Positions 1 to 64,000 of a DNA stretch of 64,000 nucleotides are shown one piece after another; the stretch's first letter is position 1; the number at the start of each line of letters is the position of its first letter. Source of the stretch: Corallium rubrum. Lineage: Eukaryota > Cnidaria > Anthozoa > Scleralcyonacea > Coralliidae. Location of the stretch: positions 2,330,876 through 2,394,875 of the forward strand of contig OZ036008.1 of assembly GCA_964035015.1 (NCBI GenBank). Reading direction: 5' to 3'. The notes below the pieces were generated by a model that was not told the DNA's origin, did not search any database, and worked only from the letters and a program-made list of their open reading frames with translations. The position numbers and the translations under genes were made by a program.

Positions 1-597
1 GGAGATGCTTTTGACTTCTTTTTGTTTGGAATGTTCCAAGTACATGGCTTTGATGTGCATGGGATATTTTCTGACTGGATTTCAGTTAGACAGTTCTCCT
101 TATTTGAGTTGTCATCAAGTGACTCCAACATAAACAATGTAGCAGCCAGGTGGTTGCATCTACCATCAACCCCTGCAGGGCAATGACATGATGCTCGTTG
201 GATGCACGAACTACTATCAAGGACGATCTTCACTGTGTATACCCCCTTCTTCATAGATGGTAATACTTTACTCTTAACATAGAACATATCTCCCTCTTTC
301 TTCACAAATGCTTGCAGCACATGGCCTGATTTGAAAAAGTTGTAACCTTTGACAATGGGTTTTTCAGTTGACAACTGTCTCTTCAGTTCAACATCATCTA
401 TGAGATATTTCCAGATGTTAGCATACCTTATCCTTGGCAAAATAGAGAGGTCAGTGTTGAATCCTGCTGTTGGGAATGTGTCTTCAAGAGAAGGATGAGC
501 AACAAGACCAAGAGTTGCTTTCTTCTGAGCAAAATGAACACCACCATCAGGGTCCACAACTTTCCCTGCCAAACCATTGTTTATATAATCATTCACT
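1..597 (-). CDS. SWIM zinc-finger exon of a SAP-SWIM (YqaJ-associated family) protein, partial
   Basis: The minus strand is open from 597 to the window edge. The translation begins VNDYINNGLAGKVVDPDGG and reaches a SWIM zinc finger with the pattern CHCPAGVDGRCNHL (CxC...CxH), followed by CTWNIPNKKK just before the edge. This SWIM-plus-CTW-P arrangement is known from an animal multicopy family in which a YqaJ-like exonuclease domain follows; that domain would lie beyond base 1 and is not seen. The acceptor (TTTATAG) is at 598-599 and joins in frame to the SAP exon at 709-926: AG plus A makes Arg, restoring ELIQRVNDYI. Function is probably DNA or chromatin binding. Whether this is a host gene or transposon cargo cannot be told from the sequence. 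Confidence 0.7.
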
Positions 598-708
598 CTA
601 TAAATGCAATTAAAATTAGAATTATTGGAGTAAAATATTTGGTAGAAAATTAGGGTAAATTAGAATCTCACTACCACATCATTAATACAAAGGAAGCAGA
701 CAAAATAC

Positions 709-926
709 CTTTGAATCAGCTCAGGTTTTGTTCCAGTTATTCTTGCCTTACGACAAACAAGCCATCTTTTTAGTATCCCCACAGAGCACTGTTCCACGGG
801 TTTACACAATCTTGCTCCAGGAATATCATCCTCTACTAACACTATCTCATTTGCTTCGGCATTGGGTTCCAATGTAGTATTATTTGTAGGACAAATATCT
901 TCCAAGTTAGGTAAATTTTTCTCCAT
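709..926 (-). CDS. SAP-domain first coding exon of the SAP-SWIM protein
   Basis: The exon codes for about 72 residues from a Met at 926. It ends in a SAP-like helix-turn-helix, [20 protein letters not shown] followed by PELIQR. The donor AAG|GTATTT has its GT at 707-708, and the 110-bp intron (598-708) joins it in phase to the SWIM exon. SAP motifs bind DNA or chromatin. The open frame continues upstream into the inverted repeat of the neighbouring P-like element, but that extension is transposon sequence, because the element starts at 961 next to a target duplication. The Met at 926 is therefore the best start; the original upstream region was separated by the insertion. Confidence 0.65.
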
Positions 927-1594
927 ACTTCGTATTAATTGTAACTCTGTCAGATTCGACCATAGATATAGGAGACCTAGATTGCTGACTGTAATATAAT
1001 TTATAGCGCACGCGCGCGCCAACATGAGTAATCCAAGATGGCGGCTCAACCGGTCAAAAATCATAGACAGTGCATAGGAAAAACGATGTTTTTCGCATTT
1101 TACGTCCGCCCACTGTTTCCGATCCCGTTCGACCACCTTTTTTTGGGAAGAACTACCTATTGTGAAGGTCTTGGATGAAAATCGTACAATTTGAGTGGAA
1201 TTAACAACAAAATAATCGATCGTTAAATGTTGCCGAAACAGTCATATGGTCGGTTCAAGACGTTCGAGCGTTCCAACCTCTTAACTTAGTCAGTTTCTTG
1301 AGTCAGTCGTTGCCAAAAAGAAAAAGTTTTGTCAGCTTTGGCCTCTTGGATGATTTTCCTTCGCGGACAACTCAGTCGGAATAAACTTTTCCGAAACGAT
1401 GGATGAATATTTTGATGTGCAATAGCTCTTTAAGGTGATTAAGCTTGGTGATTCACATTGGGAATTTGAATTATAACAATGATCAGGCAAGGCTGACTGG
1501 CTGTTGTCAACTGCTACCAAAGCCTGGACACTTGATACAGACTGTAATTTTCTTTATTTTCTTATTTGGCCTTCTGTTGCTCGTTCTCCCTTAC

Positions 1595-1716
1595 AAATAT
1601 AATCATCTGGTTTAAAGTGTTTTTCACACAAGACTGAATATTTGGTTGGTGTCCAGTCTTTCCATTTCATTGCCATAATCCAACTTTTTAACAGGTCGGG
1701 ATTGCTTGAAGGAAAT
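1595..1716 (-). pseudogene. THAP domain, second exon (inverted relative to the first)
   Basis: The minus-strand exon starts after an acceptor (CTATTTAG) and reads FPSSNPDLLKSW, then WTPTKYSVLCEKHFKPDDY. These are the second half of a THAP zinc finger: the conserved W, the Cys-x2-His pair in CEKHF, and the preceding Pro. A donor GTAAGG lies at 1589-1594. Its phase is exactly what exon 1 at 2525-2604 needs (CAT AA|A TTT CCT gives HKFP), but exon 1 lies on the opposite strand. The two halves can no longer be spliced together, so the gene is broken by an inversion. Confidence 0.75.
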
Positions 1717-2467
1717 CTAAATAGTATGAAGGGTAAGATACTTCTTTGTTCACTGATGTGAACAAAGCTCAAAATTAAAGTGAAAGTTGTCTGTCTAAGG
1801 GACAGACCATTAGATATTTTTTGGGGGGATGGAAGATTTTGAAAAAATATCTTATAAAAAATATCGAAAAGACATATTCTACAGGGAGTGTACATATTGT
1901 ATAATGATTGTGTGCTTGTGTGAGTCAAGATTAAAAAATAAATCCATGCACCGCTTTTTGGCTAAAAAGAAATACTTGCACAGTCTGCTTGGGAGAGAAA
2001 AAAATTATTTCTCAGAGCAATTCTTCCACCCCCCCCTCCCCCTCACAAATCTAATGGTCTGCCCTAATAATTATTAATTAAGTTTTAAATTCCTAAAGAG
2101 GCTCGATAAGGGTTCTAAAAGGGTAAGGTTTGAACTCATTTAAGATTTTTAATAGTTGAAATAGAACTGTTTCTATACTGAAAAGAAGTAAAATTGATAG
2201 TGAAAATGAGTCAAATCCTTAGTCCCTTCTGGGACCTTCTCATTTTCTCATTAAAATGTATATAAAACAGCCTGTTGAAACATGCAGCAGCAATCAGGTG
2301 AAAGTTCTAGTTCTATATCTATGATTGGCAAACAAAAAAGCACGCGAAACTCACCTGGATTGTTTTACTTTGTATTTCTACTGTCTTTTGCGAGATTTTC
2401 TTAAGCGACGTTTGTTATATCAAAATATTTCAAAAGCTATAGCGCTGTTTATTTTACTCCTTCTTGG

Positions 2468-2475
2468 TATATAAA
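2468..2475 (+). promoter_or_regulatory. TATA box of the THAP exon-1 transcription unit
   Basis: TATATAAA lies about 50 bp upstream of the THAP start codon at 2525, a fitting distance for a short 5' leader. It suggests that the promoter and first exon moved together as one unit inside the transposon. Confidence 0.5.
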
Positions 2476-2524
2476 GCAAGAGGTGGTCTCTTCTAATAGA
2501 AAGTTTACTTTTCTATCGAAAAGT

Positions 2525-2604
2525 ATGCCTGAAGCGTGTTCAGCGTATAACTGTACGGCCAGACGTGGAGATTTAAAAGATGGTATTGGCTTGTCCTTTC
2601 ATAA
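2525..2604 (+). pseudogene. THAP domain, first exon
   Basis: The ATG at 2525 begins MPEACSAYNCTARRGD and the exon ends in LSFH, the canonical N-terminal half of a C2CH THAP domain (M-P-x2-C-x4-C...FH). The donor is CATAA|GTAAGT at 2604/2605. The matching second exon sits 0.8 kb to the left on the other strand (1595-1716), so the domain cannot be assembled from this copy. THAP domains are the DNA-binding modules of P transposases and of their host-domesticated relatives. Confidence 0.75.
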
Positions 2605-3582
2605 GTAAGTTTAGAAAACAAACACGTACACAATAGTCAATAGCATTGCATATATTAACATAATAGTTAAAGACTATAATAAGCTTTTTTATAGTATAAA
2701 AACAAGCTGTTTTTTTTAAATACTGTAATGTCTGTAATGACAACAATGGAGTTTTGTAGAGTATAAGTTAAGTTTACATTTTTAATAAAAGAATAAACTG
2801 AAAAGAACTTATCATTTTGATGTCTTTGTTTGTAGTCTACATGCAGATTGTAATAGTATAATATGCTTTAGAAAGCTAATTTTGGGTTAAATGTACTTGT
2901 TGAAGTAAAATTCTGTCTTTTAACGCAAAAAATGTATATAATACTTCGTGTTTAAAAGAAGCTAATTAGATAGTAAAATGTTCACTGGAGTTAATGCGTA
3001 GTGTATAACTATATTCTATAAAATAGTGAAAATTGCTGAGGACAGATCGCTATCTGTTTGTCCACTAACACGTAAGCTTTCCATCTCGTATCTTATACAG
3101 AACGTCCTAGAATCTTCCAACACCTCAAAACTAACCAAAACCTTTATTTTCGGCCAGAAATGTCTCGAACCGACCAAGTGACCGCAAGTGACTGTTTCGG
3201 CAACATTTAACGATCGATTATTTTGTTGTTAATTCCACTCAAATTGTACGATTTTCATCCAAGACCTTCACAATAGGTAGTTCTTCCCAAAAAAAGGTGG
3301 TCGAACGGGATCGGAAACAGTGGGCGGACGTAAAATGCGAAAAACATCGTTTTTCCTATGCACTGTCTATGATTTTTGACCGGTTGAGCCGCCATCTTGG
3401 ATTTTCAAATTTGGCGCGCCTTTTCAGCCGAGTCAGCAATCTAGGTCTCCTATATCTATGGATTCGACACGGCGTCCCCCCAAACGGTACCACAATGCAC
3501 GCCGCGCATCTAACTAGTAACCAGTCTTTTAAAAAATTCCTCATTTCCGAACTCGGCAATATGCTTTCCCTACCTTTCTTAC

Positions 3583-3970
3583 TTTCTCCAACGTTATTCA
3601 CAAACATATCCGCCGAAGACGCTCCCGGTGCTGTCTCGCGAAAATCTAAATATTTCACTTCTTTCTTGGAACGTTGATAGACAAGCATAAACCCACCGCC
3701 ACCTATCCCAGTAGAATGGGGATGAATAAGCCCAAGACAAAACATCGTTGCTATGGTAGCATCCATTGCTGTTCCATTCTCTTTCATTGCGTCGACCCCG
3801 ATCTTCGAGCAGATGTAGGCATCAGATGCCACCGCACCGTTTCTGTAGAATCCATCATCTTTCTCTTTAGTATCTTTGGATTTTGTTAGAAGGATACCGA
3901 TCAGAGCAGCAGCTATTATCACGAGAAAGAGTGCAACTACTAAAAGTGAAATTCCTTTTTTTCCAATCAT
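3583..3970 (-). CDS. gamma-glutamyltranspeptidase-like protein, first coding exon (partial)
   Basis: From Met 3970 the product begins with a short basic segment and a hydrophobic signal-anchor (about residues 8-30), typical of type II membrane gamma-glutamyltranspeptidases, which cleave extracellular glutathione. It continues with GAVASD, then DAMKENGTAMDATIATMFCL and GLIHPHSTGIGGGGFMLVY. This is the conserved N-terminal region of the large subunit, including the His-Ser-x-Gly-Ile-Gly-Gly-Gly block. The exon ends at a GTAAGAAAG donor (GT at 3581-3582) after FVNNVGE. The catalytic Thr and the small subunit are not in the window; downstream exons would lie left of base 1 or have been lost. The P-like element sits 120 bp into the intron. 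Satellite DNA begins only about 75 bp upstream of the start codon, so the promoter is unclear. Confidence 0.75.
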
Positions 3971-4042
3971 GATTCCTTTCTCTATTTAGCTGTTCGAGAA
4001 ATATGACATCTAAATAAATAATTGAATTGTTTTCATTTCTAA

Positions 4043-5127
4043 TGTAATGTAATGCAATGCAATGCAATGCAATGCAATGCAATGCAATGCAATGCAATGC
4101 AATGCTATGCTATGCTATGCTATGCTATGCAATGCAATGCAATGCAATGCAATGCAACGTAACGCAACGCAACGCAACGCAACGCAACGCAACGCAACGC
4201 AACGCAACGCAACGCAACGCAACGCAACGCAACGCAACGCAACACAACGCGCAATGTAATGCAATGCAATGTTATGTAATATAACGTAACGTAATGTAAT
4301 GTAATGCAATGTAATGTAATGCAATGCAAAGCAATGCACTGCAATGTTATGTAATATAGCGTAACGTAATGTAATGCAATGCAATGTAATGTAATGCAAT
4401 GCAATGTAATGTAATGCAATGCAATGTAATGTAATGCAATGCAATGTAATGTAATGCAATGCAATGTAATGTAACACAACGCAACGCAACGCGCAACGCA
4501 ATGTAATGTAATGTAATGCAATGTAATACAATGCAATGTTATGTAATATAACGTAACGTAATGTATTGTAATGTAATGCAATGTAATGTTATGCAACGCA
4601 ACGCAACGCAAAGCGCAACGCATTGTAATGTAATGCAATGCAATGTAACACAACGCAACGCAACGCGCAACGCAATGTAATGTAATGTAATGTAATGTAA
4701 TGTGATGTAATGTAATGTAATGTAATGTAATGTAATGTAATGTAATGTAATGTAATGTAATGTAATGTAATGTAATGTAATGTCATGTAATGTAATGTAA
4801 TGTAATGTAATGTAATGTAATGTAATGTAATGTAATGCAATGCAATGTTATGTTATGTAATATAACGTAATGTAATGTAATGTAATGTAACGTAATGTAA
4901 CGTAATGTAACGTAATGTAACGTAATGTAACGTAATGTAACGTAATGTAACGTAATGTAACGTAATGTAACGTAATGTAACGTAATGTAACGTAATGTAA
5001 CGTAATGTAACGTAATGTAACGTAATGTAACGTAATGTAACGTAATGCAATGTAACGCAATGTAATGCAATGCAATGCAATGCAATGCAATGTTATGTAA
5101 TATAACGTAATGTAATGTAATGTAATG
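4043..5127. repeat. Pentanucleotide satellite (AATGC / AACGC / AATGT / AACGT)n
   Basis: About 1.1 kb of 5-bp units that differ mostly by C/T transitions at two positions and are arranged in blocks: AATGC near 4045-4155, AACGC near 4160-4250, mixed blocks to 4680, AATGT to 4840, then a higher-order 10-bp AATGT-AACGT block near 4880-5045. Long frames of alternating residues on both strands are by-products. Confidence 0.97.
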
Positions 5128-5631
5128 GCACAAGTTACGATTCGATTATTTTTAAATTCGATTATTTTCCGTAATTCTGAATTCAATAACCCCTAAGGAC
5201 TAAATAATGCATGAGTCGGACGATGAGCAAGCTGGAAGTAACAACATTGAAAGCGACGAGTCTATGTCACACACTCGAAGTCAGACTATAAGTATACGTA
5301 TCTGATGTAAGGGGCAATGTTGTTTCAAAAAGCCATATAATAAACTTCTTGTTAACCTCGTCCTCTTGGTCATTCCGGGGAAATAATATCAGACCTCGGC
5401 CTTTCATGTCAAGACTTCGGTCTGATATTTCCCGTGATGACCGCGCTCTCGCGGTTAATAAGAAGTTAGTAATTACTCTAATACGTGATTTTATATGCAT
5501 TTGGTTAGAACTGTCAGTGTTTCGTTCCCTAAAATATCGGCTGTTCATGTGTAACGATTGCTTTTAATTACTTTTAATTTGTTTTTGCATGAACTAACGA
5601 TGTTTATATATAGTGCATAGCTAGTCAAGTA
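5128..5631. other. Unassigned spacer with a short dyad
   Basis: No supported gene. Around 5390-5445 a short imperfect dyad surrounds AGACTTCGGTCTGATATTTCCCG. A 93-residue minus-strand frame (5267-5548) contains FPRNDQEDEVNKKF and reads like decayed repeat sequence; I do not recognise a domain. Confidence 0.3.
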
Positions 5632-6442
5632 AACCACATGTATGTAAGTAGATGACCCCCCCCCCCCCCCCCCAATCCACCGACGCAAAGGAATGCCGCC
5701 TTTTTAATATTCGGCGTGACTCACGCATGACTCACGCATGACGAACGCCTGTGACATGATTGGGCAAGATTGGGATAATTATAGTATACATGAGGCTATA
5801 TAGGCCAGGAGCTAAAGTATAGTTGCTGCTTTTCCTAAAGTGTTTTACTTATCCATACGTAATGTCGTTGTTTGATATAGTTGCCGTGATGCCAAACACG
5901 AATACAGCAGAGCCTTCTTTTCTTCCTCTCTCCCAGCGAAGAAATAAGGAAAAGAACCCGCTCTGCTCGCAGGGTAATAAACTCTTGAACATGACCTGGG
6001 TTAGGCTAATGTTTCTGGTTTCTTTGCCTTGATGGAATACATTTTGAACAATATAGATGACAGACAAATTTCGGTGATGACTCCCCTTACTAAATAAACC
6101 AGCAATACGTTTACCGCTTCCTGAGATCGTCAAGAACAAGAAGACTTCACTTCGCCACATCAAGAAATTCATCCGAGTTAATGTTGGAAGGTATGCCTTC
6201 GTTTAGTTCAATGCCCGATATAGTCTTGATCATTTTTAAATACATGGGCTGCCACTGTCCATAGCACCAAATGATACGTTCGGGAGGAGGATTAATCGTA
6301 GTTTTCGTGTTTTCAAGAAAAGAATTCTGTTCCTCCGTTTGTCGCGTGAGTCATGCGTGCGTCACGCTGAATATTAATGAGGCGGCATCCCTTTGTTACG
6401 GTGGATGGGGGGTGGGGGGGGGTCGTCTACTTATGTATGTGG
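5632..6442. mobile_element. Inverted-repeat DNA element (about 0.8 kb, MITE-like)
   Basis: The left end (CCACATGTATGTAAGTAGATGA, then a poly-C run, then CACCGACGCAAAGG) and the right end (CCTTTGTTACGGTGG, a G-rich run, then GTCGTCTACTTATGTATGTGG) are inverted copies. The similarity continues inward through GCCGCC...AATATTC and the ACGCATGACTCACG motifs, about 120 bp per arm. The exact termini and target duplication are unclear. The interior has no recognisable transposase. Confidence 0.7.
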
Positions 6443-7009
6443 GTTGATCACAATTTTATTGTCTGCATTCCATGTAAATTATCGGGTTATCGCCTTTATT
6501 AGCCCCACCTTAGGTTTCAGAGTTGTATCCGACCGCGTTTTCCAGATGACTACTTTCTGCTATTATGTATATAGTATACTAACCAAGATATAACTAATGT
6601 TTGTATATTGTACTTGACAAAGAAGCATACGGATGTATAACCACGCAATTTGCAGCTTGCTCTTTTACAAGCCAATTAGAACTCATGACCGTCATTGAGC
6701 ACGGCTGACTTGCAGTGCTGAAAGGTGTGATACATGATATGTCATCAAAGCTACTGCTTTTCAGTGGTATACTACAAAACCCGGACTCGGACTCACTCAC
6801 AATCTTATAAATATCGTAATTAGTAAATCTTTAAACAAGACAAAATTTAAAAAACTGTAAATAAGAAATAAGAAACTGTGAAACAGATCCAACAACGTGT
6901 CGTCTGTTGCGTTTATATAAATATATATAAAGTGCAATTATATAGAAATATCTAATACTAATATAAATGAGCTTGTATACCGCGGAATTCTCGAAAATAT
7001 GTTTGAATC
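6443..7009. other. Unassigned spacer
   Basis: AT-rich sequence with only short frames; I see no domain, RNA gene or clear repeat. Confidence 0.3.
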
Positions 7010-7230
7010 AGGTTTAGTTTGGTTAGTCGTCCACTGGGCCGTTTTTACTCGGGCTATCTGTGGCAGACCGAATCTAGGTTTCGGCTGCGTTTCTTTTTCT
7101 TTTTGGGTGTCACGATTTTGCATTTCAGTTTCGTGAGGCATGTTGTAAGCTCTGCTCCTCTCGCTTTTGAATTTGGACAAAAAGTTGAACAGCTTTGCCT
7201 TTTGATCAAGGTGTTCTTTCACGTTGTCTG
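7010..7230 (-). mobile_element. LINE 3'-end fragment (minus strand)
   Basis: The minus strand encodes EHLDQKAKLFNFLSKFKSE, nearly identical to the C-terminal tail EHLDQKAKLFNFLSNSKSE of the LINE fragment at 42060-42550. It then runs into a non-coding stretch with CTAGGTTTCGGCT and GTGTCACGATTTTG, which recurs near 10220 and 41985. It is a short, rearranged piece of the same family. Confidence 0.6.
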
Positions 7231-7296
7231 ACTGACTTTGTAGTTTAATTAACAGTGATGTGGCTGAAAACTTTCTTGATCGTTCACTTGTGTGAA

Positions 7297-7300
<4 letters not shown>

Positions 7301-7368
<68 letters not shown>
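7301..7368. repeat. (TA)n microsatellite
   Basis: About 34 uninterrupted TA units, followed by GGGTCC. Confidence 0.97.
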
Positions 7369-7370
<2 letters not shown>

Positions 7371-7774
7371 GTCCTATATACCTATATGTATATTTTAAAA
7401 GCTTCATGCAAGCAGATACAGTCGCAATTCAGAACCTACACTTCACCAAGCCAGCTTGAGTTACGTTATTGTATATTTCATATCAAACAGAAAACCATGC
7501 ATGCAGGGTGTCAGTCTGTCAGGTTCTTCAGTATATATAAAAAGAATTTTATTAAACTATTTAATTTGTAGTACCAAGCCGAAAAGCAAAACCATATGCT
7601 AATCCCAATCGTAATTTGTATAGTAACACTGGTTTGATGTCAAATTTACAGAACGAAACGAGTCTATTTAGGTATGAAACGTTGGGCAATTTGACACTAT
7701 TGAATTAAAGGCTAACAATTGCAAGCGGAAATCGTGAATGCGTCTGGACGGTACAATTACTCAGGCTAGGTTTC
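7369..7774. other. Unassigned spacer
   Basis: No gene or repeat recognised between the TA and ATT microsatellites. Confidence 0.3.
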
Positions 7775-7777
7775 GCG

Positions 7778-7846
<69 letters not shown>

Positions 7847-7850
7847 GTCA

Positions 7851-7925
<75 letters not shown>
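7775..7925. repeat. (ATT)n microsatellite
   Basis: About 50 ATT units with one interruption (GTCATC near 7847-7852). It yields poly-Ile and poly-Tyr frames that are not genes. Confidence 0.97.
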
Positions 7926-7928
<3 letters not shown>

Positions 7929-9225
7929 GCATGACAAAATTACTACATTCTGATTGGTTGAGAGGAGTACAATTATTTTATTAATTGTACTGCTCCCAAG
8001 GCCCTGGGAACGATGTTGACAATAAAATTCAAAATGGCGGCCAATTTTGCAATGGAAAGTTTTCACATTTCCAACGACTTGTGGTACACTATGAACTAAA
8101 AATTCCATGTAAATATTTGGAAATGAATACGGAGAACACCCAGAGTGAAAATGTTTCTTGTCAAGTAATGAAATAAGATGTTTTTAAAGGCGTGGGTGAG
8201 TGTCGCCGTTTTTCAGTGCGCATGCGCGAGGTCTGCGAAGCTCGCAGCCAGTAAACCTCAGCCAGGTCAACAAGGAGTGTAATGGCGAAATATGGAGTTG
8301 CTTCACTAAAATCGCTATATTTCACAAACTAGTCGCCCGATCTTCATGCTACAACCAGTAGTGATTGAGAGAAGGTAATTGACAATATTTTTGCTGTTTA
8401 GAAGACATGAAAAACATCTGAAAGTGAAAATTTACGGAATTAAAACCGCCACAATATGGAGCCACTAAAGTATTTTTGTCGATTTTCCACTTGCCTTTAC
8501 GGCTTGAAAAAAAGAGTAGAAACTCTTTGAAAACATTTCAAACATTGAGTACAAAGATGAAATCACACGCATGTGTTATTATTTATTGAATTAGACGAGT
8601 AGCTCTGAACAACGAAGCAATTCTGTTAGGTGAATTTGGGGCAATTACACAGTGTGACACTCTTACACTGAAATTTGCTGACCAGTATTCCATATTAAAT
8701 CAAACTAGCAAGTGCCCACAGTCTACCGGCTTTTCAAAACTAAAGTTAATAGCTCTTCAATAATAGCTTTAATATTTTTATTAAGAAGTGTGGCTGTGAT
8801 TTTTATGTTTGTTTTGTTTTTTATTACAGTTGAATCATGCATATAGTATTTCTTCTTGAACTTGTTTAATATATTCATATCATGTCAGACCATTGATCTT
8901 CTTGAACTTGAAAGCAGTGTACTGAAATATATGCGATCAGTCCAAGATTGGGGTTGCTAAGCTCCTTTATAGTACATATTTTAGATCAAAACAAGGACTG
9001 GTGTATAATAAGAATTTCAATGGAGTATTGTGTTTATTGGATGGTCACTTGTAAATTATTTCTATAGTTTGATACTGTACTTTGATTTGTACTACAGTGT
9101 AAATTATTTTTTGCTATATAAAAATAAATATTTGGGATTGACTGTTTGTGATTGAATTGAGGTTGAATTCCTTCTTGAACTGCACCAGTGCAACAGCAAA
9201 TTTGCTCAGTTCTTTATTCTGTGCC
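7926..9225. other. Unassigned spacer
   Basis: AT-rich, without a supported gene. A small imperfect dyad around GTACAATTA (7968-7990) and a CCCAAGGCCCTGGGAACGA segment near 7995 resemble the ends of a dispersed repeat also seen at 21.4-21.8 kb. Confidence 0.3.
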
Positions 9226-10200
9226 CATGTTTTACGACCATCTGTCATATACGGCCACTTTTTCTGGCACGGACGATTTGTAGTTGAAATATACCTGCAA
9301 TGAGCGACCACATGCCTTACGCGACCAGCCAGCGACCGGTTTTTTGTGTCCCAAACAAGATATGTACCTGTTATGAGCGACCAACTCAACGTAAAACTGC
9401 CGAAATGTTAACGAAATACCCGTTTTTTCGTAGTAAACAAACGCGAATGCGACCACATGTGAAAACAAGAAACCGGAAGTGTTGCTCAATTGCCGTGTTA
9501 CCGCGTTTTAGTCTTGTTTTGCTTCTCTTTTGAGCATTATTTTATGAAAATCTGTGTGCATTTCTCCTGCCAAAGTTAAATACTTTTAGTTGATGTTTGA
9601 GAGTTAATACAATGACTGAACAATCCAAAACCATGAGTAATATTTGTTAACTTTAGACAAGTTGATCTTGACGATCGTTTACCGCGACAAGTTTGTATAT
9701 TTTTCTAACAACGGCTTTTTAACTTGGAAAGTGACAAAACTGAGTGTTCACATCTAAAAAATACTACTGGAAGATCGTAAATAAAGCCAAGAGCTTTTAA
9801 CAAGACCAAACCAACGCAAAAATTGAATCAAAAAACACAGCGCAAAAACTGAAGTGAACGACAGTACGAGACCATTTTGACGTGGAGAACACCGCTCTAA
9901 GGCGATGTCAAATTTCAAATCACAAATGTCAAATTTCTTTTATTTTAATATCCAATTAACATTAACAAATGAAGACTGCACTTCTTTGAAGTGTTCTTGC
10001 TTTTTCCATTTCCCTTGTAAATCTTTATAAATCACCATTATTTTCCAAACCTTGAAACAATGTTTATATAAAGAACCGCTGCGGGTCGCGGCGCTACCAA
10101 AATGGCTACTATGACGTTACATGACTGCCTGTCTGAACGACCACCTGTCCTTAACGACCACTTTTACGTGGCACCAGGGGTGGTCGCAAAACTCAGGTTT
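9226..10200. repeat. Dispersed repeat with ACGACCAC motifs
   Basis: Both edges carry degenerate direct copies of ACGACCA..TGTC...CACTTTT..TGGCAC (near 9233-9275 and 10130-10180). Further GCGACCA motifs lie near 9303, 9333 and 9375. No coding potential. It looks like the remains of a short repeat family; no target duplication was identified. Confidence 0.4.
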
Positions 10201-10379
10201 CACTTTACTCGGGCTACCGGTGGTAGACGAGATCTAGGTTTCGGCTCCGTTCATATTATTATTATTTTTTTGTCTATGTTTCGAATTGGCAATCATTACG
10301 TCATTCCGTCAGGCTTTGCGAAACTGATGCGTGCTAAAATGCTATATGTTCTTTCTTCAGTGGTCTGATCAAGTTGTTT

Positions 10380-11235
10380 GAAGTGGACTAGTGAAGTGTT
10401 CTTTCTTGGACATGTTCAGTGTGTTCACAGACGTAGTTATTGTTCAGCAATTTCGCTAGCAGGTATCTTGATCTTATATACGCTTACAATCGCCTGATTA
10501 AACATGATGTTGCTGTGTTGAATGTTGATATTTAACACCCGAAGGGACTCGACATATGAACGCTGTGTGGAAATACCTTAAATACAGGCAACAGTGTTTT
10601 GTGTATTGCGAATTGTGTTTTCTATCGGATAATTAGATAGTGCTTTGACTATTTTCAGTGACGAATGACGTTTAGACTTTATCAGTAATTTTTCTGACAA
10701 AGTTTGTCAGTGAAGACAGAATAGACGAAGTTATTAGTTATTACAGACGCGAAAAAATGCCGTGTTGACATCAGTATACCTAGGAAGTTTGACTTGAGGA
10801 CTAGAGACACAAACAACAAAGGGCCACAGTATATTAAAGAACATATCCGTGCTATTTACCTAGTAAGCGCTTTCTACTGTTTGTTGACATTGATCACGAC
10901 AGTATCTTTATATTTTTTCATATTAGTTATGTGCTTTATTACTAAACGAGTTTTATATTTATGTTGAGTAGGAAGCTTGTATACAAATGTATATTCTGTG
11001 TACCATGCATGTTGTTTTTACTGACTCGCTCGAGCGTTATAGAGACCTCTGCACTTTCCAGTAGCCTGAGTGAACACCTGAGTCCTGACCCAAGTGTCTT
11101 GTTTTTATTTTTTTGAGACGCGTTATTAGTCCTCCGCGCGGCCGCTGGCGATATTGACCAGTAAGCTTTGCGAAACTGAGGCATGTGACTATATGCATGT
11201 GACCAGTGCATGACTGCATGTGCCTTCTTTCTTTT
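10380..11235. repeat. Dispersed repeat family R (copy 1)
   Basis: Contains GTGTGTTCACAGACGTAG, ATCTTATATACGCTTACAATCGC, GACTCGACATATGAACGCTG and, near its end, a GTAGCCTGAGTGAACACCTG...GTGTCTTGTT block. The same order of blocks recurs at 23225-23665, a partial copy lies at 15040-15136, and the last block also appears near 42945. It is non-coding here and probably a LINE untranslated region or derived repeat. Confidence 0.5.
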
Positions 11236-11238
11236 CGA

Positions 11239-11502
11239 GTGAGTGAGTGAGTGAGTGAGTGAGTGAGTGAGTGAGTGAGTGAGTGAGTGAGTGAGTGAGT
11301 GAGTGAGTGAGTGAGTGAGTGAGTGAGTGAGTGAGTGAGTGAGTGAGTGAGTGAGTGAGTGAGTGAGTGAGTGAGTGAGTGAGTGAGTGAGTGAGTGAGT
11401 GAGTGAGTGAGTGAGTGAGTGAGTGAGTGAGTGAGTGAGTGAGTGAGTGAGTGAGTGAGTGAGTGAGTGAGTGAGTGAGTGAGTGAGTGAGTGAGTGAGT
11501 TA
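11239..11502. repeat. (GAGT)n microsatellite, left tract
   Basis: About 66 uninterrupted GAGT units immediately downstream of the LINE 3' end (minus orientation ACTC). The same repeat flanks the LINE 5' end at 14694-15039. Confidence 0.97.
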
Positions 11503-14500
11503 AATTCTTTATTTGCCTCCTCCATGGGAGAGATTAATTAAAATGTAAATTTACAACAAAATTAAATAAATAAATAAAATTACGAAACAAAACTAGCTAA
11601 CTGTAATCAGTACAGTATCTCGGACGCAACCGTCTATATAATAGGCTGATCGTAACATGAAGTCATCTACAAACTCATTGGATAGTGCGGTAATTTTCCC
11701 AAAAAGAACATCAAGCATATCTTCATCATCCATTTGTAAAAAATATGAATAAAATTCCAGTGGCATGCTGTCTAATAACCGATCCCAAAATCTTGCTCTT
11801 TGATCTTGACTTCTCCTACAATTTAGGATAATATGTGCAACCGGATCCAGATATGTACGATTACATCCATGACATAAGCCAGGCGCCAAACACGTATTCA
11901 TTCGTTCTCCATTGACCATAAACGAGTTACATAATAGCCTTACCACTGTTGTGATAGGCCCATTCAAAGTTGGATATCGTCTAAGAAAAGTAAACCAACA
12001 TAGTGGCTTTAGCTTACTATGAATTCGCAAGTATCTTTCCATTCCCTTTAACGCAAGTCTCTCCTGCCAACAACGTTCTTCAGTGGCTTGAATTGCTGCA
12101 AACACTGCCCGATTCCATTGGCGTTTAGGAGGAAATGTGCCATGGTTTAGAAGTTCTTCAATATACGTCAAAAGATCATGTTTCCAAGCAGCATTCATAA
12201 CGTCTGGAACAAAGCCAGTTGCTTCCTTCTGTCTGTATTTCCACCGTAAAAATCTTATTAACAAGAACTTCCTGTGCGCGAGATAAGTAGACGAATTGAC
12301 GAGCCGTTCAAGGAAATACAACTTTCTTTTTTCAATCTCTCCTTCAACACTCCATAGTCCCAGAAGACCCCTGGCTGCGGAAGCAGAAGTTCCCGGTAAG
12401 AGACCTTCAATTATACGAACAAATACATTCTGACATTTCTCAAGCTGTAAAATATTTTGTTTGTTGAATTGCCACAACTCACACCCATACAGCATTTTTG
12501 GAAGGACTACTCTTTTCCACATTCTACAAGCAATAACTGGATTCACCCCTTGACATCGACATCCTGCTCCAGCAAGCTCTGCTCCTGCCATATAGCCTTT
12601 CTTAACTGCATCTTCTACAGGTTCCACAGACTTTCGATCAACATGCCAGATCTTACCAAGATTTTTCCAGACAAGCTTTTCACTGAGTTTCATGTTACCA
12701 AGAGACCACACTCTACTATTTCCCAAATTATGTTTATCAGCTTTCTTTTCCCCAAAAACCATAACAACCGTTTTCTTTTGATTAAATGTTATTCTCCAAA
12801 GTACACTATAATCATGAAGGGACTTTAGCATCTGATCAAGACCAAATTTTAATCGTGATAGCATTGTTAAGTCATCGGCAAACATTGGTGAAACATAATA
12901 CATATCATGTATGACAATTCCTAATCCAGTTCTTTGAAGAATTGAAATTAAGTCGTTGACAAAAACGGTAAATAACCATGGAGATAATACCCCTCCCTGA
13001 CGCGTTCCTTGTAATATATTATAGCATTTGGAGTAATTGCCATCAATACACACCATTTCTCTCATGCCAGTATACCATAGTTTAATAATTCTCAAACATT
13101 TACCACTAATGCCTACACTCTGAAACAATTTATACAGCATACCGTTAATCCATAACTTATCAAACGCTTTGGTAATATCAATATAACATACGTAGACTTT
13201 ATCCTTTTCTTCGCAGCAGTGCTTGATCGTTTCATCAGTGATAAAAGCTGTTGTCAATGCATCCTGTTCACTTCTATATGCCCCTTGTAAGTTATGAAGT
13301 GTGCATTTAGGTTTCTTTTGAATTCTTAAAAGAACTAACCTTTCCATAATTTTATTGAAGGATGTAAGCAAACTGATCCCCCTATAATCATCAAAAGTAT
13401 ACACACCAGTCTTCCTGCCTTTGGGAATTGGAATTTTCACTCCCAACTTGAACGACCACGGAATATACTCTCTTTTAATTATGCTATTAAAAAGCTGAAC
13501 CAAATACGTCACCATGATATCTCCAGCAAGTTTTATATGCTCATAGAATATTCCATCATGTCCAGGAGCCTTTCCAGAAGGAAGTTTCGTAAGAACACAC
13601 CGGATCTCTTCAACTGTCACAGGATCGTCTAAAATGAAATCATATGGCACATCACAGCCTACTAGACGTTCAACCTCACTATCAATGTGATCTTTGAAGG
13701 CTTCATTAAATGCACCACTCGGAGTGAAAAGTGATTCATAATATTTGGCCCATAAACTTGACAACTCGTTTGGATTAGAAATAGTCTTACCGTCAATCTC
13801 CAAAGTCATACTCTTTTTCCAACCCTTACTACGTTTCCTGTTAATGTATCTCCAAAATCTAACATTATCAATTTCGCTAGCCCTGCTTATTTCATCGAAT
13901 TCATCCTGCTCACTTCTTTGTGCAAGGTTCCTTTGTTCTCTCCTATATGTGGACTTCGCCCTTTTATATTCAACATAACTTGGATATTGAAGTCCCCTTG
14001 GTCGTCCCTCAGCTTTCCAATATCTGAACTTCTCTCGGGAAATTTTTTTGAATCTATTTAATTTCTTGCTCCAATAAGGTTTGACTTTATTATTATACAC
14101 AATGCGTGGTAAGGAACGATCAGCAGCAATCATAGCTTGACCTAAACGTAAGACTTGATCATCAATTTTAGTGGGCGTATCAAGCAATTCCCCATTGCAT
14201 GGAGGTAATAATTCCGATAAAGTTTTGCAGTACATCGTAATGTTATCAGAAGTGCATTTAGACCATGCTATACGCTTATCTGGAACTTTGGAAGACAGAT
14301 CTTTTCCCCAGGAATTGTCAACTTTAATCGTTGCCGCGATAGGGAGATGAAACGCAGTATTATCGGGCTCTTCGTTCACAACTTCTATTTGACGAACTAG
14401 CGGTTTAAGGCAGTTGTCGACAATCATGTAATCCACTACACTGTTACCACAAGTTGAGACATAGGTATTTATTGGACCTGTGCAGAGTTCACTAGTGTTA

Positions 14501-14693
14501 AGAGCACACAATTTTAATCTTGACGCCATGTCCTGTAATAGCCTGCCGCGAGCATTCATTGTTTGATTTGAACGCAAAACAGTCAAGTGGGCATTGAAGT
14601 CGCCCATTATTACCACGTCTTCGCCATTTACTTTTTGCTGGTAACAGAATTGCTCTAATTGCTGCAATGTTTCTTTGAATTCTGACAAAGAGA
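11503..14693 (-). mobile_element. 5'-truncated non-LTR retrotransposon inserted between GAGT tracts
   Basis: The LINE body occupies exactly the space between two GAGT microsatellites. Its 3' untranslated part (11503-11592) has AAATAAATAAAT-type runs and CAAATAAAGAATTTAA just before the ACTC tract. The body is open throughout and encodes endonuclease and reverse transcriptase, so the insertion is recent. The 5' end is cut inside the endonuclease domain. No conventional target duplication can be read, because both flanks are the same microsatellite. Confidence 0.85.
11593..14693 (-). CDS. LINE ORF2: apurinic endonuclease (partial), reverse transcriptase, CCHC-like tail
   Basis: An open frame of about 1,030 residues without stops. 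The N-terminal part keeps the second half of an exonuclease-endonuclease-phosphatase fold (MGDFNAHLT; YVSTCGNSVVDYMIV). The reverse transcriptase follows: PSGKAPGHDGIFYEHIK, motif A YIDITKAFDKLW, motif B GTRQGGVLSPWLFTVFVNDL, motif C MFADDLTML and a motif D-like FNQKKTVVMVF. A Cys/His cluster near the C-terminus (CLAPGLCHGC...HIILNC) resembles the zinc motif of other LINEs. It would carry out target-primed reverse transcription. The frame runs upstream into the microsatellite as a Thr-His-Ser-Leu repeat, an accident of the repeat length rather than protein. Clade not assigned. Confidence 0.9.
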
Positions 14694-15039
14694 GTGAGTG
14701 AGTGAGTGAGTGAGTGAGTGAGTGAGTGAGTGAGTGAGTGAGTGAGTGAGTGAGTGAGTGAGTGAGTGAGTGAGTGAGTGAGTGAGTGAGTGAGTGAGTG
14801 AGTGAGTGAGTGGGTGAGTGAGTGAGTGAGTGAGTGAGTGAGTGAGTGAGTGAGTGAGTGAGTGAGTGAGTGAGTGAGTGAGTGAGTGAGTGAGTGAGTG
14901 AGTGAGTGAGTGAGTGAGTGAGTGAGTGAGTGAGTGAGTGAGTGGGTGAGTGAGTGAGTGAGTGAGTGAGTGAGTGAGTGAGTGAGTGAGTGAGTGAGTG
15001 AGTGAGTGAGTGAGTGAGTGAGTGAGTGAGTGAGTGAGT
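14694..15039. repeat. (GAGT)n microsatellite, right tract
   Basis: About 86 GAGT units with two GGGT variants (near 14812 and 14943). It abuts the truncated LINE 5' end and is in the same orientation as the left tract. Confidence 0.97.
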
Positions 15040-15136
15040 GCCCTTTCTCGTCTTGAATGTGTTTTGTGTGTTCACAGACATAGTTATTGGGCAGTAATGT
15101 CGCTGGCAAGTATCTTGATATTGTTATATACGCTTA
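15040..15136. repeat. Dispersed repeat family R (partial copy 2)
   Basis: Matches 10400-10480 and 23290-23370 (GTGTGTTCACAGACATAG, GTCGCTGGCAAGTATC, TATACGCTTA). It stops abruptly at GGCCTAGTTCAAACGTCGAA, which resembles the end of a different element, so the copy seems interrupted. Confidence 0.45.
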
Positions 15137-15260
15137 GGCCTAGTTCAAACGTCGAACTTATCATGTGCCGAACTTAATGCATATTAACTTCGACAAAGTT
15201 CGACGTTGGTTTCAAACGTCGAACCTAATGGTCGAACTCTACGTTGCTATAGTAACAGTA
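15137..15260. repeat. GTTCAAACGTCGAA-type transposon end
   Basis: Begins GGCCTAGTTCAAACGTCGAAC and has further TTCGACG / CGTCGAAC motifs. Related sequences lie at 23035-23180 and 43848-44545, the latter ending in TTCGACGTTTGAACCAGGCC. These look like ends of one DNA-transposon family with a GGCCTGGTTCAAACG terminus. I could not pair this end confidently with its partner. Confidence 0.4.
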
Positions 15261-15435
15261 GACGTTATGTAGCCGTAAAAATCTATCTGGCTGGATCTGG
15301 CTGTGTATTGTCACTTTTGTGACGTAATAGGTTTTCCTCTATCAGATTCATCGGCGCGCGAAACGTTCGGAGCGAATTACATAGCCAATATTAGCGAAGG
15401 TGTGCCGATGTTTTCCGATGTAGCTATGTGTGTAA

Positions 15436-16116
15436 TGCACCTATCAATGTAAACCCCGCGGGGTGGGGGTGCGGGCAAAGGGCGGGGAGTTGACAGCGAA
15501 ATACATCCCCGCAGTCGCGCATTTGACCATAAATGGTTCCCCGTGGGTCGAGACATTCGACCATGCACGGTATTGATTGCAAAAGACCTGGAGACGAGTG
15601 TTTAAGAACCCGGATCTTCTTGTGGTCAGTTACTCTTTGCTTCCAACTATTCATCTTGTCAAAAACGTTCAGCCTTTGCAAAGGAAAATGTTTCAATTGC
15701 TTATTGAATGATCAATTAAAGGCGATCATGCACAGGAATACTTATTGTAGATGACTCGACTAGTTGTGTTTCTCATCATTAATAATTCACGAGCTAATCA
15801 ACGCTCATTTGAACGTATGAGTGCAAGTACTATTAGGATACTTTGCCAATGTACTTTCAAATCATTATTAAGACAGAATAGTCGGCACGCAGTTTAAATG
15901 TTAATATTGAGTTTACTCATATAATTACTTTGAACATGTTGCTGCGCTTTGGTTTTTAGCTAGCTTTTGTACAAGCATGTGCTTTAAACTTGCTCAAATT
16001 TGGTCATTAAAATGTTCCAATCTCTTGTTTGATGTCCCCAGGTGCGTTCAATTTTTTGTCAAATCCCCACCCTTTGCCCGCACCCCCACCCCGCGGGGTT
16101 TACATTGATAGGTGCA
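15436..16116. mobile_element. Inverted-repeat DNA element with TAA target duplication
   Basis: The termini TGCACCTATCAATGTAAACC and its inverted copy extend inward through CCGCGGGGTGGGGGTGCGGGCAAAGGG, about 48 bp. TAA precedes the left end (15433-15435) and follows the right end (16117-16119). A 3-bp TWA duplication is typical of the PIF/Harbinger superfamily. The interior (about 580 bp) has no transposase-like frame, so the copy is non-autonomous. Confidence 0.75.
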
Positions 16117-16119
16117 TAA

Positions 16120-17060
16120 TGTGATTTAGTGAATATGGCGTCGACTTCCTTCTGCTTCATTGCTTCGTCCATATGTCCTACGAACGATTGAGTCATTGAA
16201 AACAAGTTGTTTCTTTTGATTTCGGGGAGATTTTATCAAGGTAAGGAAGTAATTATAACTTATACTGTGTCACATCAACGTTAATCGCTATGGAACTTGT
16301 GGAAACATGATGTAAATTGCCTGTTGTACCGGGCTATCTTTTAGGTTGTATGTCTTGTATATATCATCAGACTCATGAAATAGTTGTTTAAAAGGAAATA
16401 TCTATTTGCAGTTGTTTTACTTTTAACTCAAGGCATTTTGTCCTCAACGTTACTGTAAGCCCGACAGTTACAGACAAAACAGTTTATAGTTTAAAAAATA
16501 AATATAGAAAGCATACCCTGATTCATTTTACGGGATTTTAATACTCTAAAAGCCATTGTCGCATTAATATGCGTCAAAATAGTATACACTGTACTGTACT
16601 ATAAGCTTATATTTTATTAAATGTGCAGCTGTATATGCTATAAAGCAGTGCAACCAAGCGATCCATTTCTTCAAAAATGGAATCATAAATTAAACTCTTA
16701 GTAAATGCTCCTACCACGATTTATTTTATTAATGACACTTTTTTGCTTCATAGATACTTATATATATTCTTCCCTAAATGACCGATTTTTTTGTTTTCTG
16801 TTTTAGAAATATTGACTGCCATGTGTTCATAGCTTGTGACAGTTGTTGTACAGGAACCAATGTGTTAGTAGTGACATTCTGATCAGACATTATCTGTGTA
16901 GTGAATTATCGCATAACTCAAACTAAACAAACTTAACAAATTAATAAGTGAAGTGTGTGTAGTATATATACATGCAGTTACATGTACAACTCATCAGATC
17001 ACTTTAACTACATCTCATATGCAAACGCTACCAGTTAGAAGTGGTATGACTATGAATTTG
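16120..17060. other. Unassigned spacer
   Basis: AT-rich with no supported feature. Confidence 0.3.
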
Positions 17061-17065
17061 CAACC

Positions 17066-17215
17066 TTACTGTAGCTCTCCATCTGACCCTCTCAATGGTT
17101 AGAGCATCTAAACCAGTCATTAGAAGGTTGCAGGTTTGAACCCTGTCTGGGGCTCAGAAATATTTTCTGAGTAATTGAGCTTGACAAACGTCCAAATATC
17201 TGTTATCCCCGAGCC
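17066..17215 (+). repeat. tRNA-derived SINE-like sequence (copy 1)
   Basis: Contains an A-box-like AATGGTTAGAGCAT and a B-box GGTTTGAACCC about 40 bp apart, followed by GGGCTCAGAAATATTTTCTG...TTGAGCTTGACAAACGTC. The same tail occurs at 40340-40425 and 63170-63290, so this is a dispersed Pol III-type element rather than a tRNA gene. Confidence 0.6.
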
Positions 17216-17814
17216 GGGCGACGGGCCGAAGGCCCGGAGCCCGGTGAGGGTGCTAATCTCGACACGCGTGGAGTACACGCGAAATTACAGCAAATGGGAA
17301 AGAAATTCTGCGAGATGTTTATATACAGTATATATATATATGTCAACAAATCCGCAACTTTCGCAGTTCGGAATTCGAATAGCAGGGTTACTGGTAGACC
17401 GAAAACGACACTGTGTCCTGAAACTGGCCGAAGCCTGTAAATAAATCTGCTCTGGTGTATTCTACTTAACTCGAGGGAGAACGATGAAGAAATCAGTTTG
17501 AAACAAACGGCTTTTTAGATATTGAAGAGAACTGAATCGCGCCTGGTCACGGAGAAACCGAAAGAAACCGAACGAGAAAAATATGAATTCTGAAAAGAGT
17601 ATAGACTGAATTGGCAGTGTTTGTGGTGACAAAAGCAGAAGAAAGTTTAACGGTAAGAGATTCATATTTACCAGTTTAGCTGAGTCTTGAAAAAAAAAAT
17701 CATGCAATATACAAAATAATATTCTTGTCTACAGTTGTCTTTGGACACTAGGACGTGACCTTGTGTCTTTTCTTGGCCACTATTACCTATTTTGAATGAA
17801 AATTTGTTATTAAG

Positions 17815-18108
17815 TCTTATAAATTTAGTCCTAGGACTATAGTCTCATAAACTTTATAGTCTTAGGACTATAGTCTTATAAATTTAGTCTTAGGACTATA
17901 GTATAGTCTTATAAATTTAGTCTTAGGACTATAGTCTTATAAATTTAGTCTTAGGACTATAGTCTTATAAATTTAGTCTTAGGACTATAGTCTTATAAAT
18001 TTAGTCTTAGGACTATAGTCTTATAAATTTAGTCTTAGGACTATAGTCTTATAAATTTAGTCTTACGACTATAGTCTTATAAATTTAGTCTTACGACTAC
18101 AGTCTTAG
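17815..18108. repeat. 28-bp minisatellite (TCTTATAAATTTAGTCTTAGGACTATAG-type unit)
   Basis: About ten units, each holding a small dyad (AGTCTTAGGACTATAG). Related sequence (AGACTTAGGACTATAGTCC) resumes at 20203 after the tRNA-like array, so the array appears to be inserted into this minisatellite. Confidence 0.9.
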
Positions 18109-18160
18109 AAAATTTTTTCACGATGTCTTACACTGCTAAAGTCAACCGAAAAATTTTGGC

Positions 18161-18232
18161 TGACTCGAGCGGGATTTGAACTCGCACCTTCGGGATTCCG
18201 GTCCGCCGCTCTACCTGTTGAGCTATCGAGCC
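18161..18232 (-). tRNA. tRNA-like sequence, array copy 1
   Basis: The 72-nt sequence folds partly as a tRNA: acceptor GGCTCGA/TCGAGTC, D stem GCTC/GAGC, T stem GCGAG/CCCGC with one mismatch and a TTCAAAT loop. It has an A box (TAGCTCAACAGG) and a B box (AGTTCAAATCCC), an internal Pol III promoter. The anticodon arm is poor: GCGGA/TCCCG pairs only three of five bases, the loop CCGGAA has six bases, and position 33 is C instead of T. I therefore give no isotype; it is probably a tRNA-derived sequence rather than a working tRNA. Confidence 0.5.
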
Positions 18233-18411
18233 GCACAGGGATTGGAGGCAAGTTCTATCCAACTTAAGTGCACGAGATATTCTCGCGACAACTTAACGCT
18301 TATCCGTGAGGACGTGCAGTGTTTCAATTCTATTACAGAATCATCCTCAGAAACATGAGAAACTTTTTTCACGATGTCTTACACTGCTAAAGTCAACCGA
18401 AAAATTTCGGC

Positions 18412-18483
18412 TGACTCGAGCGGGATTTGAACTCGCACCTTCGGGATTCCGGTCCGCCGCTCTACCTGTTGAGCTATCGAGCC
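18412..18483 (-). tRNA. tRNA-like sequence, array copy 2
   Basis: Identical in the tRNA-like part to copy 1, 251 bp away. Confidence 0.5.
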
Positions 18484-18662
18484 GCACAGGGATTGGAGGC
18501 AAGTTCTATCCAACTTAAGTGCACGAGATATTCTCGCGACAACTTAACGCTTATCCGTGAGGACGTGCAGTGTTTCAATTCTATTACAGAATCATTCTCA
18601 GAAACATGAGAAAATTTTTTCACGATGTCTTACACTGCTAAAGTCAACCGAAAAATTTCGGC

Positions 18663-18734
18663 TGACTCGAGCGGGATTTGAACTAGCACCTTCGGGATTC
18701 CGGTCCGCCGCTCTACCTGTTGAGCTATCGAGCC
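18663..18734 (-). tRNA. tRNA-like sequence, array copy 3
   Basis: Differs from copy 1 by one base before the T arm (GAACTAGCACC on the plus strand instead of GAACTCGCACC). Confidence 0.45.
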
Positions 18735-18912
18735 GCACAGGGTTTGGAGGCAAGTTCTATCCAACTTAAGTGCACGAGATATTCTCGCGACAACTTAACG
18801 CTTATCCGTGAGGACGTGCAGTGTTTCAATTCTATTACAGAATCATCCTCAGAAACATGAGAAAATTTTTCACGATGTCTTACACTGCTAAAGTCAACCG
18901 AAAAATTTCGGC

Positions 18913-18984
18913 TGACTCGAGCGGGATTTGAACTCGCACCTTCGGGATTCCGGTCCGCCGCTCTACCTGTTGAGCTATCGAGCC
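18913..18984 (-). tRNA. tRNA-like sequence, array copy 4
   Basis: Same as copy 1; the spacing from copy 3 is 250 bp, one base shorter than the norm. Confidence 0.5.
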
Positions 18985-19163
18985 GCACAGGGATTGGAGG
19001 CAAGTTCTATCCAACTTAAGTGCACGAGATATTCTCGCGACAACTTAACGCTTATCCGTGAGGACGTGCAGTGTTTCAATTCTATTACAGAATCATCCTC
19101 AGAAACATGAGAAAATTTTTTCACGATGTCTTACACTGCTAAAGTCAACCGAAAAATTTCGGC

Positions 19164-19235
19164 TGACTCGAGCGGGATTTGAACTCGCACCTTCGGGATT
19201 CCGGTCCGCCGCTCTACCTGTTGAGCTATCGAGCC
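19164..19235 (-). tRNA. tRNA-like sequence, array copy 5
   Basis: Last copy before the palindrome centre; same sequence as copy 1. Confidence 0.5.
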
Positions 19236-19543
19236 GCACAGGGATTGGAGGCAAGTTCTATCCAACTTAAGTGCACGAGATATTCTCGCGACAACTTAAC
19301 GCTTATCCGTGAGGACGTGCAGTGTTTCAATTCTATTACAGAATCATCCTCAGAAACATGAGAAAATTTTTTCACGATGTTGACTTTAGCAGTGTAAGAC
19401 ATCGTGAAAAAATTTTCTCATGTTTCTGAGGATGATTCTGTAATAGAATTGAAACACTGCACGTCCTCACGGATAAGCGTTAAGTTGTCGCGAGAATATC
19501 TCGTGCACTTAAGTTGGATAGAACTTGCCTCCAATCCCTGTGC

Positions 19544-19615
19544 GGCTCGATAGCTCAACAGGTAGAGCGGCGGACCGGAATCCCGAAGGTGCGAGTTCAA
19601 ATCCCGCTCGAGTCA
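19544..19615 (+). tRNA. tRNA-like sequence, array copy 6 (inverted)
   Basis: First copy after the palindrome centre, on the plus strand and identical to copy 5 in mirror image. Confidence 0.5.
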
Positions 19616-19794
19616 GCCGAAATTTTTCGGTTGACTTTAGCAGTGTAAGACATCGTGAAAAAATTTTCTCATGTTTCTGAGGATGATTCTGTAATAGAAT
19701 TGAAACACTGCACGTCCTCACGGATAAGCGTTAAGTTGTCGCGAGAATATCTCGTGCACTTAAGTTGGATAGAACTTGCCTCCAATCCCTGTGC

Positions 19795-19866
19795 GGCTCG
19801 ATAGCTCAACAGGTAGAGCGGCGGACCGGAATCCCGAAGGTGCGAGTTCAAATCCCGCTCGAGTCA
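19795..19866 (+). tRNA. tRNA-like sequence, array copy 7 (inverted)
   Basis: 251 bp after copy 6, same sequence. Confidence 0.5.
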
Positions 19867-20045
19867 GCCGAAATTTTTCGGTTGACTTTAGCAGTGTAAG
19901 ACATCGTGAAAAAATTTTCTCATGTTTCTGAGGATGATTCTGTAATAGAATTGAAACACTGCACGTCCTCACGGATAAGCGTTAAGTTGTCGCGAGAATA
20001 TCTCGTGCACTTAAGTTGGATAGAACTTGCCTCCAATCCCTGTGC

Positions 20046-20117
20046 GGCTCGATAGCTCAACAGGTAGAGCGGCGGACCGGAATCCCGAAGGTGCGAGTTC
20101 AAATCCCGCTCGAGTCA
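20046..20117 (+). tRNA. tRNA-like sequence, array copy 8 (inverted)
   Basis: 251 bp after copy 7. The unit is cut shortly afterwards at GATTCTGTAATACAGTC, where minisatellite sequence resumes. Confidence 0.5.
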
Positions 20118-20240
20118 GCCGAAATTTTTCGGTTGACTTTAGCAGTGTAAGACATCGTGAAAAAATTTTCTCATGTTTCTGAGGATGATTCTGTAATACA
20201 GTCTTAGACTTAGGACTATAGTCCCTAAACTAATTAGGGC

Positions 20241-21406
20241 TATAGTTTCTTTTTTAATATTGACATTGTATGCTCTTTCGGTGTGTCAATACTTAATACT
20301 ACAGTACATGACTACAGCCAGGTGAACTTTGTCAATGAATTTTCTTTGAAGTTATACTGGTTTGTTTCTCTCTTTCTATTCAAAATTTTACAGGCTGTTA
20401 ATTTTATTATTACATAGACTAAATATAAAAACTATAATACAGGTAGACTTAAATACAAAAAAACCCCAACCAAAACCAGAAAGTGTGTGTGTGGTGGTGG
20501 GGGTGGTTTACAAAAATGTATATATTAAAAGTGGGCGAGGGGTTGTTGCGATCATGTATTTCTAGTATATTGTGTAAGTATGTTGCATTATTACTGAGGA
20601 AAGTAACTAACATCGAGGAAAATCCTGGATCCTTTGTTTATGTAATTGACCGAGGTCAAAAATCTGCCAGTTTTAGTGAGGGTAAACAATCTGTCTCAGT
20701 TTTAACTGTTGAGTGCAACTTATTATGACAGTATTATTTCTGCATGTGTATACACATAGTAGAAAATTCCCTTGCTAAACTAGTCAAATATCAACAAACA
20801 TTCTGAAAAGTTCTTAATATGTATTTTAGCAAATTAAATTGGCTATTTCCTGATTTGGTATATTGCTATGTCCTCTGTTATATTAATTACACATTTACAT
20901 TGCCTGTCAGTGTCTTTGATGATTATTGCAACCAAAGGTCCATTCACATGATCTGATTAACTGGACTCTATTTTCCTCCTGGTACATGTAATGTGGATTT
21001 ACTTAGTATACAGGTAGTAGTCAGTTATGTCTTATCACAATTACTATACAAAAGTCATGTAGTTGTTGTTATTAAATGATATGTATCATGAGAAAAATCA
21101 GATTATGTGATAGATACATCACCATTACATTGGTTGATTTTTGGCTTGGCATTCACTGTTGACACACCAGTCACCATCATGTTTATTTTAGCAAGATGGC
21201 GTCCAATGTCACGTGATTGCAAAGATGTACACTAGCCCTAAACGTAGATGCATGTACGCATTGCGTACCTATTTTTGTTTTGGGGGTTGCGATATTGCCC
21301 CAACAGGCTTTGCGAAACTGCAGGCATGACGTCACAGCTCGAATGCTGATGTTTCATCATGGCGGATATTCATGCAGGAGTGGCGAGTTTTTTCTTCTCC
21401 TGACGC
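20241..21406. other. Mostly unassigned spacer
   Basis: No supported gene. A plus-strand frame at 20483-20728 contains VTNIEENPGS, reminiscent of a 2A-like DxExNPGP motif as found near the start of some LINE proteins, but the last Pro is Ser and no downstream LINE protein follows. Around 21300-21340 there is an AGGCTTTGCGAAACTG motif shared with 10310 and 11163. Confidence 0.3.
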
Positions 21407-21415
21407 CTTTGGCAT

Positions 21416-21812
21416 CAACCTCGTCCCCAGGGCATTTTGCCTCCACGTTGGGAGGTCGGCGAAAATGGCGCTGGCATCGGCTGGTCGATTCTATAATCGG
21501 ATTGGCCGGTTTAAAAACTTGATTAATTCAGATACAGTGTAATTTATTCATCAAAATATGAATTGCAATAAATCCACTCTGCGAAGTTCATCCAAAGAAT
21601 TGTAACGATAGCTTTGGTTAAAGTCAAGAACGACATTAGATATATGTTTCTTCCCGACATTTAAATTAAATATTTCTTATTTATTATTCATGTATACGTA
21701 TTATACAATAACGAAACACAAAGACCGCATAAATTTTCTTGCCAAAACACCCCAAAATTCTGGGTGTCACGTGACCAGCCGATGGAGGCAAAATGCCCTG
21801 GGGACGAGGTTG
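21416..21812. mobile_element. 397-bp inverted-repeat element with 9-bp target duplication
   Basis: The ends CAACCTCGTCCCCAGGGCAT and its inverted copy continue through TTTGCCTCC, then with a gap through CGGCTGGTC. CTTTGGCAT directly flanks both sides (21407-21415 and 21813-21821). A 9-bp duplication fits Mutator-like elements, though other superfamilies make 8-9 bp duplications. No coding capacity, so it is a MITE. Confidence 0.8.
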
Positions 21813-21829
21813 CTTTGGCATGGTTGTGT

Positions 21830-23030
21830 TCGAAGTGAATTTGTGTTTTAATGATAAACACGCTCACAATGCTTACAATAGACTATAGTAGACCTGGGTT
21901 GGTCGGCGATCTCGATAACCGTACGCTGAAAATGTGTAGTACTCGATCAAACTTTTACGAAAATTCTCGATCAATGTGTTCTCGATCAATTTACATGTGT
22001 TATTAATTAAATGGTACTGAAAAATGTTGCTCATTGCTGTAAATCAAAGAACAAAGAAAGTTGATAAAGCCAACTTGCAAGTGAAAGGTAAACATGCTGT
22101 GTTTTACATCTTCATCGAAGTTGTCATTTAGCTGAACTGACTTGTGTCTGTGAATGCTGTATGTAAGCTTCAATGTACTGAGGTAACTGTATTAATATTT
22201 GTGGTTTGCTTTATTTGCTTGTATTGTTTATTATTGTACGGTACACCCGAGTATGGCCACCATTTTAATGTTTTGGTACACCAGTATGGCTACCATTTCA
22301 TTGTACGCTTGTCCTAATGTTAGTTTTGTTCTTCGCATGGTTGCCATTTACCAACTTCTTACTTTTACTCTGTCTAATGGCACATGATTTTATTTGTCAA
22401 GTGGAGACCTGGTAATCGTGCCTGGTAAAGGGTTAATAGTTGCATAATGTTTACAGGAAATGATTGATAAGTTTTTTGTATACACAGAATTCCCACCACC
22501 TTAATAATGATGTTGAACAAATTCAAATTTTTCTTGACAACTACTGTATCCTAATAGCATTTGTCAGCACACAGGTTAGAATCATGGTGTATTGGATTAT
22601 TTGCATAGCATAATCTTCCCAATCTTCCCATACCAGCCTACCACTGCCCAGTGCCCACTATTAAGTAGCCCGAGTTAATGCCTAGGGGGCGTCTTGTTTG
22701 AATTAGGTTCAGTTCTAGATTGAAATTTAGCGAGACATGAATAATGTACCATGTTGTCAGAATGTCAGTTACATGCGACGCTCATCTCTGCGCGCCGTTC
22801 GATTGACTTCTTCATCTTCTTCGAACTCAGCGCATCGGGGTATATAATATATACCGGTGCGCTGCAAGTTATGCACTTATATTTCGTAATTTGTTCGCAA
22901 CACAAGCAAACAGCAATGAGCTCTTTTCGTGCCATATTTATTCGAAAAGACCGCCGTGCGTATTAAGTTTCATGTTTTGAGCTCGCATTGCAGCGAGAAA
23001 ACTAGACAAACTAGTTTTTTCGGTCATTTT
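21830..23030. other. Unassigned spacer
   Basis: No gene recognised. Confidence 0.3.
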
Positions 23031-23034
23031 TATT

Positions 23035-23180
23035 AGGTTCGGCACATGATAAGTTCGACGTTCAAAACCACGTCGAACCAGAGTCGAACTTAATGCATTA
23101 AGTTCGACCGAGGCGGTCGAACTTAATATTATGGTCGACCTTAATTAAAAGTTTCAAACGTCGAACTCGTCATGTACTTA
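23035..23180. repeat. GTTCGACGTT-type transposon end fragment
   Basis: Carries GGCACATGATAAGTTCGACG, AGTCGAACTTAATGCATTAA and TTTCAAACGTCGAACTCG, related to 15137-15260 and 43848-44545. It has internal dyads but no clear terminus. Confidence 0.4.
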
Positions 23181-23189
23181 ATACCTATA

Positions 23190-23665
23190 TTGAGGCGAAG
23201 AGACTTGACATATTGAACGCTGTACATGTCACATGTGTGGAAATAATAATCTCTTTCTTTGCTTTCCTGATGTCTGATCACTCGTCTCGAATGGGTTCTG
23301 TGTGTTCACAGACATAGTTATTGGTCAGTAATGTCGCTGGCAAGTATCCTGATATTTAATATATACATGCACTTACAATCGCACACGCCGTTAATAATGG
23401 TTGTGTTGATATTTAATACCTGAAGAGACTCGACATATGAACGCTGTGTACATGTGTCGAAATACGTTAATAAATACAGGCAATCGTGTTTTGTTATTGC
23501 AAATTGTGTTTTCTATCGGAGAATTGGATTGTGTTTTGACTTTTGTCTGTGACCAATGTGTTTAATAGACTTTAGATCTTAGCACTGCTTAGCACTGTGT
23601 TTTGCAGTAGCCCAAGTGAAGGCCTGACCAGGCGTCTTGTTGTCTATACGTTGTTTATATAGACA
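23190..23665. repeat. Dispersed repeat family R (copy 3)
   Basis: Follows the block order of 10400-11100: GTGTGTTCACAGACATAG, GACTCGACATATGAACGCTG, AATTGTGTTTTCTATCGGA, and GTAGCCCAAGTGAAGGCCTG with GGCGTCTTGTT at the end. The first 30-60 bp duplicate part of the unit. Confidence 0.5.
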
Positions 23666-24140
23666 ATTTTGTTAACAATAATTATAGGTCCAGTCACATA
23701 CCATCTCATGAGGAAGCCTGTTTAGAGTACAGCTCTACGATCAGTTTTCGCAATGACTTTAGATAGATGTTGGCAAATACACAGCTTTGATAATTGTCTA
23801 TCAGGTACAGGCAGCGCACAGGGCGTTACAATATAAGGTTGGGTTCCCTGCAGCTTTTGCAATTCGGAACTTTTCTGACGGCAACATGACTTTACAGCAG
23901 TTTTATACTTGGAGCTTGCCTGCTACAGAGGTTATATCGATCAGAGTCGACATACCGACCTTCTGCCTCAACTGTTAACAAAAATTATATAAATTACTTA
24001 CCAAACATGCAAGTATGAAACTCTCAGCCTGTTAATGTTCACCTCCTGCGAACCTTATAGGAGACCGACTTAATCTAAACATGATGATCTATTAAAAACA
24101 TATACGAGACCTCAAGCTGAGAACGCACACCACAGCCACA
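23666..24140. other. Unassigned spacer
   Basis: No gene recognised. Confidence 0.3.
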
Positions 24141-25310
24141 ACACCCCTAATATCAGCTTTAATGCGACCAATTTTATCCGACGGAAATGCAACGTCTAAA
24201 CTGATTTTATTCGACGCGTCGCATTTAATCCGACGCTGTCGAATTATGCGACGAGCTGTGTCGCATAATTCGACGGAAATGCGACGTTGATTAGACGTCG
24301 CATAAACTGCAGTCGAATAAAATACATAAATTAGTATAATCACTTTTTCTATCCTACAATATCCCTCGATACCCAACAATTTTACAGTTCGACGAAAACA
24401 ATTAGTATATGAAGTTGCATGGGTGGCAATAAAATGTATTGGAGATTTCTGTGAAGAAAACTGTCGAACTAGCCGAAAGCAACGAGTTTTAAGAATGAGA
24501 GAGCTTTAAGCGAAATCTTATACATTCACTAAGTTAACAACAAACGGGCGACCAACGACACATGTTGAAACTGACAGAGAGCCTCTGAAGGTCTTTTAGC
24601 TTTTTGATATAATCGCGTTTCTCTTAACAGCTGGGTGCCCTGCAAATTGCAACACGCGGTAATTCGAAACTCGAAACACCAACGTTTAGAGCTGTTTGGC
24701 GTTAAAGTGCAAATGAAACGAAAATTAAGTTTGTCTTATTTGAAAGAACACTTAAAATGATAGAGTAACATCTTTTGCAGTTTTTCGTTTCCTTGCTTCG
24801 TTCTTGAGATGCTTCAGTTTGTTTGAAATGTAAATTAAACAACTTGACGTCACATGTGCGTAATGAGTTATCAGAGGTTATATATCTTTGCTATTATCAA
24901 ACATAATCACTTGAAAATTCCACATGTTTCGCGTTGTGAGAGAAATACATGCACATACTTCCTTCGAATTAAGTTTGGTTTGATCTCAACCGTAACATTA
25001 AATGCGACACATTAAATTCGACGTCTAAACCGAACTGTGTCACTTCTGTCGCATAATCGTCTCATTAAAGCCTGGTTCTCATATGTCGCCGATCGTCGCC
25101 GACCCATGATTTAGATGCATGTTAAGTAAAAGAATAAAAGCACTGCTTTTCTGTATTGTTCTTTATTACTTAACATGCTGCTGCACTTCCCGTTTTAACA
25201 TGCATCTAAATCACAAATCGCCGACGATCGGCGACATATGAAAACCAGGCTTAAATTCGACTAATTATAACATGACTCCGATTAAATTTCCCGAGGCAAA
25301 AGGGAAATTT
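24141..25310. mobile_element. Probable DNA element with TGCGAC-rich ends, carrying a nested MITE
   Basis: The left part (24150-24330) is dense in TTTAATCCGACG, AATTATGCGAC and GTCGCATAATTCGACG dyads. The right part (25000-25060 and 25255-25300) has AAATGCGACACATTAAATTCG and GTCGCATAATCGTC. Such repeated dyads near both ends are typical of inverted-repeat elements, but I could not fix exact termini or a target duplication. No transposase frame. Confidence 0.45.
25069..25251. mobile_element. 183-bp Harbinger-type MITE, TAA target duplication
   Basis: Ends AGCCTGGTTCTCATATGTCG and its inverted copy (AGCCTGGTTTTCATATGTCG), about 34 bp per arm through CCGATCGTCGGCGA. TAA flanks both sides (25066-25068 and 25252-25254). 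Further inward ATTTAGATGCATGTTAA is also mirrored, so nearly the whole element can fold on itself. It is nested in the TGCGAC-rich element. Confidence 0.8.
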
Positions 25311-25640
25311 AATCGCTAATTTCCCGAAAAGGCATGGTATTAGTTTGTAATATTATGATCGCCGAGGAAAACTTTGAGAATCTTATCGACAGGAAATTTA
25401 CACGGTTGATCAGAGAAGTTGCATCCAATTTTCCCGTGCATGTTGATGAGGGAAAATATTTTCAAGCGGGAAATTTAGAAGAGAACAAAGGATTTCTTTG
25501 TCCTCTAATTTTTCCTCATCAACGGGAAAATTAGAAGACAAAGGAAAAATTTCCCTCTTGCATGAGCAATGAGGGAAATACAAGGTTTACATTCCCTTGG
25601 AGAACAAAAGAATCCGAGGCGATCATGGTATTACCTTAAA
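25311..25640. repeat. GGGAAATTT dyad cluster
   Basis: Short inverted and direct motifs (GGGAAATTTAATCGCTAATTTCCC; GATGAGGGAAAAT / ATTTTTCCTCATCAACGGG; GACAAAGGA / TCCTCTAATTTTTCC) occur repeatedly between 25320 and 25590, suggesting a compact hairpin-rich repeat. Confidence 0.4.
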
Positions 25641-25699
25641 TATTACCCTCTTAATTCCCACCTGACCCACACATTAGACCAAATGTCACCTTAACCTTC

Positions 25700-25975
25700 G
25701 GGTAGGGATAAAACGCGGATGCGGATGGCGGACGGCGGATGCGGATGGCGGATGGCGGATGAGAAAAGGCGGACAGAGGATAAAACGCGGATGAGAAAAA
25801 GCGGATAGGGGATAAAACGCGGATGAGAAAAGGCGGATAGAGGATAAAACGCGGATGAGAAAAGGCGGATAGAGGATAAAACGCGGATGAGAAAAGGCGG
25901 ATAGAGGATAAAACGCGGATGAGAAAAGGCGGATAGAGGATAAAACGCGGATGGGGGATAAAACGCGGATGGGCA
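25700..25975. repeat. Outer 32-bp tandem repeats, left arm
   Basis: Units of the form GGATGAGAAAAGGCGG + ATAGAGGATAAAACGC, about six copies plus truncated GGCGGATGCGGAT variants next to the terminus. The mirror set is at 31987-32220, with one unit fewer. Confidence 0.93.
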
Positions 25976-26030
25976 AAATAACGTGGGAACATAAAATAAA
26001 ATCATATTAGATATAAAACCCTAAGAACAT

Positions 26031-26195
26031 TTTTCATGATGTCTTACACTGCTAGCGGGATTTGAACTCGCACCTTCGGGATTCCGGTCCGCCGCTCTAG
26101 GAGGCGAGTTATATCCAACATAAGTGCACGAGATATTCTCGGGACAACTTAACGCTTATATCCGTGAGGATGTGCAGTGTTTCTCGTACTTTATC
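26031..26195. repeat. Decayed copy of the 251-bp tRNA-like unit (left arm)
   Basis: Matches the array at 18.1-20.2 kb (TGATGTCTTACACTGCTAGCGGG..., ACTCGCACCTTCGGGATTCC, GTCCGCCGCTCTA, GTGCACGAGATATTCTCG) with two deletions: AAAGTCAACC...TCGA is missing before GCGGG, and the D-arm/acceptor part is missing after CTCTA. The mirror copy lies at about 31765-31930. Confidence 0.85.
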
Positions 26196-26220
26196 TAGCT
26201 CTGTATTTCTCGTACTTTAT

Positions 26221-26583
26221 CTAGCTCTCGTCCGTTACTCGGTTCCCATGAACTCGCTTACGCATCGCAAGTCTGGGCTCCACAGTCTGTCGACCTTATC
26301 AAGCGCACGGAACGCGTCCAAAGACGCGCATCAAAACATATAATGGATCTACCCTTCTTCTGTGACATCAGTTATAACCATCGTCTCTTAACGTTAAATC
26401 TACTTCCTTTATGTTACTGGCACGAATACCTTGACATGTTGTTCCTTTTCGAATCAAATCGTAACATTATTAACTTAAGCAGTGACATAGCTACTATACC
26501 AGAACCTCAAAATTCAAATAGACCCACACGATCAGCAAACCCAAACTGTTTACAATTTCAGACAACAAAATGTAAAACATCTT
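26221..26583 (+). pseudogene. LINE reverse-transcriptase C-terminal fragment (left arm)
   Basis: Reads SHELAYASQVWAPQSVDLIK, then RTERVQRRASKHIM, then LNLLPLCYWHEYLDMLFLFE, ending in NCLQFQTTKCKTS. The order (YASQVWAP; ERVQRRA; R-x4-L-LPL-Y--EYLDM) is the standard C-terminal region of many animal LINEs. It has no reverse-transcriptase core and is a passenger of the foldback arm, with the mirror copy at 31381-31743. Confidence 0.75.
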
Positions 26584-27094
26584 AACTATGAAATGTATAA
26601 CTTTAAAAGACTTTAAAAAAGGACTATATAATTACTATATTTTAGCACTAGAACACTGTTTTAATGCAGATGATCAACGGACATGGAAAATGCAACAAAG
26701 CGCGTGATCTAACTAGTAAGTTATATTTGTTGTAATCTTTAGGGACCGCAGTAATTGGCGTAAGCTGTTGCGGTTGCCCTGCCAGTTGTTTGTGTCGATG
26801 TCTGTACGTATTGTTTGAGTATGGCAAAGCAAAGCAAATAAAATAAAATAAATATATAACCCTGTAGATATAAAACGAAAGAGAAAGAGAATTTAAAATG
26901 TCGGAAGAATTCAAAGTTTAATACGCGTCACATGCCTAAAACATAACCCCAACTCTAAACATAACCCCAACTCTAAACATAACACATGTCCGTAGGTTGA
27001 AGAATCCTCCTGACTTACATAAACTTTAGCTTTGATTTTCTCGGCATAGACAACGTTATTTTTCAAACTTACTACGCCAATCAACTTATCAAAT

Positions 27095-27550
27095 GGGTCG
27101 TTTTTGAGGCTATTTAACTACATTCGCAGTACGTGTTTTATCAGATCTAAAACACTCGGCTATCGCCTCGTGTTTTTAATCTGATACAACACTGCTGCTC
27201 ATATGTTTTAAATGATTACTTAAACAATCATATAAAATAAATGTACACATATACACACATACATGTAATGTTTACAACATGAGCGGCCGTGTTGTATCGA
27301 ATATACAATCACGAGCCGAAGGCGAGTGATTATATATTCGATACAACACGGACGCGAATGTTGTAAACAGCTTAAAACACGCCGAGTCTTTGATGTTAAT
27401 ATGAGTAATATTTGTTCAGATTAATTCAGAAAAAGCTCAATTTCAATGTTTTAGAGCGGAGATAGCGACCTGATATACAACCACTAGTGGTTGTATATGT
27501 GATACAACCACGTGTGGTTTGTATCAGATATACAACCTCCTTCACGGTCA
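27095..27550. repeat. Hairpin cluster, left arm
   Basis: Several long palindromes follow each other: CGTGTTTTATCAGATCTAAAACACTCGGC..., GAGCGGCCGTGTTGTATCGA...GAAGGCGAGTG..., and CACTAGTGG/CCACGTGTGG motifs. The same hairpins recur at 60070-60690 outside this element, so they form a dispersed family. The mirror set is at 30415-30850. Confidence 0.8.
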
Positions 27551-27599
27551 TGATTTCTTTTGTGTTTTCTTCATGAATTATTAATGAGTGTTTTAATAT

Positions 27600-27730
27600 G
27601 TATTTACATCAAGGAAACGACTTCTCTTTTCTCAAACTGCTACCTCTAAGTGCTCTAAGCTACTGGCATGAATATCTCGACATATTTTTCTACAAGATAA
27701 CTCATGGTATCAACATTCTGAAAAAAAATA
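27600..27730 (+). pseudogene. Second, decayed LINE C-terminal fragment (arm/loop border, left)
   Basis: Reads GNDFSFLKLLP(L)-like sequence, then YWHEYLDIFFYK and THGINIL, broken by stops; it resembles the fragment at 26343. The inverted arm ends within it, at CTGAAAAAAAATA. Confidence 0.5.
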
Positions 27731-29180
27731 CAATCCTGAATTGTCATGCTTAATTTCGACATTTCTACAGCACGAGTTAAAATGTCTTTTGACCTGTTTC
27801 ATTTTAAAAGAATGTGATTTTTAAATGTTACGATTGTCTTGTTGACGTTCCACTTATACTGGTGGCAAATTCAGAATTTATATCATAATAGGCCTTTACC
27901 TATAATCTAAACAAGTGACTCGCCTTTCAGTTCACTGTCAAAAGGGAGCCCTAGCGACGCCAAAATGTTTTTTACAAGGAAAGCATTACATTTATTCCTC
28001 AACAAGTATTAATTCTGCGCAATTGTCCATAAAAGCAACGTATCAAGGCAGAGCCAAAAACACCAGAAGCGTGCATAGAAATTTTAATCAAGCGCAGTCT
28101 TGCTGACACAGACACGATAGATTCGAAGTTTGAAACGGACGACAGATTTCCTTGATCTTCCTTCGTAATGCATCAGTGTTAGCATCAGTATTAGCTTCAA
28201 CACCACAAAAAAATTCGACGTTTGAAACGGGCCTAAAGCTAGCCTAAATAAGATATTTCTACATTATATCTCAAACTATAAAAGGTTACATGCGTCGTGT
28301 TATTTATAAAGCCAGTGCTGAGTCTACAATCAACTATTCAGTTAACAGTTGAAATACTATACATGACATGTTTTAAATATATCTATAGTATAGTTCACCT
28401 TTAATATAAACATGAAAAGATTATTGTATATACTTAACTTACCTTCTTGATAATGAAAGACCACAAAAGACAAAATAAAGAGGAGAGAATTCGTTCGAAT
28501 AGTCGGTTCACAATCAGCTACTAAAACGCGCCTGGTCTATTTCTCGATCTTTCTCCACACACGCGCCGATAAAGATTTGAAAGTTGTTGACAGCAAACAA
28601 GACGTATCATTTATTATCACACGCGCTGAATTAGCGGGCCATTTCCATTTATAAACGCGATTCGCTAGCGCATAATCTGTCAATCAAAAAGGTTAGAATT
28701 AATAACCGATTTCGAGCTGCCTGAAATGGCTGCACATGAGCTGAGAAGATTTCTGACTTTGCTTAATTAAAAACAAAACTGAGAAGATATCATTTAAGTT
28801 TTATAAACTTGGATGCGATAGTTTTGAATATATCTTTGGAAGTTTTTGAATTCGAGTGCGAACGTTGTGAGACGCATTGCTTTCAGTAAGATTTCAGCAA
28901 ACATTCGCAGTTATAGACGTCGACCGCAGTTATACGACATCCATTGACATTGATAAAAAGAGGATTACTCAGTTACCATTTGTGCTAAACTTTATGCAAT
29001 TTCAATTAAGCCGTGAAACCTTGACAGTTTGCCGAATACCCACAATCTTTAGTGTTCTTTTCATAGATATTCGTTGCTATTATACGAATAATCAAGATTA
29101 CTCAATTAACATTCAAGTTTAATTTTATAAAATTCTATAATCGACATTTTGGAAAAAATTGCGAGCGAACGCCGTGGGAT
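27731..29180. other. Loop of the foldback element, no gene recognised
   Basis: Short frames only. Near 28105-28240 there are ATTCGAAGTTTGAAACGG and ATTCGACGTTTGAAACGGGCC motifs that resemble the GTTCAAACGTCGAA transposon ends seen elsewhere. Confidence 0.35.
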
Positions 29181-29214
29181 GCAATGCTAGAGACATATTT
29201 CCGTTTAATATTAT

Positions 29215-29730
29215 TTCAAGTTATTTGGTTTCACATTATGCTATTTCATATTAGGCCATTTCACATTATGCTATTTCAAGTTAGGCTGTTTAAGTTAGGC
29301 TATTTCGCATTAGACCATTTCATGTTAGGCCATTTCATATTAGGCCATTTCACATTAGGCCATTTCAAGTTAGGCCATTTCACATTAGGCCATTTCACAT
29401 TAGGCCATTTCAAGTTAGGCCGTTTCACATTACGCTGTTTCACAGTAGGCTATTTCTAGTTAGGCCATTTCACATTAGGCCATTTCAAGTTAGGCCATTT
29501 CACATTAGGCCATTTCAAGTTAGGCCATTTCAAGTTAGGCCATTTCACATTAGGCCATTTCAAGTTAGGCCATTTCACATTAGGCCATTTCAAGTTAGGC
29601 CGTTTCACATTACGCTGTTTCACAGTAGGCTATTTCACATTAGACCATTTCAAGTTAGGCCATTTCAAGTTAGGCCATTTCACATTAGGCCATTTCAAGT
29701 TAGGCCATTTCAAGTTAGGCCATTTCACTG
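29215..29730. repeat. 15-bp minisatellite (AGGCCATTTCACATT / AGGCCATTTCAAGTT)
   Basis: About 33 units of two alternating types, encoding a fortuitous GHFTLGHFKL repeat. The middle of the block includes a duplicated variant with CGTTTCACATTACGCTGTTT (29421 and 29601), showing a higher-order repeat of about 180 bp. To the right (29730-30050) it grades into looser GTTGAATCATTTCACAA-type repeats. Confidence 0.93.
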
Positions 29731-30055
29731 ACTTAAGTTGAATCATCGCACAACTAGTTGAATGATTTCATAACAAGTTCAATCATTTCACAACCAATAG
29801 TTGAACCATCACACAATCTATCGAATCATTGCACGATACGTTGAATCAATTCATATTTAGTTGAAACATTTCACAACTTGTTCAGTCATTTCACTGCGCA
29901 CTGTTCAGCCATTTCAATTTATGTTGCATCATTTCTGTTTAGTATCAATGATTCCTCACCGGAAAGTTGAATCACTTCATATTACGATGGATCATTTGTG
30001 TTTTTGTTGAGTCATTTCACAATAAGCTGTTCCATTTCACTGCCGTACTATTTTT
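29731..30055. repeat. Degenerate GTTGAATCATTTCACAA-type repeats
   Basis: About fourteen diverged units of roughly 20-25 bp continue from the 15-bp satellite and share the ATTTCACA core. They suggest an older part of the same array. Confidence 0.65.
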
Positions 30056-30059
30056 GGTG

Positions 30060-30390
30060 GTAACGGCCGCCCATATATTTTGAATAGTAAGTGCTTAAAG
30101 TTAGTTGGTGTGATAGTTTTCCTTGTAATGGGATTTGGGTAGTGTGTTCCAGATTCTTGTTGTCCGAATTGTTTGATAGGTAGAGGTGTTAGATGATCTT
30201 GTTTGTCTGTGCATGATTTTGAAGAGTTGCTTGGATATTTTTTTTCAGAATGTTGATACCATGAGTTATCTTGTAGAAAAATATGTCGAGATATTCATGC
30301 CAGTAGCTTAGAGCACTTAGAGGTAGCAGTTTGAGAAAAGAGAAGTCGTTTCCTTGATGTAAATACATATTAAAACACTCATTAATAATT
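30060..30390 (-). pseudogene. LINE C-terminal fragment (arm/loop border, right)
   Basis: On the minus strand this is the longer version of 27600-27730: EYLDIFFYK, then TLQNHAQTNKII, then QQESGTHYPNP, with stops. It continues about 180 bp beyond the arm end into the loop. The left arm therefore holds a truncated copy, and the right arm is the likely original. Confidence 0.5.
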
Positions 30391-30414
30391 CATGAAGAAA
30401 ACACAAAAGAAATC

Positions 30415-30850
30415 ATGACCGTGAAGGAGGTTGTATATCTGATACAAACCACACGTGGTTGTATCACATATACAACCACTAGTGGTTGTATATCAGGTCG
30501 CTATCTCCGCTCTAAAACATTGAAATTGAGCTTTTTCTGAATTAATCTGAACAAATATTACTCATATTAACATCAAAGACTCGGCGTGTTTTAAGCTGTT
30601 TACAACATTCGCGTCCGTGTTGTATCGAATATATAATCACTCGCCTTCGGCTCGTGATTGTATATTCGATACAACACGGCCGCTCATGTTGTAAACATTA
30701 CATGTATGTGTGTATATGTGTACATTTATTTTATATGATTGTTTAAGTAATCATTTAAAACATATGAGCAGCAGTGTTGTATCAGATTAAAAACACGAGG
30801 CGATAGCCGAGTGTTTTAGATCTGATAAAACACGTACTGCGAATGTAGTT
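30415..30850. repeat. Hairpin cluster, right arm
   Basis: Mirror image of 27095-27550. Confidence 0.8.
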
Positions 30851-31380
30851 AAATAGCCTCAAAAACGACCCATTTGATAAGTTGATTGGCGTAGTAAGTT
30901 TGAAAAATAACGTTGTCTATGCCGAGAAAATCAAAGCTAAAGTTTATGTAAGTCAGGAGGATTCTTCAACCTACGGACATGTGTTATGTTTAGAGTTGGG
31001 GTTATGTTTAGAGTTGGGGTTATGTTTTAGGCATGTGACGCGTATTAAACTTTGAATTCTTCCGACATTTTAAATTCTCTTTCTCTTTCGTTTTATATCT
31101 ACAGGGTTATATATTTATTTTATTTTATTTGCTTTGCTTTGCCATACTCAAACAATACGTACAGACATCGACACAAACAACTGGCAGGGCAACCGCAACA
31201 GCTTACGCCAATTACTGCGGTCCCTAAAGATTACAACAAATATAACTTACTAGTTAGATCACGCGCTTTGTTGCATTTTCCATGTCCGTTGATCATCTGC
31301 ATTAAAACAGTGTTCTAGTGCTAAAATATAGTAATTATATAGTCCTTTTTTAAAGTCTTTTAAAGTTATACATTTCATAG

Positions 31381-31743
31381 TTAAGATGTTTTACATTTTG
31401 TTGTCTGAAATTGTAAACAGTTTGGGTTTGCTGATCGTGTGGGTCTATTTGAATTTTGAGGTTCTGGTATAGTAGCTATGTCACTGCTTAAGTTAATAAT
31501 GTTACGATTTGATTCGAAAAGGAACAACATGTCAAGGTATTCGTGCCAGTAACATAAAGGAAGTAGATTTAACGTTAAGAGACGATGGTTATAACTGATG
31601 TCACAGAAGAAGGGTAGATCCATTATATGTTTTGATGCGCGTCTTTGGACGCGTTCCGTGCGCTTGATAAGGTCGACAGACTGTGGAGCCCAGACTTGCG
31701 ATGCGTAAGCGAGTTCATGGGAACAGAGTAACGGACGAGAGCT
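31381..31743 (-). pseudogene. LINE reverse-transcriptase C-terminal fragment (right arm)
   Basis: Mirror image of 26221-26583, with an identical 80-residue open segment from the Met of MDLPFFCDISYNH. Confidence 0.75.
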
Positions 31744-31764
31744 AGATAAAGTACGAGAAATACA

Positions 31765-31930
31765 GAGCTAGATAAAGTACGAGAAACACTGCACATCCTC
31801 ACGGATATAAGCGTTAAGTTGTCCCGAGAATATCTCGTGCACTTATGTTGGATATAACTCGCCTCCTAGAGCGGCGGACCGGAATCCCGAAGGTGCGAGT
31901 TCAAATCCCGCTAGCAGTGTAAGACATCAT
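31765..31930. repeat. Decayed tRNA-like unit (right arm)
   Basis: Mirror image of 26031-26195 with the same two deletions, so these predate the arm duplication. Confidence 0.85.
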
Positions 31931-31986
31931 GAAAAATGTTCTTAGGGTTTTATATCTAATATGATTTTATTTTATGTTCCCACGTT

Positions 31987-32220
31987 ATTTTGCCCATCCG
32001 CGTTTTATCCCCCATCCGCGTTTTATCCTCTATCCGCCTTTTCTCATCCGCGTTTTATCCTCTATCCGCCTTTTCTCATCCGCGTTTTATCCTCTATCCG
32101 CCTTTTCTCATCCGCGTTTTATCCTCTATCCGCTTTTTCTCATCCGCGTTTTATCCTCTATCCGCCTTTTCTCATCCGCCATCCGCATCCGCCATCCGCA
32201 TCCGCGTTTTATCCCTACCC
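31987..32220. repeat. Outer 32-bp tandem repeats, right arm
   Basis: Mirror of 25700-25975 with fewer units and fewer ATCCGC terminal variants. Confidence 0.93.
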
Positions 32221-32229
32221 TTAACCTTC

Positions 32230-33205
32230 ACCACTATTCACCAACATAATACACCAAGGATGGTAAGTCACTCCCAGGATCTAAATACCTGAGCCTTATT
32301 GTTTATTTTACTTTTATTTTACATTTTACAATACAAAAAAAGCGCTCAATTCTCATATCTCAATTCCTCTTCAATAAATTTAACATTTATAGTTGTACGT
32401 CAAGAAAAAACGTCAGAAATGTGCCAAAAAATCGTTCTAAAGGATTTTTGTCCAAATTTTAATAAGTATTCTTCTCACATATGGCTATTATGAAATTTTA
32501 ATCTGATAATTGCACTGGACAGGAATTGAACTTGGGTTGCAGGTGCCTGAACACCAGACAGCTCATAGGAACATGGGTTAGTTAGGGGATGGGTAGTGGC
32601 ATATTAGATGGGGGTTAGAATGATCTTGATGATGTAGAGAGTTGAGCTCCTCTATGTTTATGTCCATGTAATGTTCACTATGGGCATTAACAAAAGCTTC
32701 TCCTGACTCCTAACCAGACATTGTCTGCTTGGGTTGAAGTTTAAAAGGCAAGTATCAGGCATTTGAAAGCCAGACTGCTCTGGGTAGGTGGGGCTAAACA
32801 GCCAAGGAAGGTAGCCCACCTTGCTCTGGGTTGTGCAGAACGTTAAATTCAGCTAGACCTTCACGTGTGTGTTGGTCAGGCTGTCCATGTTGGATTCACT
32901 GACTGAAACAATGTAATTGGTGTTTCCTAGGCATGCTGATGAACTTTGACATAGAGCGAAGCACTGACCAACTTTTTTAATATTAGAATGTGACCACACA
33001 TATCTCTACTGTTTATTGGATTTCCCCACCCTCAGTCCTGGAAAAACTTAGCCTTACACACTTGCAAACTATCACAAGGTTTCTAAGACAACAAGAAAAT
33101 ATCAAAGTCCAATTTAGATCAAATGTTTCTTGAAAATGATAAAATGTCCATTAAAAACATGTTTTAAAACATTTAAAAATGCTGAAAGTGCGACCAGGAT
33201 TGAAC
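32230..33205. other. Mostly unassigned spacer
   Basis: No gene recognised. Around 32518-32560 the minus strand has a B-box-like AAGTTCAATTCC preceded by AGGCACCTGCAACCC, possibly a worn tRNA-derived repeat. Confidence 0.3.
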
Positions 33206-33225
33206 ATGATGATTTTGGAGACGTT

Positions 33226-34000
33226 CTCTGGTTGAAAATATTTATTTATCACGAGCTCTCGGCTGCCAGACTGCAGCCTTCAACGGGTAGTTACAAAAAA
33301 CAATGATTGCAGACGACTACGGTTTACAATTACAGACTATACGCCTACGCTACGATTAACAATACAATGACAAACAAACAAACAACTGAATGTGACAGTT
33401 CCGCCTATATGATACTCTGTGAACTCTAACGATTGTTCTATTTCTCCAATAAAAAACGGTATTGTTCGGGACTTCGGGTAGATGTTTAGAATTATTGTCA
33501 GCATTAGTTGTAAGCGCGGTGTGCCAGGATTCCAGTGTAGCTCTGTGGCGGTAGTTTGCATTGTCAATTATCTTGCTGTTGTTGAAATCAATTTTATGGT
33601 CGTAAGACCAAGCATGATTCGCAATATTTGAGCCCGCTTTATATTTCTCGACATTTCTCATGTGTTCTTTTTTCCGTGTGAAGAACGCTCGACCCGTCTC
33701 GCCAATGTAGTTCCACGAACAATCGGCACAATTTATACGATAGACTACATTTGTTTGTTCTTCTGATGGTGGTCTGTCTTTCGGTGAAGGGAGCATTTTT
33801 TCAAGCGTACGTAGATGTTTCGTTGTGGCTCGGATACCATGGGGTTTGAGGAGGCGTTTGAGAGGTTCTGTTACGCCTTTGATGTATGGTAAAACAGCGT
33901 AGTCAACCTTTGTACTCGAGTCAACTCTTTCAAAGAACTCACGAACAAGCTCTTCTGGTGATGGTACTTTTTGTTTTCTCAGAGCACGTTTCTTTTCCAC
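33226..34000 (-). pseudogene. Penelope-like element 3' part: GIY-YIG endonuclease (minus copy)
   Basis: The frame reads KVDYAVLPYIKGVTEPLKRL and then the GIY-YIG domain: VVYRINCADCSWNYIGETGR, TRKKEHMRNV, and NIANHAWSYDHKIDF. The CxxC-like linker, Y-x9-YIGETGR core and downstream H/E residues match Penelope-like retroelements, whose endonuclease lies C-terminal to the reverse transcriptase. The reverse transcriptase itself is absent. Downstream is GCCGAGAGCTCGTGATAAAT...TTTCAACC, mirrored in the plus copy. Confidence 0.8.
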
Positions 34001-34011
34001 TTCTTTAACTC

Positions 34012-34905
34012 ACATCACGATAAACAACATACACTTCCTAACACGATCAAAGGTAAACAACAAGAACGTGAGCATGTCATGAAAGCATTGACGGCTAATG
34101 GGTACCCACAGACGTTTCTGACAGAAGTGGAAAAGAAACGTACTCTGAGAAAACAAAAAATACCATTAAGAGCTTGTTCGTGAGTTCTTTGAAAGAGTTG
34201 ACTCGAGTACAAAGGTTGACTACGCTGTTTTACCATACATTAAAGGCGTAACAGAACCTCTCAAACGCCTCCTCAAACCCCATGGCATCCGAGTCACAAC
34301 GAAACCTCTACGTACGCTTGAAAAAATGCTCCCTTCACCGAAAGACAGACCACCATCCGAAGAACAAACAAATGTAGTCTATCGTATAAATTGTGCCGAT
34401 TGTTCGTGGAACTACATTGGCGAGACGGGTCGAGCGTTCATCACACGGAAAAAAGAACACATGAGAAATGTCGAGAAATATAAAGCGGGCTCAAATATTG
34501 CGAATCATGCTTGGTCTTACGACCATAAAATTGATTTTAACAACAGCAAGATAATTGACAAAGCAAACTACCGCCACAGAGCTACACTGGAATCCTGGCA
34601 CACCGCGCTTACAACTAATGCTGACAATAATTCTATACATCTACCCGAACAATACCGTTTTTTATTGAAGAAATAGAACAATAGTTAGAGTTCACAGAGT
34701 ATCATATAGGCGGAACTGTCACATCCAGTTATTTGTTTGTCATTGTATTGTTAATCGTAGCGTAGGCGTATAGTCGGTAATTGTAAACCGTAGTCGTCTG
34801 CAATCATTGTTTTTTGTAACTACCCGTTGAAGGCTGCAGTCTGGCAGCCGAAAGCTCGTGATAAATAAATATTTTCAACCAGAGAACGTCTCCAAAATCA
34901 TCATG
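34012..34905 (+). pseudogene. Penelope-like element 3' part: GIY-YIG endonuclease (plus copy)
   Basis: Mirror neighbour of the minus copy. It starts slightly further upstream in the element (LTLPNTIKGKQQEREHVMKA-like segment), has a frame break near 34165, then reads VVYRINCADCSWNYIGETGR with TRKKEHMRNV, and a further break near 34655 (SIHLPEQYRF). It ends at AAATATTTTCAACCAGAGAACGTC with CATGTTTTAAAACAT just beyond. Several substitutions separate the two copies. Confidence 0.8.
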
Positions 34906-35335
34906 TTTTAAAACATGTAAAATTTTGCTCAAATGTGCTTTCAGAATGCAGGAAACGCCATTTCAGAGATCCAAATTTCAAAAATTTTCCGGGGACATAC
35001 CACCGGATCCCCCTAGAAATATGGGCCCACAGCAACTTTGACTAAGGTATCAAAATTCCTAGATCCGCCCCTGTCTACAGAAAAACAATCCCAATTTTGC
35101 TTTGTTAAGTCATTTTGCATTTCTCAAATAGTCGTAATAAGGATTTCATGATATAAAACCAGCTATATGCATGTATAACCGTGCTAGCCTGCACGGTGTA
35201 AACGGTCATGTCTTGGTGACTTAAACCAGTCACCTCGAATTCCGGTGACTTAATATGATTACATTTACAACCAATATTATTCACAAAATATTTACTACAA
35301 CTATGTAATATAGAAGTTAATAATTTTAAAAATTT
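34906..35335. other. Spacer with a short dispersed repeat
   Basis: 35073-35160 (ACAGAAAAACAATCCCAATT...TTTGCATTTCTCAAATAGTC) also occurs at 40060-40145 and 62627-62710. Otherwise nothing recognised. Confidence 0.4.
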
Positions 35336-35336
35336 T

Positions 35337-35972
35337 GTAATACCACCCGAAGAACAAGGAAATTTTTGCCATTACTTGAGGAATAAATTACATGAGTTTT
35401 ATACCGAATACTGGAAAGAGCAGATTCAACAAGGTGGAAATAATGGCAAATTAAGAGTCTTTAAAAAACTGAAAATAAATTTTGGCTTTGAAAAATATCT
35501 TTCTTCAATTCGCAACTTCAAACATCGTCAAGCGGTTACAAAATTAAGAATTTCAGCTCATAAATTACCTGTTGAAACTGGTCGATACGGAAATGTTTCA
35601 TACAGTGAAAGATTATGCAAACATTGTGATCTAAATGAGATTGGGAACGAACAACACCTTTTAATGTCATGCAGAAACACAAAGTTCGCCGATCTTAGAG
35701 TTAATTTTATGGAAATAAAGTCTCGGTAAAATAAATAACTCGTTTACTAAATTTAGCTACCAAGACCTTTTTATGTATGTCATTGCTATGCAAGACAAAA
35801 CAATTATGACTTTGGTAGCTAAATACTGTTTTAATGTTTTAACAAGTTTTGAAAGTCTATACAGTAGTTGAGCACGTAGTTCAGTTTATATGTTATATGT
35901 ATGTATCTTATATACCAAATCTGGTATTTATGTTGTTGTTTGAATAAATAAATAAATAAATAAATAAATAAA
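35337..35972 (+). mobile_element. LINE 3'-end fragment with (AAAT)n tail
   Basis: A frame at 35376-35729 reads RNFKHRQAVTKLRISAHKLP, then VETGRYGNVSYSERLCKHCD and GNEQHLLMSC. This HR-A-TKLRISAHKL...ERLC..C...E.HLL..C pattern is the usual C-terminal tail of many invertebrate LINE proteins. The fragment ends in ATAAATAAATAAAT at 35942-35972, a LINE-type 3' tail. Confidence 0.75.
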
Positions 35973-36403
35973 TTTACACTAGAGCAAAAGTTTCCGGATT
36001 CGTAAATGTTTCCGGATTCACTTCGTACCGAGTATTTGCGGATTCGTTAGGCGTTTACACTACAACAGTATTCGCAGATTCGGCCCTACACTAAACTCAA
36101 GATTCTTTAATTCAGTTAATATGTTGACCAACAGTTGGTTCCACCGCAACCTCACATGACTACGAGCGGAAGAGCATCCGAATTAAACGGAATAACCGTT
36201 TACACTGTGTATTGTCTTGGATTCAAAAGTATTCGGATACGAAGTTTCTATATTTTTTCCGGATTCGGAAATCTCCGGAAACGTGATCAAACCGGAAAGT
36301 TTTTATTCCGGATTCATTCTTTTGTGTGTAAATGGCAAAACGAATCCAGTACTAAAACGTTCCGGATTCGTCACGAATCCGAAATCTTTTGCTCTAGTGT
36401 AAA
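35973..36403. mobile_element. 431-bp inverted-repeat element (MITE)
   Basis: Ends TTTACACTAGAGCAAAAG and its mirror, continuing with TTCCGGATTCG. The interior is rich in further CCGGATTCG / CGAATCCG motifs. It sits directly at the LINE tail. No clear target duplication, no coding capacity. Confidence 0.75.
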
Positions 36404-36410
36404 CAGGGTC

Positions 36411-36874
36411 TACACGCGTAAAAACGCACAAGTGGTCAGTTGTTCAACGTTGTTAACAGGTGTGAACAGTGTTGTGCTGCACCCATGACCAAGTTGTCAA
36501 CAAGTTGTTCACTTATAGTTCGAACAACTTGTTCACGGATAAATCAACAGTCATGAACAAGTTGTTCCAACAGCACATTTTTTATAGCCACGTTGTTCGC
36601 ACATGAGACAACATGTTGTAACAGCATGACGAAGTAACAACGATGAACAACAATGTTACAACAATTGTGAACATGACTGGTGTATCAACACGTCCTTCGG
36701 TTGTTACAACATGCGTGAACAACGGTTGTTGTTTCATCAAGCAGTAACAACATGATGAAACAATGATGAACAATATTGTTAATTCATCAATGTTGTTCAC
36801 ACATGATAACAACGTTGTTACGGCATTGTTCAGGCAACAATGCTGTAACAACTTGTGAGATTTTTACGCGTGTA
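36411..36874. mobile_element. 464-bp inverted-repeat element rich in TTGTTACAAC motifs
   Basis: Ends TACACGCGTAAAAA and its mirror, followed by CACAAGT-G. The interior is crowded with GTTGTTC, AACAAC and TGTTACAAC motifs in both orientations, so it can form many alternative hairpins. It lies 7 bp from the preceding element. Confidence 0.75.
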
Positions 36875-37091
36875 ATTGACCGTACCGAAAAAGATTGCGA
36901 CTTGTACATTTAACCACAATCCATTGCGTGTAGTAAATATTGTTTCTTGCAGAATTATTGGAAGATATGGTTTTAAAACGATCAGCTTTGGTATAGCATG
37001 ATAAACAATGCTTAGTTGTTATTTGAGCTGATTTGAGGTCGCAAAGCATTGTAGTTAAATGTACCGCCGCCATCTTTTCGGTACCGTCAAT
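36875..37091. mobile_element. 217-bp inverted-repeat element (MITE)
   Basis: Ends ATTGACCGTACCGAAAA and its mirror (one mismatch), continuing in a TGTACATTTAAC block. It directly abuts the preceding element, making three MITEs in a row. Confidence 0.7.
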
Positions 37092-37216
37092 TGTTAGATC
37101 CATTAGTTTAATCCCAACTATATTTAAAACTGTTACAGGCGTCCTTAATTTCCTATCCAGACTATAACAATAACAGCGATACAGGGAAATGCTATGCTAA
37201 TACTCCTACTGTAAAA

Positions 37217-38258
37217 ATGAAAAGGTTAAAAAGAGCCCTAAACTATGAAAAAAAATACGAGAAGTTATGTCGTGGACCATGGCAAACTAATTATGAAAAA
37301 CTTCACAAAAGCATTCTAAAAACATCGAAAGTCAAACAATTCTTAGTGTTCAAATGCTCTTCGGCTGGCTGGGAAAATCGTATTCGCGCGCTGTTAAGTT
37401 CATTTATTTATATTTAGCTGTAATTTCCAAGCGTGCCTTTTTATAATAGATTCTCCAAAACCGAGCTAGTCCTCTTGAAAAATATTTGGAAACAAAATCC
37501 ATTAAATGGAACCACCACATAAATACTTCAGGATTATCGATTAGGTTCCAAAATCCACAGTATCGTCCACTCGGAAATGGCTGGAATAATACGGATTTTC
37601 GAGAATATTTCAACCACTCCGTAGAAGGAATCGAAAACTATGGTGGAAAAGTCTTTGTAAATGAGAATCCCAAATACAATTTACCTCGTTAGCCAAACCG
37701 ATTTTTATTTTTTGGTTGCGGTTTTCATTTTTTGTTCAAGAAATCAAAATACTTAATTGGAAAAACGTCTTGCGCAGAGAAAACGTCAACTGGGATTTGA
37801 TAAGAAATATCGTTCTTGGAATCCACATTCGACGAGGCGATGCGGGAGGATTATTGGCTTGGACTAAAGTAGATATAAGAACTTCGAAAATCAAGGACAC
37901 TGATCGTTACTTTCGCTGTGCTGAGAAAATAGACAAACGCATAAGAAAAAAGTATCAAACAAAGAAGATAATTTTGTTTTTGGCTACGGACTCAATGGAA
38001 ATTAAAAAATATGCCAAGAGAAAATATTCGAATAGAGTAAAACAATTGTATGGTCCAATTGAGCACGTTGGACATCCGAAAAAAGGAAACGAGGATGCTG
38101 ACCACTTGTCCATGTTCCTTGACTTTTTTCAGTCAGACTTTCGTCTTTTTACCACGGATTCGACGTTTGGTGGTGCACTAGGCAATGACAATGCAGGAGA
38201 TTCAAAATACGAACATAATAAAACTAGATGTGTTTTGCCACCATTACTGGAAAGATAA
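37217..38258 (+). pseudogene. Fucosyltransferase-like gene, disrupted
   Basis: Three consecutive frames make one protein of about 340 residues. Part 1 has QFLVFKCSSAGWENRIRALL. Part 2, after a frameshift and two stops (about 37410-37450), has PLEKYLETKSIKW and GIENYGGKVFVNENPKYNLP. Part 3, after another shift near 37715, has NIVLGIHIRRGDAGG, KIILFLATDSMEIKKYAKRK, HLSMFLDFFQSDFRLFTTDS and TFGGALGND. AGWENRIRALLS and the HIRRGD motif are hallmarks of GDP-fucose-dependent glycosyltransferases (GT11/GT23/GT37-like), which act in the Golgi. There is no intron-like break, so an old retrocopy or a decayed single-exon gene is likely. The last 180 codons are still open. Confidence 0.65.
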
Positions 38259-38294
38259 CTGGACGAAAATCATTCACGAGCATTAGACAATTAG

Positions 38295-38296
<2 letters not shown>

Positions 38297-38361
<65 letters not shown>
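38297..38361. repeat. (TA)n microsatellite
   Basis: About 32 TA units, followed by two 39-bp direct copies of the type CTATAATAGTTCGTTCGAAG + TTCGTTCGTTCCTATA (38363-38440). Confidence 0.95.
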
Positions 38362-38364
<3 letters not shown>

Positions 38365-40195
38365 TATAATAGTTCGTTCGAAGTTCGTTCGTTCCTATAT
38401 GACTATAATAGTTCGTTCGAAGTTCGTTCGTTCCTATAGCCGGCTAAGCGGCATGAGAGCTGAAAATTAGTCCACAGAGATAAGTGACATAACTCGGGCC
38501 GGCGAGTAAAATAAGAGTAAGCCAGACCAACAGTTACCATCGTTTGTTGGGTAGAAGAAGCACTCAGTGAAGAACTTGATCATATGAAACCGGAAACGGT
38601 ATAAACAAACGATCACGCTGTTTGACACTGCACGGACACACAAAATCGTTCGATTTTACTTAGGAAATTATGAATTCGAATTCGCTTTGGAAGGAACAAC
38701 CATCAATTTACCTTCGTGGGCAACAGAACAGGTTTCCGACTAGCATTTCGGCAAGAAAACGACGTTCGAGCGATGAAACATCAAATCACGTTATATGTAT
38801 AAAATCATTCGATTTTGAAGTAATAGTTCAAATACGAGACGGAGGACAAAGTCCGAGTGCTTTTTGAAAAGGTGAGCCAAAGGCGAGCCTTTTTAACTAT
38901 GAACGAGGGCTTTGAAATCCCGGTAAAGTCCGACGTCGAGTATTTTGAACTGACTTCTCAAAATCAAAACTCCGAAAATGCCTCTGAAACGTAATATAAT
39001 TTGCCTTATTTCAAAGTCCCAAGACTTTGAAAACGTATTTTGCATTATTTCAAAGTACTAGTACTTTTCCTCCGATTTCAAAGCACTGATTAAACATTAA
39101 TTTCGTTTGTTTTTGGTTCATGAATTATTAATGATTTCGGAAAGTGGGAAATTCCCTCAAGTCATGTTGTTACTTCTAAGCAATGCCACTGAAGATTAAT
39201 TAAGTTTTGTGGGGTTATGCAATAACCAAGGTTAACAGCTAGGTAACCAGGCGTTGTTCGTTATATTGATGCAGACGTAGGTCGGGGGTGGTCATTGAGA
39301 GACTGGTAACGACAAGCAGACAGACGTACATTCTGTTGCTCGGAAAACTTTCTTTTTTCTTCTTCTTCCTTTACACACCACTTGTCTGGGCCCTTCAGCC
39401 AATTTACATTGGTGTGATAGGTGCAAGCTATCCCGAGTGGGGTGGTCAGTTCAAGATATCACCGCCTCGGATCTTAACCTGAATCTAAATACCACAGTGC
39501 GCTCCCAGGCCCCCTCGGTCTACAGCTTGCACCCAACCAACCAAATGGGTAAGTACAAGATGAACGAAGATGTTAACTTTTATTTATACCCGTATATCAG
39601 AAAATTAATTCATAATAATACTCCCAAATTACAGAAACCAAATATAGCCCTTAATTGTAATGTAGATCTTGTTACAGTTATTTTTTGAGACTAAACAAGC
39701 ACATGCCAGTATATAAAACTGTTGTGACACTAAAATGTTTAAATCAGTCAGCGTAATTAAACTAAATTATCCCGAAATTTTTTTCATGTTAACATCTTCA
39801 CGAACACCGCTTGTTCAATGCATCAGAGAGTACCTAGTGAAGATAAAACATGCTTACGTCAGTTAATACAACCACTGAATGACGAGCAACGTGTTGTACG
39901 TACACATGTAGTGCATGTGGTTCGTTTGCCAGCTTGGTGTACCAAGGGGCTGTTGATACGAGGCGGGCTGGCCCGATTACCAGGCTGATTTTATGTCACG
40001 AAAATCGTTCTTTGACTACAAAAAGGAATTATAATACTCCGTGTGCTATATACCTACAGAAAAACAAATTCAATTTTTCTTCGTTATGTGATTTTGCATT
40101 TCTCAAATAGTCGTAATAAGGTTTTTGAGACATAAAATCAGCCAGATTATGATTTCGTAAATAAGCTCGTTGTTTGTTTACACTCTTTACGTTTC

Positions 40196-40262
40196 TCTCT
40201 GACGAAGGGCCTTCGCTCGAGACGTTAGACTCCTATGTTGTTTCTACACTGCCTACGCAGCA
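40196..40262. repeat. GACGAAGGGCCTTCGCTCG motif repeat
   Basis: Carries CTGACGAAGGGCCTTCGCTC followed by GAGACGTTAGACTCCTA and TTTCTACACTGCCTACG, the same sequence that forms the arms of the hairpin at 58965-59150. It lies where copy B of the duplication has a LINE fragment. Confidence 0.6.
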
Positions 40263-40329
40263 CGCTACTTTTATTACATCATATGAACACAGCCCATTGC
40301 AGGCGTTTGGTAGACGTACGTCAATTTCA

Positions 40330-40425
40330 AACACTCCGAAGTATATTTCTGAGTCCCAAACAGCGATTACATGCAGGTTCGACCCCAGTCTGGAGTTTAT
40401 GGATATTTGAGCTTAACGAACGTCT
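40330..40425 (+). repeat. tRNA-derived SINE-like sequence (copy 2)
   Basis: B-box GCAGGTTCGACCCCAGTCTGG and the TATTTGAGCTTAACGAACGTC tail as in copy 1. Compared with 63170-63290, the inner 40 bp (AAACAGCGATTAC...CCAGTCTGG) is in the opposite orientation. Confidence 0.6.
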
Positions 40426-40430
40426 ACTAA

Positions 40431-40980
40431 TATATATACACTTAATGTCTGCTCCCGAGGGAAACAGTTAGTTTTGTTTTCGCGAGAGTCTTGATATTTC
40501 CTGAGACGAAGTCGAGGGAAACATCGAGACTCGAGGGAAAACGAAACTAACTGTTTCCCGAGGGATCGGACATTAAGTGTTTTGTTATATAGCTTGAGTT
40601 TCGCTGAATAATTTCGACGTTTATGAAGGGAAAGTACACAAAAGACAAACGCAAAGACTTACCAAAACATTTCGCCTGGCTCCGTATTAAAATTTCACTT
40701 CAACCAAACAAATATGATACATTTCTGCAGTTAATCTTCACACATGCTTTGAAGACCTATAAATATTCTTTTTTCCGTACCAAACAAGCTTTTGTTTTTT
40801 GGATGCCGTGAAGAGTTCAAAGTTCTAGCGCGCAACAATTGAAAACTTATTGACTGAGCAGGCAACAAGTTCTCAATTATTGCCCCCTCGGTAGATTGAA
40901 ATTTAGCTAAGGTCATTTGACCACAAACCAACCCAATGACAGCCATCGTTGCATCCAGTGAAACTCTAGCTATATAACAA
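40431..40980. mobile_element. 0.55-kb inverted-repeat element (copy 1 of 2)
   Basis: An insertion relative to copy B of the duplication, between GTCTACTAA and AGGTCTATTA. It carries CACTTAATGTCTGCTCCCG, several GAGGGAAA / TTTCCC dyads, and ends CTAGCTATATAACAA. A 62-residue frame inside (KHFAWLRIKISLQPNKYD) is shared with the second copy at 48445-49019 but resembles no known protein; it may be chance. Confidence 0.75.
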
Positions 40981-41341
40981 AGGTCTATTATAAATAGCTT
41001 ATTTTGAATACTTCAATATAACAGCAAATAAAAGTTCAAATGAAAAAATATTTTGGCATTCAATGAGTATTCACGTTACATAGAATCCATACCAGTAATA
41101 TCATGCAATATATATTTGTGTTTATAAGCACTTCGATTTCTTTTTTTGATTTTTTTTTTCGAATTTATTTCTCCGTTTTTGTCCCTTATTTCATCTTTCT
41201 TTGACCTTTTTTGTGCTGATCTAAAAATATATTTGAGCCTAATGGTCCAGTGGTCCGCTATTTTCCCACCTCCGTTCTGGCGGTATGTCATTTCTGGAAA
41301 TGCAATATCATGTTATTTTCTAACAGTTTAAAAATACTTAC

Positions 41342-41737
41342 ACCACGGGAATACCCTGTTGTATGCAGTGCATCCGCTCAAACCTGGAACATATCGAACA
41401 GCTTTTGGTGGACGAGGATAATACCATGGACTTAGAGCCATTCCTGTCTGTCTATGCATCAAGCAATCTGTATTGTGGTCAATATACCATTTACTGGCGG
41501 CGGCACCGTAACAGTTGTCTGTGAGGACCAATTGCAGGTTTGTGTTTGAAATGGGGTTGATGCATTTCCCGGTTGCAACATCCTGAAGGCCCTCATTGGT
41601 TAAGTAGTAAAAAGGAGTCGCGGGACGGTTATACTGCAAGAGATCCAATTTGCCGGAAATTCCATAACGGGATAAGTTGCCATAAAGATTCTCGCTTGAT
41701 TTAATAAAACACTTTGCTAGATAGGGTGGAGGTTTTC
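41342..41737 (-). CDS. Lectin-like secreted protein, ricin-B-like module exon (copy A)
   Basis: A 396-nt exon with an acceptor (TTTTTACAG at 41738-41743) and a donor (GTAAGTATT at 41336-41341), both phase 1, so the module is symmetric as in shuffled extracellular domains. It encodes PPPYLAKCFIKSSENLYGNL, QDVATGKCINPISNTNLQLV, LTDNCYGAAASKWYIDHNTD and CLMHRQTGMAL. GKC(I)NP...L-L-DNC...KWYID is the repeat pattern of beta-trefoil (ricin-B-like) carbohydrate-binding domains; this identification is tentative because QxW is replaced by KWY. It joins in phase to the exon at 47843-48123. Further exons downstream (left) were not found, so the C-terminus is missing. Confidence 0.65.
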
Positions 41738-41964
41738 CTGTAAAAAGGTAAATAAAATAAATAGTTGACCATTAGACATAGCCCAGTGTTTTCGTATTTT
41801 ATCGGGAGTCTTCAACACACAACAATTTCTCAAAGTGTCTATGAAGTAAAAAAATATTGTTGGCTTCTTTTTTCATTGTTGTAGTGAACAGAGCTAGCGG
41901 CATGGCATTCATCTAAAATATCATTTGAATTCGACATATAGCCAAAGTCATAAACTTTCAAAGT

Positions 41965-42575
41965 TTGCCATGGCTGTTGGCCGAGTCTAGGTTTCGGCCC
42001 GTTTTCTTATTCCTTTTTAGGTGTCACGATCTTGAATTGCATTTTTTAATTCCGCTAATATTCATACTTCCAGAATATCTTTTACATCGATTACAGAATG
42101 TTCAATATGCTTCGGCGAGTTTTGTCCTTGGCCACTATGTCAACTCGATATCTGACATTGTCAAACAAGGTTGGCTCCCAATCCGCGAGCGTCGAGATTG
42201 GCATTTACTTCAACAAGTACACAAGGCATTACATAGTGATTACTGGCCATCTTACCTAAAATTGGAAACGAAAACTAACACGCGAGTTTTGAGATCGGGA
42301 TCAGCAACAAAGCTGACTGTTCCACTAATAACTGGAACTTTTCAAGACTCGGCGGCTGCTAAAATTTTTAACATATTACCTCCTGACATCAGAGATGAAA
42401 GTAATTTTAACATTTTTAGAAGCCAAAGTAAAGCATTCCTGCAAGAACACCTTGATCAAAAGGCAAAGCTGTTCAACTTTTTGTCCAACTCCAAAAGTGA
42501 AAGTAGCAAAGAACTCACAACATGCCTCACGACCTCATTCAGTCCACTCAGTCACACGGCTAACAACTCACCGGA
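41965..42575 (+). pseudogene. LINE reverse-transcriptase C-terminal fragment
   Basis: Reads LQNVQYASASFVLGHYVNSI, then KQGWLPIRERRDWHLLQQVH and KALHSDYWPSYLKLE, then AAKIFNILPPDIRDESNFNI and EHLDQKAKLFNFL. This QN-A-F---GWLP--ERR-WHLL--VHKALH...FN-LPPDIR pattern is the common LINE C-terminal tail. It is 5' truncated and followed by an (AAT)n tract. The 41965-42050 part (CTAGGTTTCGGCC, GTGTCACGATC) is shared with 7090-7120 and 10230. Confidence 0.8.
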
Positions 42576-42576
42576 A

Positions 42577-42630
<54 letters not shown>
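42576..42630. repeat. (AAT)n microsatellite
   Basis: About 18 AAT units directly after the LINE fragment. Confidence 0.95.
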
Positions 42631-42631
<1 letters not shown>

Positions 42632-43645
42632 ATTTATTCAGCATATCCACGGAGTGGCTCTTCATCTGAAAACACTAACTACATACAAATAATAAAGAAT
42701 AAGATTAGAATATTACAGAATTTTACTAGACTATATTATATTAGATATATTACATGGGCGAAATGAAAATTTATTAAAATGACTGTTTTAGCTTGTTAAC
42801 GACGTTGTTGGTAGATTTTGAAAGTGCAGTGCTCAGGCTGACTTTGTAGTTTATAAACAGCGATCAGATTTGGCTGACAACTGTCGTGATCGTAAATGTG
42901 TTCACCAGTGTGTATGCCCCACATTCAGCCTTCGATTCAGGCTCGAGTAGCCCGAGTGAGCGCCTGACCCAGGCGTCTTGTTTCTTGTAAATGCAAACGA
43001 GAATGTGTGGACTGCATTACCAGAATTTGGGACAAGATGGCGGCGCGCGTGCGTATTAAGGACCATAATAATGGAGATTCTCAACAGTAAATAATCAGGA
43101 GAACACATAATAATTCAAATTTTGCTTAAACGGTGACATATGTCTTCTTTGCCCGACTCCATTTGACTTCAGCATGGACTAAGGAACAGTTATAACTAAA
43201 AAACATTTGCTTACTTCGACGACAAAATACTTCCTTAGCTCGTCTTATTTTTGCACTGAATAAAGTGCCACTATCCATAGTGTTAGCCATAGTAATCTTT
43301 GTAAACAGGTGCTAGAAATTGGGCAAATTGACCAACAACGTTACGGGCGATGCGAAGTGCCCGACTCGCGGACCATTCGGCATGAGTCAGTCTTACTTCG
43401 AGAGCACATAAAAGTCCTCATTTGTCCTTAGCATAGTACTTCCAAAAACGTTTGAACTTGCTTGATTTCAGTTCTTGTGGTCGTTTACAGGTTGTTTATA
43501 CATACATACATGCAAGATTTAGGCAAATTCTAAAGAACTCAATGACCTGAATAATGAGAAACACTAGAATACAGTAGAATCACACGCATTAGAAATTCTA
43601 GAATATATAATTATATTATTAGGCGAATATAGCCGCTGACCGAGA
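42631..43645. other. Spacer with a family-R end block
   Basis: 42945-42985 has AGTAGCCCGAGTGAGCGCCTG and GGCGTCTTGTTTC as at 23600-23640. Otherwise no supported feature. Confidence 0.35.
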
Positions 43646-43649
43646 GCAG

Positions 43650-45785
43650 CGGCACAAATGACCCCAATTTCTGGTGATGGAACCTGGATGGGGTAGGCAT
43701 CAATTAGCCACTTCAGAAACTGCAGGGACTGGGACTGTTTTGGGGGAACTCGCTACCGATTTTGCCATTTGGCCCTGTTTGAATTTGTAATATTTTCAAA
43801 TTGATTGTGAATTTCACTCTTGTTCGTAATAATTCAACTACAATATGAATTGTACGTTTCAAACGTCGAATTTTTCATGCGTCGAATACAATTTGTTAAT
43901 TATAAGTGCATGATAAGTTCGACGTTTGAATCAATTAAATTCGACCGTTTTGATTAAATGCGACATGCGAATCAAATTCGACTGCTTAGGTCGAATAAAA
44001 CAACCTTGATGCGACTTCGATTCAAACGTCAAACTTTCCATGTGTCGAATGTAATGCATAAATTATTTTAATGTATAATAATTCCGATACACTTAAATGA
44101 CATGCGCAAACGTTGATTTCGCGAGGTGGAAACTTGCAGTTCGCGAAAGGTTTTCTTGAATCGGACTTCTTAATAAGTGTTCCACACTATGACCACCATC
44201 AAGGATTTTGAATTATTTGGCGACAAGAGCGAATGGATGCTTATGGTTGCATTTCTGCCTGCTATAATTAATAAAAGCAGATCTTATTACCATGTATTGT
44301 AAAGCACGTGTCATCATTATTCGCCGTCGTTTTGACTGTTGAATATATTGTAAATATTAATTTGCTTTTGGTCAACTTTCGAGTTGGACTCCTTTGCTTT
44401 CGCCATGTTGTTATATGGATGATCATTTTAAATTATCTGATTCGACCACATTAAATTTGACGTATGAATCAAATGTCGAATAATTTGGGTCGACCTTAAT
44501 TGGTATTATATTCGACACATGAAAAATTCGACGTTTGAACCAGGCCTAACATTTCTAACCGGTACGAATTTGGCCGGTTTGAGTTTGAAACAGTTCAGAT
44601 TGCTACAAATTTTGTAGCACGGGACATGTATTTGCTATATTTTCAACTCGCAATGTACTTCAACTCGTTATTTATGTTGTAATCTTTTCGGGTCGCTACC
44701 AATTTGAGATTTCTGTTGCAGTTTGTCTTTGACTTCGCTATATAACTCGCCACGGAATTTGTTGTTTCTTCAGTGCTATTTTTCAACTCGGTGGGAACTG
44801 CGTCGCTGGTTTCCCAAATATTTCAGTCTCTACTCTCCAGGTATTTTGTCATTCAGCGCGCTTATAATATTCTTAGCCAGCTGACTGCGAATTTCAATTC
44901 ACCGTTTGTATCACTAATATTTCAACCCGAGTCTTGGTGCGAATGTTGCAGTTAGTGTTTGCTATAATATTTTCAATACAGTTCCAGCCACTAGGAATTT
45001 TACCGTTTGTGTTTGTAGCCTACAGGAATCATAGCGAGTTAGCACAGTTCAAATATAAACGGCAAGATTCATGAAATATTTCAAATCACAAAGTCAAAGA
45101 GTGAAATTCGTAGTGAGTTGGAATCATAGCAAATACAACGGCGAAATATGAGGAGCAAAAAACAGAGAATATATACACGTAAATATCTAGGAATACAGAA
45201 ATTCATAGCGGGCTGAAGATATTACAGATTCAAATGGCAAAATATTAATAACTTATAGCAGGTGACAATCTGCGAATCTAAGCACAAGTCCACATGGCAA
45301 ATGAAGGAATGATGTAGTGAGTTGAAAAGATGAGTAGATGATTAGTACGTACAAACGGTGAAATTTGTAGCGAGTCAAAATAGTAAAATATAGTTATAAT
45401 CACATAGCGAAGTCCGTATAGTCACAGTCGACAGGACATACGGACGGAGAAACATGTAGCGACTTACATATACCAAAGATAAACGAACTAAACGAGAAAA
45501 TTCGTATACCCATTAAAACAATTAGGTTAAAATATTACGAATACAGACCGCAAATTCATATTGGACTTTAACTATTACGAATACGAATGAAATCCGCGAG
45601 CAAATTAAAATATAACAAACTTAACGAGGCCACATGGCAAAATAAGCGAGTTGAAAACAAAGCGTCCCCCAAAACAGACCCACAATTCCGCGGGAGATGC
45701 TAATTCGTACCCAGTCCCTGCAGTTTCCGAAGTGGCTAATTATCTGAGCGCCTCCAGAAATTGAAGCCGGAAGTTACGCCCATTG
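43650..45785. mobile_element. 2.1-kb inverted-repeat element with mirrored AACTCGCTA-type subterminal arrays
   Basis: The ends are mirrored: left CAATTTCTGG...AATTAGCCACTTCAGAAACTGC, then AGGGACTGG...CTGTTTTGGGGGA; right TCCCCCAAAACAGAC...CCCAGTCCCTGCAGTTTCCG, then AAGTGGCTAATTA...CCAGAAATTG. Inside, many loose copies of CAACTCGCTA(C)-AATTT lie left of about 45000 and their mirror AAATT-GTAGCGAGTTG to the right, so each half holds a degenerate array of opposite sense. Another element (43848-44545) is nested in the left half. No transposase frame. Confidence 0.6.
43848..44545. mobile_element. Nested element with TTTCAAACGTCGAA termini
   Basis: Starts near CGTTTCAAACGTCGAATTTT and ends TTCGACGTTTGAACCAGGCC. 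AAATGCGACATGCGAATC, TTAAATTTGACG and GTCGAATA motifs fill both ends in mirrored fashion. The right terminus GGCCTGGTTCAAACG fits PIF/Harbinger-like ends. The left end lacks the GGCCTGG part, so the exact boundary and duplication are unresolved. Confidence 0.5.
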
Positions 45786-45789
45786 ATGG

Positions 45790-47070
45790 TAAACCAAGTA
45801 CTTCATGTAACTAAATGCTATGGCAGCATGGACCAAGCGAGAATATTTATTTCAAGAATAGAGGTTTTTACAAGCTTGGTAAGTATTTTAAGTCTGATCG
45901 TAGTCAATTTTTAAATGTGATGTACTATAGACGTTGTTGGAATGATGATAAATTTTTGAAAGCCTCTTAATAGTCTTTGGACAATTTCATATTCAGACGA
46001 GGTCATTTGTATGGCCAACATGTCAAACCAAAATTCGAAAGAAACGAAGATAAAGCACTACCGAAGAGTTTATAGAGCTACGGTAAAAATATAGAGCAGT
46101 CGCTCTCAGTAATCACGAACATATCACACTGCCTCTCACCACGAGGACCGAAGCAAAGCCCAATTTGATTGAGTTAATAGTGAATATGACCATGCACATA
46201 TCTAAATTATGTATGTTTAAATTATGTACAAGATATGTGAATTTGAAAAAATTGTATAGAATAGAACCCTGAAAATAGTAGTATGTTAATCCAAAACTTT
46301 GTCGCATCGGAGGACTTCGTGATATGGCGGACGAAATATTGTAAACACAATCGGATTAAAATACTTCCATCGTTCAAACTGACAGCACCAAAAAATTCTG
46401 AGCTTTGATTGGCCCTGATGTAATCGGTATTGGTGTACAATTGGGTATTGTAATCGATGTATTGGTAACAGCACACACTACAGGTCAGTGGTTACACAAA
46501 AAAGCTAATATACACACACATCTGCGCAGATACAAAAAGGCGATGGGAACGAGGTTACAAAAAGACAGAACAATAGTGCATGGTTAGCAAGTGGTTAGCG
46601 TATACGCTTTTCACTTTTGCGACGGTGCAGAATTAGGGCCCAGTTTAGACGTTGCTCTTGTGTTGAGTCAAATATAATTATTTAGCTTAAATCTACCACA
46701 AATGCATCACAAGTCCAACGTAGTGAAGACAGTGTAAGACAAATCTAAGTCAAACTCGGTCCAAATCTATGAGAGCTTCATGGATTATCTAACACAAGAG
46801 CGGCGTGGGTTCTTATGATGGATTTTAGTCGAGTCAAATTCAATTAATTGACCAAGGGATATAACATGTGGCCATTTTGTCATCAATTTCTGGTAATGAG
46901 ACGTCGCTCTTGTGTCGAGTCAAATCCAACTGTGAAAGGTTCGACTAAATCCATCACAAGTGTGGCAAGCCTTTCATCAGATCTGGGATGGATTTGGTTT
47001 AAGTGATTGATTAGTTTATGCGAAGAACGTCAAGCCAACAAAACCAAAATGGTGCCAGTCAATAGAACTC
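45790..47070. other. Spacer; repeat with GACGTTGCTCTTGTGT motifs
   Basis: No gene recognised. 46640-46960 contains AGACGTTGCTCTTGTGTTGA and AGACGTCGCTCTTGTGTCGA in direct orientation, with ACACAAGAGCGGCG between them in the opposite sense. This is probably an inverted-repeat element with a second copy of one end. Confidence 0.35.
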
Positions 47071-47072
47071 GC

Positions 47073-47803
47073 CACAAGGCCGCCGCTTAAGGGCTAATTT
47101 ACATACAATCCTTATAAAATCGCATCTAATTTTGAACAGCAAATATATAGAGGAGAAATGTTAAAATGACATACTAATTGAGGGTCTCGCCTACTATTTG
47201 CCGACCTCGCTATTTATAATTAAGCAACAGCGATTTTCAAATTATTCACTTCCTTATTTCTTTAAATCAGGTATACCTACGATCGGCCAAATAACTATAT
47301 CTCTCGAGCTATCGTTTGTCAGTGTTTGAGCCTCCATCAATCATGGTGAGTTCAAAATACCCATTTTATTGTTGTCATTATAAGTCGGGCAGTTGTTAGA
47401 TTAGAGGTATACAACTTCAGCCAAGTTGGTCAATATGTAATCTATTACATGCAAGATAAAGGTTCCTCTATCAACTCTCGAACACTTGACCAAAGACAAT
47501 TTTGAAAGTATCAAACAAAATCCTACCACAATCCAGTGGCGCATGACCTACCTATTTGTTCACTATTTTCAACACAATTTGGGCGGATAGTAGATATACC
47601 TGATGAAAATAAATAGATGACTGAAATCTGAATGCCATTGGATAATGGTTGTTGTTTAGATTAGCAGGTCGGCAAATAGTTGACGAGCTACTCAATAAGC
47701 AGAATTCTCACTTTAATATATTCGCCTTATATATTTACTGTTTAAAATGGGACGCCAACTTCTAAGGAATACATGTAAATTGGCTTTCAAGCGGTGGCCA
47801 TTT
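47073..47803. mobile_element. 0.73-kb inverted-repeat element (MITE-like)
   Basis: Left GGCCGCCGCTTAAGGGCTAA with TTTACAT, AACAGCAAATATATA and CTACTATTTGCCGACCTCG; right GCAAATAGTTGACGAGC, TATATATTTACTGTTTAAAA and GTAAATTGGCTTTCAAGCGG are mirrored through about 150 bp per arm. It lies immediately downstream of the donor of the lectin exon at 47843. Confidence 0.65.
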
Positions 47804-47842
47804 TGTCATTAATTTTTGGTAATGAAACATGGCCTAACTTAC

Positions 47843-48123
47843 CCAACATTTGGCAACACCTCAACTTGTCAAGATTGTGAAGCCAGTCTGTGCCATTATC
47901 ACGATAGAGTCCAACGACAAAGTAACCAGCTTTTGTGCACACGCTCCAGCCTGCTTTATCAAATTTGTGTCGAATATCTTCATCATAACACTGGCCATAA
48001 CTCAAGGGGTGGCGTCGTGGCTTACAGCAACGTCCTTGTTCGATATTGTGTAAGTGATTTCCTTTGCTTCGAAACAAACCATTTAAAAAGTAACCAGTCG
48101 GGCAAACACTCCAAGATGAACGT
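47843..48123 (-). CDS. Lectin-like secreted protein, exon with two Cys-rich GW...CC repeats
   Basis: A 281-nt exon bounded by TTTTCTGTAG (acceptor) and G|GTAAGTTAGG (donor). It encodes the rest of one repeat, RSSWSVCPTGYFLNGLFRSK followed by GNHLHNIEQGRCCKP, and a whole second repeat, FDKAGWSVCTKAGYFVVGLY followed by RDNGTDWLHNLDKLRCC. The repeat pattern is W-S-C-x5-Y-(F/I)-x-G-(L/F)-(Y/F)-R-...-L-x-N-(I/L)-...-C-C. I know such repeats from secreted invertebrate proteins of unclear function and give no family name. Phase 2 in and phase 1 out match the neighbouring exons. Confidence 0.75.
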
Positions 48124-48444
48124 CTACAGAAAATTAAATAAAAGAAATCTATAAATTAGGAACTCTGTGAATTAGGAACTCTGTGAATTACAAACAGACG
48201 AGAAGTTCGAAAAACTCGAATGTAATTATTAATGCTCATTTTTAGAAGGTTTTTTTATGATACAAAAATTTTGAGGATCTTTACTTGTTTCGTTGTTTGT
48301 CTGTTTGGTCTGTTTGTTTTCCCTGTTGACCTGTCTTACATGAAAATACCGAAAGTATATAAGAATGTTTAATAAACTTATTATTTCACAGTTTATGAGG
48401 TATATGCTAAAACAAATATTTTTTACAGCTCGGTAAACATCCAC

Positions 48445-49019
48445 TATTGTTATATAGCTAGAGTTTCACTGGATGCAACAATGACTGTCATTGGTTGGTT
48501 TGTGGTCACATTACCTTAGATAAATTTCAATGTCTACCGAGCGGGCAATAATTGAGAACTTATTGCCTGCTTGGTCAATAAGTTTTCAATTGTTGCCCAC
48601 TTTCCCGCTAGAACTTTGAAGTCTTCACGGCATCCTATAAACAAAAGCTTGTTTGGTAAGAAAAAAAGAATATTTTTTATAGGCCTTCAAAGCATGTGTG
48701 AAAATTAACTGGAGAAATGTATTGCTGTTCTTTTGTTCTGAGACTCATTTGTTTGGTTGAAGTGAAATTACGGAGCCAGGCGAAATGTTTTGGTAAGTCT
48801 TAGCGTTTGTCTTTCGTGTACTTTCCCTTGATAAACGTCGAAATTATTCAGCGAAACTCAAGCTATATAACAAAACACTTAATGTCTTATCCCTCGGGAA
48901 ACAGTTAGTTTTGTTTTCCCTCGAGTCTCGAGTTTCCCTCGACTTCGTCTCGGGAAATATCAAGACTCTCGGGAAAACAAAACGAACTGTTTCCATCGGG
49001 AGCAGACATTAAGTGTATA
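48445..49019. mobile_element. 0.57-kb inverted-repeat element (copy 2 of 2), intronic
   Basis: The inverted counterpart of 40431-40980 (TTATATAGCTAGAGTTTCAC ... GAGCAGACATTAAGTGTATA). It lies within the 950-bp intron between the two repeat exons of the lectin gene. Confidence 0.75.
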
Positions 49020-49073
49020 CTATTTACCTGCACCTCAGTGAATATACTTGTTATTTATTATAATTTAACGTAC

Positions 49074-49314
49074 TTGTCGAGGCTAATCCACCAGTTGGCC
49101 TTTACACACACCCCAGTTTGGCTTTGATACACAGCCGGAGTGGCCGCGCAGCATTTTGCTTTTTCAAGTCGGAAAATTCCATCGCTGCTCCAACCACCCA
49201 ATTGATTTCGGTAAAATCCCGTGATGTAACGCTGGTTGTTATTGCAACTTGACCAACCTTGTTTGTCAAAACTGGTCCACCAATTAGCATTGAAACAAGT
49301 CTGGTGTCGAATGA
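49074..49314 (-). CDS. Lectin-like secreted protein, first GW...CC repeat exon
   Basis: A 241-nt exon with a pyrimidine-rich acceptor (TTCTTACTCTAG) and a GTACGT donor. It encodes CFNANWWTSFDKQGWSSCNN, then YITGFYRNQLGGWSSDG and IFRLEKAKCC (one full repeat), then CVKANWWISLDK, the start of the next repeat. The split codon AA|A joins to the exon at 48123 and restores WWISLDK-RSSWSVC, aligned exactly with WWTSFDKQGWSSC. The splice is therefore supported by both phase and internal homology. Entry phase 1 fits the signal-peptide exon at 53287-53329. Confidence 0.78.
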
Positions 49315-49479
49315 CTAGAGTAAGAAGAGTCGGATTAAAATGTATATATTCCACACTCGAATTTCCCTTCACCCAAAATCATTAGAACATGCTAAATCGA
49401 GTGAATAATGTAATCGAGTTAAATGCCCAATATTACTTATAATATACCCAATTCTCTCCTGGCATTACCACCTTATTAT

Positions 49480-49675
49480 ATATACAGAACTCGCGATCAA
49501 GCTCTGGGCAATGCCCTCCGTGGCATTGCACTAGAATCGCAAGGTCGTGGGTTCAATTCGAGCCGGAAGGCCTGTGTAGTTGCATTTTTCGCAACTGGTC
49601 CGGGTTTGGTCTTAAAATGTACATATTTTCCACACTAGAATTTTCCTTCACCCAAAATCTTTAGAACATGTTGAA
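49480..49675 (+). repeat. SINE-like sequence with B-box
   Basis: Contains GGTCGTGGGTTCAATTCGAG (B-box GGTTCAATTC). The tail AAAATGTACATATTTTCCACAC with TTCACCCAAAATC also occurs at 49333-49383 on its own, in the same strand sense. It is tRNA-derived or tRNA-like; no full cloverleaf. Confidence 0.5.
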
Positions 49676-49679
49676 ATTA

Positions 49680-50035
49680 TATATGTCTATATCTCTGTCA
49701 TTGCTTATCGACTGCGTGGGAGGGGGATGTTACAAGGGAATGGGGGAGGTATTCAGTTATATCTAGCCAAAAAGGGTGTGTGAGAAATTTCTAGTAATGT
49801 TTTCTTGCTCAGTTGGCCCAGAACAAAATCTAACAAAACTATTCCTAGCATTCATTTCTGCCTATCAAGACACACTAAGTGAATAAATTTTGAAGACTTC
49901 AATTCAAGCAATAGCTGCCTGTCTCAACTATGGCCCAGAAGACACAATTAGCTAGTAGAATTAACATCAACATTTATATAGAGTAGACTGAACAACAACA
50001 TCATTTAATAATCAGCGTAACTTGGAGCCTATCTG
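49680..50035. other. Unassigned spacer
   Basis: No supported feature. Confidence 0.3.
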
Positions 50036-50044
50036 TGTAAATTT

Positions 50045-50700
50045 AACCCTTTACTGCCCACAGTTGCCTTTTGGCAACTCATTAATTTTACTCTGGCCAA
50101 CGCCCCGAAACCTGGCCAATAAAGGGCTTTACTGCAGGCCACAGTTGCCTTTTTGCAACTTATTAATTTTACTCTGGCCAACGCCCCGAAACCTGGCCAA
50201 TAAAGGGCTTTACTGCAGGCCACAGTTGCCTTTTGGCAACTTATTAATTTTACTCTGGCCAACGCCTCGAAACCTGGCCAATAAAGGGCTTTACTGCAGG
50301 CCACAGTTGCCTTTTGGCAACTTATTAATTTTACTCTGGCCAACGCCTCGAAACCTGGCCAATAAAGGGCTTTACTGCAGGCCACAGTTGCCCTTTGGCA
50401 ACTTATTAATTTTACTCTGGCTAATGCCAGACATACCCACCCAACATCATCATTTATATAGAGTAGAAACAACAACATCTGTGTAAATTTAAGCCTTTAC
50501 TGCCCCCATTGGCCTTTCGGCAACTCATTAATATAATTTTACTCTGGCCAACGCCAGACGATTTTACTCGTCAGAGGAGAGCTCCCCGAAACCTGCCCAA
50601 TAAAGGATTAAAAACTATCTCCTCTAATCCTTTACTGCAGGCCACAGTTGCCTTTTGGCTACTTATTAATTTTACTCTGGCTAACGCCAGACATACCCAG
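50045..50700. repeat. 81-bp minisatellite
   Basis: Five nearly identical units (GGCCACAGTTGCCTTTTGGC ... CCAATAAAGGGCTTTACTGCA) at 50045-50445, then two diverged and partly rearranged units to about 50700. The 27-codon length gives open frames in both senses, which are not genes. Each unit has an AATAAA inside CCAATAAAGG. Confidence 0.93.
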
Positions 50701-51934
50701 CCTAGATTTCAAGTCGTCTGCCGTTGGCCTATTATAGGTCAAACGACTTACTTTACAAGAGAGAAACTAAATTTCCACTTTAATTTGGGTCCGACTTAAA
50801 TTATATAATATTGACAGTTGGGTCAAAAGTCGAACTTGATCCTGTCAAATCGAATTCGGCACAAATAATTATCTATTGACTATACGCATGCTCTTATACT
50901 AAAATTCACACTATTTGGACGATTTCTGTCAATCCAAATACAATCAGGGGGTGTCTACAAGAGACAGGTGTCCCAGTAAATGTGTCCCCCCCAAAAAAAA
51001 TATGTCCCCCCAGGGACACATTTCCTAGGAAATATGTTCCCCTCATTTATACATGAGCCCCCACGATGAGCTTTAGCTCTTGGGGTTAATGTACTATTAA
51101 AATATTGTTTAAATAAAAAATAAAAAAAATTGTCCCCCCCCCCCTCAGAATGATTCCTTACAGGATAATTGATATACGTTTAATGTAGACAAAACTTTTT
51201 AAAAGTAAAAAATATATATTTCTGAAGGGTCCTACTAATTACTGTCCGAGACGGTATGCCTCTATATTAGAGGCCTTAAATAATAAAGAATAGATCGCAT
51301 GCACATTTACGGCACACCGCAAACTGCAGTTCGAAATCAGCAGTTAGCTGTTAGAAGTTAGGACAAGTTGTATGTTCAGACTGAAAGCTTCCGTTTGTGA
51401 TTTGCCGTATATAAGTATATTCGATTTATACTGAAAGGTCTCCCACGGCGTCATTGAAATGTTAATCGCAGTCGGCAATGATTAATTAATGTATTTGTTT
51501 AATCTTTTTTCTATTTTTGAAACCGAGTGCTTCGGAGAAAAATCCGTGCTGAAATAGTGTCTTTTTCAGAGTATGCCTGACCCAAAAACCAAGGTTTGTT
51601 TGAACGCTTTGAAATATCAGCTCAACGATGTTACAATCAATAAAAAAACGAAACTTGAACATCTATTTAACTAATAAATTGGAAATTCAGCATGACCATG
51701 ACCATGACCATGACCACCGACGAAATTGAAATTCTAATGCACTTCCGCGAGCTGGCATTCGGACGTTCTCTTTCACTATTTTGACACCAAAACTATCGAA
51801 TAACGTGGAACAGTCTGATAGCCATATGCACTCAGTAAGAGAAAATATCAGACGTTTACGAAATTGGACTTCGCAAAAAATGGAGGCGTATGAAAAGGAA
51901 GAGGTACACTATATATATGCACGGCACACTATAT

Positions 51935-51936
<2 letters not shown>

Positions 51937-51990
<54 letters not shown>
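51937..51990. repeat. (TA)n microsatellite
   Basis: About 26 TA units inside the 1.8-kb element. Confidence 0.95.
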
Positions 51991-51993
<3 letters not shown>

Positions 51994-52007
51994 GTGACGA
52001 GAAAGAA

Positions 52008-52118
52008 AATTTCGAGTTTAAGAATATATGCAGCCCAGCAAACACACACACAATATATGTGTGTGTGTGTGTGTGTGTTTGCTGGGCTGCATATTATATT
52101 CTTAAACTCGAAATCTTC
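52008..52118. repeat. Long perfect hairpin with CA/TG core
   Basis: CGAGTTTAAGAATATATGCA with GCCCAGCAAACACACAC is mirrored by GTGTGTGTTTGCTGGGC with TGCATATTATATTCTTAAAC, giving about 45-bp arms and a very short loop. Confidence 0.85.
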
Positions 52119-52793
52119 CTTCACCAAAGACCCTCGCTATTATTAAAATTTGCTGTCTGCTTTACGCCAAGAGCGTGTTGTCTCGAGGTTAATGAAGGGT
52201 TCCGCGTGAAACGTTAGTATTTCGTTGTCGAAATTCTCGGCAGCTCACCATTTTCTTGCTTTGTTATTAATATAATAGTGTAGTTTGCCGTTTTTCAAAA
52301 CACGGTATATACGGAAGTATTTATTATGCATTCACAAACGCAGTGGACGCCTTTTTTCAACGAGCGATGACTCTCAAAAGCGACCCGTATTGGTCATGCA
52401 TACTGGTGTACGTATATAGTAGCTGGGAGATAGATGATGCTGGCTTTGGCATGCATGTGCCATTCTTTGCCATTCTGGGGGTAGGTGATCAGGAATGGCT
52501 TTGCCATTCATGTGTTCCACCATCAAAACTTAGTGACAGTCCAAAGTTTTTATTAAATAAATAAGTTTATATATTGCAGTTTTTGTAAATATATATTTAG
52601 CTGTTATAATTTATTATTCAGAAATATATATTTTTTACTTTTAAAAAGTTTTGTCCACATTAAACGTATATCAATTATCCTGTAAGGAATCATTCTGAGG
52701 GGGGGGGACAAATTTCCGAAGAGGGGAACACATTTCCTAGGAAATCTGTCCAGGGGGGACACATTTTTGGGGGGGACATATTTCCTGTGAGAC

Positions 52794-53286
52794 CGGCCTT
52801 GAAACTATTTAGGCTTGGTTTTGCTGTTGCCTCAAGATTTGCATCAATTGCCTTACAGCTCGTGACCGCCGTAGAATCATTATATTTTATGTGGATTTGA
52901 CACCAATCCCATTTAAAACAACGTATTGAGTTTGAGAAGTCTAGCAGGCGATCTGAGATTTGGCCGGCGTGAACTGAATCTCAGGCCGCACTCATGAAAA
53001 CGATCTATACGGTAAAAACACTACAACCGACCCTAAATCAGTCAGGCCTGAGTTCGGTAGGTTTACATATAATAATGTAGTGATAATGGCGCAATTAATC
53101 AAGCATGTTTTCATCTCTTTGTTCTCCACGTATAGAATCTTGCAGTCAGATTGTTAGGACATTCTTTTCCAAATCTCATGCAACCAAATCAAGTTCAACC
53201 AAAATTTTGAAAATGGGTCGGTTCTCGGTCTTTCACGAAGTTACATTTCCCCGCGCACAAAGTTACATGAAAATATTTTTACTTAC
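52794..53286. other. Spacer downstream of the signal-peptide exon
   Basis: Intronic in the lectin gene model; no other feature recognised. Confidence 0.3.
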
Positions 53287-53329
53287 CATTAGCTGCTGTT
53301 TCGCGAATTGCAACAACCCAAATAATTTG
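53287..53329 (-). CDS. Lectin-like secreted protein, exon 2 (rest of the signal peptide)
   Basis: A 43-nt exon (acceptor TTTATATTTAG, donor G|GTAAGTAAAA) encoding QIIWVVAIRETAAN. Together with exon 1 it gives a typical secretory signal, with a hydrophobic core FILQIIWVVAI and a likely cleavage near TAA/N. It leaves phase 1, exactly what the exon at 49314 needs (G + TC = Val). Confidence 0.6.
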
Positions 53330-53418
53330 CTAAATATAAATTCAGAAATAAAAACCTAAATTAGGAATTGCATTTTCTCACAAAAAGGACAAAAAAGCAT
53401 TAATCTATCGTCTCTTAC

Positions 53419-53439
53419 CAGAATGAACATGAAGATCAT
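53419..53439 (-). CDS. Lectin-like secreted protein, exon 1 (start codon, MIFMFIL)
   Basis: Seven codons from the ATG at 53439 to a strong donor CTG|GTAAGAG. Phase 0 joins it to exon 2 across an 89-bp intron. The exon is supported by its TATA box about 100 bp upstream and by the hydrophobic continuity with exon 2. Such a short first coding exon should be confirmed by RNA. Confidence 0.55.
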
Positions 53440-53539
53440 CGTTGCAGAAATTTTCTAGTTCTTATAAAAAATCTTCTTCTGATCGTGTTGTGATGTCGAC
53501 CAGTTATGGAAAGAATTTTAGTCATAAATCGTGCACTTG

Positions 53540-53547
53540 TATATATA
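53540..53547 (-). promoter_or_regulatory. TATA box of the lectin-like gene
   Basis: TATATATA on the minus strand in a non-repetitive context, about 100 bp before the ATG at 53439. This predicts a start site near 53510 and a leader of about 70 nt. Confidence 0.45.
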
Positions 53548-53579
53548 GTCTTGTAAATGTGGGCGTTTTAGTCTAGAAG

Positions 53580-53735
53580 CAGGATAGTCGGCAAGTGAGT
53601 GAAACAGTGATTGATTAGTTAACTATTCAACCAGCTTAAGTGTGCAGTGGGGTGAAGCAAATCGGAATAGCATTTCCAAAGGTCTTTGTGTGGTTGTTAA
53701 GTACACTTCACGCGTTTCCGATAGTTAAGTATCAA
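53580..53735. repeat. Inverted copy of the 55190/58210 repeat unit
   Basis: AGTGAGTGAAACAGTGATTG, GGTGAAGCAAATCGGAATAG and CACGCGTTTCCGATAGTTAA are the reverse complement of 58205-58360 (and partly of 55195-55315). Confidence 0.7.
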
Positions 53736-54028
53736 CATAGATAATGGAAGGGGAACTGGATAGGAAACTTACGAAACCGGAAACGATGTTTGCACAACTT
53801 GCTATGGCAATACGGTTATAAGGGGGCAATGCACCTAACGGTGGTCCCACATGGCTAAAATCAGACACTGCTGAACTTAAGTGATATTACACTTTTGTCT
53901 AAGTTCAACAATAGGTTCAATTAGCTGTTTATAAGTGTGTAATTACCATAGCAAGTTGTGCAAACAACGTTTCCAGTTCTTTAACCTCGTTTGAAGTTTC
54001 CTATCCAGTTCCCCTTCCATTATCCATG
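53736..54028. mobile_element. MITE family M1, copy 1 (293 bp)
   Basis: Ends CATAGATAATGGAAGGGGAA and a mirrored end with GGATAATGG; TIR about 30 bp through CTGGATAGGAAAC. The interior carries a TTTGCACAACTTGCTATGG dyad on both sides. The copy at 55692-56291 is the same family with a nested insertion. Confidence 0.8.
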
Positions 54029-54240
54029 GTTTGCACAACTTGCTATGGTAATTACACACTTATAAACAGCTAATTGAACCTATTGCTGAAATTAGACGAA
54101 AGTGTAATATCACTTCAGTTCAGCAGTGTCTGATTTTAGCCCATGTGGGACCACCCATTCGGTGCATTGCCCGCTTATAACCGTATAATTACCATTGCAA
54201 GTTGTGCAAACATCGTTTCCGGTTTCGTAAGTTTCCTATT
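54029..54240. mobile_element. MITE family M1, inverted partial copy 2
   Basis: Starts at GTTTGCACAACTTGCTATGG next to copy 1 and ends at CGTAAGTTTCCTATTT, without its outer TIR on either side. Together with copy 1 it makes a palindrome of about 480 bp. Confidence 0.75.
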
Positions 54241-54524
54241 TTTCCCTAGGGCTTAACTCGATGAACTAATGATGTTTTTGCCGTTCGAGTTAAGCCCGGT
54301 CATTTGATGGATGTCATGTAAATGAATATACCGCAAAATTCAACGGAAACGAAATTATTTGGCATTTTCATGAATCGTTTGGAGAGTATAGATAAAGTAT
54401 AGACTAATACTATTCTCTAATAAATAAGTTAGAATAAAGTTACAAGATTTTGACTGCGATATGCCTAGATATCAGAGCATATATAGATAGCATGTGTGCA
54501 TTCCGCTAACAAAATCTCGGCAAA

Positions 54525-54824
54525 CCATAGTCAATCGAGATATGGTCTGGAAACTCGGCAAACTTCAAAGCGCCTATAATGAGCTGGGATTTTATGTTGA
54601 ACCGTACCTTACACCGTGCACATCCTTTGTTTTAGGTTTATTAATATTTAAATAGCACGGTTGAGTGATTGAACTGAAACGTTGCTACTGGACAATTCGT
54701 TCATTATACCAAAATACAATGTGTTCAGTGACCGTGCACCGTGCACAAAAATGCATAAAGGCGAACAAAAAGATAGACCAAAGACTTTAGCTGAGTTTCC
54801 AGACCATATCTCGATTGACTATGG
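54525..54824. mobile_element. MITE family M2, copy 1 (300 bp, 5-bp duplication GCAAA)
   Basis: Ends CCATAGTCAATCGAGATATG and its mirror, about 35 bp perfect through GTCTGGAAACTC. GCAAA flanks both sides (54520-54524 and 54825-54829). The second copy at 55953-56252 is the same length and nearly identical. Confidence 0.9.
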
Positions 54825-54829
54825 GCAAA

Positions 54830-55185
54830 CGGGACACGGAGTAGAATTTCCCCCATATGAATAGTTTTTCTTGGCTGAAAATCTGAAATTGCGTTGGGAA
54901 TGTAAAATTTGAAAATGAAACGAACAGTCCTTTGCATTTTGTCATTATTATCTTATTATAATGAAAGTTTTAGTAGCTGGTGTTTCTATTTTCATCCGCT
55001 CTGCACTCCGCATTTCCACCATGCCGAAAAGACCAATAAACCGCACTATTTGATATAAAAATAATTGTAAGTAATGCCACGACTTGAGGGAAATTCATGA
55101 TTAAATATTGTTCCCGAAAGCCGAGAGAAGTTGTGGAAATCCCGAGATCCAAGAGTAATTATTTAAAATTGATATACGCAAACTG
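54830..55185. other. Unassigned spacer
   Basis: No supported gene. Confidence 0.3.
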
Positions 55186-55691
55186 CAGTCGAAAGAACTT
55201 AACTCAGGAAACGCGTGAAGATGCTATTCCGATTTGCTTTACGCCATTACACACTCAAGCTGGATGAATAGTTAAATCCCATTGTCAAAGAGATCACTGT
55301 TTCACTCATTTAACTAAGATCCCCAAAATAAGCCCAAGTTAGAATCGACCACATCCTCCTAATTCTGATGACAGATGCACATGAATTAATAGACAGATTT
55401 CACTTGAGTTCTATCTAGCCATGCCAATATAATAAACCAACCGTGCGGAATCTGTTAAATTACATCGAATGAACACCTATATTTTCTTTTGGGGCTAAAT
55501 TCCGTCACCCCAACTTTTTTGTTTGTTTTAGGATTTTTTCACATGGTACGTGCTTTATCGATACAACTGACTAAAGCATACAATTTTAAAGTTATAATGG
55601 TAGGTTAATTAGATGTACAACGCGTTTATTATTATATATTTGCTGAGGTTCGTCCCGTAATTGACTCGGGCTTTCACAAGGTTAATAGCTC

Positions 55692-56291
55692 CATAGATAA
55701 TGGAGGGGAATTGGATAGGAAACTTACGAAACCGGAAACGATGTTTGCACAACTTGCTATGGTAATGATATGGTTATAAGCGGGCAATGCACCTAACAGG
55801 TGGTCCCACATGGCTAAAATCAGACACTGCTGAACTTAAGTGATATTACACTTTAGTCTAATTTTAGCAATAGGTGCATTAGCTGCTTTTAAGTGTGTAA
55901 TTACCATAGCAAGTTGTGCAAACAACGTTTCTGGTTCTTTAACCTCGTTTGACCATAGTCAATCGAGATATGGTCTGGAAACTCGGCAAACTTCAAAGCG
56001 CCTATAATGAGCTGGGATTTTATGTTGAACCGTACCTTACACCGTGCACATCCTTTGTTTTAGGTTTATTAATATTTAAATAGCACGGTTGAGTGATTGA
56101 ACTGAAACGTTGCTACTGGACAATTCGTTCATTATACCAAAATACAATGTGTTCAGTGACCGTGCACCGTGCACAAAAATGCATAAAGGCGAACAAAAAG
56201 ATAGACCAAAGACTTTAGCTGAGTTTCCAGACCATATCTCGATTGACTATGGTTTGACGTTTCCTATCCAGTTCCCCTTCCATTATCTATG
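55692..56291. mobile_element. MITE family M1, copy 3, carrying a nested M2
   Basis: Outer ends CATAGATAATGGAGGGGAAT and mirrored CCATTATCTATG. AGCTC occurs just outside the left end and two bases from the right end, so a 5-bp duplication is possible. Without the nested M2 and its duplication the length is about 295 bp, as in copy 1. Confidence 0.85.
55953..56252. mobile_element. MITE family M2, copy 2 (300 bp, 5-bp duplication TTTGA)
   Basis: Inserted into M1. TTTGA flanks both sides (55948-55952 and 56253-56257), and M1 copy 1 shows the corresponding unoccupied site (CCTCGTTTGAAGTTTCC). The two M2 copies are nearly identical, so it moved recently. Confidence 0.92.
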
Positions 56292-56532
56292 ACAGCTCAT
56301 TCGACCATTATTGACATGCCTCAAGCTAATGGCATCCGGTTGACAAAGGACATTATAATTCTTAGCAATGCACCAACAATCCTCCAAAAGTCAAGTTAAG
56401 ACCCTCTATGGCTCTATATCTCCTATTTCAGTATAAATATGAAATAACTTTCAATTATCACATGCATGACAGAGAATAGATAGACAGATAGTGTGTCGAA
56501 ATATAAAATCGATTTCGCGAGTGCTGCTGCGG

Positions 56533-57187
56533 TGTCACAGCGGATTTGGACTCCCCAGTAGATTTGGACCCTCCGGTCCAAATCTACTAGTAAATGTGGA
56601 CCCCTGTTGGCGGATTTGGACCCCCCTTAAACATTTTTTATACCCAAAACAACCCAGAAAGCGATGAATATGTTACATAATAAACCTCACATAGTCGAGC
56701 TTATTGTGTTGCAATAGCGAATAAAAAACATTGTTGGGCGACATTTTCACAGTTCGAAAATTTGGTTCCTTGACATACATCCATTAAATAAAATTCTATT
56801 GCAACTAACATTATCTAAATTCAAAAATCTTAAGACTGTTATTAACTGAGTATACTACAAAAAACTAGAAAGTTACCAAATGGAAAATGTGTATACAACT
56901 ACAAGGATAAATAAACATCGTTAAAAATGGAGAGCGTGGAGATCGGTTTTACTAACTCTGGTTGTGGTTTCTATTTTACGGTTTGTGTTCTTTATCACCA
57001 ATATAAAGTGACAAAAAAACTTCAGACTGTTCGCTATTATGAATTTCGTTTATATTATTGTGTTCACACTACATATATTTAACTTTTGGAGGGGGGTCCA
57101 AATCCGCCAACGGGGGTCCATATTTACTAGTAGTTTTGGACCCCCGGGGTCCGAATTTAGCGGGGTCTAAATTAACTGGGACACCGG
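56533..57187. mobile_element. 0.65-kb inverted-repeat element with GGTCCAAATC motifs
   Basis: Ends CGGTGTCACAGCGGATTTGG and a mirrored AACTGGGACACCG; inward GGCGGATTTGGACCCCCC mirrors GGGGGGTCCAAATCCGCC. GGACCC...ACTAGTA dyads lie at both sides. No transposase; the central 450 bp is AT-rich. Confidence 0.75.
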
Positions 57188-58200
57188 CATTAATTGCCCC
57201 ACAAAAATAGAACAGTATACTATTACTCTAATGCAATTTATATGAATGATAATCGACACATTTGAGATTATCACACAATTGTTTTACTATTGTTTTACCT
57301 TTGCGAACTAAGATAGCAATGTGAAAAGAGATTGGGCACTACGTGTTTGTTTTGGCTTCTGGTTCGAGGTACTCCAGTACTTAATACAAATAATGACATA
57401 TTTCGAGCCGTGCTTCCAATAGAAAACGTTTGTGTTCAGTCGTTTGTCCATATCAGATGAGCTTTAAAAAACTTTGTGCACGGTCAAACGTAGCCCGTTC
57501 AACTTCCAAGTGGGTTCCTTGCAAAACAGTTGGTCATTTTATGAACGCAAACAAAAATAGCGTTTCTGTTTATTAAAGTTTTCATTCCAATTCGAAATGC
57601 TATAAACGAACAACTATTTACCATAATGCTCTGAACATTGGCATTATGATAGATAGATGTCACAGGGAAAAAAGTGTGTCTGGGTCTGTAAAAATTCCAA
57701 ATACTTTTAGAGTTATCGAATTTCTACTATTACAGCACTCACAGGAGGTTGAATGGACTTGCATAAAAGGCCGTAAAACGATAAATATTGAAAATTTTAC
57801 AATTCCCAGAGATTGTCACCACAATATTAATTTACTCGAATATCCGAATTTTTAGATGATTCTGATAAATTCGTGTTCGCTTATAGCTTTTTAAAGTTCT
57901 TACTTTAGCTCAAAACATTTCTTTGAGGAAAAGCCGTGTGAAAGAAACCTCTTGTCACTGAAAGTAAATAATGCGCTTTTTCCTTGTCTAGAAATAAAAA
58001 AACCAACATGATTTCCTTTCCAGAATCTGACAGCCCTCATAAAATGCTTCACTTTCAGCGAATCAAAAAAAAATTTAAAAAATTTGGTTTGAAGGTCTGC
58101 AGTAACCTTAAGACTACGCTATATAGTATATAGCTCACTCTTCTTTGTATTTCGAATTTGTTGGAAGATTATATAGGATGTATAGACAAGAGCCACCCTA
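57188..58200. other. Unassigned spacer
   Basis: A 69-residue frame at 57646-57855 (VEWTCIKGRKTINIENFTIP inside) has no recognised domain. Confidence 0.3.
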
Positions 58201-58726
58201 GCTGGCTTTGTTGATACTTAACTATCGGAAACGCCTGAAGTGTACTTAACAACCACACAAATTGACCTTCCGAAATGCTATTCCGATTTGCTTCACGCCA
58301 TTACACACTCAAGCTGGATGAATAGTTAATCAATCACTGTTTCACTCACTTGACTAAGATCCCTAAAGTAAGCCCAAGTTAGAATCGATAGACATCCTCC
58401 TATATCGGATGAACAGATCCCCATAAATTAATAAACAGATTTCACCTAAGTTTGTTACTAGCCATGGCAATATAATAAACCAACCGTGTGGAATCTGTTA
58501 AGTTGCATCGAATGAACACCATATTTTTTTTGGGGGGGAGGGCTAAGTTCCGTGTCCCCAACCTTTTTGGGGTTTTTTCATGGATACATATGACTGTTTT
58601 ATCGAAGCAAAGGTTTAGATGTACAACACGTTTACTATTTATTTTCTGAGCTTCGTCCTGTTGACTTGGGCTTTCATTAGATTAGCAGTCATTCGATGCA
58701 CTCAAGCTGACAGAGAACTTATCTTA

Positions 58727-59428
58727 GGCCCTGTTTGCATGAAGCTGATTGAGTGTTCAACTACAGTTCAAGTCAAATCTCCCATGTTGTTTCTTCTTGT
58801 TGTGTTTACATGAAGAAGATTGAAAGTTTTCGATCTGATCGAAACGGATGGCTGAAGTCAATCCACGCCGTGGAGTGGATTGACTTGATGAGATTCAAGC
58901 AAGGACGACTTGAATGTCTCCAATCTGATTCACGTAAAAAAGTAGCGTACTGCGTAGGCAGTGTAGAAACAACAATCAAAATATAGTAAGGTTAGATATA
59001 CTGCCGAAACAGAGAACGTAGGAGTCTAACGTTTCGAGCGAAGCCCCTTCGTCAGAGAGAAAGGGCCTTCGCTCGAAACGTTAGACTCCTACGTTCTCTG
59101 TTTCGGCAGTATATCTAACCTTACTATATTTTGATTCACGTAAACGTGGTTTGACTTGAAAATGACTTGATACGCATGAATGAAGTTGGTGCGAGTCATG
59201 CTAAATGGAAGACATTAATTTCCCGTTTCCACGGTAACAGACAAATTCGAGACCGGTCTCAAGTTCGTCCGGTACCGTGTAAACGTAGCCTAAGGGCAGC
59301 ACAGAAAATAGTGTTCCAAAACCGAAAACAATGTTCCAAGCAGATCGGATTTTCCATGTAAATATGTGCCCGGTTTGACGTTTTTCGATCCGACTGGAAT
59401 GTCAATCCGCTTCGTGTAAACAGGGCCA
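58727..59428. mobile_element. 0.7-kb inverted-repeat element, GGCCCTGTTT ends
   Basis: Left GGCCCTGTTTGCATGAAGC and right CTTCGTGTAAACAGGGCC are mirrored, followed by TGATTGA / TCAATCCG-type motifs and GATCGAAAACG. It is absent from copy 1 of the local duplication. A further hairpin (58965-59150) is nested in it. Confidence 0.7.
58965..59150. repeat. Long hairpin with GACGAAGGG..CTTCGCTCGAAACG motif
   Basis: TCAAAATATAGTAAGGTTAG, ATATACTGCCGAAACAGAGA and ACGTAGGAGTCTAACGTTTC are mirrored after a short centre at about 59055, giving arms of about 80 bp. The motif on each arm resembles the one at 40196. The minus strand of the left arm reads CTGACGA...CGAAACGTT. Confidence 0.85.
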
Positions 59429-59590
59429 TACCCATTACACTAAAAATCCTTCAAAAGTCAGGTTAAGATCCCTCTTTCCCAGTCCTAACCTATCTCCTTT
59501 TTAAGTATGCATACGAAATAACTTTCAATTTTCACATGCATGAAATAAATAGAGAATAATACATCGATGTGTTTTAAAGTAACGCGTTAG

Positions 59591-60040
59591 AGCCTGGGCC
59601 CAAAATAGTATCTTGGCAACCGTTCACGCATGCTCAAAAAGAAATATGGAGTTTGTTGGCAGAGCCCACTTTCCCCCGAAGCCTGCGTAGGTCGGAAAGG
59701 GGCTCTGACTCGCAGGGTAGACCTTAGACAGGTGCACAAGGTATATTTACTTGCCAATTGCACGATTATTTGTTCGATATAATATTCATCTTCGCCCGAT
59801 ATGGAAAAAATTTAAGTCTCAAATTTTAATATTAGGCTCAACCTTCGGTCTCGCCCAAAACTGAGTTTTCGACTTAAATATTTTATGTATTGGATTCATG
59901 TAAGCCCGATATGGTAGCTTGTTTTAAAAGAGATGGTTATTAAAACATGAGTGACGTGGGTATCCACATTGGTGATGTGGATATCCTAAATAAACTATCA
60001 TTATTATACCTGAAAATCTGAAAATAGAAAATCTCTTATT
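59591..60040. other. Unassigned spacer
   Basis: No gene recognised; a small dyad (CCGATATGG..., 59797 and 59908). Confidence 0.3.
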
Positions 60041-60390
60041 AATTGTATATATATATATATATATGTAATGTTTACAACACGAGCGGCCGTGTTGTATTGA
60101 ATATACAATCACGAGCCGAAGGCGAGTCATTGTATATTCAATAAAACAAGGACGCGAGTGTTGTAAACAACTTGTGAAATGAATAAATAGTAAAAATCCC
60201 TTTGGGATATTGAGATGCTAATTAGTTACAAGCACTAGTGGTTGTATCAGAAGAGTATACATCCACTTGTGGTTGTAACTAATTAGCATCACTGGTTTTA
60301 GTTTGTATGGGGTTTACAGGGGTATACATGTGATGTAATTTCTGAAATTGGATTGGCTGCAAAACTCATGAATTATTAATGAATTTCACA

Positions 60391-60468
<78 letters not shown>

Positions 60469-60760
60469 TGTATAATAAACGAGCAGGAGTGTTTTATCAG
60501 ATGTAAAGATACGAGGCGAAGCCGAGTGTTTTTATATCTGATAAAACACGAACTGCGAGTTTATTATACGGCTTCAAAAACAAACCACTTGGTAAGTTGA
60601 TTGGCGCAGTTAGTTTGAAAAATAACCTTGTCTTAGCCGAGAAAATCAAAGCTAAAGTTTATGTAAATCAGGAGAAATCTTTATCACATATAAAGATACG
60701 ATACGGTCATGATTTTCTTTGGTGTCTTCCTCATGAATTGTTAATGAGTTTTTGAAATAT

Positions 60761-60810
<50 letters not shown>

Positions 60811-61063
60811 TTTGATGTACCGCGGTGTATATACCGGTTATATCCCGTGCATAAATATTTGGATAAAACTTGTCGACAAAACTCGAAAAATCTTGATCGA
60901 AACTTTACGAAATTGACGAAACCTTGTTCGTAAACCTCCTCAATCGTGATATAAGTCGGTTATATACCTCGAACTTGGGATGTAAGTCATATATTGACCC
61001 TCGGGACCTTCGGCCCCTCCGGTCAATATATGACTTATATCCCGCGTTCTCGGTATATAACCT

Positions 61064-61116
<53 letters not shown>

Positions 61117-61170
61117 ATATGTTTGAAAAGATTATATGATAATCGATACATGTGAAATTATCATGAATAA
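60041..61170. repeat. Cluster of AT-rich palindromes separated by (TA)n tracts
   Basis: (TA)n at 60045-60064, 60397-60466, 60756-60808 and 61067-61113. Between them are palindromes with GAGCGGCCGTGTTGTATTGA...GAAGGCGAGTCA, CACTAGTGG, TGTTTTATCAGATGTAAAGA...GATAAAACACG and ATATATTGACC...GGTCAATATATGAC. The first and third types are also in the foldback arms (27100-27550). Confidence 0.85.
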
Positions 61171-62719
61171 TCACACATGTGAGATTATCAATATTTATTG
61201 ATCATATGAAATCGGAAACGGTATAAACAAACGATCACGCTGTTTGACACTACACGGACACACAAAATCGTTCGATTTTACTTAGAAATTATGAAGTCGA
61301 ATTCGCTTTGGAAGGAACAACCATCAATTTACCTTCGTGGGCAACAGAACAGGTTTCCGACTAGCATTTCTGCAAGAAAACGACGTTGGAGTGAAACTAT
61401 CCAGCTGGTGTCCGTCGTCGAGCGATGAAACATCAAATCACGTTATGTATAAAATCATTCGATTTTGAAGTAATAGTTCAAATACGAGACGGAGGACAAA
61501 GTCCGAGTGCTTTATGAAAAGGCGAGCAAAAGGCGAGCCTTTAATGAACGAGGGCTTTGTAATCCCGGTAAAGTCCGACGTCGAGTATTTGAACTGACTT
61601 CTCAAACTCAAAACTCCCAAGATACCTCTGAAACGTAATATAATTTACCTTATTTCAAAGTCCCAAGACTTTGAAAACGTATATTTTGCATTATCTCGAA
61701 GTACTAGTACTCAAAGCAGTGATTAAACATTAATTTCTTTTGTTTTTGGTTCATGAATTATTAACGATGTGAGAACGTGGGAGTAATGCCACTGCAGATT
61801 AATTAATTTTTGTGGAGTTATGCAATAACCAAGGTTAACAGCTAGGTAACCGCGCCTTGTTCGTTATATTGATGCAGACGTAGGTCGGGGTGGTGATTGG
61901 GAGACTGGTAACGACAAGCAGCCAGACGTACATTCTGTTGCTCGAAAAATTTTCTTTTTTCTTCATCCTTTACACACCACTTGTCTGGGCCCTCCATTCA
62001 ATTGTACAAATTGTAAGTTCTTTTTCCACCAATTTACATTGGTGTGATAGGTGCAAGCTAACCCGAGGTCACCGCCTTGGATCTTAACATGAATCCAAAT
62101 ACCACAGTGCGCTCCCAGGGCAAATGGGTAAATACAAGGTGAACGAAGATGTTAACTTTTATTTGTACCTGTATATCAGAAAATTAATTTTTAATAATAC
62201 ACCCAAATTACAGAAACCAAATATAGCCCTTAATTGTAATGTAGATCTTGTTACAGTTATTTTTTGAGACTAAACAAGCACATGCCAGTATATAAAACTG
62301 TTGTGACACTAAAATGTTTAAATCAATCAGCCTAATTAAACAAAATTACCCTAAATTTCTTTCATGTTAACATCTTTACGAACACAGCTTGTTCAATGCA
62401 TCAGAGAGTACCTAGTGAAGATAAAACATACTTACGTCAGTTAATACAACCACTGAATGACGATCAACGTGTTGTACGTATACATGTAGTGCATGTGGTT
62501 CGTTTGCCAGCTTGGTGTACCAAGGGGCTGTTGATATGAGGCGGGCTGGCCCGGTTACCAGGCTGATTTTAAGTCACGAAAATCGTTCTTTGACTACAAA
62601 AAGGAAATATAATACTACGTGTGCTATACCTACAGAAAAACAAATCCAATTTTTCTTCGTTATGTGATTTTGCATTTCTCAAATAGACGTAATAAGATTT
62701 TCGTGACTTAAAATTAGAC

Positions 62720-63140
62720 AGCTAACTGGGCTAGCCCGCCTCATCTGAAAAATAATTTAAGAATTCATATTGCGCCTTTTACATAAAATGATCAAAAGCG
62801 CATTACAACAATATGATAACAAAATACATACTTATCGTTACAGTTCTAAAACAGATGACTACAGGCCAATTTAAAAAGATAAGTTTTCAGGCAAGATTTA
62901 AAAGTCTCTAAAGATGAAACATTGCGGAGATCAACTGGAAGCTCATTCCAGAGTTTTGGTGCCGCCATAGTAAATGATCGATCACCAAAGGTACGTAACA
63001 TTTTTCCTTTGGGAAATGATAAAACAGTGCTATAGCACCAGAGCGCAACGAATACCGCGCGTGTTGCCTAACATTGATTAAATCACTGATATAAGGTGGT
63101 GCCATACCATGTAAAGCCTTAAAAGTTAAAACACAGCCCC
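62720..63140 (-). pseudogene. LINE C-terminal fragment (minus)
   Basis: On the minus strand: LTFKALHGMAPPYISDLINV, RYSLRS, then FGDRSFTMAAPKLWNELPVD and LRNVSSLETFKSCLKTYLF, followed by a 3' part with GCGCTTTTGATCATTTTATG. This is the classical LINE C-terminal block (APPYISDL...RYSLRS...FG-RSF...LWN-LP-DLR), with a frame change around 63000. Confidence 0.8.
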
Positions 63141-63169
63141 TTACAGGCGTTTGGTAGACGTACGTGAAT

Positions 63170-63290
63170 TTCAAATACTCCGGAAGTATATTTCTGAGTC
63201 CCAGACTGGGGTCAAACCTGTAATCGCTGTTTGGAGCCCAGAAATATTTTATGGGTATTTGAGCTCAACGAAGGTCTACTAAAAGTCTAT
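63170..63290 (-). repeat. tRNA-derived SINE-like sequence (copy 3, inner part inverted)
   Basis: Same flanks as 40330-40425 but the B-box segment is in the minus sense (AGACTGGGGTCAAACCTG on the plus strand). Confidence 0.6.
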
Positions 63291-63631
63291 TATTACCTTA
63301 TTTTGAATACTTCAATATAACAGCAAATAAAGGTTCAAATGGAAATATATTTTGGCACTCAAGTATTCACGTTACATAGAATCCATGCCAGTACTATCAT
63401 GCAATATTTGGGTTTATAAGCACTTCGATTTCTTTGGATTTTTTTTTCGAATTTATTTCTCCGTTTTTGTCCCTTATTTCATCTTTCTTTGACCTTTTTT
63501 GTGCTAATCTAAAAAAATATTTGTGCCTAATGGTCCAGTGGTCCGCTATTTTCCCACCTCCGCTCTGGCAGTATATGTCATCTCTGGAAATGCAATATCA
63601 TGTTATTTTCTAACAGTTTAAAAATACTTAC

Positions 63632-64000
63632 ACCACGGGAATACCCTGTTGTATGTAGTGCATCCGCTCAAACCTGGAACATATCGAACAGCTTTTGGCG
63701 GACGAGGATAATACCATGGGCTTAGAGCCAGTCCTGTCTGTCTATGCATCAAGCAGTCTGTATTGTGGTCAATATACCATTTACTGGCGGTGGCACCGTA
63801 ACAGTTGTCTGTGAGGACCACTTGCAGGTTTGTGTTTGAAATGGGGTTCATGCATTTCCCGGTTGCAACATCCTGAAGGCCCTCAGTGGTTAAGTAGTAA
63901 AAAGGAGTCGCGGGACGGTTATACTGCAAGAGATCCAACTTGCCGGAAATTCCATAACGGGATAAGTTGCCATAAAGATTCTCGCTTGATTTAATAAAAC
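63632..64000 (-). CDS. Lectin-like secreted protein, ricin-B-like module exon (copy B, partial)
   Basis: Nearly identical to the exon at 41342-41737, with changes such as NEG to TEG, KCIN to KCMN, LQLVL to LQVVL and YGAAAS to YGATAS. The same donor (GT at 63630-63631) is kept and the frame is intact, so it is likely functional. By comparison with copy A the exon would end 27 bases beyond the window. It belongs to the next gene of the tandem array; the rest of that gene lies to the right. Confidence 0.65.

Follow-up and report, generated by a model that had tools for sequence, protein, structure and literature searches.

A Corallium rubrum gene predicted to pair the small-lobe triplet of biomphalysin-type toxins with a probable R-type lectin-like module

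Introduction

Biomphalysin-type aerolysins carry at their N-terminus a head, the small lobe, which is thought to recognise the target, the large lobe being thought to lyse it (PMC8047071 and PMC12186885, in the portions of both papers drawn on here). In those same portions, the 2021 paper on biomphalysin describes the small lobe as structurally variable (PMC8047071), and the 2025 paper presents it as the conserved β-prism of biomphalysin-type toxins, predicted by AlphaFold to be disulfide-rich, with three four-strand motifs and six disulfides (PMC12186885). Chimera-type mytilectins combine an animal R-type trefoil with an aerolysin-like domain, an architecture that the accessible part of the source relates to toxins (PMC10744619). 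Among the papers listed from the open-licence PMC literature, none was recognised that deals with the small-lobe module outside biomphalysins and their kin.

Here, a gene of Corallium rubrum is described that appears to join this head to a module of a different kind. It lies on the minus strand of a window of 64,000 nucleotides, the window being the whole stretch of DNA that was analysed.

Gene model

The gene model starts with a TATA-like box at 53542-53547, a candidate identified by pattern match some 100 bases ahead of the ATG. The coding part of exon 1 (53419-53439) runs from the ATG through MIFMFIL, the start of a presumed signal peptide, to the donor CTG/GTAAGA, and exon 2 (53287-53329), which has an acceptor and the donor ATG/GTAAGT, encodes the remainder of the hydrophobic leader and ends in phase 1. 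Exon 3 (49074-49314, phase 2 end) encodes repeat A and the beginning of repeat B; exon 4 (47843-48123, phase 1 end) completes repeat B and adds repeat C. Exon 5, read as terminal (41331-41737), encodes the ricin-B-like module, and ends with NRVFPWCKYF ahead of a TAA stop at 41328-41330. In the preliminary description exon 5 ended at 41342, where a donor follows, the last complete residue being W.

All five exons of that description were found again on the minus strand with good borders (AG acceptors and GT donors), as were the intron phases of 0, 1, 2 and 1, and the joined frame is open over 327 codons. Its label of a six-exon gene does not fit, since only five exons were actually listed. The splice between 48123 and 49074 restores repeat B as had been claimed, and the spliced relatives are continuous across this junction. 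There are also ten open reading frames of relatives that begin in the middle of the repeat, and in these the similarity starts within a few residues of the same junction; they were picked by hand from the matches for that very property, and are illustrative rather than a sample. Using a generic donor matrix entered from general knowledge, introns 1-4 have donor scores of 5.12, 5.88, 2.30 and 4.59 bits, and the supposed donor after exon 5 has 2.06 bits. A filter for other single first exons, requiring that they begin hydrophobic and end at a strong donor, was applied between 49340 and 54500, and none passed. Intron 2, which separates exon 2 from exon 3, contains a tandem repeat (50058-50428; 81 bases, 4.6 copies, 97% matches).

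On this model, which we hold with moderate confidence, the gene product would be a protein of 331 residues, consisting of a hydrophobic leader, one three-repeat unit with 12 cysteines and one R-type-lectin-like module with 6 cysteines in the terminal reading of exon 5.

The three-repeat unit and its relatives

The GW...CC repeats had been put at three to four; their number is three (A, B and C), all encoded by exons 3 and 4. The idea that they form an undescribed repeat is ruled out. Judged by sequence similarity, the triplet is homologous to domain I (the "small lobe") of biomphalysin, physalysin and the Nematostella aerolysin-like proteins. A search of the joined protein against about 5.8 billion proteins gave six relatives at E values well outside chance (E 1.7e-32 to 1.0e-149), including proteins of Paramuricea clavata, Xenia and Orbicella, and ordered A-B-C triplets are present in four of these six.

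A profile search extended the family to 278 proteins at E <=1, the candidates being limited in length; 120 of the 278 are listed, and their partner domains were counted by hand. The aerolysin domain (PF01117) is found in 19 of the 120 relatives listed of 278, including records named biomphalysin and physalysin, whose N-terminal head is the same triplet. The other partners among these 120 of 278 are EGF (18), TSP1 (10, one of them also with a C-type lectin domain), PAN (3) and trypsin (2), with one case each of Ig, F5/8C and WSC and two other families. Octocorals, stony corals, gastropods, a hydrozoan and an anemone are the sources of the listed proteins, in which the triplet has no fewer than eight kinds of partner. 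None of the 120 relatives listed of 278 has PF00652 or PF14200, the two ricin-B families.

In the window protein the triplet had no Pfam match, and in the first six relatives it had none better than E 0.019. NCBIfam gave 0 families on the joined protein, and sequence searches of solved structures returned at best unrelated phage proteins (E 1 and 0.42). The triplet is bounded on both sides by phase-1 introns, at cumulative lengths of 64 and 586 bases. Flanking phase-1 introns are the classical condition for exon shuffling, so shuffling of the triplet is possible, which fits its many partners.

It is necessary to consider whether exon 4 might be the last exon of a secreted protein containing only the triplet, with exon 5 belonging to another gene or transcript. 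Read past its donor, exon 4 stays open for about 20 codons, up to a stop that follows CCQMLGKLGHVSLPKINDKMATA, there is an ATTAAA at 47717, and the intron before exon 5 is long (6.1 kb). Moreover, in 63 of the 120 relatives listed of 278 no precomputed Pfam domain accompanies the repeats. Some of these relatives, for example P0113 and P0115, extend far beyond them into a C-terminal region of unclassified content. However, the exon 4 donor is good (TGG/GTAAGT), and so is the exon 5 acceptor, with matching phase. The open frame of exon 5 has no ATG upstream of its domain and therefore needs an upstream exon, and exon 4 is the nearest one detected. We consider such a separation of the two exons improbable, and exons 4 and 5 are taken as joined in what follows.

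Predicted fold of the triplet

A structure model was obtained for the triplet of the Xenia relative P0023, which is 56% identical to the window triplet. It has 12 strands, and its pLDDT per ten-residue block is 91-98 over the triplet, with one block at 80. From this strand count and the published prediction for biomphalysin, in the part of the 2025 paper available (PMC12186885), the window triplet is predicted to be a β-prism. The comparison is one of strand count only, and known β-prisms match the model weakly: the matches to the PCSK9 C-terminal domain, Vip3A and the jacalin-related ZG16 are all weak, and may reflect only a common arrangement.

When compared with viral structures, the P0023 model gave two matches at E <0.001, the proteins matched being those of Ostreococcus tauri virus OtV5 and Edafosvirus. 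Large DNA viruses of protists may thus contain the triplet fold. When viral contigs were scanned with the two modules, no sequence relatives appeared, and the OtV5 and Edafosvirus matches are unconfirmed by sequence.

The exon-5 module

The preliminary description called the second module ricin-B-like and trefoil-like. This label holds insofar as the ricin-B families are the top Pfam matches, but the scores are under the cut-off. PF00652 matches exon 5 with E 0.0023 and the tandem copy described below with E 0.0013 (18.6-19.3 bits, against a gathering cut-off of 29), and PF14200 is the second-best match for both (E 0.095 and 0.029). Of nine control sequences, made by reversal or shuffling, a single one had any Pfam match, to an unrelated family (E 0.029). 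Judged from the offset of the Pfam alignment, the 126-position profile falls on exon-5 residues of about 3-128, and the exon thus holds about one whole domain.

Compared with itself, exon 5 shows weak threefold repetition (shuffle fractions 0.30, 0.019 and 0.27). Q-x-W motifs are the mark of R-type lectin subdomains; by eye, those of exon 5 are degenerate (S-K-W, F-P-W), two expected positions being occupied by W and Q being absent. A protein search for homologues of exon 5 gave 15 candidates, none at E <=10, and no homologues were found among the 120 triplet relatives listed of 278, the solved structures or the viral contigs scanned. The structure model of exon 5, built from two near-identical sequences, has a pLDDT of 35.7, for which reason the trefoil remains probable only. 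Exon 5 is, then, a probable R-type (ricin-B) β-trefoil module.

The end of the gene

It had been claimed that at least a sixth exon must follow to the left. This is not forced: left unspliced, exon 5 reads CKYF followed by TAA at 41330-41328, and an AATAAA lies at 41164-41169 on the same strand, 159 bases past the stop. The tandem copy has the counterpart AATAAA at 63452-63457, 161 bases past its stop, so that FPWCKYF-TAA and then AATAAA are present in both copies of exon 5. On the minus strand there is roughly one AATAAA in every kilobase, and alone the motif is therefore weak evidence for a gene end. The terminal reading also gives the domain an even number of cysteines (6).

Alternatively, the donor at 41341 is used, making exon 5 an internal, symmetric phase 1-1 exon with further exons to the left. 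The donor GGT/GTAAGT is identical in both copies of exon 5, the exon up to this donor is 396 bases long, which is divisible by 3 and gives a 1-1 exon, and a candidate exon 6 of 92 bases with fitting phase and good borders is present at 39858-39949 (minus strand; SPWYTKLANEPHALHVYVQHVARHSVVVLTD). Nevertheless, this donor is the weakest of the gene (although its 2.06 bits are close to the score after exon 3), exon 5 is already about as long as the full trefoil profile, and a stop and AATAAA come next. A Pfam search of the same strand over 26301-41302 returned nothing but Extensin_1 and GLTT, where the sequence is repetitive. No homologue support was seen for the candidate exon 6, and its conservation is no higher than that of the adjacent intron sequence. 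We also considered an intron of 48 bases that would begin at 41341 and use the AG ending at 41294; in both copies it would yield FPW and an immediate stop, and would therefore hardly alter the protein.

We prefer the terminal exon 5, and with it the 331-residue protein, as about twice as likely as the reading with a sixth exon. Further exons are on balance unlikely but deserve serious consideration; they would leave the functional core unchanged, and the odds of this alternative overlap with those of our best explanation.

Tandem duplication and other features of the window

A second, partial copy of exon 5 is present on the minus strand at 63621-63998, cut by the edge of the window. Its protein is 95% identical and its TAA stop is at 63618-63620. 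It belongs to a duplicated block of 720 bases (63281-64000, minus; counterpart 40979-41710), with 94.3% DNA identity, and a second part of the duplication is found at 61198-62721 (minus; counterpart 38576-40145; 85.8%). The offset is about 22.3-22.6 kb, and the upstream copy is truncated by the window edge.

The two copies of exon 5 differ by 10 substitutions in 380 positions and the flank by 17 in 338 (p = 0.12), so exon 5 is not significantly slower; gap columns number 0 in exon 5 and 16 in the flank. Four of the exon-5 differences are synonymous and six nonsynonymous (dN/dS about 0.41). The divergence is compatible with coding constraint, without proving it.

Elsewhere in the window, eight tRNA-Ser(GGA) genes are predicted at 18161-20117, five on the minus and then three on the plus strand; the spacing in either group is about 250 bases, and the genes form a tandem array with an inversion. 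The same elements are found in opposite orientation at 27000-27609 and 30357-30966, with a similar sequence at 60049-60770; these are probably a family of mobile elements. A 217-codon open frame at 33359-34009 (minus) has a weak, unrelated Pfam match (E 0.0073), and from its appearance by eye we take it to resemble the GIY-YIG endonuclease of Penelope-like elements.

Function and origin

The presence of a toxin head raises the question of whether the protein is itself a pore-former or venom component like biomphalysin, since snail and anthozoan aerolysin-like proteins have the same N-terminal head. However, the aerolysin domain (PF01117) was not found in the joined protein, or in three frames of the 6-kb intron 4 and of the 15 kb downstream (26301-41302), and precomputed PF01117 is absent from 101 of the 120 head relatives listed, some of which have unclassified C-terminal regions. 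Such an activity is thus very improbable. Given that no pore-forming lobe was found, recognition, opsonisation or agglutination would be expected rather than lysis.

The preliminary description saw here a protein for recognition, secreted and rich in Cys, whose second module is lectin-like, and this is a fair reading of the sequence. The most likely function is indeed that of a secreted two-module recognition protein. The protein would be exported, each module would bind a glycan or glycoconjugate, and two unlike binding modules could cross-link the surfaces of microbes, mucus or prey, or keep hold of them. As to its origin, exon shuffling probably joined the triplet to the exon-5 module, the locus being later duplicated in tandem. 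Taken as a whole, with somewhat more belief than doubt, we propose a triplet plus an R-type-like module, together forming a pore-less secreted binder that arose by exon shuffling.

Comparison with known systems

The architecture had been called undescribed. As regards the pairing this stands within the family searched, where it is absent from the 120 relatives listed of 278; it does not stand for the triplet, which is itself of a known kind. Both modules are thus of known kinds, by the sequence comparisons made here, and what is unseen among the 120 relatives listed of 278 is their combination. The closest triplets include those of Paramuricea clavata P0001 and of Xenia P0002, P0007 and P0023 (56-64% identical). 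P0001 and P0023 have nearly the Cys spacing of the window triplet. P0001, P0002 and P0007 contain two or more triplets, with EGF in P0002 and P0007, whereas P0023 contains a single one, and no ricin-like module was detected in any of these four.

Compared with the biomphalysin type, the window triplet is 51% identical to the aerolysin-bearing P0055 (Dendronephthya) and 48% to P0056 (Nematostella), although the Cys spacing of P0056 and of P0092 departs from it in the later repeats. The biomphalysin small lobe is predicted to have twelve strands, as in the P0023 model (PMC12186885, in the part available). The window gene has introns, whereas biomphalysin is called intronless in the text consulted of PMC8047071, and the window protein has a ricin-B-like module in place of the aerolysin lobe, which was not found. 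With respect to R-type lectins (PF00652, PF14200), exon 5 is about one domain long and these families are its best and second-best Pfam matches, below the cut-off. The likeness to mytilectins is architectural, with no sequence link shown: these pair the trefoil with an aerolysin-like domain, the window protein with a predicted β-prism. Mytilectins do illustrate that the R-type class also serves as a toxin head.

A broader interpretation, which we offer tentatively and consider rather doubtful, is that the head by which animal aerolysin-like toxins of immunity bind their receptor is a mobile extracellular module, largely pore-less in cnidarians, and here fused to an R-type-like module to give a two-headed recognition protein. 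If this is true, non-toxic anthozoan uses of the triplet may predate its pairing with a pore-forming domain. Taken by itself, the gene in the window contributes modestly, with one further architecture. The family search adds to the two biomphalysin papers that the small lobe is one coherent module, with no matching Pfam model in the proteins scanned; and because this module is present across the listed cnidarian and gastropod proteins, the origin of the toxin head and its ligand can be tested in proteins that, like the present one, are not toxic.
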